Part shown: piece by piece, positions 1-64,000 of the stretch | Layout of the letters: every line of letters starts with the position of its first letter | Numbering within the stretch: position 1 is the first letter of the stretch | Origin: an uncultured Clostridia bacterium | Lineage (GTDB): Bacteria; Bacillota; Clostridia; Christensenellales; UBA1242 | Direction: 5' to 3' | DNA: 64,000 nt | NCBI GenBank assembly: GCA_944377485.1 | Contig: CALWFB010000007.1 | Location: forward strand, 1-64,000 | Translations under genes and position numbers: made by a program | Notes under the pieces: generated by a model | What the model saw: the letters and a program-made list of their open reading frames with translations, nothing else | Told to the model about the DNA's origin: nothing | Database searches by the model: none

Positions 1-1424
<1,424 letters not shown>

Positions 1425-1772
1425 AATATTCGCTTTATTTCATTTAAAAACAAGTTTTTAAATTTCAATCGATGCTCTCTTTTTTTGTCACCCCACTACG
1501 TATCTTACGACACTTGTGGGGACCCCGATTAAATTTACTCGGAGATAAAGCATCAACGAATGCTACTAAGTAGCTTTTTTATAAAATAACCTTTGCTCAT
1601 TCGCTTGGCTAATTTCGTTGTCTAAAAAACTTGGAATTGATAAGAACTTTGTTCATTGAACATTGCCTATAAGTAATTGCTTACTTATTGTCTTACCATT
1701 GTACCTATTAAGATATAAATTGTCCTAACGAACCTTTTGGTTCGGCACCCTGCTTATGCTGAATGCAATATA
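1425..1772 (-). other. Structured leader of the rRNA operon
   Basis: About 350 transcribed bases separate the rRNA promoter from 16S. They hold several inverted repeats. GTCACCCCAC (1487-1496) faces GTGGGGAC (1516-1523), with CGTA/TACG (1499-1509) nested in its loop. CCGA/TCGG lies at 1525-1542. An outer pairing joins GATGCTCTC (1471-1479) with GAG(N4)AGCATC (1542-1554). A near-perfect AT inverted repeat sits at 1444-1463. The outer pairing next to the 16S 5' end could belong to a processing stem or an antitermination leader. No boxA was identified with certainty. Confidence 0.6.
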
Positions 1773-1801
1773 AAGATAACACATATCAAAAACTTTGTCA
1801 A
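1773..1801 (-). promoter_or_regulatory. rRNA operon promoter
   Basis: On the minus strand, TTGACA (1801-1796), a 17-base spacer and TATCTT (1778-1773). The -35 is consensus and the -10 near consensus. It is the only strong promoter I see before the 16S leader. An A/T tract lies directly upstream, as expected for an UP element. Confidence 0.75.
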
Positions 1802-2152
1802 CAGTTTTTTAAAAATTTTTTTAAATTTTTTCAAACTTTTTTATTTTTTCCCTATATTATATGAAATTCTTCATTTTTAAGTACAAAATGACTAAAAAAT
1901 AAGCATTTTCGGACACTAAATTCATGAAAATGCCATATTTCAACAACGAAAAATTAATTTGACTATCTGTCTTAAACTAATTTTGAAACAAATTTTGTGA
2001 CAATAAATATCTAATCATTTGCAATTTCTATTATTTTAACATGATATAAAAATTATTACTTATACTTAATAAATGTCTAATAATTTTAAAGCTTTTAATC
2101 CGTTTTCTAAATTTATCAATTTATTTCATTCTGAAATTCTATTTGTTAAAAT
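1802..2152. other. AT-rich intergenic stretch upstream of the rRNA promoter
   Basis: About 350 bases lie between the rRNA promoter and the terminator of the next gene. The part next to the promoter is rich in A and T runs (1801-1860). Short open frames here lack ribosome binding sites and family resemblance. No gene is supported. Confidence 0.6.
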
Positions 2153-2179
2153 AAAAAAGAATGCCAAAAAGCATTCTTT
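2153..2179 (-). terminator. Terminator of the 475-residue protein gene
   Basis: Inverted repeat AGAATGC...GCATTCT with a CAAAAA loop, followed on the minus strand by a T tract. It sits just beyond the stop codon at 2183. Confidence 0.8.
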
Positions 2180-2182
2180 CTA

Positions 2183-3610
2183 TTATTCAGTAGTAGGAAT
2201 TTCGTCTAATAAACCTCCACTATTTTCAATCAATTCAAAGAATACATTGATAATATCGTTCAATACAAGATTTTTAACTTGTTTGTACTCCGGCATCTCA
2301 GATGAACCTACATTTATATATTTGTTGTTTATTCCTGTTCCATCGTCAACCGCCCCACCAGAAGATGAATAATAATTATTTGGAACATCAACCACACCTG
2401 CTGAAATAAGCTCATCAATTGTGCTACTTTCTAATGCCGTAGATAAAGCATTTGATAAATTTGAAATTGTTGTAGAACTATCTATTAATGATAATGCACC
2501 AGAACTTAAATCTTCACTAGAAAATAAATCACTAATGGTTAATGTATCAATTCCTTCGCTTAATCCTGAAACTGTGAAATCTGCGATTGCATTCATCACT
2601 CCTTCCACTTTTGTTCCATCTTTATCGTAATATACTTTTTCATCACTATTATAAGTATAACCCAAAACTTCTGCAATGGTTAGGTTATTAATAGTAGATT
2701 CAAGGTTATCCAAATCTCTTATTGTCGTTTTTGCCACTGTTGCCATAACTCCGACAATTTCCTGACCAAATTCGTCATATACTCTATCTCCCTGAATAGT
2801 ATAATTCAAGAAATCGGCAATATATAATTTATTTATTTCATCTTCTAACTCACTAATTGGTGTAGAATCGTCAACTTTATCTAGGAATGAAGGAAGAGTA
2901 ATATTATAATCATCTCTCAATTCGCCTATTGTAATATTTTCATCTAAATTTGATGTAAATGAAGACACAGCCTCAGTTAAAGGGATATATCTTAATGCTA
3001 CAACAACTTGCCCTGACATTAAAGCAAACTCATTACTTTTTATAATAACTTTTGAATTCGCCAAATCAACCGTATAATCAAAATTAACTTGATTCAAATA
3101 TTCTTGTTCTTTGTATAATTTATTATCTGTAGAATTAAAATAATAGGTATTTGTTTTATTCAATATTTCATCGATATCGGACAAATCTACTACATTTTTC
3201 AATTCATCAGCACTAATGTTAGATAATTTATTTTTAACAGCATCCATCATTTCAGGAAGCGGAACATTTTTTAAATCAGTAATATCAATACCTGCAATTT
3301 CGTCATTAATTTTAATTCCAAAATCAGATTGTAAATCATTAAGAGTATAAGTATCAATATTTTTACCTAAATTAATTGCATGACTAACAAAAGTACTTAA
3401 AGTTAAACTATTCAAATCTTCATTACCTAAATCAATTTCAGTATTAAACTTATCATTAATCCAATTCGGAGTCACTTTGAAATAGGCAAATGCACCTATA
3501 CCTGCAATTGCACCTATACCTAATAGCAAACCAATTAAAGTTCCAAAGAAAAACGAACCAACTGACCTATTTCTTGGCTTTCTTTCAATTTTTCCAATTT
3601 GTTTACTCAT
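2183..3610 (-). CDS. Membrane-anchored extracellular repeat protein, function unknown
   Basis: A 475-residue protein with a basic N-terminus and a single glycine-rich membrane helix (about residues 17-45), followed by an acidic, Asn/Ser/Thr-rich outer region. This implies a type II anchored surface protein. The outer part carries repeats of about 45 residues. Two clear copies share the pattern L-x-I-A-(D/E)-x-L-x-Y-T, then V-Y-(Y)D-x-x-G, then G-V-M-x-x-(I/V)-A, then T-(I/V)-x-(D/G)-L. A weaker third copy begins TLTISDLF. A GGGGTAAAT site precedes the ATG, and a terminator follows the stop. It stands alone between the rRNA operon and the Smr gene. I recognise no family and no enzyme motif. 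Confidence 0.85.
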   Translation of the reverse strand: MSKQIGKIERKPRNRSVGSFFFGTLIGLLLGIGAIAGIGAFAYFKVTPNWINDKFNTEIDLGNEDLNSLTLSTFVSHAINLGKNIDTYTLNDLQSDFGIKINDEIAGIDITDLKNVPLPEMMDAVKNKLSNISADELKNVVDLSDIDEILNKTNTYYFNSTDNKLYKEQEYLNQVNFDYTVDLANSKVIIKSNEFALMSGQVVVALRYIPLTEAVSSFTSNLDENITIGELRDDYNITLPSFLDKVDDSTPISELEDEINKLYIADFLNYTIQGDRVYDEFGQEIVGVMATVAKTTIRDLDNLESTINNLTIAEVLGYTYNSDEKVYYDKDGTKVEGVMNAIADFTVSGLSEGIDTLTISDLFSSEDLSSGALSLIDSSTTISNLSNALSTALESSTIDELISAGVVDVPNNYYSSSGGAVDDGTGINNKYINVGSSEMPEYKQVKNLVLNDIINVFFELIENSGGLLDEIPTTE

Positions 3611-3661
3611 ATTTACCCCATTTATAGTATTATGGCATAAATTACATTAAAAATAAAACGA

Positions 3662-3705
3662 TTTATTATAAATTTATGAAATTAAATGATGAATTTTATA
3701 ATAAA
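3662..3705. repeat. AT-only inverted repeat behind the Smr gene
   Basis: TTTATTATAAA (3662-3672) faces TTTATAATAAA (3695-3705) across a 22-base loop. It lies just past the Smr stop codon and upstream of the next gene. It may be a weak terminator or mRNA end stabiliser. There is no G/C in the stem and no clear T tract. Confidence 0.4.
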
Positions 3706-3708
3706 CCT

Positions 3709-4050
3709 TTATAAAATGACAATAGAACAACCCGAATTTAATAAATACAAATCTCTATCTGCAAGTAGGTCTGGACAATAATTTATGGCGATTTTTCTAA
3801 CTACATTGTTTGGCATCCATCTATCGCAACAAGTGTAATCTTCAATTTTTCCTCTTCGTTTCAACTCCTCACATTTCTTTAAAAATTGTACCTTTATTGC
3901 ACCACCTACTCCGTGACTGCCATATCCGTGAATGACTTTCATTACCTTGTAGCCACCCTTTTTATAACTCTCTACTTCTACCAAAAATTGAGCGATTGCT
4001 TCACTCACAGTTTGTCTATCAGATTTGATATCAATAGTAATCAATTCCAT
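3709..4050 (-). CDS. Small Smr-domain protein
   Basis: A 113-residue stand-alone Smr (small MutS-related) domain. The signature HGYGSHGVGGAIK is present. It is preceded by the family's usual N-terminal pattern, a strand LITIDIKSD followed by T-V-x-E-A. Smr domains in this family bind branched or structured nucleic acid, some nick it, and several act on ribosomes. I chose the ATG at 4050 because the conserved domain begins at once; a TTG ten codons upstream (4080) is in frame. Neither has a clear Shine-Dalgarno. The C-terminus (WMPNNVVRKI and beyond) extends past the signature. The domain call is firm; the cellular role is not. Confidence 0.85.
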   Translation of the reverse strand: MELITIDIKSDRQTVSEAIAQFLVEVESYKKGGYKVMKVIHGYGSHGVGGAIKVQFLKKCEELKRRGKIEDYTCCDRWMPNNVVRKIAINYCPDLLADRDLYLLNSGCSIVIL

Positions 4051-4129
4051 AAATTTATTATATAAAAATTCGTATAACAAATCAAATAAATGTCAGTATT
4101 TACTTATAATTAAAATTCAAATAATCAAC

Positions 4130-4157
4130 AAAAAAAATAAACAGCATTAAGCTGTTT
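4130..4157 (-). terminator. Terminator of clpX, embedded in the end of the gene
   Basis: AACAGC(ATTA)AGCTGTT stem followed on the minus strand by a T tract. The 5' arm encodes the last codons and stop of clpX. Confidence 0.8.
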
Positions 4158-5421
4158 GTTTTTTCTCTTTTAGTTTTGGTTTTGATTTTATAATCTTTGC
4201 TTTTGATTTTTTATTAATGAAATCAGCTGTGATAACAATCTTTTCAATATTATCTTCAAAATGGTAACTATACATAACGTCAAGCATGCGTTCTTCCAAG
4301 ATTGTTCTCAGTCCTCTTGCTCCGGTCTTTAATTCAATTGCTTTTCTAGCAACGGCAGTAATTGCCTCTGGTTCAAAGGTCAAGTCAATACCGTCCATCT
4401 TGAACATTTGAATATATTGTTTTGTGATAGCATTCTTTGGTTCAACCAATATTCTTTCCAACGCTTTTTCATCAAGACTATCAAGAGTGGCGACAATAGG
4501 AAGTCTTCCCACGAACTCTGGAATCATTCCATATTTGATTAAATCTTGCGGTTGAATATTTTCAAACTTATTGATAGATTCTTCCATCTCTTTCTTCTTC
4601 ACACTGGCACCGAAGCCTAATGACGATGCTCCATTACGTTCACTGATGATTTTATCAAGACCTACAAAGGCTCCACCACAAATAAATAAAATATTTGTTG
4701 TGTCAATTTTAATATTTTCTTGTTGCGGATGTTTTCTACCTCCCTGAGGTGGAACGGAAGCAATAGTACCTTCCAAAATCTTTAATAGTGCTTGTTGTAC
4801 ACCTTCTCCACTAACATCTCTTGTAATTGAAACATTTTGTGTCTTTCTAGCAATCTTGTCAATTTCATCTATATAAATAATACCTCTTTGTGCCTTTTCT
4901 ATGTCATAATCAGCATTTTGTATTAATTTTAATAGAATATTTTCTACATCATCGCCAACATAACCAGCCTCAGTCAATGCAGTAGCATCACTAGAAGCGA
5001 ATGGCACTTTTAGCGTTTTAGCCAGTGTCTTAGCTAGCAAAGTTTTTCCGCTACCAGTAGGGCCGACCAAAAGCACATTTGATTTTTCAAGCTCTACTTC
5101 GTCTTGCGAGTTATCTCGTTTGACCATATTATAATTGATTCGTTTATAATGATTATAAACAGATACAGCCAAAATTTTTTTAACTTCATCTTGACCAATT
5201 ATAAAATCGTCCAATTTTTGTTTGATTTCTTGCGGTTTTATTAAATCAATAAATTCATTTTTTTCGCTCTCTCTTGTGCGATTGTTGAAATCCATTAGGT
5301 CTTTACAAATATTTAAACAATCTTTACAAATGAAGCAATCACCTTCTGGATTGCTGATAATATCGGTCAATTCACGTGCTGGACGACCGCAAAATGAACA
5401 AATAGTTTCTATCTCTTTCAT
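4147..5421 (-). CDS. clpX: ATP-dependent Clp protease ATP-binding subunit ClpX
   Basis: A 424-residue AAA+ unfoldase that recognises, unfolds and threads substrates into ClpP in the cytoplasm. The N-terminal zinc-binding domain has CSFC and CKDC pairs within the first 36 residues. Walker A GPTGSGKT lies at about 120-127 and Walker B is IIYIDEID. The ClpP-docking IGF loop appears as LGF (SSLGFGAS). The C-terminal AAA small domain contains TGARGLR, followed by a lysine-rich tail. I start at the ATG at 5421, behind AAGGAG; an upstream in-frame TTG adds six residues without an obvious site. It is third in the usual tig-clpP-clpX order, 57 bases after clpP. Confidence 0.97.
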
Positions 5422-5478
5422 ACTCTCCTTTACTTGCAAAATACAGACGAAATAATTGTCTGTATTAATGTCTAATTA

Positions 5479-6060
5479 TTAATTTTTTCGTTTGTCATAG
5501 ATTTTGTCTACCAAACCATACTTTAAAGCTTGTTTAGCATCTAAGAAATTATCTCTATCTGTATCTTTTGTAATTGTTTCAACACTTTTGCCTGTGTTGT
5601 CAGCTAGAATTTTATTCAAACTCTCTCTTGTCTTTTGAATGTGGCGTGCATGAATCTCAATATCACTTGCCTGTCCTTGTGTTCCGCCAAGTGGTTGATG
5701 AATCATAACTTCGCTGTGAGGAAGACATATACGTTTACCCTTTGTTCCGCTAGAAAGGATTACTGCCGCCATACTTGCTGCCATACCAATACAAATTGTT
5801 GAAATATCACATTTCACATATTGCATTGTATCATAAATAGCAAGTCCAGCAGTCACACTTCCACCCGGACTGTTAATATACATGAATATATCCTTATCTG
5901 GATTTTTCCCTTCTAGATATAAAAGTTGTGCAACCACTGTATTAGCAGTTTGGTCATCAATTTCACCAGATAAGAAGACGATTCGGTCCTCTAAAAGACG
6001 TGAATAGATGTCATAACTGCGTTCCACATTGCCAACTTGGTCAATAACCATAGGTATCAT
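5479..6060 (-). CDS. clpP: ATP-dependent Clp protease proteolytic subunit ClpP
   Basis: A 193-residue serine peptidase of family S14, the usual length for ClpP. It forms the tetradecameric chamber fed by ClpX. The nucleophile Ser96 lies in GMAASMAAV, the base His121 in MIHQP, and the acid Asp falls in DTDRDNF near residue 170. The oxyanion glycines are in SPGGSV (64-69). A good AAGGAG precedes the ATG. It lies between tig and clpX on the same strand with short gaps (about 80 and 57 bases), so it probably shares their transcript. Confidence 0.98.
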
Positions 6061-6139
6061 ATTTTTCTCTCCTTATATTTATTTGAATAATTTATAATTT
6101 TATTACAATAAAATCAACATTCAACAAAAACTGTTATAA

Positions 6140-7423
6140 TTATTTAATTTCATTGTTATTTCGTAAGAACTCTACTAATTTTTTCATAAGAATTTCATTA
6201 GCAATATGATTTATCATATCATTATTAACTTGTTTTTTGAATTCTTCCAAAGTTTTACCTGTATTTTTTGCCATTTCTTCGATTTTTTGGTCGATATCCT
6301 TTTCAATTACATCAAGGTGCTCATCTCTAATCAATTTTTCTAGAACCAATCTACCTTTCACATTTCTTCTAGAATTGTTTTTTACTTCCTCTTTGAATTG
6401 CTCCATTGTTTTGCCAATATAATTAACATAATCTTCTAATTTGATGCCCTGATATTGCATTTGAGTTGTCATGCCATTCATCTGTCTATTGAATTCTTCC
6501 TCAACTATAACATCTGGGACAGTCAACTCAGTATCATCAATCACTTTGTCTAGAATATCATTGTCTAATTCCAATTCGTTTCTTTCATCAGTTTCTTTAA
6601 TTAATCTAGAACGAATATTCTCTTTATATTTATCTACATCATCAAATTCAGTTGAATTAGAAACAAATTCTTCATTAAGTATTGGCATTATTCTTTCTCT
6701 AATATTCTTGATTTCAACTTTAAATGTTGCAACTTTATTAGCCAAGTCCTTTTGATGATAATCTTTTGGGAACGTCACAACAACGTCTTTTTTATCCCCA
6801 ATATTTAAACCAATTAATTGGTCCTCAAAATTATCAATAAATGATTTGCTACCTATCTTTAATTGATAGTTTTCTGCCTTACCACCATCAAATTGTTTGC
6901 CATCAATGTATCCATCAAAATCTAGTGTGACAAAATCATCATTTTTAACAGGTTTGTTGGTCTCTACCAATCTAGAAGCCCTCAACAATTCCTTATTAAT
7001 TTCTTCTTCTACATCTTTGTCAGTTATCTCAGCTTTTTTCTTCTCAAAAGTCAAACCTTTATACTTAGCAAGTGTAAATTCAGGCACACAAGGAATAGAT
7101 AAAACTAAGTCAACACCTGTATTGTCCAATTTCTTTATTTCAAGTTTTGGAGCATCAATTGGTCTAATCTCTTCATGTTCACGCAAGATTTGAGTATAAG
7201 CCTTATAGTATACTTCATCAAGCGCTTCATTGACAAACGCACCTTCTCCATAACTTTTTTCAATAATATTACGAGGAGCATGTCCCTTTCTGAAACCTGG
7301 AATATTAAATTTACTTTTGTTTTTCTCATATGCGGAATTAAGACTATCTTGCCATTCTTTGCTGTCAAGACTGACTGTTGCCTCAAAAATTCCATTTTCT
7401 TTCTTTTCTACATTTAGTACCAT
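6140..7423 (-). CDS. tig: Trigger factor (ribosome-associated chaperone and prolyl isomerase)
   Basis: A 427-residue trigger factor, the usual length. It binds the large ribosomal subunit at the exit tunnel and holds nascent chains. The N-terminal ribosome-binding domain carries the GFRKGHAP signature (about 43-50). A FKBP-type prolyl isomerase domain follows (DFDGYIDGKQFDGG region, about 168-240). The C-terminal helical chaperone arms complete it. AAGGAGATTACT precedes the ATG. A sigma-A type promoter lies immediately upstream (7457-7485), so tig-clpP-clpX probably forms one transcript ending at the clpX terminator. Confidence 0.97.
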   Translation of the reverse strand: MVLNVEKKENGIFEATVSLDSKEWQDSLNSAYEKNKSKFNIPGFRKGHAPRNIIEKSYGEGAFVNEALDEVYYKAYTQILREHEEIRPIDAPKLEIKKLDNTGVDLVLSIPCVPEFTLAKYKGLTFEKKKAEITDKDVEEEINKELLRASRLVETNKPVKNDDFVTLDFDGYIDGKQFDGGKAENYQLKIGSKSFIDNFEDQLIGLNIGDKKDVVVTFPKDYHQKDLANKVATFKVEIKNIRERIMPILNEEFVSNSTEFDDVDKYKENIRSRLIKETDERNELELDNDILDKVIDDTELTVPDVIVEEEFNRQMNGMTTQMQYQGIKLEDYVNYIGKTMEQFKEEVKNNSRRNVKGRLVLEKLIRDEHLDVIEKDIDQKIEEMAKNTGKTLEEFKKQVNNDMINHIANEILMKKLVEFLRNNNEIK

Positions 7424-7456
7424 AGTAATCTCCTTAAAATCATATAGACTTTGTGT

Positions 7457-7485
7457 ATTTTAGCACACTATTAAAATTAAATCAA
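7457..7485 (-). promoter_or_regulatory. Promoter of tig-clpP-clpX
   Basis: On the minus strand, TTGATT (7485-7480), a 17-base spacer and TAAAAT (7462-7457). It starts directly after the stop codon of the upstream membrane protein gene and leaves a leader of about 27 bases before tig. Confidence 0.55.
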
Positions 7486-7830
7486 TCAAATTAAAACAAA
7501 AATTGCAACGACCACAAAAAGAATTGCACAAGCATATGATGTGATATTTATTCGCTTTTTTTGTCTATTTAATCTATAACTTTCGTTGTTTAATTCAGTC
7601 AATAACTCATCTTCTAATTCTTCATCAGAATAAAGTTGATTGTCGATTTCTATTCGTCTTTTGTCGATTTTCCTAGTTCTATCGACAGCAAGCATTATCA
7701 ATCCAATAGCAAAAAATATGAAACCAAAAAATAGACAATACTTATTTTCATTGCCAAAAATAAATAATACAAATCCTATAAACAAACTCACCAGAGAAAT
7801 GGTGAGTTTATAATTAAACTTAAATTTCAT
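7486..7830 (-). CDS. Small membrane protein, function unknown
   Basis: A 114-residue protein with two adjacent hydrophobic helices near the N-terminus (about 10-26 and 31-49). A charged, acidic central segment rich in D/E/R follows (about 50-92), then one C-terminal helix (about 96-113). It begins only six bases after the stop of the upstream membrane protein gene, so the two are probably translated together. No strong ribosome binding site of its own is visible, which fits translational coupling. No family recognised. Confidence 0.75.
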   Translation of the reverse strand: MKFKFNYKLTISLVSLFIGFVLFIFGNENKYCLFFGFIFFAIGLIMLAVDRTRKIDKRRIEIDNQLYSDEELEDELLTELNNESYRLNRQKKRINITSYACAILFVVVAIFVLI

Positions 7831-7836
7831 AATCTA

Positions 7837-8103
7837 TTAGAATGTCAAGAACAAGAAAACTACAATTAGAATAACTGCGATTACATAGGCTATCATATAA
7901 CCGATGCTTCTTCTAGATTTTGCAAAATAGAAGGCAAACACGGCAGTGATAGCATATGCTATAAATTGAGCAATAGTATTCATCGCTGAAACAACAGTTG
8001 AACTAACGTCTAACGCTCCAAGGATATATTGCACAACTAAAGCAACTGCCACTAGCATAATTGCAAGATATGCCAAGAAATTCACAAAACCCTTACCTCT
8101 CAT
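7837..8103 (-). CDS. Small membrane protein with three predicted helices, function unknown
   Basis: An 88-residue hydrophobic protein with three helices: residues about 8-28, 34-57 (interrupted), and 63-87. The loop before the last helix carries the basic stretch AKSRRS. I chose the ATG at 8103 because GGAGG stands six bases upstream; an in-frame ATG six codons earlier would place that site inside the gene. It is first of a two-gene unit with the 114-residue membrane protein and has a good promoter at 8123-8151. It resembles small uncharacterised Clostridia membrane proteins only in general character. Confidence 0.75.
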   Translation of the reverse strand: MRGKGFVNFLAYLAIMLVAVALVVQYILGALDVSSTVVSAMNTIAQFIAYAITAVFAFYFAKSRRSIGYMIAYVIAVILIVVFLFLTF

Positions 8104-8122
8104 ATAATCCTCCAATAACATT

Positions 8123-8151
8123 ATTATATCATAAGTATTCAGTTTTTACAA
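8123..8151 (-). promoter_or_regulatory. Promoter of the two small membrane protein genes
   Basis: On the minus strand, TTGTAA (8151-8146), 17 bases, TATAAT (8128-8123). It leaves a leader of about 13 bases that contains the GGAGG site. Confidence 0.6.
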
Positions 8152-8258
8152 ATAAATTACAAAATTTGTCAAATTCTTTCATAATTTTTATATCAAATTA
8201 TCTAAAATTATATTTTTTATTTCTAAAATCAATTTAAATTAATAATTTATATTGTTAT

Positions 8259-9167
8259 TTATTTTGAAATTAAATCAATTACATTTTGAAAATATTCTGG
8301 CAATTCAACCTGAAATTGCATATTTTTTTTGCTTCTTGGGTGAACAAAATTGATTTTATAAGCAAATAATAACTGTCCGTTTGTTTTAATATTTTTATCC
8401 ACTCCTCCATACAACACATCTCCCACAATTGGGTGATTTATTGATTTTAAATGTGCTCTAATTTGATGCGTTCTTCCTGTGGTCAATTTACAATTCAATA
8501 AAGTATAATGGTCAAATACTGCATCAACTGTAAAAATTGTTTTGCTATATTTCCCTTTGTCTGACTGAGTTAAAATCATCTGTTCTCTGTTTTTCGGATT
8601 GCGCATTAGATAGCCCTCAATGGTAAAATCCTCTTTAATTCTTCCTTTGATTAGTGCTTTATATTCTCTATTAAGTGTTTTGTCCTTTAATTGTTCACTC
8701 AAAAATTTATGAGAATTATCATTCTTTGCTACAATCATCAGTCCGCCAGTATCCTTGTCTAATCTATGAACTATCCCAGGGCGTAGCACACCATTGATTG
8801 TTGATAGGTTCTTGATGTGATACATTAATGCGTTAACTAATGTATGAGATTTTGTGCTAGCACATGGGTGCACGACTAATCCTACTTGTTTATTGATAAC
8901 CAATAAATCGTCATCTTCATAAACGATATTTAAAGGTATATTTTCAGGTGCCGTATCAATCTTTTGAATAGGTTTTTCTTCTATACTAATGCTATCTCCA
9001 ATTTTCAATTTATATCCAGATTTTTTTATTTCATTATTAACTAAAATCCTCCCTTCATCATTTAATGTTTTTAAATAACTGCGTGAAAAATTGGTATGAT
9101 TAACTAAATAAACATCTAATCTTGTATCCACATCTGAAATGTCGTTAATTTTTAGATTGATTATCAT
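8259..9167 (-). CDS. rluD: RluD-family 23S rRNA pseudouridine synthase
   Basis: A 302-residue pseudouridine synthase of the RluA/RluD group. Residues about 14-63 form an S4 RNA-binding domain. The catalytic domain follows, with the signature HRLDKDTGG (134-142) and catalytic Asp137. The later R-T-H-Q-I-R-A-H motif is present as GRTHQIRAHL. The start overlaps the end of lspA by 23 bases behind a GGGGAAG site inside lspA. The lspA-rluD order is common in Bacillota. The exact uridines modified cannot be read from sequence; RluD-type large-subunit targets are the best guess. Confidence 0.92.
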   Translation of the reverse strand: MIINLKINDISDVDTRLDVYLVNHTNFSRSYLKTLNDEGRILVNNEIKKSGYKLKIGDSISIEEKPIQKIDTAPENIPLNIVYEDDDLLVINKQVGLVVHPCASTKSHTLVNALMYHIKNLSTINGVLRPGIVHRLDKDTGGLMIVAKNDNSHKFLSEQLKDKTLNREYKALIKGRIKEDFTIEGYLMRNPKNREQMILTQSDKGKYSKTIFTVDAVFDHYTLLNCKLTTGRTHQIRAHLKSINHPIVGDVLYGGVDKNIKTNGQLLFAYKINFVHPRSKKNMQFQVELPEYFQNVIDLISK

Positions 9168-9618
9168 TTTTCTTCCCCATAAAGAATAATATAAATACTG
9201 CCATCATTACTGCACCTATACATAAAAATGTATCAGCAAAATTGAACACAGGGAATGTTGGCCAAAAATCTAAGAAAATAAAATCTCTCACATATCCTAA
9301 AAATAATCTATCTATCAAATTTCCTATTGCACCACCGACAATAAAACCAAAAGAAATCGAATAAAAAATTGATTTGGTTTTCACGAAATAATTAAATATA
9401 AACAATGCGATTATCATTATAATACTGACAATTATTAAAACTATCGTGCTATCACTGAACATTCCAAACGCTGCCCCAGTATTACCATGATTAGTCGCAA
9501 TAGATATCACATTAGGAATAAGATTAAAATATTCTACTTCAAATAAAAAATGTTTGGTAATAAGGTCTATTACCAAAACACCAATTATTGAACATATAAT
9601 TGTAATCCATTTTTTCAT
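9145..9618 (-). CDS. lspA: Lipoprotein signal peptidase (signal peptidase II)
   Basis: A 157-residue integral membrane aspartyl peptidase that cleaves the signal peptide from prolipoproteins. Four membrane helices are visible. The two catalytic aspartates lie in GNLIDR (Asp103) and FNFADT (Asp129). The conserved NxGAAFG stretch appears as NTGAAFG (46-52). It overlaps rluD by 23 bases and follows sepF after 79 bases. The upstream site is poor: TTGGAG lies 16 bases before the ATG. Confidence 0.95.
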   Translation of the reverse strand: MKKWITIICSIIGVLVIDLITKHFLFEVEYFNLIPNVISIATNHGNTGAAFGMFSDSTIVLIIVSIIMIIALFIFNYFVKTKSIFYSISFGFIVGGAIGNLIDRLFLGYVRDFIFLDFWPTFPVFNFADTFLCIGAVMMAVFILFFMGKKNDNQSKN

Positions 9619-9697
9619 TCAAACGAATCCATGCTCCAATTCTTTAATATACGGCTAAATATTTATTGCTATTGATTAGAAAATAATAAGTTTCAAT

Positions 9698-10150
9698 TTA
9701 CTTATTGCTTTGAGGTGGATTTTCTGGGCGAAGAATTTTATGACCCTCAGGAGTCAATAGAAACAAATCTCCATGCCAGCGATGAATGCTTCCGTTAAGT
9801 CCATAGATTGCTCCTGACAAAAAATCTAGAATTCGCATTCTATCTTCATCTGCTATACCTTCTAAATTAACTGCTATGGACTGACCCTGTTTTAAATAAT
9901 CTATAACTTGTTGAATTTCTTTATGCGTCTTAGGTTCAACCATAATTATATTAGATTCTGGTTGAAGTCCGAAACCATTAAAGTTTGTCCCAGTAGGCAT
10001 TGAGTCAAATGAATTTGTCTCACCTGCCACACGCTCATGAAGGTTGAAATTCGCATATTTGTCGTCTTGGACAATAGTTTTTGATTTTTTATCTTTCTTG
10101 TCTTTATCATCAAAGCCCAGTCCTCGCATTACCCAATCAAAAAAACCCAT
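9698..10150 (-). CDS. sepF: Cell division protein SepF
   Basis: A 150-residue SepF, a membrane-binding partner of FtsZ that shapes the division septum in Gram-positive bacteria. The N-terminal amphipathic helix MGFFDWVMRGLGF is the expected membrane anchor, followed by a charged linker. The C-terminal domain (about 68-142) has the usual pattern. It runs from N-I-I-M-V-E-P-K through VIDYLKQGQSIAVNLEG and RILDFLSGAIYGLNG to FLLTPEG. A TAGGTGAATT site overlaps the stop of the upstream 81-residue gene, so the two are coupled. Confidence 0.95.
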   Translation of the reverse strand: MGFFDWVMRGLGFDDKDKKDKKSKTIVQDDKYANFNLHERVAGETNSFDSMPTGTNFNGFGLQPESNIIMVEPKTHKEIQQVIDYLKQGQSIAVNLEGIADEDRMRILDFLSGAIYGLNGSIHRWHGDLFLLTPEGHKILRPENPPQSNK

Positions 10151-10157
10151 AATTCAC

Positions 10158-10403
10158 CTATGAACCAAAAATTTGTTTTTTCAATAAATCGTACTCTGCA
10201 TCAGTTGCTATATTAAATTCCTTTACAACTCGTTCGTATATTGCAATCACTTCTTTGTTTTTTGTCTTAGTTTTGGCTTTTTCAAGCATCTTTTCTGCCA
10301 CTTTTATTGCGCCTTTTCTGTCTAAACGATTATCAATACCCACGATTGTTTCAATTACGTCCATGCACTTGTTTTCAAATTCTTCGGTATTTAATTCAGC
10401 CAT
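10158..10403 (-). CDS. Small helical protein at the head of the sepF cluster, unknown
   Basis: An 81-residue, charged, probably all-helical protein without signal peptide or membrane segment. I chose the ATG at 10403, behind AGAGGTG; a GTG two codons upstream is possible. It is first after a strong promoter (10425-10453) and its stop overlaps the sepF ribosome binding site, so it should be made together with SepF. It is too small and too polar to be YlmG and lacks the S4 domain of YlmH. Position suggests a division or envelope role, but this is inference only. Confidence 0.75.
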   Translation of the reverse strand: MAELNTEEFENKCMDVIETIVGIDNRLDRKGAIKVAEKMLEKAKTKTKNKEVIAIYERVVKEFNIATDAEYDLLKKQIFGS

Positions 10404-10424
10404 ACACACCTCTACTTTATATAT

Positions 10425-10453
10425 ATTTTAATAATTAGCACTACTTTTGTCAA
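10425..10453 (-). promoter_or_regulatory. Promoter of the sepF-lspA-rluD cluster
   Basis: On the minus strand, TTGACA (10453-10448), 17 bases, TAAAAT (10430-10425). The -35 is consensus. The leader before the first ATG is about 16 bases. Confidence 0.7.
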
Positions 10454-10603
10454 CGATTTCAATTATTTTAGCTGTTTTGTAGATAAAATAATTAAGTTTT
10501 TAAATTCTTTTTTATATTCTATTATAATTTTTTGATAATTTTTGCAAACCTAAAAAATGATGGTTTTTATATAGATTATATAAATTTTATATTATTGATT
10601 AAT

Positions 10604-10630
10604 AAAAAAGTCCGCAAAGCGAACCTTTTT
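10604..10630 (-). terminator. Terminator of the giant surface protein gene
   Basis: On the minus strand, GTTCGC(TTT)GCGGAC with one T-G pair. It is extended by A-T pairs and followed by six T. It lies about 10 bases past the stop at 10641. Confidence 0.8.
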
Positions 10631-10640
10631 ATTTCAATTT

Positions 10641-13600
10641 TTATTTTTTCACAATTATAGCAAATTGCAAATTATATTGCGTTTCACCAGCTTCTCCTGT
10701 AATTATTGTAAACAATATTTCTAGTTGAGTCGCATTTGGGTTCTCTGTGAAATATTGATTTATCAAACTTGCATTTAATGTTATTTTTCCTGTATAATTC
10801 CCATCAACGACTTCTATTGTCGCATAAGTAGAATTGTTTTCCATAATTGAGGACACTAAACCTACATTTGTACTAACTAATTCAGTTAATTTTGCATTTC
10901 CAAATCCATCTAAATCATCAGGATTATATATATACAAATCTTTATCTAATAAATTCGCTTGTATGTTATTTATTCCATCACGATCAACTGAAACAAATGG
11001 ATTTTCTGGAAGTTGATAATTAACTCTAAATGTTAAACCTACACCATTATAATTTGCTGAATAATTTACTCTAATTGCAGTTGATGTTGGATTATTATTT
11101 TTATACTGTCTTAATGTTTCTTGTTTGACAGTTATGCTAGTCGCTCCATCAACAGTACTATATTTAGTCTCCTGTTCTGCAACGTTAGTCAACATACCAG
11201 TCGTTCCTTCCGCTCCATATGCTGTCTTAGTAAATGTTCCGTCATCTGCATTTGCATATGTCGCAAATTTCCCATTCAAATCTAAAACAGAATCTCCATT
11301 AGTATAGTTAACTTGGAAGAAGTATGATTGTATGTTAGTGCCATAGTCTACTGTCACAATCTTTCCGGAGCTTACAAATATAGCATAGAACGATGCTTTT
11401 AGATTATACAATCTATCACCAGTTCCTGTATATGATATTTCATATAAGTCATATGTTGTACTTTCGACAGTAATTGTACCAATTTTATCCTCCGCTTCTA
11501 CTGTTTCGGCGCTGACTGTTGCACTAGTTGAAACCCAATTAGTAGGAACAGTTGTAGTAGTTGTACCAACACCTATAACGTTATAGTTTAGATATGTCGT
11601 GCTATCGCATTGAGTGGTCAAGAACACATCTCTAACTCTAAATTGCCCTTTTGCGGTGATTGCATTGCTTGTTGTTAACTTAAATCCTGCATTCAAACTG
11701 CTATCAAATGCATCTACATGTACCACTGCATTTCCGCTAGACATTATATCCAAACCAGCAATTAATTCATTGTTAAATAGTTGATTTGTTGATATGTCAT
11801 AAATATTATCCGTAGCGGTCATATCAGATGAAGTACGAGGAGTTGTTAAATCTATACCAAATCTACCTGCAATTCCATCAGTTCCATTTATATATGTTAA
11901 TGCAAAGTATATAGTTTCATTGGTTCCTGTAAATCCTGAAACAATATTGAAACGCACGCTATCAACAGAATCAATAAAGGTTTTGAAATTATCAATATTA
12001 CTGAATGAACTACTGAATATTGACCTATTAGTAATAATATCACCTGTCTTATATTCTCTATTTGAAATTACGCTTCTAGTTGTTGTGTATTCTTTTCCTT
12101 CAATTGCTAAACCTGTATTATCCAAAATTCTAAATGTATAATTTTCACCGCTTTGGTTGATTTGAATTTTATAATTTGAAGATGTGTATTCGCTACCACT
12201 TCTAGTGTAAGTTCCACCATATGTAGTATTGTCTGCGCCAGATAATACCACGTCCATTACAACATTTTTGCTACTATCTAATCTCAATGTAAAGCTATTT
12301 CCCTTTTCATCAGAATATTGTTCAGCAAAGTAGAACATATCAACAAACAGTTTAGTACCACTATCTGCTTCACTGATTATATCATTATTGACATCAACTG
12401 ACAAAGCATCTGAATTTGCTGTGACTGTTGCACTGTTGTATACCTTGTATGTGACATAATAATAGATTGTAGTTTGGTCTAGATAAGTGAATGCAAATCT
12501 ATATGTGACATTATAGTATACATAGTTAGGTCCACTAGACTGAGGCACACTTGGCAATGTAATTGGAACACTATTATCTCTAAATATATTAGTCAATGCT
12601 GGCGGAGTCACACTTATTGAACTACCGTTATTGAATGTAGTATCCGCATCAAAGGCTGTATCTGTGAAATTAGATATTACATAACTAATATTCAACGTTA
12701 TAGAACTAATAGTATTATTTATATTATTAGCAGTATTGACAGAATCTTCTCTAATCTGACCTACTATATCCGACATTATAACGCCCGTTTCGTCTTTTGA
12801 TGACATGCTGACAATGTCTACTTGACTTCCTGATGCAAACGCTTCTCCATTATCTTGGACAAGAATTGCATTTTCGCCAGCGACTGACTTGTAAGTCAAT
12901 GTGACAAATCCCAACACATTTATATTCCAATAAACTGTATATGTACCATTTTCTCCTAGATTAATATCTAATCGCAATCTCAATAATCCTGTGAAGTCCT
13001 TGTGAATATTAATTACAAAATCATCAATATTCACATAATCGCTACCCCAACTTGAAACTTCTGTAATCAAAATGTTATTTACATCAGTTATCTTTCTATC
13101 TGTTCCATCAGCCGTATACAATTCTAACAATAAATCTATATAATAAGATGTCCCATCATATTGAACAGTATTATCTCTACTGTTATTAATCGTATTTAAA
13201 TCTTCCGAATAATCCAAATCGCTATCCGCTGGCGGTGCGCTAGCTAAGATATTAGAAGTCATCATCAAATAATTTGAATAGAACTCATTATCTCCACTTG
13301 TTAAAGAATTAGAATTTACTCTGAAATCAAAGTTTGGACGTAGCATGAAATTATATCGTATTGAACCGAGATAATATCCCCAATCGTCAACAACTCTAAA
13401 TGTCAAACTAACACTTGCATTTGCTCCAACTGCATTTGTCATTATTATATTATTAGTATTAGAATATTCAAATAGATTATTAATTTCATCAGTAATGTAA
13501 TATCTTGTACCATTTAATAGATATGAACTTGCTGTCGTATCTAATTCTGCATTTTCAATTCCTAATGTTCCTGAACTTGCATTAGATATAATTGAAATCT

Positions 13601-16600
13601 TTTCATTCAAATTAATTGGTTCAGTAGCATAAATAGAATCGTATGTAGTAGAATAATCACTCTCTAATTGATAATTATAGAATTTAACTTCAAATAATTT
13701 AGTAATAAATGTACTATTATCACTATCATATTTACTTATGACATGTCCTGAATCTACATATATTCTCATAATTATAGAGAATCTTTCAAACAATGCACCA
13801 GAATCTCTTTCAAGTCCTACATATAGACGTTTGCCAGTGCCTAGTCTTAAAGTCACTCTAATTCTATCTTGAATATTTAATACATAAACAATGTCATCAG
13901 GATAAGCCTCAATTTCACCTTTGCCAAATCTCTCTACTGTATAATCGGTTATACTTCCAACACCACTCATAGACAAAGTGAAATCAGTAATATAGAATGC
14001 ATTGTTATTACCATCAAATAGTGTCGCAACATGATTACCTAGCATCATAGTTTCTCCATCGATAGATGAAGTTTCTCCATATACATAAGGTGTTCTTTCA
14101 TCATTGTCATTTATCGTCAACGCAACATAATCCTTTAATGTTCCTGTATCAAAAGTGCCATGGGTATCAACTTGATAATCAAATCCATCTCTATATTCTG
14201 AACTGCTCATTACTTGGTAAACATAAATAATATTTCCTACACCTGCATTATTGCTTAAATACAAATTAGATAATGTGTTGGCACTGACGGTTGAGAATGT
14301 CAAAGCGGAGCCAACTAAATTCATGTTTTCACCAGCAGTAAATCGAACATAGTTAGGATTATCAGAATCTGTAAATCCTATTGCACTTGGAGTATATCCT
14401 AAATATTGATTTCCATCTAAATCAATAATCGCTAATCGTTTAGCATTCACCAAATTAGTTGTTTTAGCCGTATCTGTTGAATCATAAATTTCATCAGTAC
14501 TATTAGTAAACAGTGCAGCATATATATCTGTTATTGAATATCCACTGACAACATTTTCATGTGTAGCATCTTTAATATAATATACTGATGCTATTCCAGC
14601 ATATGTTCTGACAACTTTAATATAGAAGTTTAGTTGTAAATCTTCTCCACTGCTTTGATAAATATTTCCATCGCCATTTTTAACTTTTATGTAAAGGATT
14701 AATGGTTTATCTTCTGCTGTATGAACAAAGTTAACTTTTTTCCCTCCATCTATATTAACTAGATAGTTTGCATCAGAAAGAGTGATATCCAAGGTGCTCG
14801 CTACATTTGTATAAATATTTAATCCACCTACATAATATCTAGTCACACCAGTTAAGTCATTATTGCTTGAATTAATTGTAATACTACTACCATAATCACT
14901 GATATATAATTCTGCATTGTTTTCACTGACTAATGTAGAATCAAATGGATTATCCTGACTATATCCAACACCAGATTGAGGTTGTGAATAATATAATCCG
15001 CTCAATACATTTGCTGTAATTGTCTTTGAATATACTGTTCCATTTTCGTCTACAATATTGTCAAGACGGATTACAAATTGTTCTGTATATGCTGCAGTTA
15101 TTTGGTCAAACACAAAATAGCTTTTATTTCCTTCTTTCTCATATGTCATTCCTCGTCCGGAAGCAAAAGTAATTATATCTCCACTATCAGTTTGCGCAAC
15201 GAGATTATTCACTGTCCCATCTGACAAGTCAATGGTGGCAACCTCTGTTCCTCCATATATTACGGTTAAATTTTTGTTGTATCCACCAATAATTGTAGAT
15301 AAATCAATTCTGTTGTCAAAATAGCTATTTACAGCTGTTTCATCATTGTTTTGAACAAATGTACCAACAGTAATTTGCACTGCATTATTGTTTACACCAA
15401 TTTCTTCGTACGTATAATGTACGAGCAATACGAATCTAGTATCACTATCTCCAATTGTGTAAATATATTTCACTGTAAATTGCAAATCTTCATTATTAAT
15501 ATAACTAACAAAATTAATTGTTGTTCCGTCAAGTCTAATTATTGTACTATTATTAGAACTGATTGTATTTGACGTATATGTATAATCGTCATCTTGTTCT
15601 ACAATTTCAGCAGACCAATTACCACCAATTGGAGAACCTGCCACTCCATTTTCTCTATTAAACACTTCGGTAAATGGATTTGCATAAGTTTCAATATCTG
15701 TAGTAATCGTCTTAGTGTATTCACCAGTACTTAATCCTGAAATTGATGGAGTAATATCATCATATGTCTCAATATATGCAGGCAACACATAGACAATCAA
15801 TGTACCAACATAGAATTTAGTATTGCTTGAATCAAACACCATTCCTATTGTCAATTTAGTATAATTGTTAATTATTGGCAACTGCTTATCATCAATTTTA
15901 TGTTGTCTAGCATAGTTATCAGCAATTAATTCATAATAATCACCCTCAACCATCTCAGCATCTAATAGGTAGAAATCCACATTTTGATAATTGATGCTTG
16001 CGCCAAAATGTTCATTAAAGAAATTAGCATCTATGCTTTGTCCTAAGAACGCATTGTTTGCAATAAATGTATTCTCTGTCCTTGCATCGATTGTTGAATT
16101 AAACGTAAATGTATTAGTATAATCTACATTATTATAATTTGTATTCATTTGATTATACAAATACACAAAGTAATATCCAACACTTCCAGATTCAGAAGTT
16201 ATTTTAAATATAAAATAACCATATCCACCATTACCAAAGGTTATGTCTTGATTGAATGTGACTGTCTTGTTTTCATTATCTATAACAATTTTACCACTAT
16301 TATAGTAATTAATAGTGTTTCCTTTGTTCTGATATGCAACTAATTCAATATTAAAATCCGCATCAAGATTACGTGTATTATCTTTCGAATTTGATATAGC
16401 AACACGCCCAACTGATTGTATTTCATCATATACAAAATTCATTGTTTGACCCATATTTACAGGTTCAAAATATGAATTAATAGTCACTTGATATGCGTTA
16501 TTGCCTTGTGATACACCATTAAGGTTGTTTGCGTCCATTTCAATACTATCACCCACAAATACATAAGACGTAGTAGTGCCAGTCAACCTTTCATCAACAA

Positions 16601-19600
16601 ATGGTGTAGTAATCTCAATATATTGTCTATTTGTAATTGTCAATTCACGAGTAAATGTATATTCTACTCCATCACTATAAGTAATTTTATAAGTAATTAT
16701 AACAGTTTTTGTATTACCTTCAATCTCATTAATAATAGCATCAGCACCATAATTTTGACTTCCGATATAACCGCTGCCTATAAATGAAGTATTAGCAAAT
16801 AAACTTTCATCATCAACTGATTCAACGACCATTGAACTAATTAAATTACTTCTATCAGCCAACTCGCTCAATAACCCATCTAAATCAAACATGTCATTTA
16901 ACAAATCATATGCTTCATCACTATTTAATCCTGAATATGCTGGTATATCTTTTTCATCTGGAATTAGTGGTATTACGCAGATTGCATATGACGAATCATC
17001 TCCACTAAGCGATGTCGAAGTAGTATATATTAATACATTATCAGTGCTTTCATCTACAAATGTAAATGTTAACACTACATTATCAAACTTATTTGATAGA
17101 TTTGTATTTAATCTAAATCTATTTCCAGACAAAACTTCAAACTGTAAATTAGATAAATTTGACTGAATACTAGATAATACGAATTTAGGATTGTCTTTGA
17201 TTTCAATAAATGACTGATAATTTATATTAGACATTATATTATAAATATTGTCGGAATAATCAGGATAATCATCACCTTGTGTCTCTCTTGAAATAGTATA
17301 GAAATTATTCAATGTTATATCTGAATTTAATAATTCAATATTTCTAACAGCATCACCTACATTATAATTGTAATTTAATGTTATATTTTCTATTATAGTT
17401 TGACCTATATTTTCAATCCAATTAACAGTAAATGTTGATGCAGCACTATTGACTGTGATATTTGAACCTGTTGAAGTCAATGACACATTAGAATAACTAC
17501 TAAATTGTTCTAAATAGTCCTCTGTCTTTGGATAAATACCTACACTTTCGCTACCATAAATCACACCTGTTTTAAAACTAAACAAATCTACAAGGTCGCT
17601 GTAATTATAAGTGTTTCCTCCATAATAAATGTTGTCTTTCAAGGTAGCAATTACATTTGGTATAACATTAATTGTGTATGATTCTAATTCTTCATTGTTA
17701 TATACAAAACTAAATCTATATGAACCAGGGTCTGTGAAAGTGTATTCGGCATTATCTATTTGAATTGGCGAACTTGAACCATTAATGTAAACTTGACTAG
17801 AAATTACAGCTCCTGAAATTGTGTTTTTAATTTTAAATACAGGTTCGTTAACGCTCTCACCTGTTTCTGACTGTTCATATAACAACACAGTCGTTCCCGC
17901 ATAGAAATTATCCCAGTTTGAATTGATATTAATTTCAACACTTGATGTAAATGTCAATTCAAAAGATATTGTCTCACATGCTTTCACGTTTATATTAAAT
18001 CTGATGACCAAACCAGCATGAAGATAATTTATTCGTGTAAATTTCCATGAAGTTTCATCACTTTCAATAGTTAAAACTGTTATTTTTTCTTCTTCTGTAT
18101 CATTTGTGACAATATTAATAGCTGTATCTGTATATTCAGTTATTAAATCTCTGTCACCACCAAAGCTTATTTGAGTTATCTCTAATGTGACATTTTGATG
18201 ATTTGTGGCTAATAATTCGTTGCTTCCATTATTGTTGTAAGTATAACTAACATAATCGCTCAATGAAACATTAATGTCCTGTGTTGAAGCTTCTCCAATG
18301 CCTGCATCAATGCTAAATTTGCTCTCACCTGTTGATGTTTTTTCTGTATCAACCACAATTCTAAAATATCTAGTAATGTCATCACTATTAACCGCAACTA
18401 CCGTTGTCCCTATTTTGTTGATAACTAAACTAAGTCCATTATCTGTATTAAAATCTGCCACACTTGGAGTATTTGAACTATAAGTTATATCTTTTGCAAT
18501 TCCGTTGATTGCAGGCAAAACTTGGAAGCCCTCTGTGATGACTCCGTTTGTGAATGAATTAAAGATTTTAGTATACAAATCTGTCGAGACTTCTTTTTCA
18601 ACATTGTTGGTTGAATCAACTATATAATACTTATAAGTATATCCGCCAGCACCACCATTTGCATTAATATCATAACCCAATTCTACTTTAATATAGAAAT
18701 TTGATGTCAAAGCATCTTCTGGTGTTTGTGCTAGATTAACTGTATATACGACATCTGTATTCGTTCCATCTGTATACTTGAATTGAATATCTGTTGCAAT
18801 TGTACTTTCTATATAAATTTTATCTGATAGAATCTCTTTGTTGTTATAGCCAAGCACAATTCGCAAATATGAATCTGTATTTGATAACGCACTAGTGCTA
18901 TTGTATGATAAAACTAAACTATCTCCAACAAATTCTATATTTGTAATTTCAAGAGCATTAGAATTTTCAGACACTAAATCATTAGATGCATTATACATAT
19001 TGATATGTATATTTTCCATATCAAAACCACGTGCATAGTATATGTCTTGCAACATATCAGGTACATCAGATGTCAAAGTTAAAGTATGATTTTGTGTATT
19101 TTCAACAACAAACACATTTCCATCAACAATGTTTATATAAGTATCTCCTCCTTCTGGTGAAGGTGTACCATCAATACTTCCCGGGTTATAATTAAAGTCA
19201 ATTTCTTCTGTTAATAAATCATAACTAACAGTTATAGTCACTTTTCTAGCATCAGAAATATAACTATTCACCACATCAGCAACTAATTCTTTATCCTGAG
19301 TTTGACTTCTATTTCCTAAATAGACATCTTCCCCCTCACTATTTAAAGATACAAAACTACAAATATAAGTAATATCATTTATTGTCACAATCAAATTGTC
19401 ATTTTGTACAGAAATTGAACTAATTGTAGCACTATTATCTTCTAATGTTGCGGCAAGTTCACCATTAAACATCGTGACATTTACGTATTTTGTTTCAGTG
19501 GTACCCTCTTGGTTTTCCATTTGGATTGAATATTTTAAAGTAATATTATTATTTTCATTTTCAATAATTTCTTGTATGTATTGACTAGCAGTTTGATTGT

Positions 19601-21650
19601 ATTTATTTTGCAATTGAAGCATGTAAATTACAGTACCTGAATTTCGTGCACCTTTTCGGACTTTTACGTTGTTTACAAACTTATCACCTTGCATATATCC
19701 GACTAAGACATATTCATTATCCAGAGCATCAATAAATGTCATGCCTTCAATAACTTCAATATCATAAACTTGACCCGCTTCAATATTTACTTTTGGAGTG
19801 ATAAATACACAAGCATCATAGCTGCCATTTGTTATATTTACAATTTCGCTCAATTCTAATTCTGGATAAACGGCAGTAAATGTTTGATTTTCATCTTTTG
19901 AATATTGGACCTCTAAATTATGAGTTTGATTTTCTTCTACAAATTCAAAAGACAAGTCAACAGGATTAACTGTCACACCAGTAGAAGCAAAATATGCACC
20001 ACCATTATTATTAACAACTAATATACCTAAAACTAAACTTTCTGTTTCAGACAAATCTAACATATTTTTAGCAATTATATTCCAAGATTTAGTCGTTCCG
20101 CTACCAAAAGCTGTCGCAGTATAATCAAATGAACTTGCATTGATATATTGAACAGATTGTGTATTATATACGTAGAATTCTAAATAACTACCACTTTTTA
20201 GCAATTTAATGCTTGTTGTTCCATCTGCACCATTTTGCAAGAAAGCCGCACCGACTGAACATTCAAAATTAATAGTACTATCTTCATAAGTACAACTAAT
20301 TGAATCTATTAGTGTAGTATTGTTATTTACTGTAATATTATCTAATGTATATGATAATTGTATAGTATTTAAACCAGTAAGGTTTATTACATTTCTACCT
20401 AAATCAAAACTTATACCATAACTGCCATCAATTGCTCCAAAGCCTGAAATAGTGGCTGAATTTGCATTAAATGTTATAGTTTTTGTTGCATCGGCTGAAA
20501 GGAAAGTAATATAAGAATTCGACCAATTATTTGGATAATCTGTTTCATCAAGTGCAAATTCCACTTCATTAAATCTAATAGTGGTTGAACCTCCATCTTT
20601 AATCATATATAGACCGAGATTATTATCATTAGCACCTTCAACACCAGATTGCCCAGACAATGTAATGTAGTTATTGTCTGAATAAAGATTCAATGCAATA
20701 CCAGTTGAATTCATACCAACACTTGATATATCAGAATTAACAACATTAACAGTTAAATTAGTATTAACCATTCTAGATACTCTTTCGAAATATGAATCAG
20801 TTGTACTATTTTCACTGTTTAAATAATTCACTCTGTCTTGATAGGTCGCAAAAACCGCAATTTTAAATTCATATGTACCTGCAGTGTCAGTAGAAAAACT
20901 AAATTTTTGAGTATCGTTATCATAAGAAATAAATGAATAATTACTATAAGTATCCGAGTTAATTAGCACGTAGTCTGCTTGATTAGGGTCATCATAATAT
21001 AATTCAATTATTTTACCAGTCTCTCTACTAATTGGGTCAAGTGAATACTCTGGACTAGCGGTATAATTAAAATCAAATTTTACGTCAACGCCAATAGTTA
21101 TTTCTTGTTCACCGTTATATGCAGGTGTCGAGTCATAATCCAAAGCAACAGTTGACACTTCTCTATCTACCCAAATAGTTAAATTGTTTGATTGCACCTG
21201 ACTTCTGCTATCCCTTGCTTGCAAAATTACTTGTCCATAATTTGAATTAGAAAAATCCGTTTCTGAAACATCTTTAATTTTATAATAAACATATTCATTG
21301 CATTCAATATAATATCTATTATTTTCTGCTACCAAAGGTGTTCCATCCCTATCACAAAGAGTAATTAAGTCTGCACCTACGTTATTTAAAAAATAAATAT
21401 AACAATCTTTTTGATTAACTTCATATTCTTGATTATCTGAAAATCCATTCAAAACAAACGAGTATAATTTATCTCTATCATTTTCGCTATAAACAATGGT
21501 CTGTTCATTATTAATAAATTGTAATCTATTAGGATAGACCTCTGGTGTCTTGAATCGACCCATGAGAGCCATAATACCAAAAACCGCACCAACAAATAAA
21601 ATGATGCTAGCCAAAACTATTCCAATTACTTTAAAAATTTTTTTTGTCAT
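10641..21650 (-). CDS. Giant membrane-anchored surface protein (3669 residues), unknown
   Basis: An uninterrupted frame of 3669 residues. The N-terminus MTKKIFKVIG leads into one membrane helix (about 7-30). Everything after it is predicted to be outside the cell. The outer region is rich in Asn, Ser, Thr, Asp and Tyr and poor in Cys, with many short beta-strand patterns. It reads like a long string of Ig-like or other beta-sandwich modules. No signal cleavage site, LPXTG motif, C-terminal membrane helix or recognisable catalytic motif was seen. It ends plainly in AIIVKK. I saw no long exact internal DNA repeats. TAGGGGAAA precedes the ATG, and a terminator follows. The gene takes up a sixth of the window. 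An adhesin or cell-surface scaffold is possible, but function is unknown. Confidence 0.9.
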   Translation of the reverse strand: MTKKIFKVIGIVLASIILFVGAVFGIMALMGRFKTPEVYPNRLQFINNEQTIVYSENDRDKLYSFVLNGFSDNQEYEVNQKDCYIYFLNNVGADLITLCDRDGTPLVAENNRYYIECNEYVYYKIKDVSETDFSNSNYGQVILQARDSRSQVQSNNLTIWVDREVSTVALDYDSTPAYNGEQEITIGVDVKFDFNYTASPEYSLDPISRETGKIIELYYDDPNQADYVLINSDTYSNYSFISYDNDTQKFSFSTDTAGTYEFKIAVFATYQDRVNYLNSENSTTDSYFERVSRMVNTNLTVNVVNSDISSVGMNSTGIALNLYSDNNYITLSGQSGVEGANDNNLGLYMIKDGGSTTIRFNEVEFALDETDYPNNWSNSYITFLSADATKTITFNANSATISGFGAIDGSYGISFDLGRNVINLTGLNTIQLSYTLDNITVNNNTTLIDSISCTYEDSTINFECSVGAAFLQNGADGTTSIKLLKSGSYLEFYVYNTQSVQYINASSFDYTATAFGSGTTKSWNIIAKNMLDLSETESLVLGILVVNNNGGAYFASTGVTVNPVDLSFEFVEENQTHNLEVQYSKDENQTFTAVYPELELSEIVNITNGSYDACVFITPKVNIEAGQVYDIEVIEGMTFIDALDNEYVLVGYMQGDKFVNNVKVRKGARNSGTVIYMLQLQNKYNQTASQYIQEIIENENNNITLKYSIQMENQEGTTETKYVNVTMFNGELAATLEDNSATISSISVQNDNLIVTINDITYICSFVSLNSEGEDVYLGNRSQTQDKELVADVVNSYISDARKVTITVSYDLLTEEIDFNYNPGSIDGTPSPEGGDTYINIVDGNVFVVENTQNHTLTLTSDVPDMLQDIYYARGFDMENIHINMYNASNDLVSENSNALEITNIEFVGDSLVLSYNSTSALSNTDSYLRIVLGYNNKEILSDKIYIESTIATDIQFKYTDGTNTDVVYTVNLAQTPEDALTSNFYIKVELGYDINANGGAGGYTYKYYIVDSTNNVEKEVSTDLYTKIFNSFTNGVITEGFQVLPAINGIAKDITYSSNTPSVADFNTDNGLSLVINKIGTTVVAVNSDDITRYFRIVVDTEKTSTGESKFSIDAGIGEASTQDINVSLSDYVSYTYNNNGSNELLATNHQNVTLEITQISFGGDRDLITEYTDTAINIVTNDTEEEKITVLTIESDETSWKFTRINYLHAGLVIRFNINVKACETISFELTFTSSVEININSNWDNFYAGTTVLLYEQSETGESVNEPVFKIKNTISGAVISSQVYINGSSSPIQIDNAEYTFTDPGSYRFSFVYNNEELESYTINVIPNVIATLKDNIYYGGNTYNYSDLVDLFSFKTGVIYGSESVGIYPKTEDYLEQFSSYSNVSLTSTGSNITVNSAASTFTVNWIENIGQTIIENITLNYNYNVGDAVRNIELLNSDITLNNFYTISRETQGDDYPDYSDNIYNIMSNINYQSFIEIKDNPKFVLSSIQSNLSNLQFEVLSGNRFRLNTNLSNKFDNVVLTFTFVDESTDNVLIYTTSTSLSGDDSSYAICVIPLIPDEKDIPAYSGLNSDEAYDLLNDMFDLDGLLSELADRSNLISSMVVESVDDESLFANTSFIGSGYIGSQNYGADAIINEIEGNTKTVIITYKITYSDGVEYTFTRELTITNRQYIEITTPFVDERLTGTTTSYVFVGDSIEMDANNLNGVSQGNNAYQVTINSYFEPVNMGQTMNFVYDEIQSVGRVAISNSKDNTRNLDADFNIELVAYQNKGNTINYYNSGKIVIDNENKTVTFNQDITFGNGGYGYFIFKITSESGSVGYYFVYLYNQMNTNYNNVDYTNTFTFNSTIDARTENTFIANNAFLGQSIDANFFNEHFGASINYQNVDFYLLDAEMVEGDYYELIADNYARQHKIDDKQLPIINNYTKLTIGMVFDSSNTKFYVGTLIVYVLPAYIETYDDITPSISGLSTGEYTKTITTDIETYANPFTEVFNRENGVAGSPIGGNWSAEIVEQDDDYTYTSNTISSNNSTIIRLDGTTINFVSYINNEDLQFTVKYIYTIGDSDTRFVLLVHYTYEEIGVNNNAVQITVGTFVQNNDETAVNSYFDNRIDLSTIIGGYNKNLTVIYGGTEVATIDLSDGTVNNLVAQTDSGDIITFASGRGMTYEKEGNKSYFVFDQITAAYTEQFVIRLDNIVDENGTVYSKTITANVLSGLYYSQPQSGVGYSQDNPFDSTLVSENNAELYISDYGSSITINSSNNDLTGVTRYYVGGLNIYTNVASTLDITLSDANYLVNIDGGKKVNFVHTAEDKPLILYIKVKNGDGNIYQSSGEDLQLNFYIKVVRTYAGIASVYYIKDATHENVVSGYSITDIYAALFTNSTDEIYDSTDTAKTTNLVNAKRLAIIDLDGNQYLGYTPSAIGFTDSDNPNYVRFTAGENMNLVGSALTFSTVSANTLSNLYLSNNAGVGNIIYVYQVMSSSEYRDGFDYQVDTHGTFDTGTLKDYVALTINDNDERTPYVYGETSSIDGETMMLGNHVATLFDGNNNAFYITDFTLSMSGVGSITDYTVERFGKGEIEAYPDDIVYVLNIQDRIRVTLRLGTGKRLYVGLERDSGALFERFSIIMRIYVDSGHVISKYDSDNSTFITKLFEVKFYNYQLESDYSTTYDSIYATEPINLNEKISIISNASSGTLGIENAELDTTASSYLLNGTRYYITDEINNLFEYSNTNNIIMTNAVGANASVSLTFRVVDDWGYYLGSIRYNFMLRPNFDFRVNSNSLTSGDNEFYSNYLMMTSNILASAPPADSDLDYSEDLNTINNSRDNTVQYDGTSYYIDLLLELYTADGTDRKITDVNNILITEVSSWGSDYVNIDDFVINIHKDFTGLLRLRLDINLGENGTYTVYWNINVLGFVTLTYKSVAGENAILVQDNGEAFASGSQVDIVSMSSKDETGVIMSDIVGQIREDSVNTANNINNTISSITLNISYVISNFTDTAFDADTTFNNGSSISVTPPALTNIFRDNSVPITLPSVPQSSGPNYVYYNVTYRFAFTYLDQTTIYYYVTYKVYNSATVTANSDALSVDVNNDIISEADSGTKLFVDMFYFAEQYSDEKGNSFTLRLDSSKNVVMDVVLSGADNTTYGGTYTRSGSEYTSSNYKIQINQSGENYTFRILDNTGLAIEGKEYTTTRSVISNREYKTGDIITNRSIFSSSFSNIDNFKTFIDSVDSVRFNIVSGFTGTNETIYFALTYINGTDGIAGRFGIDLTTPRTSSDMTATDNIYDISTNQLFNNELIAGLDIMSSGNAVVHVDAFDSSLNAGFKLTTSNAITAKGQFRVRDVFLTTQCDSTTYLNYNVIGVGTTTTTVPTNWVSTSATVSAETVEAEDKIGTITVESTTYDLYEISYTGTGDRLYNLKASFYAIFVSSGKIVTVDYGTNIQSYFFQVNYTNGDSVLDLNGKFATYANADDGTFTKTAYGAEGTTGMLTNVAEQETKYSTVDGATSITVKQETLRQYKNNNPTSTAIRVNYSANYNGVGLTFRVNYQLPENPFVSVDRDGINNIQANLLDKDLYIYNPDDLDGFGNAKLTELVSTNVGLVSSIMENNSTYATIEVVDGNYTGKITLNASLINQYFTENPNATQLEILFTIITGEAGETQYNLQFAIIVKK

Positions 21651-21977
21651 TTTCCCCTACCTAAATACTTTTGAACAGACAATAATGAATTTAAAACGCA
21701 TTTGTAAATTTAGCCATCAATCTTATTATCTACAAAATCTCACAACATAATTATATATTTTTAAATCAAAACTGTCAAATAAAACCAAACTAAAATAAAT
21801 TATAATTTATTTGTTTAAATTTAAACGAAAAAAAACAAAAATTAATATAATGAAATTAAAACAATTTGACAATTTAAAATTTATTTTTTCAGTTTTAATT
21901 AGCAATTAATAAAAAAATATTTATATTAGCAAACTTAATAAATTAATAAAAAATATTTAAATTTTTAAAAAATTCAA
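21651..21977. other. Very AT-rich intergenic stretch
   Basis: About 330 bases lie between the start of the giant gene and the rsmA terminator. The right half is nearly all A and T runs. The giant gene's promoter must lie here, but I could not pick one with a convincing -35 and -10 pair. No reading frame or RNA gene is supported. Confidence 0.5.
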
Positions 21978-22015
21978 TAAAAAATGTATCATTTTTATAT
22001 ATTTTTGATACATTT
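21978..22015 (-). terminator. Terminator of rsmA
   Basis: AATGTATCA...TGATACATT inverted repeat with an AT-rich loop, followed on the minus strand by TTTTTTATTG. It starts about 10 bases after the rsmA stop. Confidence 0.7.
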
Positions 22016-22024
22016 CCAATTTTT

Positions 22025-22810
22025 TTATTCATTTTTTAAATCATTATATATATTTATAAAATCACTAACAGAAATTTGTTCTGGTCTTGCAGTTTCTGGA
22101 TAATTGTACTTTTTTAAAACAAATAATAATTCTTCTTTTGAAAAATTTAATTTTAAATTATTAACAAAGGTTTTTCTTCTCATTGAAAAAGATTGATGAA
22201 CAAATTTTTTGAAATCTTCAAAATTATTAAACTTATATTTTTCATGTGGTACCAATTTACACAAAGCACTATCTACTTTCGGTTTTGGTGTAAAGCACTC
22301 TTTTTTTACTATCCTTGTAATGGACACATCAAAAATTGATTGCAAAATGACACTCGTAATTCCATACTCCTTGCTCCCACATTCGCTAGCAAACCTCACT
22401 GCGACCTCTTTTTGGACTAACAATAATATGCTTTCAAATTTTTTAATATGGTCCACCAACTTAAATACTATCGGAGTGGTAATATAATAAGGAATATTTG
22501 CAACAACTTTTGCTTTGCCTAAAAATAAATTCTCAATGTTGCAATTCATAAAATCAGAAAAATGAAATTCTATATTGTTATACTCCTCTGCAATTTTATT
22601 TAAAATTGGTATTAATGATTTATCAATTTCAAATGAAATAACCTTTTTAGATGCTTGTGCCAATTCTTTTGTCAAACTTCCCGCTCCTGCTCCAATCTCT
22701 ATGACTAAGTCATCTTTATCCACATCACCGTCTGATACAATAGCTTTCAACAAATTTGTATCAAATATAAAATTTTGACCTAAATTTTTTTTAAAATTAA
22801 AATTTTCCAT
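22025..22810 (-). CDS. rsmA: 16S rRNA dimethyladenosine transferase
   Basis: A 261-residue RsmA/KsgA that dimethylates the two adjacent adenines in the 3' terminal hairpin of 16S rRNA, a late step in small-subunit assembly. The N-terminal FKKNLGQNF, the SAM-binding IEIGAGAGSLT (about 37-47) and the catalytic NIPYYIT (from residue 105) are all present. The C-terminal RNA-binding domain includes SMRRKTF. I chose the ATG at 22810 because AAGGAG stands nine bases upstream. An ATG at 22819 is only one base from that site, and a TTG at 22834 would bury it. Confidence 0.95.
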   Translation of the reverse strand: MENFNFKKNLGQNFIFDTNLLKAIVSDGDVDKDDLVIEIGAGAGSLTKELAQASKKVISFEIDKSLIPILNKIAEEYNNIEFHFSDFMNCNIENLFLGKAKVVANIPYYITTPIVFKLVDHIKKFESILLLVQKEVAVRFASECGSKEYGITSVILQSIFDVSITRIVKKECFTPKPKVDSALCKLVPHEKYKFNNFEDFKKFVHQSFSMRRKTFVNNLKLNFSKEELLFVLKKYNYPETARPEQISVSDFINIYNDLKNE

Positions 22811-22891
22811 ATTTTTCATTCTCCTTGTTGACAAATTTTGTCGAATATGTTAAATTGTATATATACAAAAGATATCTAAAATACTAATGAT

Positions 22892-22917
22892 AAAACGGCT
22901 ACGTGCCGTTTTTTATT
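22892..22917. terminator. Terminator-like hairpin with no gene assigned
   Basis: AAAACGGC(TACGT)GCCGTTTT. It is followed by a T tract on the plus strand, and a shorter TTTTATC run follows on the minus strand. It lies between the divergent rsmA and valS leaders, so neither gene should end here. Confidence 0.6.
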
Positions 22918-23110
22918 TTTATATAAACATAAAGTTCAATAAATTATTTAAACATTAAAATATAAGTATAAGCAATAAAAATTTAAAAATTATTAAAATT
23001 TAATAAAAATTCCAATAAATTTTTAATATTTTTCAGTTTATATGAAAATTTTAACATAATTGAATGCTATTGTCAAATTATCAACTAGATTATCTAATCA
23101 TTATAAATAG
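22918..23110. other. AT-rich intergenic stretch
   Basis: About 190 bases with long A and T runs lie between the unassigned hairpin and the valS promoter. No reading frame of note and no second promoter were recognised. Confidence 0.5.
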
Positions 23111-23139
23111 TTGACAACAAAATTAAAATGTGATAGCAT
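23111..23139 (+). promoter_or_regulatory. Promoter of the T-box-valS transcript
   Basis: TTGACA (23111-23116), a 17-base spacer and TAGCAT (23134-23139). Transcription should start near 23146, just before the first T-box stem. Confidence 0.65.
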
Positions 23140-23149
23140 ATTTATGAGA

Positions 23150-23390
23150 AACGTTATAAAAGTTTGAGGAGTAGCTAACAAACACCTTTTAAGAGAGAAT
23201 TGTCATAGGCTGAGAGCAATTCAGGAAAGTTATTAGCGAAGGTAGCAAACGAGTTCAGACGAAGAAGAATAGTAGAACGTCTGCGTAGTTGAGAAGATAC
23301 GTCAGTTTGAAATGAGGAGCATTTTGCTCAAAGTAAGGTGGTACCACGAATAGATTCGTCCTTGCATTTTTGCAAGATTTTTTTATTTTA
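23150..23390 (+). promoter_or_regulatory. T-box riboswitch controlling valS, specifier GUA
   Basis: A tRNA-sensing leader. Stem I pairs GTTTG (23162-23166) with CAAAC (23246-23250), and GCTAA (23174-23178) with TTAGC (23233-23237). The internal loop holds AGTA opposite GAA, followed by the valine codon GUA at 23242-23244. A stem III hairpin GAGCATTTTGCTC lies about 23317-23329. The T-box AAGTAAGGTGGTACCACG (23331-23348) has TGGT to bind the tRNA acceptor end. The antiterminator pairs AAGG with CCTT (23360-23363) and CGAAT with ATTCG. The terminator reuses the CTT segment. Low charged tRNA-Val should favour readthrough. Confidence 0.92.
23361..23387 (+). terminator. Conditional terminator of the valS T-box
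   Basis: CTTGCA(TTT)TGCAAG hairpin followed by a T run. Its 5' arm overlaps the antiterminator pairing, as expected for a T-box switch. Confidence 0.8.
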
Positions 23391-23400
23391 AGGAGACTTT

Positions 23401-26028
23401 ATGTTAGATAAAACTTATGAACCTCAGAACAAAGAAAATTCAATTTACAAAAAGTGGGAAGAAAATCACTGCTTCAAACCTTTCTCTGATTCCCATAAAA
23501 TTTCAGATAAAGAAAATTTTACAATCATCATGCCCCCACCAAATATTACGGGGCAACTTCATATTGGACATGCGCTTAATAACACTACGCAAGATTTTTT
23601 AATCAGATACAAACGCATGAAGGGATACAATACATTATGGATACCCGGAACTGACCATGCTTCTATTGCAACCGAAGTTAAGATTATTGAAGCATTAAAA
23701 AAAGAAGGGCTTTCAAAAGAAAAATTAGGAAGAGAAGAATTTTTAAAACGAGCATGGCAATGGAATGATAAATACGGTGGTCGCATTAAATTGCAACTAA
23801 AAACATTAGGTTGCAGTTGCGATTGGGATAGGTGTGCCTTTACGATGGACGAAAAAAGGCAAAAATCTGTTTTACATGTGTTCAAAAAATTATACGACGA
23901 GGGTTATATTTATCGTGGAGAAAAATTAATTAACTGGTGTCCAACATGTAAAACCGCCCTATCAGATGCAGAAGTTGAACATGTTGATGAAAATTCCAGC
24001 CTATGGTATATTCGTTATCCTTATGCGGATAAAAGTGGATATTTAGTAGTCGCAACCACTCGTCCTGAAACCATATTTGGTGATGTATGTGTTGCAGTCA
24101 ATCCAAATGATGAAAGATATAAAGCCAAAATTGGAAAAGAAGTAATTCTACCAATCATAAACAAAAAAATACCTATTATTTCAGATGATTATGTTGAAAA
24201 AGATTTTGGTACCGGTGTAGTAAAAATTACTCCTGCACATGACTTTAACGATTTCGAAGTAGGAAAAAGACACGGATTCGAACCGATAAAAATAATGAAT
24301 TTAGATGGTACAATGAACGATTACTGCCAAAAATATGCTAATTTAGATAGATACACATGTAGAAAGCAATTAGTTGAAGAGTTAAAATCTCTTGATTTAA
24401 TAGAAAAAATTGAACCATACAATCTTCCAAAAGCTACTTGTTATAGATGTCACAATGCTGTTGAACCTATGATGAGCAAACAGTGGTTTATGAAGATGCA
24501 AGACATGGCAGAATTAGGTCTAAATGCAATAGACAGTAATGAACTTGAAATTGTGCCAAATCGAGTACAAAAAATTTATAGAAATTGGCTTGAAAATATT
24601 AAAGATTGGTGTATATCTAGACAGCTGTGGTGGGGACATAGAATCCCTGCATATTATTGTAAAGATTGTGGCAATACAATGGTAGAGATTATTAAACCAA
24701 AAGTTTGTAGTAAATGTGGTAGTAAAAATATTGAACAAGACCCTGATGTATTAGACACTTGGTTTAGTTCTGCTTTGTGGCCATTTTCTACAATGGGATA
24801 TCCTGATAATACTGATGACTTAAAGACTTTCTTCCCTACCTCAATATTAGTGACTGCACAGGATATAATTTTCTTCTGGGTAGCACGAATGGTAATGTTA
24901 TCGAAAAAGATTATGGGAAAAACTCCATTTAGCAAAGTCTTAATCAATGGAATTGTCAGAGATGACGAAGGCAAAAAGATGAGTAAATCTTCCAATAACG
25001 GAGTCGACCCTATTGAGATAATTGAAAAATATGGTGCAGATTCATTGCGTCTATCTCTAATGTTCGGAAACGGAACAGGCAACGATTTTAGGTTTAGTGA
25101 AGAAAAGATTTTAGAAGATAGAAAATTTATCAATAAAGTCTTCAATTCTGGTAAATTCTTAGAATTGGTTTTAAGCCAAACCACAGAAACAAAACTGGAT
25201 ATATCAAAACTAAATATCTATGACAAATGGATATATTCAAAATTATTCGAAACTATTGAAGAAATAAACAAACTTATTGATAATTTAGACGTTTGTCAGG
25301 CAGTAAATAAGATGTACTCTTTTGTTTGGGACGAATTCTGTAATTATTATCTAGAATTTTCAAAACCATATGTATATAGTTCTGACCAAAATATAAGAGC
25401 CAATGCATGTGCAATTCTAAAAGATATATATTTGAACATCTTGAAATTACTTCACCCTATAATACCATTCATTACAGAAGACATATATTCGAATTTTACA
25501 AATGAACTGTTGATAAATCAAAGTTATGCTTCTTCTATCGGGTATTTCAAACAAGAAACTGAGAGTGTTGAAAAAATCATTTCATTGATTCAAAAAATAA
25601 GAGAAACAAGATTGAGCTATAATGTAATTCCGTCAAAACGTATATCTCTTGTTGTAGATAAAAACAACATCCCTAAAAGCAGTTTAAATATTATAAACGA
25701 AGCTAAATTGGTTTTATCAAAAATGACTAATATAGAAAAGATTGATATTTTAGAAAAGATTGATAACGACAGCATTAAATTTGTAAGTGAGTTAGGCGAA
25801 TTCTACTTCTACAAAAATGAAGTTGTAGACACAGAAAAGGAACGTGAAAAAATAAATAAAGATATTGAAAAAATCTGTTCCGAATTAAAGATATTAGAGA
25901 GCAGAATTCTTAACCCTAATTTCGTATCACGTGCTCCACAGCAACTAGTGGAAAAAGAAAAATCAAGATATGAATATTTATTGAATAGTAAAAATTCACT
26001 TGAAGAAAAATTAAAAAATTTAAAATAA
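23401..26028 (+). CDS. valS: Valine-tRNA ligase
   Basis: An 875-residue class I synthetase that charges tRNA-Val. The HIGH motif is HIGH at 54-57 within PPPNITGQLHIGHAL. KMSKS is at 526-530 in GKKMSKSSNNGVDP. The editing domain contains ATTRPETIFGD and GTGVVKITPAHD. Cys pairs typical of this enzyme are present (CPTC, CYRC, CKDC/CSKC). The C-terminal arm (about 810-875) is a coiled coil, as in other ValRS. AAGGAG precedes the ATG, directly after the T-box leader, which independently supports valine specificity. Confidence 0.97.
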   Translation: MLDKTYEPQNKENSIYKKWEENHCFKPFSDSHKISDKENFTIIMPPPNITGQLHIGHALNNTTQDFLIRYKRMKGYNTLWIPGTDHASIATEVKIIEALKKEGLSKEKLGREEFLKRAWQWNDKYGGRIKLQLKTLGCSCDWDRCAFTMDEKRQKSVLHVFKKLYDEGYIYRGEKLINWCPTCKTALSDAEVEHVDENSSLWYIRYPYADKSGYLVVATTRPETIFGDVCVAVNPNDERYKAKIGKEVILPIINKKIPIISDDYVEKDFGTGVVKITPAHDFNDFEVGKRHGFEPIKIMNLDGTMNDYCQKYANLDRYTCRKQLVEELKSLDLIEKIEPYNLPKATCYRCHNAVEPMMSKQWFMKMQDMAELGLNAIDSNELEIVPNRVQKIYRNWLENIKDWCISRQLWWGHRIPAYYCKDCGNTMVEIIKPKVCSKCGSKNIEQDPDVLDTWFSSALWPFSTMGYPDNTDDLKTFFPTSILVTAQDIIFFWVARMVMLSKKIMGKTPFSKVLINGIVRDDEGKKMSKSSNNGVDPIEIIEKYGADSLRLSLMFGNGTGNDFRFSEEKILEDRKFINKVFNSGKFLELVLSQTTETKLDISKLNIYDKWIYSKLFETIEEINKLIDNLDVCQAVNKMYSFVWDEFCNYYLEFSKPYVYSSDQNIRANACAILKDIYLNILKLLHPIIPFITEDIYSNFTNELLINQSYASSIGYFKQETESVEKIISLIQKIRETRLSYNVIPSKRISLVVDKNNIPKSSLNIINEAKLVLSKMTNIEKIDILEKIDNDSIKFVSELGEFYFYKNEVVDTEKEREKINKDIEKICSELKILESRILNPNFVSRAPQQLVEKEKSRYEYLLNSKNSLEEKLKNLK

Positions 26029-26042
26029 TTTCAATAAATAAC

Positions 26043-26073
26043 AAAAAAATGTGTGAAAATTCACACATTTTTT
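26043..26073. terminator. Two-way terminator between valS and groEL
   Basis: AATGTGTGA(A..)TCACACATT stem with A runs before and T runs after, so it can serve both converging genes. It lies 15 bases past the valS stop. Confidence 0.8.
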
Positions 26074-26137
26074 AATTTTTTTGTTTTCTATATTGTTTTT
26101 AATGTTTAGATTGAATTGTAAATTTATATTAAATTGA

Positions 26138-28038
<1,901 letters not shown>

Positions 28039-28132
28039 TTTCCCTCCTCGTTCAATTATACGCATACATGTCAAGATTTTTTCACATACCTGACAGTTTT
28101 CATAAAATTTGATTTTGAATAATAAAATAAGT

Positions 28133-28876
28133 ATGCAATCATATGAATTTGATTATTCCCAATATAGAAAAAAGATAAACCAACCAAAACATACTAGTTT
28201 ATGTTTACTTTCTTTTTTAATCATTATTTGTATGGGTTTAGCAATGTTTTTATATCCTAATAGTATAAAAAAGAATGAGTATTATTTTGTTGAAATCAAC
28301 TCATTTTTAACATATAGTGAAGCCAATAATCTAGCTAATCTTATCAGTTCAGTCAATGGTGCAGGATATGTTTATTATGATGGCAAATATCATGTATTTG
28401 CGGCTTTTTATCCATCAAGGGAAGATGCTGAAACTGTCTGTGAAAATTTAAAACCAGATTATCCAACTTGTTCTGTATACACATTGAAATGTGACAAATT
28501 TCACAAAATAAAAGATTTGACAGAAAATCAAAATAAGAGTGTTGAAAACTTGTTAAACGCAAACATTTCGTTAATGAATTCTGTCTATAAATGTATAATT
28601 AATTATGATACAAATGAAATTAACTTTAATCAACTTCTTTTGAATTTAGAAAATATCAAGTCCGACTATCAAAAATTTAGCGAAGAATTTTTCAATCTAT
28701 TTAATACCAATACGAAATACAACAAAGCCAAAAAATACGTCACTAAAATTGTAGAATTTACAGAGTTTTTTGACGAATTAAAATCTGAGCAAAACGAACA
28801 AACTGTTTCTAAATTGCTTAAATACAAATTAATAGGAATGGTTATTAATCATTCATCATTGCTTGAATCTTTTTGA
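28133..28876 (+). CDS. Membrane protein with SPOR-like domain
   Basis: A 247-residue protein: cytoplasmic N-terminus of about 20 residues, one membrane helix (about 22-42), then a SPOR-like domain. The domain runs from YYFVEINSF through YSEANNLANLI, GAGYVYYDGKYHVFAAFY and REDAETVCENL (about residues 50-110). A helical C-terminal region of about 135 residues follows. SPOR domains bind denuded glycan strands of peptidoglycan, often at the septum, so a cell-wall role is plausible. It is unusual that the SPOR part sits next to the membrane rather than at the C-terminus. I chose the ATG at 28133; a TTG eight codons upstream is possible. No clear ribosome binding site. Confidence 0.7.
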   Translation: MQSYEFDYSQYRKKINQPKHTSLCLLSFLIIICMGLAMFLYPNSIKKNEYYFVEINSFLTYSEANNLANLISSVNGAGYVYYDGKYHVFAAFYPSREDAETVCENLKPDYPTCSVYTLKCDKFHKIKDLTENQNKSVENLLNANISLMNSVYKCIINYDTNEINFNQLLLNLENIKSDYQKFSEEFFNLFNTNTKYNKAKKYVTKIVEFTEFFDELKSEQNEQTVSKLLKYKLIGMVINHSSLLESF

Positions 28877-28956
28877 TTTCGTCCTAAATATAAATTATCA
28901 CTTTTATTAGATTTTTTTAAATTTAATTGATTTTTTTCAAATTTTTTCATTAAAAT

Positions 28957-29370
28957 TCATATCTTTTTATCATTTTTATTAATTTTTGCACTTTCTTCTT
29001 TCTTTTTCTTGTTTTCCTTAACCATCTCAATAATTTGCCAAATCGCTAGACCTATTAAAAATAATGCAAACAATTTTTTTAAAACTGAATTTGACATATG
29101 ATTAGCAAGTATCGCTCCACCTAAACTAAACAGACAACCTGTCAAAGCCAACAGCCAAGTTTCTTTGTATGCAACCAAATGGTTTTTGAAATGAATTACC
29201 AAAGCAATAATTGACATAGGTAAAAATGCTATTAAATTAACTCCCTGAGCACTCAGTTGAGTGTATGACAAAAATATAGTGAGAATGGGTATAGTCAAAG
29301 TACCTCCACCCATTCCCATGCCACCAATTATTCCACCTAAAATTCCTGCTACTATTTCCCAAAAAATCAT
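28957..29370 (-). CDS. Half-size TauE/SafE-family membrane protein (second of pair)
   Basis: A 137-residue protein with four hydrophobic segments and the family's glycine-rich first helix (GGIIGGMGMGGGTLTIP). Full TauE/SafE proteins are about 250 residues with two such halves and export or move small anions such as sulfite or sulfoacetate. Here each half is its own gene. It starts eight bases after the stop of its partner, behind AAAGGCGG, so the two are coupled and probably form one transporter. The C-terminus is a lysine-rich cytoplasmic tail. Substrate unknown. Confidence 0.85.
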   Translation of the reverse strand: MIFWEIVAGILGGIIGGMGMGGGTLTIPILTIFLSYTQLSAQGVNLIAFLPMSIIALVIHFKNHLVAYKETWLLALTGCLFSLGGAILANHMSNSVLKKLFALFLIGLAIWQIIEMVKENKKKKEESAKINKNDKKI

Positions 29371-29377
29371 ACCGCCT

Positions 29378-29740
29378 TTACCAAATTAACATTCCTATGC
29401 CACCTAGGAGCATAAAAAATATAAATATTCCTTTTATAACATTATTTTTGATTTTATTCAGCAAGCAAGCACCCACCACACCCCCTGCAATTATGCCTAC
29501 AATCACCGGCCAACCTTCTTTAAAATCAATCGAGTGATAACACATATAGACGATTGTGCTAACTAAACTAATTGGAAGAATAACAAATAACGCTGTTGCC
29601 TGTGCTTTTTTTTGCTCCAAACCAAACATCTTGTTGAGCAGAGGCACGACTACCATTCCTCCGCCTCCACCAAAAAAACCATTAATTACACCAATTATTG
29701 CACCAAAAATGATTATGTAAGCTTTCTTTACTTTTTTCAT
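29378..29740 (-). CDS. Half-size TauE/SafE-family membrane protein (first of pair)
   Basis: A 120-residue membrane protein with the matching glycine-rich motif INGFFGGGGGMVVVPLL in its first half and four predicted helices. I chose the ATG at 29740 (MKKVKKAYIIIFG); a TTG at 29779 would add 13 polar residues. The ribosome binding site is weak either way (AAAGAG). It pairs with the gene directly downstream. Split pairs of this kind are common in Clostridia. Confidence 0.82.
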   Translation of the reverse strand: MKKVKKAYIIIFGAIIGVINGFFGGGGGMVVVPLLNKMFGLEQKKAQATALFVILPISLVSTIVYMCYHSIDFKEGWPVIVGIIAGGVVGACLLNKIKNNVIKGIFIFFMLLGGIGMLIW

Positions 29741-29772
29741 ACATTTATATTGCTCTTTTTGGTCAAATTTAT

Positions 29773-29801
29773 TTGCCAATTTTTCAAATTTATATTATAA
29801 T
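29773..29801 (+). promoter_or_regulatory. Promoter of the 1062-residue surface protein gene
   Basis: TTGCCA (29773-29778), 17 bases, TATAAT (29796-29801). It overlaps the upstream end of the divergent TauE gene. Confidence 0.6.
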
Positions 29802-29838
29802 AAATTAGTTTATAGCAATAATTATTAAAGAGGTTAGA

Positions 29839-32800
29839 ATGAAAACTAGAAGAAATTTATTAAAAAACATATTATGTTGGCTTACCGCATTGGTATTAAT
29901 GTTATTTGCCAATATAGGTTTGATTAATCTTATTGATTTTGATGCTATTGTTTATGCAGCAAACAATATAGGACAAACAGAAATTACTATTCCTAATCAA
30001 GATTTCGACAATAGTCCTGATAGTGAATATCCGTTTGACCCAACAGGTTTTACTCCAAGTATGGATACAGAAACTGCTGGTGTTAATGCTGGTGTCATCA
30101 GTGTTGAAGATGAAGAATTTTCTAAATATAAAACTGATGAAACTTTTAGAGATGAATATGTATTAATGATTGATAGTACAATTTCTAGCGGTGAAGAATC
30201 TGATGAAACCGACCTATCTCATAATGCGAATTTCGGTTTTACGACTAACGATGCTATCACACTAAAAGCAGGGTCAAATTATTCTATATCTGTAGATGTA
30301 TATACTTCAAATACCGATGGTATTGGCACACTTTATTTATTTAATTCTGATGATAGTTCAAATCAGTCAATATATGCTAGCATATCAAATATCAGTTCAT
30401 TAAATCATTACACTACCTACACATTCTTCATATCGACCAATGACATAGAAGACGTAAATGTGAAATTGGGTATGTATTTAAGAGGTTCTGGTGTAATATT
30501 ATTTGATAATATCTCTGCATATGAATTGAATGCAAAAACTTTGAATAGAAACATTGAGAATCTTAATTCATCATCATTGTCTAACACATATGTTTATATT
30601 GATGAACGTGACAATTTAGTATCAGAATTTGATATGACTACAAATCCGTTTTCTGCTTATAGCTTTGAAAGTGGCAAAAATTCACCTGAATACACCACTG
30701 CCGAATTAGTTCAAAATTCTAATGATTTAGAAGCAAATGATGGAAGAACAAATTCTGCATTTAAAATCACAAACAAACAAGAAACATATGCTCAATACGC
30801 AACAACAGATGATTTCTTTGAATTTGAACAGAATACAGTATACAAAATTAGTATCTATGTAAAGACAAAAGATATTGATGGCAGTGCAAATCTTCAACTT
30901 GTTCAAACAAATTTGTCAGACAATGAAGAAGCGACAGATAGCGAAATATTAATTATCAGTTCAGATACGGGTGAAAGTGGCAACATTATCAATAATTATC
31001 AAGAATATACCTTTTATGTTCGTTCTAGCCCATTGAAATCTACTACTTTTAAATTAATTGTAGGTTTAGGAGATTCTGAAACTCCTACTACTGGTTCATT
31101 ATACGTTGCTTCAATTATAACAACAAAAGTTAATTATTCAACGTTTTCGAATGTTTCTACTGGAACATATGCTCAAACTATTGATTTAGCAGAAAAATAT
31201 AGTTTTTCAAGTAATGATTTATATTTTGACAATGGCAATTTTAATGATGTTCAAACAACTGATTATTCCAACCCATACCCCGCTACTCCAAATTCATGGG
31301 ACAGAGTTGACACTGGTGAACATGACCAAGTATATGGCGTAATCAACACTTCTAATAGCGAATTTGCCAAGTTAGATTCAACGAAATTTTCAAACCTTCT
31401 AAATCCTGGCGATTCATTTGGCATGAATGGAAGCAACAATGTTTTGATGATGTATAATTCAACTGCTGATATACAAAGTTATAGAAGTGCAACTAAAAGT
31501 TTATCAGCTAATTCTTATTATAAAGTGTCATTAGATGTACAAACTCAAAACACACCTGTTGAAATCCAATTAGTCAGCACTTTAAACGATAATGAAGTAG
31601 TTTTATCTTCAATCATCGTTGAAACCAATCTACGTGAATGGCAGACAGTCGCAATGTATTTATATACTGGGCATAGAGCAATGGATGTTTCAGTTAAAGT
31701 GGTTCTTGATACAGACAATTATGGCTACGCATATATAGACAATGTGACGTTTAATTACCCTATTCAGCCAACAGAAGACACCTTCAACAATGCAATTAAT
31801 TCAACCTATCAAATCAAAACTGATTTATCAGACTTAATCAGTTCTGACAGCGACACAGTCTTCTCTACCCCAAAATATTTTGATTCTTCTGATATTGAAA
31901 ATGTATTATCTGGCGTAGTAGACTTAACAAATGAAGAATCTATTAGACAAGTTGTTTCAAACAGCGCAAACTACTCAAACTTTACAAGTTTACAATCTGA
32001 TAATAAAAATGTTTTAGCAATTCGCTCATTAAATGACACTTATTACACTCTAACATCAAAAATTGGCTTTGATTTAACAAGTGGAAGTTATTATAAAATA
32101 AGTGTGTCCGTGTATACTCAAAATTTACAAATTTTAGATGAAAACGTTGATTCTGATTTAATTGGTGCAAGTATTAAACTTTCTAGTTTTGATGATACGT
32201 TTACTCAAATCGTCTCTGACGGACAATGGACAACTTACACTTTCTATATTAATCCTAACAGTGATACCACAACCTATTTAGAATTATCTCTTGGAAGTAG
32301 TTCTGCATCTGTTAGTGGAGATGTATTCTTTGGAAATATTGAATTTGTAGCTTTTGAAGAAGATGACTTAACCGAATACAATAATGCTCGTGAAAATTCG
32401 CATACAAAAATTCTTACTCAAACAACTACAACTGATGATACAACTGATGAAGACACCTCAGATGATAATGGAAACAACATTGATGTAAATACAATATTGT
32501 TGTATATATCAAGTATTCTATTCGCATTGGCAATAATCATCGCAATCGTTGGCGTTCTCATCAGAAAAATCAAATGGAAAAAACCAGTTAGAAAATCAAA
32601 AACTTCTTACGATAGAAATCGTACAGTGTCAAAACAATTATATCAACGCAAAGCAACTACAATGCGTGAAGCAAAACTTAGAGAATTAAACAATGAACTA
32701 GAAGCAATGCATGCTGAACGAAATCAATATGAAGAAGAATATAAATCTGACCTATCTAAATTGAGAGAATTAAAAATTAAACGTGCAGACATGTCAGAAA

Positions 32801-33027
32801 TTAACAAATTGCAGAAAGAAATTAAAAAGAAACAGAAATTATCTTCAACAATTGGATTGTCTATTAATAAACTTGAATCAGAAATTGAATTCACAAAATC
32901 AGAACAATATTTGAATAGTTTAATGAGAAAATTGGAAAGAGAACAACAGGAATCAATACAAAATTCTGATATTGAAAATAATAATGAAATTGACAAATCC
33001 AATGAGAGACAAAAATCAAATAAATAA
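29839..33027 (+). CDS. Type I surface protein with jelly-roll modules and cytoplasmic coiled coil
   Basis: A 1062-residue protein with a long signal peptide (about 1-41, ending VYAA). The outer region of about 840 residues is followed by one membrane helix (about 886-909) and a basic cytoplasmic tail of about 150 residues with heptad-like coiled coil (LRELNNELEAM to KLEREQQES). The outer region repeats a beta jelly-roll pattern like carbohydrate-binding CBM4/9-type modules. Each copy shows Y-K-(I/V)-S-(V/I/L)-x-V-x-T, then W/Y-T-x-Y-x-F-Y, then a closing strand G-x-(V/L)-x-(F/V)-x-x-I; about four copies can be made out. AAAGAGG precedes the ATG. Sugar or glycan binding is possible but unproven. 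Confidence 0.85.
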   Translation: MKTRRNLLKNILCWLTALVLMLFANIGLINLIDFDAIVYAANNIGQTEITIPNQDFDNSPDSEYPFDPTGFTPSMDTETAGVNAGVISVEDEEFSKYKTDETFRDEYVLMIDSTISSGEESDETDLSHNANFGFTTNDAITLKAGSNYSISVDVYTSNTDGIGTLYLFNSDDSSNQSIYASISNISSLNHYTTYTFFISTNDIEDVNVKLGMYLRGSGVILFDNISAYELNAKTLNRNIENLNSSSLSNTYVYIDERDNLVSEFDMTTNPFSAYSFESGKNSPEYTTAELVQNSNDLEANDGRTNSAFKITNKQETYAQYATTDDFFEFEQNTVYKISIYVKTKDIDGSANLQLVQTNLSDNEEATDSEILIISSDTGESGNIINNYQEYTFYVRSSPLKSTTFKLIVGLGDSETPTTGSLYVASIITTKVNYSTFSNVSTGTYAQTIDLAEKYSFSSNDLYFDNGNFNDVQTTDYSNPYPATPNSWDRVDTGEHDQVYGVINTSNSEFAKLDSTKFSNLLNPGDSFGMNGSNNVLMMYNSTADIQSYRSATKSLSANSYYKVSLDVQTQNTPVEIQLVSTLNDNEVVLSSIIVETNLREWQTVAMYLYTGHRAMDVSVKVVLDTDNYGYAYIDNVTFNYPIQPTEDTFNNAINSTYQIKTDLSDLISSDSDTVFSTPKYFDSSDIENVLSGVVDLTNEESIRQVVSNSANYSNFTSLQSDNKNVLAIRSLNDTYYTLTSKIGFDLTSGSYYKISVSVYTQNLQILDENVDSDLIGASIKLSSFDDTFTQIVSDGQWTTYTFYINPNSDTTTYLELSLGSSSASVSGDVFFGNIEFVAFEEDDLTEYNNARENSHTKILTQTTTTDDTTDEDTSDDNGNNIDVNTILLYISSILFALAIIIAIVGVLIRKIKWKKPVRKSKTSYDRNRTVSKQLYQRKATTMREAKLRELNNELEAMHAERNQYEEEYKSDLSKLRELKIKRADMSEINKLQKEIKKKQKLSSTIGLSINKLESEIEFTKSEQYLNSLMRKLEREQQESIQNSDIENNNEIDKSNERQKSNK

Positions 33028-33028
33028 T

Positions 33029-33059
33029 AAAAAACACGGATGCTTTATCCGTGTTTTTT
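33029..33059. terminator. Two-way terminator after the 1062-residue protein gene
   Basis: AAAAACACGGAT(GCTTT)ATCCGTGTTTTT, a 12-pair stem with A run before and T run after. It serves this gene and the converging LysM gene. Confidence 0.9.
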
Positions 33060-33070
33060 CAACTTAAATT

Positions 33071-33376
33071 TTACTTATATATTTTAATTAATTGACCAAT
33101 ATATAACCTTGTTTCAATCAAGTTGTTATCAGATTTTAATTTTTCAATAGACACATCGTATTGTTTTGCAATTTTACTGAGAGTTTCCATTGGTTTTACA
33201 AAATGTGAAAGGTAATCATTGACTTTTATTTTTATCCACTCCCCTGGATACAACTCAATGCTATCATTATTTCTAATAATGTTTGTCTTGTTTGTATTGT
33301 ATCTAATGCACAAATCTTTAATGGTATCACCTATTTTTACTCGATACAAAAACTCTTTTGCTAAAACTATATCCAT
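33071..33376 (-). CDS. Two-LysM protein without signal peptide
   Basis: A 101-residue protein made almost only of two LysM modules. The first is YRVKIGDTIKDLCIRYNTN...LYPGEWIKI (about 11-51). The second is HFVKPMETLSKIAKQYDVS...LYIGQLIKI (about 58-100). LysM binds N-acetylglucosamine polymers such as peptidoglycan. No signal peptide or membrane helix is visible, as in some spore-coat LysM proteins, so the site of action is unclear. No good ribosome binding site precedes the ATG. Confidence 0.85.
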   Translation of the reverse strand: MDIVLAKEFLYRVKIGDTIKDLCIRYNTNKTNIIRNNDSIELYPGEWIKIKVNDYLSHFVKPMETLSKIAKQYDVSIEKLKSDNNLIETRLYIGQLIKIYK

Positions 33377-33523
33377 ATCAATATATATTCTAAATAAAAA
33401 ATATTGTGAATTTTTATATTAATTTAATTTTAACATAAATAAATATTTAAAAGAATATTAATAAAATTCTAATTGGTATATATTTTTGTTTGTTTTTATA
33501 TATTTATATAGGAAAAACAAAAA

Positions 33524-35035
33524 ATGAAATCAATTTTTAAAGCAGTAGCGGTTGTCACTATATTCTCAATTATAACCCGTGCATTAGGGTTCTTTTTTAG
33601 AATTTTCTTAACACGAAAGTTAGGAGCAGAAGGTCTTGGATTATTTCAAATGGCAACATCTGTACTTGGAATTTTTATGACCTTAATATCCAGTGGACTA
33701 CCCTTAACCACTGCAAAATTAGTTTCAAAATATGAAACAAATTCTGAACTGAAAAAACGAAATCAAGTGGTTAGCTCAGCACTTATCATCGCATTAATTA
33801 TTGCAGTTGTATCATCAATAATTGTGTATTTACTAAAATCTGTTTGGGGAATTATATTGACAGATAATCGAGCTGTTGAATTGTTAATTATATTATTGCC
33901 ATCTATTATTTGTAGTGCTATATATGCAGTCTTTCGAGGTGCAATGTGGGGACAAAACGATTATTTCAGTTGCGGTTTGACAGAACTTTTAGAACAAATA
34001 ATTCGCTTTGCACTGACATTTATAATGCTATTCACGGTGACTGATTATTTTGTTGCAACTAAATATTCTGCTATCGCATTCAATTTAACCTGCCTACTCT
34101 CCGCTTTGATTACAATATTTATTTATTTTAAACGTGGTAAACTCAATTTTAGAAAAGGTGAATACAAAAATGTATTAAAAAGCGCATTGCCAATCACGGG
34201 TGTTCGTCTTGCAAATTCACTTGTACAACCTTTGACAACTCTCATTATCCCAAATATGTTAATTCTCACAGGCTATTCCACTAGTGAAGCTATTTCTAGT
34301 TTTGGTGTAATAATGGGAATGACATTCCCTATGCTCTATGTACCTATGGCAATTATAGGTAGCATTAGTATGGTACTTATCCCATCAATTAGTTCAATGA
34401 TGACAAAAAATCAATATGATTCGATACAAGATAACGTATCAAAATCGCTTGATGTTTCAATCTTTATTAGTATGTTATTTATTCCGCTCTATTTGTCTGT
34501 TGGAGATTTGATAGGTATAGTTCTATATAACAATTCTCTATCCGGTGTCTTGCTTCAATTGTCTGCAATATGTGTTTTACCAATCACCTTGTGCAACCTA
34601 ACTGGAAGTATTTTAAATGCTTTGAACATGGAAGTAAAATCTTTTGTAAATTATTTGATTGGTTCGATTGTTCTATTTGTGAGTCTAATCTTGTTTACTC
34701 CACTAGTAGGAATCAACTCAATAATTATTTCATTTTTCCTATCTATGTTGACAATCACTTTATTAAATATAAAAATGATAAAAAAGATTGTTCCAAATAT
34801 TAAATTTAATTTGTTTAATGTAATTTTTAAATATGCTTTAATAATAATACCAACAAGTTTATTAGGTCACTTAATAGCAAGCATTTGCTTGCATGTATTC
34901 AATAATTTTATTTCAACTTGTATAGGTGGCGCTTGCAGTATAATTTTCACATTAGTTCTAAGCAAAGTATTTAATTTATACGATATATCAAAATTAATCA
35001 ATTTAATCAAGAAAAAACGAAAAAATACCACATAA
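33524..35035 (+). CDS. SpoVB/MurJ-type lipid-linked sugar flippase
   Basis: A 503-residue integral membrane protein of the MOP exporter superfamily (polysaccharide biosynthesis/SpoVB branch) with about 14 helices. The N-terminal SIITRALGFFFRIFLTRKLGAEGLGLFQMA is typical of SpoVB and related flippases. Such proteins flip undecaprenyl-linked wall or spore cortex precursors or polysaccharide units. Sequence does not decide between SpoVB, MurJ-like or capsule export. TAGGAAAAAC precedes the ATG, and a terminator overlaps the stop. Confidence 0.9.
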   Translation: MKSIFKAVAVVTIFSIITRALGFFFRIFLTRKLGAEGLGLFQMATSVLGIFMTLISSGLPLTTAKLVSKYETNSELKKRNQVVSSALIIALIIAVVSSIIVYLLKSVWGIILTDNRAVELLIILLPSIICSAIYAVFRGAMWGQNDYFSCGLTELLEQIIRFALTFIMLFTVTDYFVATKYSAIAFNLTCLLSALITIFIYFKRGKLNFRKGEYKNVLKSALPITGVRLANSLVQPLTTLIIPNMLILTGYSTSEAISSFGVIMGMTFPMLYVPMAIIGSISMVLIPSISSMMTKNQYDSIQDNVSKSLDVSIFISMLFIPLYLSVGDLIGIVLYNNSLSGVLLQLSAICVLPITLCNLTGSILNALNMEVKSFVNYLIGSIVLFVSLILFTPLVGINSIIISFFLSMLTITLLNIKMIKKIVPNIKFNLFNVIFKYALIIIPTSLLGHLIASICLHVFNNFISTCIGGACSIIFTLVLSKVFNLYDISKLINLIKKKRKNTT

Positions 35036-35058
35036 AATTGCTTTTTAGCAATTTTTTT
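35034..35058 (+). terminator. Terminator of the flippase gene
   Basis: AAATTGC(TTTTTA)GCAATTT followed by a T run. Its first base falls in the stop codon. Confidence 0.75.
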
Positions 35059-35138
35059 CTTTAAAATTTTATATTATAAAAATAAATTATAAATAATTTA
35101 AATTGTATAATTTTATACTCATTGAACATACTTAATGT

Positions 35139-35855
35139 ATGTTAGTAATCTTTTTGCGAGTATTAATTATTTATATTACCGTATTAGTATTTTTAAGATT
35201 AATGGGAAAACGTCAAATCGGAGAAATGCAACCATACGAAGTAGTCATAACACTGATTATTGCTGACCTAGCGACTCTTCCAATGAGTGATACAAATATA
35301 CCATTAATTAATGGAATATTACCCTTAGCGATATTAGTACTAATACACTTTTTTATTACAATCCTAACTCGCAAAAATATAAAAATTAGGAGATTTATGA
35401 GTGGAAGACCTGTTGTCGTTATCAGTCCAAACGGAATTGAATACCAAGCATTAAAAGACCTAAATATGAATATAGATGACTTGCTGGAATCAATTAGACA
35501 AGCAAATTATTATAGTTTTGACCAAATTTTATATGCAATAATTGAAACAAATGGTAAAATGAGTGTCATACCAACGAGCGAAAACTGCCCTGCAACTGCA
35601 AAGGATGTAAAAGTGGATAACCCGCCAGCAAAACTTCCTCATGTGATAATTTCTGATGGTAAAATAATCAAAGAAGAAATGGAACAAATAAAAATTGACG
35701 ATGAAATGTTATCCAATATTCTTAAATATTTAGAAATAAAATCAATTAAAGAACTTATAATACTATCCATTGACAGCGAAGGAAAAACCTATTATCAAAA
35801 GAAAGGTGAAAGTTTTCATATCATTGAAAATATAAAAAAGGAAGTGAAATTATGA
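35139..35855 (+). CDS. DUF421 (YetF-family) membrane protein
   Basis: A 238-residue protein with three N-terminal helices (about 1-75). The conserved FLRLMGKRQIGEMQPYEVV motif leads a cytoplasmic part with the DUF421 pattern SGRPVVVISPNGIEYQALKDLNMNIDDLLESIRQ. Function is not established for the family; in spore formers, members affect germination or stress. The last four bases overlap the next start (ATGA), so translation of the two is coupled. The start has no strong ribosome binding site. Confidence 0.92.
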   Translation: MLVIFLRVLIIYITVLVFLRLMGKRQIGEMQPYEVVITLIIADLATLPMSDTNIPLINGILPLAILVLIHFFITILTRKNIKIRRFMSGRPVVVISPNGIEYQALKDLNMNIDDLLESIRQANYYSFDQILYAIIETNGKMSVIPTSENCPATAKDVKVDNPPAKLPHVIISDGKIIKEEMEQIKIDDEMLSNILKYLEIKSIKELIILSIDSEGKTYYQKKGESFHIIENIKKEVKL

Positions 35856-36238
35856 AAGTATGGATACCTATTTTAGTTTTATTCTTAGCTGTCACAGGAT
35901 TATGTATTTGGGACGGAATATTCACACAAAAAGTATTTAACAAACTAGAACATGATAGTCAAAATATATATGAAACCCTGCTGACAACTGACATAACAAA
36001 TCCAGAAATTAAAAATGATATATTAGAATTGAATGATTATTGGACAAAAAAAATGGATATACTTTGCATATCCATTTCGAGAAAAGATTTGCAACCAATA
36101 TCTGATTATTTGCAATATCTTTGTGCCTCAATTATAAATGAAAGTCAAGAAGATGCTATTACTTATTCTAGGATATTAAATTATAATATTATCGGTTTAA
36201 ACCAAACTACTGGAATAAATTTTATGAATCTATTATAA
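35852..36238 (+). CDS. DUF4363-like protein, partner of DUF421
   Basis: A 128-residue protein with one N-terminal membrane helix (about 4-20) ending in the conserved LCIWDGIFTQ pattern, then a helical extracytoplasmic domain. The size, the helix and position right after a DUF421 gene match DUF4363. The pair overlaps by ATGA and probably forms a membrane complex. No enzymatic motif. Confidence 0.8.
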   Translation: MKVWIPILVLFLAVTGLCIWDGIFTQKVFNKLEHDSQNIYETLLTTDITNPEIKNDILELNDYWTKKMDILCISISRKDLQPISDYLQYLCASIINESQEDAITYSRILNYNIIGLNQTTGINFMNLL

Positions 36239-36264
36239 TACATAAAATTGGTCAAACTTATTAA

Positions 36265-36582
36265 TTATAATAATGTTAAAAAACTAACAATACAAATAAT
36301 CATCATTATTATAAGAACAAAAATCAAGGTTGCTATATCAGTTATTGACGATGAAAAATTAAATAAATTTCCTTTTGGAATTCCATTTTGTTTAATATTT
36401 GATAAAATTTTACTTGTAGCAAGATTAACTCTTGCTATTTCATTTTTATATGATTTTCCAGTTTTAATTCCTTTTGCACGATACACTTTTATCATGACCT
36501 TTTGTCTAGATTTAATTTCTTCTATTGTTGCATCATACTTTAAATCCATAAAATGATAATGTTTTTTTAATTCTTTATCCAT
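36265..36582 (-). CDS. Tail-anchored protein with degenerate J-like domain (no HPD)
   Basis: A 105-residue protein. Residues about 7-68 follow the J-domain plan. Y-H-F-M-D-L-K-Y-D-A-T-I-E-E-I matches the helix I-II start, then KVMIKVYRAK falls where KYHPD should be, then SYKNEIARVNLATSKIL matches helix III. The Hsp70-stimulating His-Pro-Asp is missing (YRAK instead). A C-terminal membrane helix (about 80-104) would leave the domain in the cytoplasm. AGGGGT overlaps the uvrA stop seven bases upstream, so it is translated from the uvrA transcript. DnaK stimulation is unlikely; a binding role is open. Confidence 0.7.
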   Translation of the reverse strand: MDKELKKHYHFMDLKYDATIEEIKSRQKVMIKVYRAKGIKTGKSYKNEIARVNLATSKILSNIKQNGIPKGNLFNFSSSITDIATLIFVLIIMMIICIVSFLTLL

Positions 36583-36589
36583 ATTACCC

Positions 36590-39406
36590 CTAATCTTTCA
36601 ACATCTTTTTTAAATACATTCCTGTATAGCTGCCTTCCACTTTTGAAACTTCTTCTGGTGTTCCAGTTGCAATAACTTTACCGCCACCTTCTCCTCCTTC
36701 TGGACCCATATCAATAATATAGTCAGCAGTTTTTACAATATCAAGATTATGTTCTATCACAACCACTGTATTACCCTTGCCCACAAGCCTTTGAAGAATA
36801 TCGACCAGTCGCTTTACATCATACGAATGAAGACCAGTTGTAGGTTCATCTAGAATGTAAACTGTATTACCTGTATCACGTTTAGTCAACTCAGTTGCCA
36901 ATTTTAATCTCTGTGCTTCTCCACCAGAAAGAGTAGTCGCACTCTGCCCTAATTTAATGTATCCCAAACCAACATCTACAAGTGTTTGCAACTTACTTTT
37001 TATTTGAGGAAGAGCATCAAAGAACACATATGCTTCGTCTATTGTCATCTCCAATACATCATAAATAGACTTACCTTTGTATTTCACATCTAACACTTCT
37101 CTTGAATATCTTTTCCCACCACAAACTTCACACGGCACAAACACGTCTGGCATAAAGTACATTCTTAATCTTTTAACACCATCACCAGAACATGCTTCAC
37201 AACGTCCGCCTTCCACGTTGAAGCTGAATTTACCTAAATCAAATCCCTTTTCCTTTGCTTGTGGAGTAGATGCGAACAATTCACGAATTTTTGTAAACAC
37301 ACCTGAATAAGTAGCAGGATTGCTTCTAGGAGTACGACCAATAGGAGTTTGGTCTATTTGGATTACCTTATCAATATCTTCTATACCTAAAATATCCATT
37401 AAATTGTTTTCTTTATCTCTTCTATTAATTTTATTGAACAATGCTCGATAAAATATATCATTTACAAGCGTTGATTTTCCGCTTCCACTCACTCCTGTCA
37501 CACAGGTTAAAACTCCACGTGGAATAGCAACGTCTAAGTCTTCTATATTATGTTCTCTGCAACCCAATAAACGAATAAATCCATTATTGGTCTTTCTTCT
37601 ATTTTCAGGGACTTCAATTTTCATTTCACCTGACAAGAATTTGCCTGTAATTGACCTTGGACTATTCATCAAGTCCTGGACGCTTCCTTGTGCTACAACT
37701 TCTCCACCATGCGTGCCTGCATATGGTCCAATATCTACTAAATAATCCGCTTGTCTAATAGTGTCTTCGTCATGTTCAACGACAATCAATGTATTGCCCA
37801 AATCACGTAAATTTTTAAGTGTGTCAATGAGTCTATCATTATCTCTTTGATGAAGGCCAATACTTGGTTCGTCCAAAATATATAATACTCCACTCAATCC
37901 ACTTCCGATTTGTGTTGCAAGACGTATACGTTGTGATTCGCCACCAGATAGCGTCCCCGCACGTCTTGAAAGAGTTAGATATGTCAATCCTACATTAATC
38001 AAAAATGATAAACGTGAACTTATTTCTTTAATGATACTTTCTGCTATCATGCTATCAGTTTTACTTAATTTTAATGATGTGATGAAGCCAAATAATTTTG
38101 TAATTGACATGTCGCATAATTCTGCGATATTCTTTTCATTTATCTTAATTGATAATGCACTTGGATTCAATCGTTTCCCCAAACATTCAGGGCAAGTATC
38201 CTCACTCATCAATTTATAGATTTCTTCTTTGACATATTCGCTTTGCGATTCTTGAAATCTGCGCAACAAATCAGGAATAATCCCCATAAATAGTGCATCT
38301 TTTTGTACACAATATTGATGCAAGTTCGGAGCAATCAATTCTTTATCTCCGCTCTCTCCATTAATTAAAACATTTCTTGCTTCTTTTGGTATCTTATAAT
38401 ATGGCATATCTAATGTGAAATTATATTTTTTGCCTAATTTTTGCAACGCTTTTTTAGTCATTCCTGTCGTGTCAATATTAAATCCCATAACTGCCAAAGC
38501 ACCTTCATTGATGGATAATCTGTCATTTTTTACAATAGAATTTTCACCGATTTTTATAACATAACCTAGACCGCCACATTTTGGGCACGCACCCGCATGA
38601 TTATTGAAACTAAATAACGTTGGTTCAATATCTGGAATTGATATACCACAATCTATACAACTATATTTCACACTATATAATTTATCAACACCGTTATCAT
38701 TAACTACTACCAAGCCATCAGCCATCTGCAAACACTTTTCTACTGATTCAGTCAAACGTGAAATTATGCCTTCTTTTTTTACAAGTCTGTCAACTATTAC
38801 ATAAATATCATGACGTTTATTTTTATCCAAAATTATAGCATCATCTAATGAAAACGTCTGATTATCTACCATGACTCTAACAAAGCCATCTTTTCTTAAT
38901 CCGTCAAGAGTTTTTTCATGACTACCCTTTTGTGCTCTTATTATTGGTGCCATAATTAATAATTTATTTCCGTCATCTGTTTCCATTATTCTATCTACTA
39001 TTTGGTCAATCGTTTGCACAGAGATTGGTTTTCCACAATTAGGACAATAAGGTTTTCCAATTCTTGCAAACAAAAGACGTAAATAATCATATATTTCAGT
39101 GATTGTACCAACAGTAGAACGAGGATTATTATTTGTACTTTTTTGGTCTATAGAAATAGCAGGACTAAGTCCATCGATACTCTCCACATCTGGTTTGTTC
39201 ATTTGTCCTAAAAACTGTCTAGCATAACTAGACAAACTTTCCATATATCTTCTTTGACCTTCTGCAAAAATAGTGTCGAAAGCAAGAGTAGATTTTCCAC
39301 AACCACTTACACCTGAAAAAACTACCAATTTGTTCTTTGGTATGGTGACATCTACATTTTTTAAATTATTTTCTTTTGCTCCTTTAACGACAATATTTTC
39401 TAACAT
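36590..39406 (-). CDS. uvrA: UvrABC system protein A (excision repair damage recognition ATPase)
   Basis: A 938-residue UvrA, the usual length. It finds bulky DNA lesions and loads UvrB. Two ABC ATPase modules are seen: Walker A GVSGCGKS (32-39) and GVSGSGKS (about 640), each with its LSGGE(S/A)QR signature. Zinc modules include CPNCGKP, CIDC...CPKCGG and CEAC...CEVCGG. It ends in LKD. The promoter at 39447-39475 is good. The gene is not next to uvrB, which lies 3.3 kb away on the other strand. Confidence 0.98.
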   Translation of the reverse strand: MLENIVVKGAKENNLKNVDVTIPKNKLVVFSGVSGCGKSTLAFDTIFAEGQRRYMESLSSYARQFLGQMNKPDVESIDGLSPAISIDQKSTNNNPRSTVGTITEIYDYLRLLFARIGKPYCPNCGKPISVQTIDQIVDRIMETDDGNKLLIMAPIIRAQKGSHEKTLDGLRKDGFVRVMVDNQTFSLDDAIILDKNKRHDIYVIVDRLVKKEGIISRLTESVEKCLQMADGLVVVNDNGVDKLYSVKYSCIDCGISIPDIEPTLFSFNNHAGACPKCGGLGYVIKIGENSIVKNDRLSINEGALAVMGFNIDTTGMTKKALQKLGKKYNFTLDMPYYKIPKEARNVLINGESGDKELIAPNLHQYCVQKDALFMGIIPDLLRRFQESQSEYVKEEIYKLMSEDTCPECLGKRLNPSALSIKINEKNIAELCDMSITKLFGFITSLKLSKTDSMIAESIIKEISSRLSFLINVGLTYLTLSRRAGTLSGGESQRIRLATQIGSGLSGVLYILDEPSIGLHQRDNDRLIDTLKNLRDLGNTLIVVEHDEDTIRQADYLVDIGPYAGTHGGEVVAQGSVQDLMNSPRSITGKFLSGEMKIEVPENRRKTNNGFIRLLGCREHNIEDLDVAIPRGVLTCVTGVSGSGKSTLVNDIFYRALFNKINRRDKENNLMDILGIEDIDKVIQIDQTPIGRTPRSNPATYSGVFTKIRELFASTPQAKEKGFDLGKFSFNVEGGRCEACSGDGVKRLRMYFMPDVFVPCEVCGGKRYSREVLDVKYKGKSIYDVLEMTIDEAYVFFDALPQIKSKLQTLVDVGLGYIKLGQSATTLSGGEAQRLKLATELTKRDTGNTVYILDEPTTGLHSYDVKRLVDILQRLVGKGNTVVVIEHNLDIVKTADYIIDMGPEGGEGGGKVIATGTPEEVSKVEGSYTGMYLKKMLKD

Positions 39407-39446
39407 ACTTTACCTCTAATTTTGTCCAGAAATTAAATCATTTAAT

Positions 39447-39475
39447 AGTATATCACATTATTCGTCATTTTTCAA
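39447..39475 (-). promoter_or_regulatory. Promoter of uvrA
   Basis: On the minus strand, TTGAAA (39475-39470), 17 bases, TATACT (39452-39447). No obvious LexA/DinR box (GAAC-N4-GTTC) was seen around it. Confidence 0.6.
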
Positions 39476-39542
39476 GTACAAAACAAATATAAAATATAGA
39501 TTATCACTTTTAAAATTATTTATTTACACGTATTTAAAACGA

Positions 39543-39566
39543 TAAAAAAGCGACTTTAAGTCGCTT
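39543..39566 (-). terminator. Terminator overlapping the stop of the EF-hand-like protein gene
   Basis: AAGCGAC(TTTAA)GTCGCTT followed on the minus strand by TTTTTT. The 5' arm includes the TAA stop at 39565-39567. Confidence 0.8.
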
Positions 39567-39954
39567 AGTTTTTTCTAGGTATTGTAATTATTAACAATAA
39601 TGCAAGCACCCCAACGCCAATTGCTACATACATTCCAACTTGATTAAAATAGCCATTGTCAATATTATATAATGAATTGATACTGATTGACATATTATTG
39701 TCATCATCAAAATCTTCATCTATACTTAACAAAACATCATTGCCTTTTAATTTATAATAATACTTAGTTGTCAAACCTAACTCATCTTCATGAGTGACAG
39801 TACCGTCCCAGTTAAAATCATAAATTGCTTCAACTTTAGCATTGCCGATTTCAGTAGTTCTAACATATTGACCAAATGGTAGTATGAAACAAGGATAACC
39901 ATAGCATACTACAACAAAAGCTATACATAATATTAAAATAAGTTTTCTAAACAT
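39565..39954 (-). CDS. Small membrane protein with an EF-hand-like loop
   Basis: A 129-residue protein. An N-terminal hydrophobic helix (about 4-19), an outer domain of about 75 residues and a C-terminal helix (about 105-125) are seen. The outer domain contains DFNWDGTVTHED (46-57), which fits a calcium-binding EF-hand or dockerin-type loop with D1, N3, D5, G6, V8, D12. A second acidic run (DEDFDDDNN) follows. AAGGAAGGTG precedes the ATG. The promoter matches consensus exactly and carries an operator-like dyad. Calcium sensing at the membrane surface is an inference. No family recognised. Confidence 0.75.
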   Translation of the reverse strand: MFRKLILILCIAFVVVCYGYPCFILPFGQYVRTTEIGNAKVEAIYDFNWDGTVTHEDELGLTTKYYYKLKGNDVLLSIDEDFDDDNNMSISINSLYNIDNGYFNQVGMYVAIGVGVLALLLIITIPRKN

Positions 39955-39972
39955 ATTTCACCTTCCTTTTGT

Positions 39973-39995
39973 ATTATATAACAATATTATATAAT
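39973..39995. repeat. Operator-like inverted repeat over the -10 box
   Basis: ATTATATAA (39973-39981) and TTATATAAT (39987-39995) form a perfect 9-base dyad with a 5-base centre. It covers the -10 box (39986-39991) of the promoter for the EF-hand-like protein. It could be a repressor site or simply AT sequence that folds. Confidence 0.5.
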
Positions 39996-40014
39996 ATAAT
40001 GTGAAAGTTGTCAA
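39986..40014 (-). promoter_or_regulatory. Consensus promoter of the EF-hand-like protein gene
   Basis: On the minus strand, TTGACA (40014-40009), 17 bases, TATAAT (39991-39986). Both hexamers match the sigma-A consensus exactly. Confidence 0.8.
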
Positions 40015-40078
40015 GATTTATAAAATAAAATCAAAATTTACTAAATTTTAAATAAAAAACAGTTTAGAAATGTATTGC

Positions 40079-40106
40079 TTGACAAAAAATATTATAGTTA
40101 TAAACT
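40079..40106 (+). promoter_or_regulatory. Promoter of the oligoendopeptidase gene
   Basis: TTGACA (40079-40084), a 16-base spacer, TAAACT (40101-40106). It is back to back with the consensus promoter on the other strand. Confidence 0.5.
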
Positions 40107-40128
40107 ATCTATATAGGAGTAAATATTT

Positions 40129-41898
40129 ATGAAAAAAAGAGAACAAATCCCAAACGAATATAAATGGAATTTATCAAGTTATATTAAAGATAAAATCGAA
40201 ATAGATAAAATTTTTAAAATTATGGAAAATTTAATAAATATTTTACCAAAATATAGTGGAAAATTAGAAAATCCTGCTATTTTATTTGAACGACTTGAAA
40301 AATATAAAGACGATTTTATTCTTATTAGCAAACTTGCTCACTATATTTCTCATATGATTAATGTTGATTCTGCCAATACTGAAATTTTAGTATTGGAACA
40401 AAAATTTAGTAGTTTATATACCAAATTAAGCGAGGCTGATGCCTATATGTTGCCACAGATGTACGAATTGCCAAACGAATATTTAAACTCACTTTTAAAA
40501 GATAATAGATTTAAAGATTATGATAATTTAATCAAAGATATAATAAAATTAAAACCACACAAGATTGATGAAAAAACAAACTTATTGCTTTCTAAAATGG
40601 GAAATTTTATTGGTAATAACGAAAACATTCATAGTATCTTAGTTGATTCAGAATTGCAATTTGATGATGTTTTAGATTCAAATGGGAAAAAACATAAATT
40701 AGATAATTCAACTTATCCAAAATATGTTAAAGGAAAAGATTCTAGCCTTAGAAAAAATGCTTTTAATTCACGAATGAAAGGTTTTGCTCAATTAAATAAA
40801 ACATTCGCTGAACTATATCTAAAAGATATTGAATATGATAAATTCTTATCTGCTCTAACTAATTATTCAAATCTATTAGAAAGTGTACTTCTAGAAGATG
40901 ATATACCAAAGGCTGTATTTGACAATATAATAAAATTTACAGAAAAAAACATTCCATTATTACAAGATTATTGCAAAACACGTGCAAAAATATCAAAAAA
41001 TAAAAAATTTGCATATTACGACCTATTTGAAGACGAAAAGAACAAATCAAAAATTTCATTAGATACTGCCATAAACATAATCAAAAATTCGCTTATTCCC
41101 CTTGGTGATGATTATTTATCCAATTTAAATAGAAAATTAAATGACCAATCAATTGATTATTTTCCTAATGAAAATAAAAATTCTGGTGGGTATTGTTCAC
41201 ATTGCTATGGTGCAAATACTGTAATATTGGTTAATTATTTACATGACTATAGTTCTGTATCAACATTATGTCATGAATTAGGACATTGCATTAATGCCGA
41301 ATATTTCTTGCAAAATCAACCATATGAAAAAGCTGATATAACAATCTTTGCTGCCGAAATTGCTAGTACAACTAACGAAATATTACTAAATCAGTACATG
41401 CTCAAAACCTCTAATAAAAATGATAAAAAATACTATTTACGTCATTTCCTTGATAATGTCAGGAGCACAATATTTAGACAAATTATATTTACTGAATTCG
41501 AGCTCTACGCACATCAAACAATTGAAAAGGATATTCCTATAACTTATATGGACTTAAATAATCATTATCTTGATTTAAACAAAAAGTTTTATGGCAAATC
41601 TCTTATAATCCCAGAAAATTTAAAATACGAATGGATGTGTGTTCCACATTTTTATTCACCATACTATGTGTTCACCTATGCGACAGGTTTAGTTTGTGCA
41701 TGTGTCATCGCAAATAGACTTTTATCAGATAATACATTTCATAAGCAATACTTAAATTTTCTAAAAAATGGTACAAGCAAACCTGCTGTTGATGCTCTAA
41801 AAGCAATAGACATTGATTTAACAACTGACAAACCATACAAAGAAGCATTTGAGTTCATAGAAAAACAATTAAATACTTATAAATCACTTTATAAATAA
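40129..41898 (+). CDS. pepF: Oligoendopeptidase F (M3 family)
   Basis: A 589-residue zinc metallopeptidase of family M3 that cuts short peptides in the cytoplasm. The zinc site is HELGH (382-386) within TLCHELGHCINAEYF, with the downstream glutamate in the FAAEIAST stretch. The N-terminus (REQIPNEYKWNLSSY) matches the PepF family start. No signal peptide. TAGGAG precedes the ATG. The next gene starts 50 bases downstream. Confidence 0.95.
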   Translation: MKKREQIPNEYKWNLSSYIKDKIEIDKIFKIMENLINILPKYSGKLENPAILFERLEKYKDDFILISKLAHYISHMINVDSANTEILVLEQKFSSLYTKLSEADAYMLPQMYELPNEYLNSLLKDNRFKDYDNLIKDIIKLKPHKIDEKTNLLLSKMGNFIGNNENIHSILVDSELQFDDVLDSNGKKHKLDNSTYPKYVKGKDSSLRKNAFNSRMKGFAQLNKTFAELYLKDIEYDKFLSALTNYSNLLESVLLEDDIPKAVFDNIIKFTEKNIPLLQDYCKTRAKISKNKKFAYYDLFEDEKNKSKISLDTAINIIKNSLIPLGDDYLSNLNRKLNDQSIDYFPNENKNSGGYCSHCYGANTVILVNYLHDYSSVSTLCHELGHCINAEYFLQNQPYEKADITIFAAEIASTTNEILLNQYMLKTSNKNDKKYYLRHFLDNVRSTIFRQIIFTEFELYAHQTIEKDIPITYMDLNNHYLDLNKKFYGKSLIIPENLKYEWMCVPHFYSPYYVFTYATGLVCACVIANRLLSDNTFHKQYLNFLKNGTSKPAVDALKAIDIDLTTDKPYKEAFEFIEKQLNTYKSLYK

Positions 41899-41909
41899 TT
41901 TATAAAAGA

Positions 41910-41938
41910 TTGCAAAAGATAAATATAAATGTTATAAT
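41910..41938 (+). promoter_or_regulatory. Promoter-like sequence close to the next start codon
   Basis: TTGCAA (41910-41915), 17 bases, TATAAT (41933-41938). The -10 ends only 10 bases before the ATG at 41949, so a transcript from it would hardly include the AAAGGAT site. Confidence 0.35.
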
Positions 41939-41948
41939 AAAGGATAAT

Positions 41949-42320
41949 ATGCTAGACAAAAAATCAATATCAGTATTAAGAGCAATGAGTAAATTAGCGA
42001 TGGGTAGTGCGTATAAAGTAGTCACTACCGATGAAATAATGGCAATTTTAGCACAAAAATCACAATATGATAACGATAGTTTAAAAGAGATTATCAGTTT
42101 TTTAGAAAAACAAGAATATATCAATATCAAATTTAGTGAAGATAACACTTATTGCTATTCAATTTTGCCAAAAGGAAGTATCTCCCTAGAACAAGCGGAA
42201 ACAAATTCAAAATCACATAAAAACAAAAATAACAAATTTTTACCATATTTATTTGTCGCAATTTCTTCATTCATTGGCACAATTCTGGCATTGGTTATAT
42301 TCTTCGCATTAGTACCGTAA
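41949..42320 (+). CDS. Membrane-tethered winged-helix-like protein 1
   Basis: A 123-residue protein. The N-terminal 70 residues read as a small winged-helix fold: helix KSISVLRAMSKL, helix TDEIMAILAQ, helix SLKEIISFLEKQEYI, then a beta wing IKFSEDNTYCYSILPKG. A Lys/Asn-rich linker and a C-terminal membrane helix (about 97-121) follow. I chose the ATG at 41949 behind AAAGGAT over a TTG 13 codons upstream. It is followed 20 bases later by a protein of the same plan and then by uvrB. A DNA-binding role is inference; I recognise no family. Confidence 0.72.
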   Translation: MLDKKSISVLRAMSKLAMGSAYKVVTTDEIMAILAQKSQYDNDSLKEIISFLEKQEYINIKFSEDNTYCYSILPKGSISLEQAETNSKSHKNKNNKFLPYLFVAISSFIGTILALVIFFALVP

Positions 42321-42340
42321 ATTCAATATAGGAAAATCAG

Positions 42341-42697
42341 ATGTTAACATTTAAAGAAAAATATGTAATGGAATATGTATATCAAAGATGTCAAGGCAAA
42401 AAGTCTTGTCTAATTTCTCCACGAGAAATCATTTCGTTTGCAGCAGATAGATATGTTATCTACCCTGACGAACTAGAAAAAATCATGACAAATCTTAGTT
42501 ATGATAATTATATAGAACTTTTTAAATCTGACAAGAAAGGCAGTCCGGTTTTTTGCGTTTCATTAAAAATCAAGGGTGAAGGTTTCCATCGTGAATTGAC
42601 AAATAACAAACGTAATCTATTATTATTATTAGGTCGAACTTGTATTTTGGCTGTAATTAGTGCTTTGATTGGTGTATTTATTAGATTTATGTTTTAG
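42341..42697 (+). CDS. Membrane-tethered winged-helix-like protein 2
   Basis: A 118-residue protein of the same plan as its neighbour. It has helices [26 protein letters not shown] and [16 protein letters not shown], then a beta wing ([22 protein letters not shown]), then a C-terminal membrane helix (about 93-117). TAGGAAAA precedes the ATG. It ends 11 bases before uvrB, so the three genes probably share a transcript. Whether it touches DNA, RNA or protein is unknown. Confidence 0.72.
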
Positions 42698-42708
42698 AGG
42701 ATAAAATA

Positions 42709-44667
42709 ATGGAATATCGTAATTTTGAATTAGTATCAAAATACAAACCCACTGGTGACCAACCCGAAGCAATTCAATCTCTGGTAGAAGGAATAAACGA
42801 TGGTTTATCAGCACAGGTACTAAAAGGCGTGACTGGTAGCGGAAAGACTTTCACTATGGCAAATGTTATAGCGCAAGTCAATCGTCCTACTCTTGTACTT
42901 GCACATAATAAAACATTAGCGGCTCAATTGTGTAATGAATTTAGAGAATTTTTTCCTAATAACAGAGTCGAATTTTTTGTTTCATATTATGATTATTACC
43001 AGCCCGAGGCATACATAGTATCTAGCGACACTTATATTGAAAAAGATATGAGCGTAAATGATGAAATTGATAAATTACGTCATAGCGCAACAAGCAGTTT
43101 GTTAGAACGTAGTGATACAATAGTTGTGGCTTCTGTGTCCTGCATCTATGGTCTGGGTGCACCTAAGGAATATTATGATTTACATATTTCACTTCGTGCT
43201 GGCGACAAAATGACCAGAGAAGAATTAATCAGTAGATTGATTAGTATTCAATATACTAGAAATGATATTGATTTCGCTCGTTCAACCTTTCGAGCACGTG
43301 GAGATGTTGTGGACATATTCCCTGCTGATAGTAGTGAAAGAGCGATACGTGTGGAATTCTTTGATGACGAAATTGAACAGATTAGCGAATTCGAAGCAGT
43401 GACTGGTAAAGTAATCGGTAAACTAAAGCATGCTTCAATCTTCCCTGCTAGCCACTACGCAGTAGGAAGCGAACGACTAAATAATGCATTAGAACAAATA
43501 AAAAAAGATGCCAAAGAACGTGAAGAATATTTTACAAAAGAAGGAAAATATATTGAAGCTCAAAGAATTCGTGAACGAACAAATTATGATATCGAGATGA
43601 TGCAGGAGATGGGATATTGTTCAGGAATAGAAAATTATTCAAGATATTTTGACGGTAGAAATCCTGGCGAACCACCTTATACTCTACTTGATTATTTCCC
43701 AAATGGTTTCTTGTTATTTGTTGATGAAAGTCACATTACTTTACCTCAGGTCAGAGGCATGTATAATGGTGATAGAGCGAGAAAAACTAGTTTGGTTGAT
43801 TATGGATTTAGATTACCTAGTGCTTTCGACAATCGTCCATTAAATTTTGACGAATTCAATAGCAGAATTGGACAAACCATATATGTTTCTGCCACTCCAA
43901 ATGAATACGAACTTTCACTGGCAGGTCAGGTAGTCGAACAAATTATTCGTCCAACCTATCTATTAGACCCTGAAATTGAAGTACGTCCAAGTCTTGGTCA
44001 AGTAGATGACTTATCAGATGAAATAAAGAAAAACATTGCAAAAAAAGGGAAAGTTCTTGTCACAACTTTGACAAAAAAAATGGCAGAAGATTTATCATCA
44101 TATTTTGGAGAAAATGGCATACGTGTTAAATATTTACATAGTGACATTGACACACTTGAACGTGTCAAAATTATAAATGAACTCAGAGCTGATGAATTTG
44201 ATGTACTAATAGGTATTAATCTACTCAGAGAAGGTATAGATTTGCCAGAAGTGACATTAGTTGCAATTTTAGATGCCGATAAAGAAGGTTTTTTGCGTAG
44301 CGCAACATCATTAATTCAGATAGTTGGACGAGCTGCTCGAAATAGTGAAAGTAAAGTCATCATGTATGCTGATAGAATAACCGATAGCATGCAACAAGCA
44401 ATTGATGAAACTAATCGCCGTAGAGAAAAGCAAATGAAATATAATGCTGACCATAATGTCAAACCTATGACTATCAAAAAAGACATAGTAGATACTTTGA
44501 AAATCAGAATGGACAATGAAGAAGAAAAAATGTCAAAATCTGATATTTCAAAGAAGATTGAACAATTAAAAGGATTAATGAATACTGCTGCCTCACAACT
44601 TGATTTTGAAACAGCGATAACTTTAAGAGAAGAAATTGCTAAACTAAAAAGAAAACTACGAAAATAG
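42709..44667 (+). CDS. uvrB: UvrABC system protein B (excision repair helicase-like subunit)
   Basis: A 652-residue UvrB, the usual length. It verifies damage, opens the strands and recruits UvrC. Walker A GVTGSGKT (40-47), the beta-hairpin [14 protein letters not shown] with [11 protein letters not shown], and helicase motifs [14 protein letters not shown] and QIVGRAARN are present. The C-terminal UVR domain (about 618-652, [12 protein letters not shown]) is intact. AGAGGAT precedes the ATG. It is third in a unit with the two membrane winged-helix-like genes, and a terminator begins inside its last codons. Confidence 0.98.
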
Positions 44668-44680
44668 TTTTCTTTTTTTA
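44651..44680 (+). terminator. Terminator of uvrB, embedded in the gene end
   Basis: AAAACTA(CGAAAA)TAGTTTT followed by a T run. The hairpin encodes the last residues and stop of uvrB. Confidence 0.75.
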
Positions 44681-44742
44681 TTGTATAAAATTATGTTTAC
44701 AAAATATACTAAATTTAATCATTTAGTATCATAAGGATTATA

Positions 44743-44774
44743 AAAAAATCTCTTAATGATTAAGAGATTTTTTT
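44743..44774. terminator. Two-way terminator between uvrB and the 1295-residue gene
   Basis: AAATCTCTTAAT(GA)TTAAGAGATTT-type stem with A run before and T run after. It lies five bases past the stop of the minus-strand gene. A second AT-rich inverted repeat, ATACTAAAT/ATTTAGTAT, sits at 44705-44728. Confidence 0.8.
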
Positions 44775-44778
44775 ACTT

Positions 44779-47700
44779 TTATTCAACATCACCAGTTTTT
44801 GTTTCTTCATCAGAATTATCAGACTTTGTTTTTTCATTATCTTCTGCTGATTTCGTATCATCTTCAATGATTACTTCATCATCTTTGCTTTCTTCACTTT
44901 TTTCTTCATCTGATTTTGTTTCAACTATTTCTTCTTTGTTGTCTTTTTTGTTTTCAACTTTTTTAGAAGATTTATTTGATTTTTCACTTACTGAATCTTT
45001 CTTAACTTTCTTTGGTTTTGAACTTCCACCCTTTTTACCAGTGAATGTGAAGAATAAGATTACAGCAGCAAGTATAACAAGAGATACGATAATCAAGATT
45101 ACACCGATAAATGAATCTCTATTGTCTTCTGGTTCAGTTTCGCTAACAACATTAAATTCAATAGTTTTGGTTGCAACGTTATCATAATTATCTTCAACAG
45201 TTAGTGTCAATACACATTTACCTGTACCATTGATAATATATTGACCATCTTCTTCTCCTTCTGTCACAATACCATCATCGCTTGATAGTTCAACAGTTAA
45301 AGAGTTCCAGTTAGTCATAGTTGTCTGAGTACCATTGTCATTTTTGTCTGTAATAGTTAAACCTGTATCATAAGAATAAATAGTTTTTCCATTGCTAATT
45401 ACTTCAATAATCAAAGTTCTATCGCTTCTATTAAGGTTGATGTTGTACTCTATCTGATTTGTTCCATCATATACAATTTCTTGTGAAAGTTCATTTTCAT
45501 AATTCATTGTAAATGTAGGTGCTACATTATCTCCAACTTTTATTTCAAATGTTTGAGAAATTGTACCATAATCAGTCTTAGCTGTATAAGTCACTTTATA
45601 GGTACCACGAGTATTGTCATTTGTTCTAAATGTCCAAACCATAGCATCACCATTTTGTGTTCTTACAGCATCTCCATTTTCCGGAACAAGTCCATCTGGG
45701 TCAGTGACTGTCACAGTGACGTCTGCTTTAATATTTCCTTGGCTAGCTGTCAAATCAGGAAGAATAATAGTTTCACCTTGTTTAGCATATTCAGGTACAT
45801 CAATATCGAAATTCCATGTTAATTTAGGCATTGATATGCTGATATAATAAATCCTTTCTACTTCTGTACCTTCTTCACCATACTTGGCAGTAAATTTTAT
45901 AGTATATTCACCTTCACTATTAAATGCAAATGACATATAGTCACCAGTTGTGGTATAATCAAGACCTTGACCACCATCATCTATAGTATAACTTATTTGA
46001 GTTTGAGGGTCATTAGTGATATCATCTCCGCTAGAAGAATACATTGTTGGGTCAAATGATATAACTGCACCAATTTCACCACTGATAGTATTTCCAGAGA
46101 TTGTCACATCTTCGCCATTAATATTTGTTCCTTCTGCATTAACTGAAAGGTAAGGGTCGGATGAATCGTTAACAACAAATGTAAAGTATACAGTTGTCAT
46201 ATTACCTGCATCATCTGTTGCGGTATATATAACATAATAGGTTCCCACTTTACTTGTAGTAATTGTACCACCAGTAATTGTATCTCCACTCATTTGTTTT
46301 CCTGTTGGAGATAAATATTGTAGTCCCGTTCCTACACTATCAGGTGTGCCAATATAGTAATTTACATTTAATGAAAGATAATCATCATCGTCTGTAAATT
46401 GAATTGTAGGAAGTGTCACTTCTTCTACTTGGTCAAATTCCAAAGTCTCTAATATATTAGTGCTATCAGTACTGAAACTTCCAGCATTAATTATTGAATA
46501 CTCAGGAGCTAATTCTTCGTCAACATCTTTAATATTTAATACACGAGTAGAAGTTGCAATATTGCCTTCATCATTTAATGCTACTGCTACAAGGTTTAAA
46601 ACTCTGCCATTTCTTTCAGCATCATATTCTACTAACTCAATATCAAAACTATTAGAATTGTCTGGGTCAACAGTTGCAATTCCGAAACCAGAATATAGTT
46701 TTTGCATTTCAGTAATAAATAGAGGGTCATCTAATACATTACATAAATTTTTTGCAGTATCAGATTCTGGATTTGAAGAAACTGTTCTAATAGCATTCTG
46801 AATATCAGTTGCTAAATCATTTTCAGAAGTTTCAGAATAATAATAGAACACAGCATTCTTTAAGCGAGTGTCGATATCATCACTTGAAGTTATATTAACA
46901 TTAATAACATCATCGCTAGATATAGTCGCATTATTCTTAACATTGTTTATTTGGATTGTTGGAGTTGAAGTATCATCACTATCTTCACCAACTGTAGCTC
47001 TTGATAATACTGTGATAGTATATCTAGTAGTTCCAGTTCTGTAAACATAACTTTCTTGTTTAGAAATCGTATTTGCTAATACGTAATAACCAATTGTATA
47101 TTCACCAGCATAATCAGATATTTGACTATCATCTGATGAAAATTTGAATTCTACTGATTTATTGAATTTTCCAATGTTTGGGTCGCCAGAATAGTTATAC
47201 CCTGTTTCGCCTTCTTGCACTTTTACCACTTCGCCATCTTCAACTTTTAAGTTGTCCACATAATATATAGTATGATTTTTTGTATTTTGAATATAACGGA
47301 TAAATGTGAAATCTTTATACTCTGTCACTTTATCAGTAGCATAAATTGCTGGTAATTTTAATTCAGAATAACCATAATGAATTTTTAAATCAACTGCATA
47401 ATCGGTGTTGACTGCATCGACCATAACTCCATCTTCATTTTCTTCTTGAACAGGATTCTTTGTTTCCGCATCAATTTCATAATCATATGCCATATATACA
47501 CTTGGGCGGGTACTATCGGTCACATTCCTAATTATAACACTTATAGATTTTGTATTACCATATGCGTCCGCAATGTTGTATGTCACTCTGTAATTACCAA
47601 CCATATCAGCATAACTATCAACACCAAAGAACTCTTTTGTCATATCAAATTCAAATGTATTGTTTGATAATGTTTTTGTAATAGATTCATTATTAGTTTT

Positions 47701-48666
47701 AGTAATAACAATTGATGTGACATTATATTCAACATTAGTGTTATAATTATCACTAACTGTCAAATTTGGTAATGTAATGTCAGTATCTCCTAATTCTACA
47801 CTAGGCATAGTAGGAGTGGTAATAGTTAAATCATCACTAGTTGGAGCAACAAAGTCATCTGATACTTTTATAGTATATGTGACTGTTGGAGGATTACTTC
47901 CTTGTTTGTAGGTATATTCCAAAGTGATTGTACCACTTTCGCTTGGTATGATATAATATTTACCTTCTGATTCATAAATATAATCACTATCAGCCCACTC
48001 TTGTGGCGCACCATTAACTGTGACTGTTGGGATAACTGTTTGAATAACTTCATCATTATCACTATCTACAACTTTAACATTGGCAACAGGCACTTCGAAT
48101 GCTTCGCTGCTTGTTTTCATTGAAAGAGGCACAAGTTTATTCAAACCTGTATCGCTATCAATAAAATCCAATTCATATGAAATGTTTTTAACTGTGACAG
48201 AATAAGTGTTAGAATAATATGTTCTGCCTGCGTTAGTAATGATATAGATAATATCATATTTTCCATTGTTTAAAGCATTGATACCTAAATATCCACTACC
48301 GATATTAGTCTCATCAAAATAGGTGGTATCATTTTCACTGCCATCTACAACGTAATCATGTGCTTGACCAGATGGGTCAACTACACGAATGGTATAATTT
48401 GTCGCCGTATCAGCAAACAAACCAGATGTCTTGCCGCCTGCCAAAGCTGTATTCAAAAGAGGAATTGTAAATTCTTCGCCCTTTGATACATCGATTGAAG
48501 TCTTAGGCATTTTAATTGAATTAATAGCTGCATTGTAAGTTTCAATTGTATAAGACAATTCAGCCGCATAAGTTGTTAAAACAGGACTGAATGCGAAAAC
48601 AATACTCATTACTGCAAAAGCTAAAAAACAAAATGTAAGTTTAAAGTATTTTTTTAATTGTTTCAT
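44779..48666 (-). CDS. Type I surface protein with Ig-like modules and bipartite charged tail
   Basis: A 1295-residue protein. A signal peptide (about 1-35, ending TYAA) is followed by an outer region of about 1150 residues, one membrane helix (about 1185-1208) and an 86-residue cytoplasmic tail. The outer part shows repeated Ig-like or cadherin-like units. They end in patterns such as G-(T/N)-Y-x-V-x-Y-x-(A/I)-x-D-x-x-G-N followed by a short strand, as in bacterial Ig-like and HYR domains. The tail is split: about 30 Lys-rich residues next to the membrane, then about 50 acidic residues. AAGGAG precedes the ATG. Adhesion or surface scaffolding is likely; nothing points to an enzyme. Confidence 0.87.
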   Translation of the reverse strand: MKQLKKYFKLTFCFLAFAVMSIVFAFSPVLTTYAAELSYTIETYNAAINSIKMPKTSIDVSKGEEFTIPLLNTALAGGKTSGLFADTATNYTIRVVDPSGQAHDYVVDGSENDTTYFDETNIGSGYLGINALNNGKYDIIYIITNAGRTYYSNTYSVTVKNISYELDFIDSDTGLNKLVPLSMKTSSEAFEVPVANVKVVDSDNDEVIQTVIPTVTVNGAPQEWADSDYIYESEGKYYIIPSESGTITLEYTYKQGSNPPTVTYTIKVSDDFVAPTSDDLTITTPTMPSVELGDTDITLPNLTVSDNYNTNVEYNVTSIVITKTNNESITKTLSNNTFEFDMTKEFFGVDSYADMVGNYRVTYNIADAYGNTKSISVIIRNVTDSTRPSVYMAYDYEIDAETKNPVQEENEDGVMVDAVNTDYAVDLKIHYGYSELKLPAIYATDKVTEYKDFTFIRYIQNTKNHTIYYVDNLKVEDGEVVKVQEGETGYNYSGDPNIGKFNKSVEFKFSSDDSQISDYAGEYTIGYYVLANTISKQESYVYRTGTTRYTITVLSRATVGEDSDDTSTPTIQINNVKNNATISSDDVINVNITSSDDIDTRLKNAVFYYYSETSENDLATDIQNAIRTVSSNPESDTAKNLCNVLDDPLFITEMQKLYSGFGIATVDPDNSNSFDIELVEYDAERNGRVLNLVAVALNDEGNIATSTRVLNIKDVDEELAPEYSIINAGSFSTDSTNILETLEFDQVEEVTLPTIQFTDDDDYLSLNVNYYIGTPDSVGTGLQYLSPTGKQMSGDTITGGTITTSKVGTYYVIYTATDDAGNMTTVYFTFVVNDSSDPYLSVNAEGTNINGEDVTISGNTISGEIGAVISFDPTMYSSSGDDITNDPQTQISYTIDDGGQGLDYTTTGDYMSFAFNSEGEYTIKFTAKYGEEGTEVERIYYISISMPKLTWNFDIDVPEYAKQGETIILPDLTASQGNIKADVTVTVTDPDGLVPENGDAVRTQNGDAMVWTFRTNDNTRGTYKVTYTAKTDYGTISQTFEIKVGDNVAPTFTMNYENELSQEIVYDGTNQIEYNINLNRSDRTLIIEVISNGKTIYSYDTGLTITDKNDNGTQTTMTNWNSLTVELSSDDGIVTEGEEDGQYIINGTGKCVLTLTVEDNYDNVATKTIEFNVVSETEPEDNRDSFIGVILIIVSLVILAAVILFFTFTGKKGGSSKPKKVKKDSVSEKSNKSSKKVENKKDNKEEIVETKSDEEKSEESKDDEVIIEDDTKSAEDNEKTKSDNSDEETKTGDVE

Positions 48667-48694
48667 TACTGTCTCCTTAATTTTCGTCTAATTT

Positions 48695-48723
48695 ATTCTA
48701 ATAAATATAGAGAAATTTGTCAA
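48695..48723 (-). promoter_or_regulatory. Promoter of the 1295-residue surface protein gene
   Basis: On the minus strand, TTGACA (48723-48718), 17 bases, TAGAAT (48700-48695). The region upstream (48724-48924) is AT-rich with no feature recognised. Confidence 0.7.
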
Positions 48724-48924
48724 ACAAAATACATAATATTTAACAAGATTTACATAATTAGTTTAAGATTTTAAACATTTTTTATTGCAAGAAAAAAAAC
48801 TTGTTATGTCGAATTAAAAGATAAAATGAAATATTTTTATTTAAATCTAATAAACTCTTAAAAATTTTGATAAAAATTAAAAAATGAAATGCAAATTTTG
48901 TTCAGTTATATCAATAAAGGTTAA

Positions 48925-48948
48925 ATAAAAAAGCGTATAAAACGCTTT
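48925..48948 (-). terminator. Terminator of the HicB-like two-gene unit
   Basis: AAAGCGT(ATAAA)ACGCTTT, followed on the minus strand by TTTTTTATTT. It overlaps the stop at 48947. Confidence 0.8.
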
Positions 48949-49474
48949 ATAATCTACTAATTTGTTGATTTGCATATTCTTTTGTTATAAAATTAAATTC
49001 ATCACTGCTTGCTAAAAAATATTGTTTTTCTCTATGTTTATTTAATTTACTAATAAAATCACTGTTCAACAATTTATATCGCTCTAATAAAGTTTTGTTT
49101 AATTCTTCAAAATCTAAAACATTTGAATCGATTAATAATCTTTTGGTTTCAAGCGCCCATTCGCTTGGTTCTACACCATTAGATTTGTCAAATTCGCATA
49201 AAATATTCATGTCCTCAGGGCTAGAAACAAACCTAGAAATAATCTTAATTTTTTCATGTATTGTTCGAGGCAATTCTTTTACAGCATTAGCATCCATATA
49301 ATAAAATGAATATAATCTATCCGTTTCATTAAATATTGCTTCTGCTCGTCTAGGACGCTTTAAAACAACCCTGTCGCCATACACCCCACGGCCACGTTTG
49401 TATTCAACAATTTCATAGAAATTATTTATCAAAAAATCCAACTGTGCCCAGTTAAAATTATTAACTTTTGTCAT
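48947..49474 (-). CDS. Unknown protein paired with a HicB-like protein
   Basis: A 175-residue soluble protein without signal peptide or membrane helix. The first third is mixed alpha/beta with a very basic stretch (KRGRGVYGDRVVLKRPRR, about 26-43); the rest is mainly helical and charged. It starts 11 bases after the stop of the HicB-like gene, and its AGGTGAG site lies between the two, so translation is coupled. It is far longer than a HicA toxin (about 60-80 residues) and has no dsRBD-like HicA pattern with the catalytic His. Toxin, nuclease or unrelated partner are all open. Confidence 0.72.
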   Translation of the reverse strand: MTKVNNFNWAQLDFLINNFYEIVEYKRGRGVYGDRVVLKRPRRAEAIFNETDRLYSFYYMDANAVKELPRTIHEKIKIISRFVSSPEDMNILCEFDKSNGVEPSEWALETKRLLIDSNVLDFEELNKTLLERYKLLNSDFISKLNKHREKQYFLASSDEFNFITKEYANQQISRL

Positions 49475-49485
49475 ACGCTCACCTA

Positions 49486-49755
49486 TTATGCAAGTGCATC
49501 TACCAATAAAACAATATTCTTTTTATTTGCCTTATAAACCTCTTCAAAATCACGTGGAGCTTCTAATTCACAATTATATTTAATTGCGCAATCCACCATA
49601 GCACAAAGGTCTTCTTTTGCTCTAATATAGGCGTCTACAACCGTTTCACCCTCTTTAACTATATCTAATTCTTGGATTTGAATTGTGTACCAACCAGTGT
49701 TAGTACCTTTCTCATCATCTTTATATAATACTGCTGGATAAACTAATTCTTTCAT
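49486..49755 (-). CDS. HicB-like (antitoxin-family) protein
   Basis: An 89-residue protein with the HicB-like partly RNase H-like pattern. Strand YPAVLYKDDEKG leads into strand YTIQIQELDIVKEGETV, then helix DAYIRAKEDLCAMVDCAIKY and an L-x-A-P-x-D/S-type turn (ELEAPRDF). It ends in a last strand IVLLVDAL. I chose the ATG at 49755 behind AGAGGGTG; a GTG two codons upstream is possible. HicB proteins pair with the HicA mRNA-cutting toxin, often with a separate DNA-binding domain; none is present here. It is first in a two-gene unit with an unknown 175-residue partner. Confidence 0.72.
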   Translation of the reverse strand: MKELVYPAVLYKDDEKGTNTGWYTIQIQELDIVKEGETVVDAYIRAKEDLCAMVDCAIKYNCELEAPRDFEEVYKANKKNIVLLVDALA

Positions 49756-49780
49756 AATCACCCTCTCATACTTGTTATTA

Positions 49781-49809
49781 ATTATAACACAAAAAAAAAC
49801 ATATGTAAA
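49781..49809 (-). promoter_or_regulatory. Promoter of the HicB-like two-gene unit
   Basis: On the minus strand, TTTACA (49809-49804), 17 bases, TATAAT (49786-49781). Confidence 0.65.
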
Positions 49810-49875
49810 ATATTTTATTTAATTAATCAAAATTTTTCATTGAAATAAATTACACTTCAAATGAATGTATTTGGG

Positions 49876-51387
49876 CTAATTAACAGGTGTCATTAAATAG
49901 ATTGTTAAAATATAAGATGTGTATGTATTTTTATAATATGTGTATGAATACTCTTTATAAATTTGATAATATTGGTCAATAAACTCCTTTTCATCGTTGT
50001 AATTTTCGTCTTTTATTAAAACAAAATCGTTTCGTTGTTGTTCAATCGCTTCATGAAATGAATCATACATATCTGGAAAATTTTCTTCTTCAAAAAGATT
50101 ATTAGCAAAATATTTTTCGCTTGGTGTAATTCCTGCAACATTATAAAATCCATAATCCCACATTTTATAACAAAACAAACTAGGATTTTCTATTCCATAA
50201 TTATTAATATCCTTTGCAATTTGGAAATGAATGTAATCATCTTTGTCCCAAAACATTTCATTTGTGGCATTTCCAAACGGAAAGCATAGTCCAAAACATA
50301 ATACAATAGTTAGAATTATAGATAATTTCCTAAAATTTTTCTTAAATTTAAGTCTTGCAAGATATTCGACTGTAAAAGCTAGTCCAACACTTGCGAAAAC
50401 TAGCAATGGTTGATAATAATAAGAAAAATTTCCTGAAACAATAATTAAAAGCAAATATGACAACACTAAAATAGTATAAGTAATCGCTTTTTTATCAAAC
50501 TTATGAATATAAACAATCAAGCCTAAGATTACAAAACACATGCCAACAAAGCCATTAAAGAAAATCATTTTAAAATTTGATAAAATTGACAATTCTGTTT
50601 TGTACAAAAATAAATTGTCATAAAAATATACAAGAAATAAATCACTGACGGCATCTTTTACTATAAAATAAATCAAAGATAAAATAAATATCAACAAAAA
50701 TGCAAGAAACATTATTAAGATTGAAATGAATGTTTTTTTGTAATCTTTTTGTTTTAACTTCAATACAAACCATATGACTAAAATAATAGCAGGAAATAGT
50801 ATCAGTGTAAATTTAACCATAAACAATACACCTAAAAGTATTCCCATCATAAATGTTCTAAAATAAAGAAAATCTTTTTTGTCAAATGTAAAATCGAAGA
50901 AACAAAGTAAAAACCAAGCGAATATTGGCGCACAATATTCTTCAACAGCCCCACCACCCACTACAAAGAAAGAACTTGTTGTATAAATAAAACAAAGTAT
51001 AATCATTGCAATTATTGCTCTAAAAGGAGTTGTGAATTTAAGCATTATTTTATAAGAAAAAAATAAAAAGAATGTCATGCAAAGTACTTCTAGAAAAAAT
51101 GCATTGATATAAGGATTTCCAACAGAACATAAAATGGCAAAAACATAATAAACTATTGGTCCTTTATGTTCAAATAAATCTTTATATGGAACTTTCCCAT
51201 TAAGCATTCCGTTCCCAACTGTAATATACCAATTAATGTCCTGATTATCATTAAAGGCATACAAAAAAGAATTCGCACTGCATATCATCAAAAATAAAAA
51301 TGAGACTGTTAAACTTATCAAAAAAACCTTCCATAAAGCAACATTTTTACTAAATGGAATTTCTACTTTATTTGATAATTCTGACAT
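49876..51387 (-). CDS. GT39-like membrane glycosyltransferase
   Basis: A 503-residue membrane protein with about ten or more helices. The first outer loop carries DINWYITVGNGMLNGKVPYKD and then LFEHKGP. This is typical of the GT-C/GT39-like (PMT, ArnT-related) enzymes that move sugar from a polyprenyl carrier to an acceptor outside the membrane. The C-terminal part after the last helix is soluble. I chose the ATG at 51387. The promoter at 51426-51454 would leave a leader of only a few bases for the ATG at 51414, while this one has AAAGAG upstream. Sugar and acceptor are unknown; wall polymers or the neighbouring surface proteins are possible. Confidence 0.8.
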   Translation of the reverse strand: MSELSNKVEIPFSKNVALWKVFLISLTVSFLFLMICSANSFLYAFNDNQDINWYITVGNGMLNGKVPYKDLFEHKGPIVYYVFAILCSVGNPYINAFFLEVLCMTFFLFFSYKIMLKFTTPFRAIIAMIILCFIYTTSSFFVVGGGAVEEYCAPIFAWFLLCFFDFTFDKKDFLYFRTFMMGILLGVLFMVKFTLILFPAIILVIWFVLKLKQKDYKKTFISILIMFLAFLLIFILSLIYFIVKDAVSDLFLVYFYDNLFLYKTELSILSNFKMIFFNGFVGMCFVILGLIVYIHKFDKKAITYTILVLSYLLLIIVSGNFSYYYQPLLVFASVGLAFTVEYLARLKFKKNFRKLSIILTIVLCFGLCFPFGNATNEMFWDKDDYIHFQIAKDINNYGIENPSLFCYKMWDYGFYNVAGITPSEKYFANNLFEEENFPDMYDSFHEAIEQQRNDFVLIKDENYNDEKEFIDQYYQIYKEYSYTYYKNTYTSYILTIYLMTPVN

Positions 51388-51425
51388 TTCTTTATTCTCT
51401 TTGACTTCTAGCATATTTCAATATT

Positions 51426-51454
51426 AATATACTTAATTATTTTTTCAAAGTCAA
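51426..51454 (-). promoter_or_regulatory. Promoter of the GT39-like gene
   Basis: On the minus strand, TTGACT (51454-51449), 17 bases, TATATT (51431-51426). Its place supports the downstream start codon of the gene. Confidence 0.6.
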
Positions 51455-51552
51455 ATAAAATATAATTATCCTATATCAAATGATGAGTTAAATATTTGAT
51501 ACTTATTTTTTAACTCATAAACTGTGCTACGATTATTTAAATATTGGAAAAT

Positions 51553-51578
51553 AAAAAAACTCCTATTAAGGAGTTTTT
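51553..51578 (-). terminator. Terminator of the 129-residue orphan gene
   Basis: AAAAACTCCT(ATTA)AGGAGTTTTT stem with a T tract on the minus strand, directly after the stop at 51580. Confidence 0.85.
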
Positions 51579-51579
51579 A

Positions 51580-51969
51580 TTAAATACTAGTTTCAAATTC
51601 TTCACGAATAATTTCACCATTGTCAGCGACTAATGAAGCAAGATTATCAACTTCTTCTGCCGACAAATCTGCGAATATTTTATTCAAATCAATTGTTGAA
51701 CTTGCTGAAATTTTTTGTTCAGCCAATTTTGCTTTTCTATTAACATTCTCTCTATAAACTTCTCTACCAGCTTGTAAAGTGACAGACGATACACCATTAC
51801 CTTTATTAACAACTTGACTTGGTTGCATAGTGTTCAATGTTTTTAATCTTTCACTAATAAATGCAATTCTACCAGCAAGCAAAACCTTTGGAGAAGTCAT
51901 GCTTTGCTCTAATCTATTTTTTGATTTTGAGGATTTTGTTTTACCGATAATACTTTTCGTTTTACTCAT
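51580..51969 (-). CDS. Small orphan protein with strong expression signals
   Basis: A 129-residue soluble protein. The N-terminal 20 residues are very rich in Lys and Ser (SKTKSIIGKTKSSKSKNR). A predicted helical middle follows, and the C-terminus is acidic (DLSAEEVDNLASLVADNGEIIREEF). No signal peptide, membrane helix or known motif. It is a single-gene unit: good promoter (51993-52021), a near-perfect AAGGAGGTAAT site before the ATG and a strong terminator. These suggest it is made in quantity. The basic head could bind nucleic acid; this is a guess. Confidence 0.8.
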   Translation of the reverse strand: MSKTKSIIGKTKSSKSKNRLEQSMTSPKVLLAGRIAFISERLKTLNTMQPSQVVNKGNGVSSVTLQAGREVYRENVNRKAKLAEQKISASSTIDLNKIFADLSAEEVDNLASLVADNGEIIREEFETSI

Positions 51970-51992
51970 ATTACCTCCTTATTTATGACTAC

Positions 51993-52021
51993 ATAATACC
52001 ACAAAAATTTCAATTTGTAAA
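51993..52021 (-). promoter_or_regulatory. Promoter of the 129-residue orphan gene
   Basis: On the minus strand, TTTACA (52021-52016), 17 bases, TATTAT (51998-51993). Confidence 0.65.
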
Positions 52022-52261
52022 TAGTTTTATAATATTTTTTTATAATTATTTTATTTACAATAAAATACTATTTTATAGACAACTACGAAGCTTTTTAGTT
52101 TAATTTTTAACCAAAATATATATTTTATTTTTTTATAAAATTAATCAAAATTTCTTCTCAAATACAAATTCATTTATCAATTGATTTTTATAAATAGTAA
52201 AAAAAATTTTCTCTCTTATTTTATTTATAATTTTTTTATAAAGTGCATTAGCTAAAAAAAT
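52022..52261. other. AT-rich intergenic stretch behind rpoC
   Basis: About 240 bases lie between the rpoC terminator and the orphan gene promoter. They are mostly long A and T runs. No frame, RNA gene or further promoter is supported. Confidence 0.5.
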
Positions 52262-52290
52262 AAAAATCTCACTAAAATTGTGAGATTTTT
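52262..52290 (-). terminator. Terminator of rpoB-rpoC
   Basis: AAAAATCTCAC(TAAAATT)GTGAGATTTTT followed on the minus strand by a T-rich run. It begins eight bases past the rpoC stop. Confidence 0.85.
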
Positions 52291-52297
52291 ATTTAAT

Positions 52298-55200
52298 TTA
52301 TTCTTCGATATCATTAAATTTAATATCCACATCTTGACTAGCAAAACTTGAATTGTCTTCTTTAATTTGTTTTGGAAGAATGTTCCTATAAATCGGAGCA
52401 CCTGTTCCTGCTGGAATCATTTTTCCTATCAAGATGTTTTCTTTCAAACCTACCAAGTGGTCGACCTTGCCTTTCAATGCAGCTTCTGTCAACACATTGC
52501 TTGATTCTTGGAATGAAGCGGCAGACAAGAAGCTTTCTGTTGTCAATGATGCTTTTGTGATACCTTGCAATTCACGTTTTGCAGTTGCAGGGACTCCGCC
52601 TTCTTGCAAGGTCTTCAAGTTAGCATCTTCATAAACCTTAATATCTACAATGTCGCCAGGTAATAAATCTGTATCACCAGAATTTTCAATCTTAACCTTT
52701 CTAAGCATCTGTTTAATAATTATTTCTAGGTGTTTAGCATTGATTGAAACTGATTGAGATTTATAAACTTCAAGTACTTCATTCAATAAATATTCTTGAA
52801 CAGCTTTCACACCACGAGTGCGCAACACATCTCTTGGATTTAGCGGACCTTCTGTAAGAGCAGTACCAGGAGTGACTACATCTCCATTTTTTACTTTCAA
52901 AACTGAACCAAATGGCAATAAATAACTTTCATCAGTTGTGCTACCTTTTATCACAACTTCAAAACGTTTGTCTACTTGATTTATGCTTACTTTTCCACCG
53001 ATATCACAAATAACTGCTGCACCCTTAGGATTACGAGCTTCAAATATTTCTTCAACTCGTGGCAAACCTGTCGTAATATCTGCTGATGCTGCACCACCGC
53101 TATGGAAGGTACGAAGCACTAACTGTGTACCTGGTTCACCGATTGATTGAGCTGCAATGACTCCGACAGCTTCACCAACGTGCACAATATCATTAGTTGA
53201 CATATCTCTACCATAACATTTAGCACATACACCTGTTTTTGCTTTACAAGTAAGCAAACTGCGAATCTGAACTTTTTCAATACCTGCATTGACAATCTCT
53301 TGTGCCAATTCATTAGTAATGAACACATCTTCACCACAAATTTCTTTCTTTGTCTTAGGATTAATAACAGGAGCAGAAGTAAATCTTCCAACAATTCTAT
53401 TGTACAATGATTCAATCTCGGCACCATTGCTTACAATGGCTGTCACATCAATACCCTTGACTGATTCACCAAGATTAGCGAAACAATCTTCTTCTGTAAT
53501 AGTTGTATCCTGAGCGATATCTACCAATCTTCTGGTCAAGTATCCTGAGTCAGCAGTTTTCAATGCTGTATCCATCAACTGTTTACGGCTACCACGTGCT
53601 GCACTGTAATATTCAAGTGAACTAAGACCACGTCTGAAATTTGATTTAACTGGAACGTCACTATCTCCACCACTAGCAGATGCTGTATTACCCAACATAC
53701 CACTTAGTTGTTTCAATGAATCTTCACCACCACGAGCTTTTGATGTGATGATTACTTTCAATGGGTTGAATTTATCAAATTCTTCGCTAGTCACTTTCAT
53801 AACTTTATTAGCAGTTTCTTCCCAGATAGCAATATTCTTTGATTTCTTATCATTATAACTGATGAAACCTTGCATAAACATGTCATCATTCTGTTTAACA
53901 ATTTTGTCAGCATCTTCTATCATTTGATTTTTCTCTTTTGCTTCAAGAATATCAAATATAGAGAACGAAACGCTTGCAAGAGTTGAATACTTAAATCCCA
54001 TGTTTTTGATATTATCTATCATTGTCACAGTAGGATTTGTACCATGTTTTCTATAACATGTTTCAATCAAACTAGAATAATCACCCTTCTTGAATTCCTT
54101 TTCTATTTCATAGTGTAGGATACTTTCTTTCTTTGTCCTATCTACGAATCCCAAATCTTGTGGGATTACACTATTGAATATAATTCTTCCAAGGGTAGTT
54201 TCAATTCTACCTGTATATTTTTGACCTTCAAATTCAACTGTTCTTCTCAAATTAATTTTAGCTTGAAGACTCAATTCTCCATTTTCATATGCAAGTTGAG
54301 CTTCGTCTTCGCTAGCGAAGGTCATACCTTCACCTTTTGCTCCGTCACGGATAGCTGTAATATAGTAATTACCCAAAATCATATCCTGACTTGGTACCAT
54401 GTTTGGACTTCCGTCACTTGGTTTTAACACATTGTTTGACGCAAGTAATAGCATTCTTGCTTCTGTTCTAGCTTCAACAGACAAAGGAACGTGTATACTC
54501 ATTTGGTCACCATCGAAGTCCGCATTAAATCCGCCACATGCAAGAGGTGGTAATCTAATAGCTTTTCCTTCTACAAGGATTGGTTCAAATGCTTGAACAC
54601 TAAGTTTATGCAAAGTAGGTGCACGGTTAAGCAATACAGGGTGACCTTGCACAACCTCTGTCAAAATATCATATACAATAGGGCGTTCTTGGTCTATCAT
54701 ACGTGTTGCTTTCTTCAAATTATTTGTAGCATTTAATTCAAGCAAACGTTTGATAATGAATGGTCTAAATAATTCAAGTGCCATCATTTTAGGAAGTCCA
54801 CATTGATATATTTTCAATTCTGGTCCTACCACAATAACGCTACGTCCTGAGTAGTCAACACGTTTTCCTAACAAGTTTTGACGGAAACGACCATGTTTAC
54901 CCTTCAAAGATGCAGTGAGAGATTTCAAATCACGTTGTCTACTGCCTTGTACTGCTCTGCCACGTTTTCCATTATCAAACAACGCATCAACCGCTTCTTG
55001 TAGCATACGTTTTTCATTTCTGATAATGATTTCAGGAGCACCCAATTCGATAAGTTTTTTCAATCTATTGTTTCTATTAATAACTCTACGATATAAATCA
55101 TTCAAATCAGATGCAGCGAATTTGCCACCATCTATTTGAACAAGTGGACGCAAATCTGGTGGGATAACAGGAATAACATCAAGAATCATCCAACTAGGTT

Positions 55201-55867
55201 TATTTCCGCTCTTTATAAATGCTTCCACGATTTCAAGACGTTTAGTAGCTTTTAATTTCTTTTGACCCTTGCTACTATGCATAATTTCGGTCAATTCGTC
55301 TCTTTCTTTTTCAAGGTCAATATTGTTTAGAAGTTCCTTAATCGCTTCTGCCCCCATTCCCGCTCTGAAACCATTTGGACCATATTTTTCAAGAGCTTCA
55401 CGATATTCCCTATCTCTAATGATTTGTTTATAAGTAAATTCTGTATTTTTAGGGTCCAAAACGACATAACTAACATAATATAATACTTCGTCTAATTGTT
55501 TTGGAGACATATCAAGAATGATACCAATACGAGATGGCACGCCTTTAAAGAACCAAATATGACTCACTGGTGTAGCAAGTTCTATATGCCCCATACGTTC
55601 ACGTCTAACTTTGCTTCTAGTCACTTCAACGCCACATTTGTCACAGACAACACCTTTATATCTTACTCTCTTGTACTTACCGCAGTGACATTCCCAGTCC
55701 TTTTTTGGTCCAAAAATACGTTCACAAAACAAACCATCTTTTTCTGGCTTTTGTGTACGATAATTGATTGTTTCAGGTTTTGTCACCTCTCCCCTTGACC
55801 AACTTCTAATGGTCTCAGGGGAAGCGATTCCTACACGAATTGAGTCAAAATTGTTTAATTCAAACAT
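52298..55867 (-). CDS. rpoC: RNA polymerase subunit beta'
   Basis: A 1189-residue catalytic subunit. The N-terminal zinc site is CHCGKY...CDKCG, the active-site Mg loop is NADFDGDQM, and the second zinc site is [11 protein letters not shown]. The sequence [19 protein letters not shown] follows. Length is normal for Bacillota, without large insertions. AGGAG precedes the ATG, 111 bases after rpoB; the two share a promoter and terminator. Confidence 0.98.
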
Positions 55868-55978
55868 TACTATTTTCTCCTAAAAACTGTTTAATTTCTA
55901 ACAAGTAAAATACTTTATGCTAACTAATGTCATTATTATTTACATTAATTTTTATACTATCGATGATTAATAACAATC

Positions 55979-58900
55979 TTATTCGTCTGAATCATCTAAA
56001 TCATCAAATAATGCTGATTCATCAAACACATTGCTGTTAATATCACTTTCATAATTATTTTGTATATCATCAAATTCAACTGTGACATCTTCAAGTGATT
56101 GTTTATTGACTGGCTCAATACTTGCCACTTCATCACCCTCTTCACTAACTTCATTAATCGAAAGTTCGTGATTGTCAGCAGTCAATATCTTAACATCAAG
56201 ACAAAGTCCTTGCATCTCTTTTACTAAAACTTTGAACGATTCTGGCATACCAGGTTCAGGAATTGGTTCACCTTTAACAATCGCTTCATAAGTCTTAATT
56301 CTTCCTTCAACGTCATCTGATTTGATAGTGAGCATTTCTTGTAGCAATCTAGATGCACCATATGCTTCAAGAGCCCAAACTTCCATTTCACCAAATCTTT
56401 GACCACCAAGTTGACCACGTCCACCAAGTGGCTGTTGAGTAATAAGAGCATAAGTTCCAATTCCACGAGCATGAATTTTATCATCAACCATATGAATCAG
56501 TTTCAACATATACATTACACCAACTGTTGTCTTGTTTTCAAAAGGAAGACCAGTTCGTCCATCATATAATTGCATCTTACCATCTTCTGGAAGATTATTT
56601 GCACGCAATAATTCTTTGATATCCTCTTCTTTTGCACCATCGAATGCTGGGCTTGCAACTTTCCAATCAAGTGATTTAGCAGCTAGTCCAAGATGCATTT
56701 CAAGTAATTGTCCCAAGTTCATACGAGATGGAATACCCAATGGGTTTAAAACTATATCCACAGTCTCACCATTAGGCATATAAGGCATATCACTTTCTGG
56801 TAAAACAACAGAAATAACACCCTTATTACCATAACGTCCCGCAAGTTTATCTCCGACTTGAAGAATACGTTTTTGTGCAATGTAAACTTTAACCATCACA
56901 TTGACACCGGCATCTAACTCATCTTTGTTCTTTCTTGATAGGATTTCTATTCCTACAACGACACCTTCTTCTCCATGTTTAACTTTCAAAGATGTGTTTT
57001 TAACTTCTTTTGTCTTTTCACCAAATATTGCTTTGAGAAGTCTTTCTTCTGGTGTCAAATCTGTTTCACCCTTAGGTGTCACTTTACCTACTAATATATC
57101 TCCAACCTTAACTTCTGTACCAATACGAACGATTCCGTTTTCATCAAGGTTTTTCAAAGCTTCTTCGCCAACTCCTGCAATATCACGAGTGATTTCTTCA
57201 TCACCAAGCTTAGTAGTTCTAGCCTCTGTTCTAACTTGTTGAATACTAATTGATGTAAACACATCATCACGCACTATTCTTTCATTAACAAGAATAGCGT
57301 CTTCAAAGTTGTATCCTTCCCAGTTCATGAAAGCAACTGTCAAATTCTTACCAAGAGCCAATTCTCCATTTTCAGTAGACGCACCATCAGCTAGCACATC
57401 TCCCTTTTTCACTCTTTCACCCTTTTTAACAATAGGTTTTTGATTGAAACAAGCTTTTTCATTAGTACGTTCAAACTTGCGTAATTTATGATTGACAATA
57501 GAACCATCATCATATTCCATTGTTATATAATCACTAGATACATATTTACATACACCGTCTTGCTCTGCCATAATTAAAGCACCTGAGTCTACGGCAATTT
57601 TGTGTTCAATACCTGTACCAACAATAGGGCTTTCTGCTCTGATTAGAGGAACTGATTGACATTGCATATTACAGCCCATCAATGCACGGTTAGCCGCACA
57701 GTGTTCAACAAACGGAATCAAATCTGCACCAACAGACAATAATTGTCTAGGTGACAAATCTACTAAATCAATCATGCTAGAATCCACACGTGCAGTTTGA
57801 CCATTATGTCTACAATCGATATATCCTGAACGTAAAATATTGTTGTCATCTACATCAACAGTCGCCTGAGCGATATAATGACCACGTTCTTCATCTGCCA
57901 TCAAGAACACAATATCGTCAGTCAATTTATGAGTATTAGAGTCCACTTTTCTAAATGGAGTTTCAATAAATCCGTATCTATTGACACGAGCATATGCTGC
58001 AAGTGATGTCATAAGTCCAATAGGTTGTCCTTCTGGTGTTTCAACCACACATATACGTCCATAGTGAGAAGGGTTAATATCACGCACTTCTACTGTTGCA
58101 CGTTCTTTCTTAACACCACCTTTACCGAATGATGATAGACGTCTTTTATTCCTTAGGCTTGCTGCAGGATTTGTTTGGTCCATCAATGCACTAAGTTGGT
58201 TAGTAGCCATAAACTCTTTGAATATCTTATTAATTTGTCTTGCATTGACAATCTGACTAGGTGTGACATCTGTCAAATCACGACTTTGAAGAGCCTCTCT
58301 AACCTGAGTTTGTAATTTTACCATACCACTACGGAATTGATTTTTTAATAATTCACCGCTAGTAGCTACCCTTCTCATTGAAAGGTTATCGATTTCATCT
58401 GTTTCGCCTAAACCATCAATTAAATTCAAATGATAACTAACAGTTGCCAAAATATCATCTAATGTGATTTGATAATCTTCCAATTTTCTAGCATTTGCTT
58501 TGATTGCAGCACGAAGTGCATCGTTGTCATCTTTGTATTCTTTCATAATTTGTTGAAGCAATGGAAGATATACAAGTTCAGTAATGCCAAATTCTTCTGG
58601 ATTTAATTTAGCATAAGCAAACAAATCCACACGCTTATTTCCTACCACATGTACAACTTTATCGTCAACTAGAACATCGACACTGTTAATACCTGAATTT
58701 TGAATATTATTAGCCTGTTCAATAGTGATAATTTCACCCTTTGAAACAAACAATTTTTTACCTAATTTAACATCTTCTGCTGCCACTTGATTAGCTATAC
58801 GATTAGCTAGTGACAATTTTTTATTTAATTTGAAACGACCAACCTTTTCAAGATTGTATTGTTGAATGTTGAAGAATCTGTCATTTATGTATGACAAAGT

Positions 58901-59662
58901 ATTCTCTGGATTAGGAATTTCACCTGGACGAGTTCTTCTTCCAAATTCAATCAATGCATCTTCTTGTGTTATCTGTTGCTCTTTATCAAGAGTGTTTACA
59001 ATGTAAGGATGATTTGCAAAAATCTCCAACAACTCTTCGTTGGTATATCCAAAACATTTTAAAAGTACGCCCAAACTCATTTTGAATTTTCTTTCAACGA
59101 TGACACGTAATGCTTCACCAGTCACTTGTTCTGTCTGAATCCACATACCATGACTCGGTTGAATAGAACCAAAATAATCCATGCGACCATATTTATTTAA
59201 TTCACCAGTGAAAACAACACCAGGAGATTTAATGAGCTGGTTCAAAACAACACGTTCAACCCCATTACATATAAATCCACCGTCATTGGACATATAAGGG
59301 ATATCGCCCAAAAAAACTTCTTGGTCCATAATTTGACCAGTTTCTTTTACCAAAAGACGAACATTCACTTTAAGTGGAACGGTATAACTTGTTTGTCTAC
59401 GTTTACATTCAGCCCATGAATATTTAGGTGTTTTGTCTACTGTATAACCCAAAAAAGACAACTCAGCTCTGTTTGAGTAGTCTATAATTGGATTAAATTC
59501 GTTCAAAACTTCCCCAATATCTTCTTCCAAAAACTTTTTGTATGATTCAATTTGAATGTTGAGTAGGTTTGGCATTGTGTAAGGAATGTCTTTTTTCGCA
59601 AAACTATATCTTTCAGCCTTTCCATTTTTAATTTTCTTGATGTTGAGTGTGTTTGAATTCAT
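55979..59662 (-). CDS. rpoB: RNA polymerase subunit beta, with altered rifampicin pocket
   Basis: A 1227-residue beta subunit. The family blocks are intact: GVERVVLNQLIKSPGV, GGVKKERATVEVRDINPSHYGR, VETPEGQPIGLM, NWEGYNFEDAI, DKLAGRYGNKGV and QQPLGGRGQLGGQRFGEMEVWALEAYGA. In rifampicin cluster I, the stretch around MDQTNP differs at key sites. Ala492 replaces the E. coli Gln513, Leu493 replaces Phe514, Asn505 replaces His526 and Phe512 replaces Leu533; Asp516 and Ser531 equivalents are kept. The acidic C-terminal tail is short. AAGGAG precedes the ATG. No rplJ-rplL lies upstream; a promoter is at 59748-59776. Confidence 0.98.
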   Translation of the reverse strand: MNSNTLNIKKIKNGKAERYSFAKKDIPYTMPNLLNIQIESYKKFLEEDIGEVLNEFNPIIDYSNRAELSFLGYTVDKTPKYSWAECKRRQTSYTVPLKVNVRLLVKETGQIMDQEVFLGDIPYMSNDGGFICNGVERVVLNQLIKSPGVVFTGELNKYGRMDYFGSIQPSHGMWIQTEQVTGEALRVIVERKFKMSLGVLLKCFGYTNEELLEIFANHPYIVNTLDKEQQITQEDALIEFGRRTRPGEIPNPENTLSYINDRFFNIQQYNLEKVGRFKLNKKLSLANRIANQVAAEDVKLGKKLFVSKGEIITIEQANNIQNSGINSVDVLVDDKVVHVVGNKRVDLFAYAKLNPEEFGITELVYLPLLQQIMKEYKDDNDALRAAIKANARKLEDYQITLDDILATVSYHLNLIDGLGETDEIDNLSMRRVATSGELLKNQFRSGMVKLQTQVREALQSRDLTDVTPSQIVNARQINKIFKEFMATNQLSALMDQTNPAASLRNKRRLSSFGKGGVKKERATVEVRDINPSHYGRICVVETPEGQPIGLMTSLAAYARVNRYGFIETPFRKVDSNTHKLTDDIVFLMADEERGHYIAQATVDVDDNNILRSGYIDCRHNGQTARVDSSMIDLVDLSPRQLLSVGADLIPFVEHCAANRALMGCNMQCQSVPLIRAESPIVGTGIEHKIAVDSGALIMAEQDGVCKYVSSDYITMEYDDGSIVNHKLRKFERTNEKACFNQKPIVKKGERVKKGDVLADGASTENGELALGKNLTVAFMNWEGYNFEDAILVNERIVRDDVFTSISIQQVRTEARTTKLGDEEITRDIAGVGEEALKNLDENGIVRIGTEVKVGDILVGKVTPKGETDLTPEERLLKAIFGEKTKEVKNTSLKVKHGEEGVVVGIEILSRKNKDELDAGVNVMVKVYIAQKRILQVGDKLAGRYGNKGVISVVLPESDMPYMPNGETVDIVLNPLGIPSRMNLGQLLEMHLGLAAKSLDWKVASPAFDGAKEEDIKELLRANNLPEDGKMQLYDGRTGLPFENKTTVGVMYMLKLIHMVDDKIHARGIGTYALITQQPLGGRGQLGGQRFGEMEVWALEAYGASRLLQEMLTIKSDDVEGRIKTYEAIVKGEPIPEPGMPESFKVLVKEMQGLCLDVKILTADNHELSINEVSEEGDEVASIEPVNKQSLEDVTVEFDDIQNNYESDINSNVFDESALFDDLDDSDE

Positions 59663-59747
59663 TCATTAACTCCTTATTCAGATGTTTTCCCGTACTTTTA
59701 TTAAAATTTATATAAATTTAAACAGGGACAATCGTTCAATCTAGTTA

Positions 59748-59776
59748 ATAATAACATAATCATCAATTAATGTCAA
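59748..59776 (-). promoter_or_regulatory. Promoter of rpoB-rpoC
   Basis: On the minus strand, TTGACA (59776-59771), 17 bases, TATTAT (59753-59748). The leader of about 80 bases shows no attenuator-like hairpin. The stretch 59777-59921 upstream is AT-rich and shows nothing else. Confidence 0.7.
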
Positions 59777-59921
59777 TAGAATTTAACAAATATTTTTTAA
59801 TAAATTTTTTCCACATTCCCTACCATTTAAACTATCAAATTTAATTATACTTTTTTAATTTAATTTTTAATAACAAGAAACTTTTTGATTAGTTATTTTA
59901 ATCAAATTAACATTCAATAGT

Positions 59922-59956
59922 AAAAAAAAGAGGTTCATAGTCAACTATGAATCTCT
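59922..59956 (-). terminator. Terminator of the BspA-like gene
   Basis: AGAGGTTCATAG(TCAA)CTATGAATCTCT, a 12-pair stem with one G-T, followed on the minus strand by eight T. It lies about 33 bases past the stop at 59990. Confidence 0.85.
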
Positions 59957-59989
59957 AAAAATATGTTTTGCTAATAAAATTAAATTTTA

Positions 59990-62900
59990 TTAAATTTTCG
60001 TATAGACTGTATATTCACCGTCTGTGGTTTTTGTGAAATTCGCTGTGTTTTCTAGATAACTGTTTGTGTCTGTTCCAATGCAGCTGGTCAATACTCTAAC
60101 AACTGTTGCATATCTTAATAAATTACCACATGCGGTGGTGCTGGTCGCTGTCTTATATGCATAATTGCTCTCTATTATTACTGTTTCTAAATCAAAAGTA
60201 TAACCGAATGCCAAATTCCCTATACTGGTGACGCTCGCTGGGATTGTTATGCTGGTTAGGCTGCTACATCCATAGAATGTAGAACTTCCTATGCTCTCTA
60301 ACTGGCTCCCTTTCTCAATGATTACTGTCGCTAAGTTGCTACATCCAGAGAAAGTATTCCTCGCAATGCTGGTGACGCTCGCTGGGATTGTTATGCTACT
60401 AAGACTGCTACAATTATAGAATGCGTATTCTCCTATGCTCTCTAACTGACTCCCTTCTTCAAAGATTACTGTCACTAAGTTGCTACATCCTCTAAATGCA
60501 TTATATTCTATGTTGGTCACCTGACTTCCTATTGTCACTTTGGTCAGACTCTCACATCCTTCGAATACATGATCTTTGATTATCGTTGCAGAATATATAC
60601 TAACTTCTGTCACCAGTTCATCACCATTCACATATAGATTGGCTCCATTATATAATGGATTAGCATCAGCATAAAATGATATCTCCATCCATTTTTCTAT
60701 TGTTCCTTCGTAATACACATTCGCTAAATTGTCACATCCTCTGAATGCACGATTTCCTATGATGGTCACCTGACTACCTATTGTCACTTTTTTAATACTT
60801 GTACATCCTCGGAATATCTCATCTTTAATTCTAGTTGCAGAATCAATACTAACTTCTGTCACCAGTTCATCACCATTTACATATAGGTTGGCTCCATTAC
60901 TTAATGGACCATAAGCAGAACCAAATGATATCTCCATCCATTCATCTATTGTTCCTTCATAATATACATTCGCTAAGTTGCTAGAATTATAGAATGCATA
61001 GACGCCTATCTTTTCTATAGTACTTGGTAGAGTTATGCTGATAATTGAAGAATTAGCAAATACACCTGTATAATTAGGATATGTCCCTCCACCATCTGCT
61101 ATGCCAGTAATAGTGTTATCTGTACCTGCAATTACAGTTCCGTCTTCCAATAGAGAGTATGTGCTTGGGATCACCACTTCTGTATCTGTTCCTGTATATT
61201 TCGTAATCTCACGACTATCATTAATCTCAAAATCTAGCACTTCTACATCCTCACGCGTCCAGTAGTAAGCATTATAAGTATCAGCCAAATATGTCGCTGC
61301 AGTTGATGTGTTTTGTAGGTCTGTTGGAGACAACTCTGTGCCCGCTCCACCTTGAGTCTCAGACACACTCCACACATAAACATTCTCAAATATCACTTCC
61401 GTAAGTTCTGAGCAACCTACAAATGCAGTAATTCCTATGCGGGTCACGCTCGCTGGAATTGTTATATTAGTTATATCAGTGCTAGTAAATGCATTATTTC
61501 CTATTTCTTTACATTGACTGTTTTCTGCAAAGTTCACTGCTGTTATATATGCCTGAGTATTATATATATAAGTATAGAACAAATATGCTGGTATCCTTGT
61601 GACATCTGCTCCAATGTTAAATACAATTCCTGCACCGTCTTGACCTGCATAATTAAATACTCGATTATTATTTGATAAATCAGCCAAATTAACTGCATTG
61701 TAATTTATTTCCGTAAGTCCTGTACATCCTTCGAATGCAGAATCTCCTATACTTGTCACTTGGCTTCCTATTGTCACTTTCGTTAGATTAGTATATTCAT
61801 AGAATACATAAGAATTAATCTTTGTTGCTGTGTCTATATTAATTTCTGTCACTAATTCATCATCATTTATATATAAATTGGCTCCATAATACAATGGATT
61901 AGCCGCATCATTGCCAAATGTGATTGAGACCCATTCATTTACTGTTCCTTCGTAATATACATTTGCTAAATTGCTACAATTATCGAATGCATAATTTCCT
62001 ATGCTTGTCACACTCTCTGGAATATTTATGCTTGTTAAGTTAGTACAAACAGTAAATGCCTGCATTCCTATATAATTTAATTGGCTATTTTCTTCAAATG
62101 TGACTGTCTTTAAACCGGTACAATTTGAAAATGCTAGCATTCCTAAATTAGTGACACTTGCTGGAATTGTTATGCTAGTTATACTGCTACATTTATTGAA
62201 TGCATAATTCCCTATGCTTTCTAATTGACTACCACTAATAAATATGACTGTCTCTAAACTGCTACATCCTGAGAATGCTCTGTATCCTAAACTGGTCACA
62301 CTCGCAGGAATTGTTATACTAGTTAAGCTATTATTATAGAATGCTTCATCTCCAACGCTTGTCACTTTATGATTATTCCCAACTATTATTGTTCCATCCG
62401 ATGCTATTGAATATGTTGTGGGAATTATAATATCTTTGTCAGTTCCAAAATATTCAGTAATTTTCCCATTTTCGATTGTAAAATGTAATATCTCATCCTG
62501 CTTATATTGTGCAATATATGAAATATCTTCTTTTGCCTCGGTTATAACTGGGTCCCAACCCGCAAATGTGTATATATAATCATCAGTAGATTCTCGAACA
62601 GGGGTTGCACCATTATATTCAGGAATTGAGCCATATTCTATTATATCTGTTTCTAATACGGAACCATCATAATTCATCCATTGAATAGTAAATGTCTGGA
62701 TTACTTCTTCGTAAATTACAGTCAAATCACCTGACACTGTATAGAAATTAGTTTCTCCTTCTCTTGTTGCTCCTCTAACTTCAAACCTCGTCATTTTATA
62801 ACCAACACTCACATAATATGTTATCTCTATTCTGTCTCCATAATGAAGTGTATCATCTGATGTCAAATTTTTACCACCTTTTCTAATCTCTACTTGCGCA

Positions 62901-64000
62901 GGTATATCTGCTATATCATATTCTATATATGTTGCGCTATATCTTGCATATAATGCTAAATCAGACGTGATTGTCTTCCCTGATAATTCATATTCTTCGC
63001 CATCTATTGTCTCCCAACATTCAAAGGTATAGGTATATGTGTTATCTGCCGGCTTGGTTGGTTCTTCTCCGCTATATTCTATACTTGTGCCATATTCATC
63101 TGTCAATGTATCTAATACTGTTGTTTTATTCTCATCATAAAAGGTCACGGTATAACTATTTGTCACTCTATTAAAGTTTGCTGTGATTGTCTCTTCTGCT
63201 GTGATTGTGCCACTATTTGAACTCCAACCTGTGAATGTATATTCATACTGTGCTGTATCTTCAAATGGCATTGCTATTACATTTGTCTTATCATTAAATG
63301 TCAATATGTTGCCGTCAGTTTCATATGTCGTTCCATATGGTACTGTCACACTATATATATTCAATGAGCCGTATTCAGCATTGTTCACTTCAATAGTCAC
63401 AGTAAAGGTCTGTATTTCCTCTTCATATATTACAGTCAAATCTCCTATCACTGTATAGAAATTAGTTTCTCCTTCTCTTGTTGCTCCCATCACTTCAAAT
63501 TTTGTCATTTCGTGACCAATTGTCTCATTATAGGTTATTTCTATTCTATCTCCATAGTGCAGTGTATTACTTCCTGTTAATTCTATCCCCTCACTATCTT
63601 TGATTACTACTTGGCTCGGTATCTTGTTGATTCTGTATTCTATGTATTCTTCTGTGAAACTTGCATATACGTCTTTATCTACTATTATGTTTGTTAAGTC
63701 TACTGGCTCTCCTTCCTTATCTACCCAGCCTGCAAAGGTATAGTTGTATGTCGGTGTACTATGTTTGGTTGGTATCTCTTTGTATGTACTATCTTGATTG
63801 TATGCCACTTCCTCTATCTTGTATATCGTCTCGCCTGTCTCATCATAGAACGTTATTGTATAGGTATTGATTGCTACTCCTTCTACTTCGATTACTATAT
63901 CATCTTTTACTGTCAATGTATAATAGCCATTAGTATCCGCCTCTATTATCTCTCCATTCGCTTTGACTGTTATCTCACTTTCAGTATATCCTGCATTAAG
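59990..64000 (-). CDS. BspA-like leucine-rich repeat surface protein, 5' end outside window
   Basis: The frame stays open to the window edge, so at least 1336 residues are seen and the start and signal peptide lie outside. The visible N-terminal part (about 500 residues) holds InlB B-repeat (Listeria-Bacteroides) modules with the Y-T-F-(A/T/E)-(G/C)-W signature. Between them are repeated units containing LHYGDRIEITY and GATREGETNFYTV. The rest is LRR_5/BspA-type repeats, IP-A-S-V-T-S-I-G-x-x-A-F-x-x-C-S-x-L. A recurring LANVYYEGT(I/V)-EW-(M/V)-ISF cassette interrupts them. The C-terminus (GEYTVYTKI) has no LPXTG motif or membrane helix. Such proteins are adhesins or host-binding surface proteins in oral and gut bacteria. 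Some stretches are richer in G+C than the neighbours. Confidence 0.9.
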   Translation of the reverse strand, partial: LNAGYTESEITVKANGEIIEADTNGYYTLTVKDDIVIEVEGVAINTYTITFYDETGETIYKIEEVAYNQDSTYKEIPTKHSTPTYNYTFAGWVDKEGEPVDLTNIIVDKDVYASFTEEYIEYRINKIPSQVVIKDSEGIELTGSNTLHYGDRIEITYNETIGHEMTKFEVMGATREGETNFYTVIGDLTVIYEEEIQTFTVTIEVNNAEYGSLNIYSVTVPYGTTYETDGNILTFNDKTNVIAMPFEDTAQYEYTFTGWSSNSGTITAEETITANFNRVTNSYTVTFYDENKTTVLDTLTDEYGTSIEYSGEEPTKPADNTYTYTFECWETIDGEEYELSGKTITSDLALYARYSATYIEYDIADIPAQVEIRKGGKNLTSDDTLHYGDRIEITYYVSVGYKMTRFEVRGATREGETNFYTVSGDLTVIYEEVIQTFTIQWMNYDGSVLETDIIEYGSIPEYNGATPVRESTDDYIYTFAGWDPVITEAKEDISYIAQYKQDEILHFTIENGKITEYFGTDKDIIIPTTYSIASDGTIIVGNNHKVTSVGDEAFYNNSLTSITIPASVTSLGYRAFSGCSSLETVIFISGSQLESIGNYAFNKCSSITSITIPASVTNLGMLAFSNCTGLKTVTFEENSQLNYIGMQAFTVCTNLTSINIPESVTSIGNYAFDNCSNLANVYYEGTVNEWVSITFGNDAANPLYYGANLYINDDELVTEINIDTATKINSYVFYEYTNLTKVTIGSQVTSIGDSAFEGCTGLTEINYNAVNLADLSNNNRVFNYAGQDGAGIVFNIGADVTRIPAYLFYTYIYNTQAYITAVNFAENSQCKEIGNNAFTSTDITNITIPASVTRIGITAFVGCSELTEVIFENVYVWSVSETQGGAGTELSPTDLQNTSTAATYLADTYNAYYWTREDVEVLDFEINDSREITKYTGTDTEVVIPSTYSLLEDGTVIAGTDNTITGIADGGGTYPNYTGVFANSSIISITLPSTIEKIGVYAFYNSSNLANVYYEGTIDEWMEISFGSAYGPLSNGANLYVNGDELVTEVSIDSATRIKDEIFRGCTSIKKVTIGSQVTIIGNRAFRGCDNLANVYYEGTIEKWMEISFYADANPLYNGANLYVNGDELVTEVSIYSATIIKDHVFEGCESLTKVTIGSQVTNIEYNAFRGCSNLVTVIFEEGSQLESIGEYAFYNCSSLSSITIPASVTSIARNTFSGCSNLATVIIEKGSQLESIGSSTFYGCSSLTSITIPASVTSIGNLAFGYTFDLETVIIESNYAYKTATSTTACGNLLRYATVVRVLTSCIGTDTNSYLENTANFTKTTDGEYTVYTKI
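60603..60735. repeat. Coding DNA repeat B, copy 1 (BspA-like gene)
   Basis: Copy encoding the cassette YYEGT-EW-ISF and ANLYVNGDELVTEVSI. It is nearly identical over most of its length to the copy at 60857-60982 and related to 61848-61974. Confidence 0.8.
60857..60982. repeat. Coding DNA repeat B, copy 2 (BspA-like gene)
   Basis: Second copy of the cassette, differing from the first mainly in the short stretch coding the residues after SF. Confidence 0.8.
61848..61974. repeat. Coding DNA repeat B, copy 3, more diverged (BspA-like gene)
   Basis: Third copy of the cassette, coding NEWVSITFGNDAANPLYYG and the INDDELVTEINI version. It shows more changes than copies 1 and 2. Confidence 0.7.
62715..62851. 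repeat. Coding DNA repeat A, copy 1 (BspA-like gene)
   Basis: Encodes the unit running from LHYGDRIEITY to DLTVIYEE. It matches 63429-63567, with a stretch of more than 35 identical bases in the part coding GATREGETNFYTV. Confidence 0.8.
63429..63567. repeat. Coding DNA repeat A, copy 2 (BspA-like gene)
   Basis: Second copy of the same unit, about 580 bases away in the same orientation, with substitutions in the part coding the region before GATREGE. Confidence 0.8.

Follow-up and report, generated by a model that had tools for sequence, protein, structure and literature searches.

The giant gene of the window (the whole stretch of 64,000 nucleotides analysed here) encodes a predicted type II membrane protein that would extend from the cell as a rod of some 30 Ig-like domains. 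Its most likely role, proposed with moderate confidence, is that of an adhesin or tether in a genome-reduced, possibly partner-dependent family of gut Clostridia. The gene itself, its own transcription signals, its conservation in the family as a single copy and purifying selection are supported by sequence and by comparison between genomes. The one anchor and the tandem Ig-like fold are supported by prediction. The outward orientation, retention in the membrane, rod length and binding role are what we infer.

The gene and its signals

The following elements define the gene.

10641..21650, minus strand: giant gene, 3,669 aa; product predicted to be a rod of tandem Ig-like domains, anchored in the membrane as a type II protein (open reading frame, orthologues, models)
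21750..21778, minus strand: promoter TTGACA-17-TATAAT, 12/12 consensus, 99 bp upstream of the start codon
21723..21737, minus strand: leader motif TTTTGTAGATAATAA, conserved in the genus
21654..21665, minus strand: ribosome binding region TTTAGGTAGGGG, directly 5' of the ATG
10601..10633, minus strand: intrinsic terminator hairpin and T run, GGTTCGC-TTT-GCGGACTTTTTT, after the stop codon

The original prediction of an unbroken frame at 10641-21650, which was silent on the strand, is borne out on the minus strand: the 3,669 codons contain 0 internal stops, and the plus strand has stops throughout the same interval. Promoters matching 11-12 of the 12 consensus positions were found at most 300 bp upstream of all 26 complete orthologues from the genus. 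The leader core TGTAGATAATA is present in 19 of these 26, and most genus orthologues have an exact or near-exact copy of TTTAGGTAGGGG, in agreement with the predicted ribosome binding site. The predicted terminator is likewise seen as the hairpin following the stop codon, and the 146-nt stretch downstream of the gene has a folding z of -4.1, though a simple terminator scan listed none on the minus strand. Since a consensus promoter, leader motif and ribosome binding site lie upstream, and a hairpin with a T run downstream, the gene probably forms its own transcription unit.

The combined -10 and leader pattern (21723-21755, minus strand) has a single occurrence in the whole genome of the window when up to 3 mismatches are allowed, and thus a regulon defined by the leader motif was rejected. 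An inverted copy of this motif with two mismatches, possibly a chance occurrence, was observed at 10475-10489 (plus strand), just past the 3' end of the giant gene.

The gene occupies about 1.1% of its genome (1.02 Mb in 23 contigs). As originally claimed, it lies among housekeeping genes, with ksgA, valS and groEL on one flank and sepF, lspA, an rluD-type pseudouridine synthase gene, tig and clpX on the other. Between the giant gene and sepF there is a small ORF (81 aa; 10158-10403, minus strand) that has an 11/12 promoter of its own. The contig end cuts a 16S rRNA gene at 1-1424 (minus strand).

Anchor, composition and absence of repeats

Two features of the N-terminus were delineated.

21558..21641, minus strand: membrane helix and exit, residues 4-31, with conserved G21xxxG25, A28 and G31 (genus alignment, hydropathy, model)
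21051..21650, minus strand: N-terminal module, residues 1-200, anchor and first beta domain, common to the bacterial family (profile searches)

The only hydrophobic segment of the protein starts within residues 1-17, and the C-terminus, ...NLQFAIIVKK, has no second one; the single N-terminal helix claimed at the outset is thus supported. In the genus alignment G21, G25, A28 and G31 are invariant or almost so. Judged from the sequence, the protein would have type II topology and be located at the surface.

The composition is dominated by N (10.4%), T (10.3%), S (9.2%) and D (7.3%), as had been noticed before, and the protein is strongly acidic (197 K+R versus 464 D+E). There are 10 cysteines; two of them, C83 and C117, hardly vary within the genus and might pair.

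Long DNA repeats had been reported absent. Indeed, only short, weak repeats were found within the gene, with no tandem array; blastp detected no internal similarity in any of the 25 giants examined, and at the profile level the best of 1,035 hhalign segment pairs of the window protein reached a probability of only 15%. In this it differs from giant adhesins built of repeats (SiiE, DDxP type).

The window protein matches no Pfam family at E <= 1, which covers cadherin (the likeness is in fold only), the C-terminal DUF5776 of the Apilactobacillus proteins Giant1-5, AsmA/TamB and SLH, though an Ig-like resemblance to S-layer proteins is present. No NCBIfam family was matched, and sequence searches against solved structures gave nothing useful. 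Sortase anchoring (LPXTG) does not fit either: there is no C-terminal hydrophobic stretch, and sortase was found in none of ten sampled genomes of the family, its own included. The claim that the protein belongs to no recognised family therefore stands for Pfam and NCBIfam, but not for the fold, which is recognisable: the models are strings of Ig-like beta-sandwich domains.

Predicted fold

Residues 1-1150 and 1201-2350 were modelled by AlphaFold2 with 11 sequences, with the C-terminal part of about 1,320 residues (2351-3669) outside the models. The mean pLDDT was 76.5 and 83.5, respectively. Both models are almost wholly beta strand save the N-terminal helix, which is modelled at low confidence. 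Structure prediction in pieces, suggested earlier as a way to classify the domains, thus gave strings of small all-beta domains, nearest to cadherin, Ig and S-layer rods. The following domains are predicted.

21153..21542, minus strand: predicted beta domain 1, approximately residues 37-166 (model, structural alignment)
20736..21155, minus strand: predicted beta domain 2, approximately residues 166-305, Ig-like matches with Z about 6-7 (structural alignment)
18801..19223, minus strand: predicted domain, residues 810-950; nearest match an Ig-like domain of invasin (Z 8.0, rmsd 2.4 over 96 residues)
14601..18050, minus strand: string of predicted beta-sandwich domains, residues 1201-2350, mean pLDDT 83.5 (model)

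The best Foldseek matches in the PDB are mostly tandem Ig-like or cadherin-like rods and Ig-like S-layer proteins (SbsB, SbsC, Sap and EA1 among them), with E down to 1e-22; those in BFVD are mostly generic Ig-like phage proteins. Structural realignment of single domains gave Z of 6-8, and Z values up to 8 may reflect only a common arrangement. A tandem beta-sandwich rod over both modelled regions is well supported by the models, and these values back such a rod, not membership of any named superfamily.

Within the aligned ranges the domains are spaced by about 110-160 residues, and therefore the whole protein would contain roughly 30 Ig-like domains. An Ig-like domain is about 4 nm long, which would give the rod, if extended, a length of some 100 nm.

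Conservation and selection within the genus

Residues 1-3,000 of the window protein, used as query, found relatives in 30 of the 34 genomes of the genus, its own included, and none by single-sequence search in the other genera sampled. In two further genomes (G003 and G022) this locus holds giant ORFs of 4,225 and 3,807 aa, respectively, matched by profile, giving 32 of 34 in all. In one of the remaining two genomes, G021, neither ksgA nor sepF was seen; the other, G007, is split into about 100 contigs.

Complete copies number 26, with lengths of 3,235-4,225 aa (mean 3,553, sd 198), and their identity to the window protein goes down to 19%. Frameshifts or premature stops in close relatives had been named beforehand as grounds for refutation; no internal stop or break was found in these 26 copies. 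Because 26 orthologues keep a complete open frame, the ORF is not a chance one. In eight pairwise comparisons of related copies, dN/dS was 0.07-0.25, a rough estimate as dS, at 1.2-2.9, is near saturation. The comparison of sequences thus supports the original claim that selection keeps the gene intact, and this selection is purifying.

The giant gene adjoins ksgA in all 25 loci where ksgA is assembled. The distances between giants agree with those between the KsgA proteins (Mantel r 0.74, with a maximum of 0.48 in 2,000 permutations) and are about twice as large. Horizontal or phage origin is disfavoured by the position, the single copy and this agreement.

Conservation is highest in the membrane-proximal 250 residues, whereas the last 170 rank with the least conserved parts. 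From base to tip, identity falls from 91% to 42% between L112 and L113 and from 76% to 49% between the window protein and L035; the drop is smaller in the closest pairs. Occasional known domains occur at the tip. The L041 giant has a Listeria-Bacteroides repeat at its end, and the L127 giant (genus g23, 8561-15838, minus strand) has a transglutaminase-like domain at residues 2179-2286, near the end. The faster evolution of the tip could also result from relaxed constraint.

Spread across the bacterial family

A profile built from residues 1-330 matched 136 of 247 genomes of the family (E <= 1). With a profile of the first 200 residues of 27 giants, applied to genomes at least 90% complete at E <= 1e-4, matches were obtained in 166 of 195 genomes from 27 of 38 genera, nearly always one per genome. 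As the other 29 of these 195 gave no match at this threshold, the rod may not be universal in the family.

In a sample of the order, members of the family had E below 1e-8 and genomes outside it gave only weak matches, with E of 5e-7 or worse. Reading of these weak matches revealed no convincing relative elsewhere in the sample. Those in family f17 (short, E 1e-7 to 1e-3) come from unrelated proteins, in which a long cytoplasmic head is combined with a similar helix.

All 20 copies retrieved from other genera for comparison are strongly acidic and have one N-terminal hydrophobic anchor; a few giants have isolated internal windows just above the hydropathy threshold. Similarity between giants is colinear and nearly always runs from N-terminus to N-terminus, and nearer genera align over thousands of residues, e.g. 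3,266 of 4,618. The length depends on the genus: about 1,150 residues in g78, 1,480 in g17 and mostly 1,820-2,000 in g13, with longer proteins in g19 (3,600-3,830), g12 (4,000-4,650) and g71 (up to 5,699). The window protein has the traits of the whole set, namely the N-terminal helix, a GxF-x4-(I/V)xP-like motif, the first beta domain, a single copy and an acidic body free of repeats. By these sequence comparisons its gene appears to be no isolated oddity but a member of a usually single-copy gene family across one bacterial family.

Genomic neighbours and host cell

Outside the genus, the giants have as neighbours a cardiolipin synthase-like gene, an ABC-F gene, or a flippase or AbrB-like regulator gene (names read from sequence), and no constant partner gene was seen across the other genera examined. 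A role in cell division, considered because of the neighbouring sepF, is disfavoured, as in the other genera examined sepF is near neither ksgA nor the giant.

Several other surface protein genes were observed. In three genera a lipoprotein-like gene with Ig-like sequence lies just upstream of the giant (L128, 96-3347; L131, 2176-3567; L141, approximately 240-1800; all plus strand). Near ksgA in L062, L068, L069 and L071, from other genera, there is a separate giant type I family with a conserved C-terminal helix and a ...KLRTRMKVR-like tail. The window itself encodes a BspA-like leucine-rich-repeat surface protein at 59990-63916 (minus strand), partly similar to the streptococcal HupY/LrrG adhesin, with tandem DNA repeats of 144 and 249 bp at 60225-60980 within its gene. 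Two large surface proteins of opposite topology, with the membrane helix at the C-terminus followed by a charged tail, are encoded at 29839-33027 (plus strand) and 44779-48666 (minus strand), the latter with a weak bacterial Ig-like match.

The sampled genomes of the family contain penicillin-binding transpeptidases (10 of 10), and thus the cells presumably have a wall. The gamma subunit of F-type ATP synthase was found in none of 17 genomes of the family (f1). Judged from this and from its order, genome size and number of genera, the family is probably UBA1242 of GTDB (PMC12306168). One reduced-genome family of the same order is believed to rely on partner cells; for such bacteria, uptake of metabolites from partners has been proposed, and many hypothetical membrane proteins are described (PMC12306168). 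Such genome-reduced gut bacteria occur widely among animals, are uncultured and are presumed to live off other cells (PMC12306168).

Possible role of the rod

The simplest reading is a membrane-rooted rod that crosses the wall. The short basic N-terminus would stay in the cytoplasm and the GxxxG helix would remain uncleaved in the membrane, while about 3,630 residues would pass outward as differing Ig-like beta-sandwich domains. The rod would reach past the Gram-positive wall, and since the bacteria appear to lack sortase, the helix would be the only anchor visible in the sequence. A genome-reduced gut bacterium would use such a rod as an adhesin or tether to other cells, mucus or particles. 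The modest per-domain fold matches (best Z 8.0) and the many roles of Ig-like sandwiches weigh against this reading, and no binding site or ligand was found on the protein.

The main rival, possible but not probable, is that the protein serves as a structural coat or spacer: present in many copies, it would cover the cell like a brush or an S-layer, shield it or keep the envelope together, and have no dedicated ligand. The S-layer proteins among the fold matches and the strong conservation of the N-terminal domains agree with it, the consensus promoter and conserved leader could signal high expression, and strong acidity suits a repulsive cover. However, Pfam detects neither SLH nor any other wall-binding domain in the window protein, and the fast-evolving tip with its occasional domains suits a binding role better. 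A distinctly unlikely alternative is that the helix is cut and the rod released, either into a biofilm matrix or into the surroundings. Giants of Apilactobacillus, 3,000-8,000 aa long, were indeed found in culture supernatant (PMC12863079), but here the helix is long and has conserved glycines, and a small-x-small cleavage site is not evident from the sequence. The combination of one N-terminal helix with a long, beta-rich, repeat-free body is also that of AsmA/TamB-type proteins, and a lipid or metabolite bridge was considered for this topology. It is disfavoured by the predicted fold, as both models match strings of beta-sandwich domains and not a continuous groove; there is no AsmA/TamB match in Pfam, although absence from the list of families does not in itself exclude it. 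We regard such a bridge as very improbable.

Relation to known giant proteins and significance

The adhesin of Mobiluncus mulieris has 7,651 residues with 51 repeat domains containing built-in cross-links (PMC10619420). Like the adhesin or tether proposed here, it is a long Ig-like chain from a giant single gene; unlike it, it consists of repeats, which are undetectable here, and the sampled genomes lack sortase. SiiE of Salmonella, a 595-kDa adhesin of 53 repetitive BIg domains with type I secretion (PMC5466336), is also a long rod of bacterial Ig domains, whereas the domains of the window protein have no detectable mutual sequence similarity and its N-terminal helix would serve as the anchor. 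Apilactobacillus kunkeei Giant1-5 have a signal peptide, internal repeats and C-terminal DUF5776 domains and are encoded in a five-gene cluster (PMC12863079). They share with the window protein an extracellular location (here predicted), a small-genome Firmicute host, richness in asparagine and partly beta-sheet domain arrays, but here there is one gene, with an apparent membrane anchor and neither repeats nor a DUF5776 match. The best fold matches within residues 810-1102 are the Ig-like domains of invasin and FdeC (1cwv and 4e9l, Z 8.0 and 7.7), although no sequence similarity to them was detected. Invasin is anchored by an outer-membrane barrel.

The nearest kinds are thus giant Ig-like adhesins (Mobiluncus, SiiE) and the Apilactobacillus giants. 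The present family is set apart by the apparent N-terminal membrane anchor, the absence of detectable repeats, the absence of sortase in the sampled genomes and the usually single-copy spread through most of a bacterial family. A full-text literature search for Christensenellales together with "giant protein" retrieved no paper.

These observations suggest that giant rods of bacteria, unlike textbook giant adhesins, can be ancient, passed on vertically and devoid of recent repeats; the domains of the present one would then be comparable position by position across genera. A bolder and rather doubtful extension is that one such vertically inherited, repeat-free giant tether marks a family of genome-reduced, possibly partner-dependent gut Clostridia. 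Each genus would have its own rod length, between about 1,150 and 5,700 aa, and a tip that chooses the partner cell or surface, and the tether would be a core device for living as an epibiont or scavenger outside Patescibacteria. A usually single-copy giant surface protein that takes up about 1% of each roughly 1-Mb genome is a concrete candidate for partner contact, and the occurrence of such rods once per genome across most of the family suggests a core device for touching or holding other cells or surfaces.
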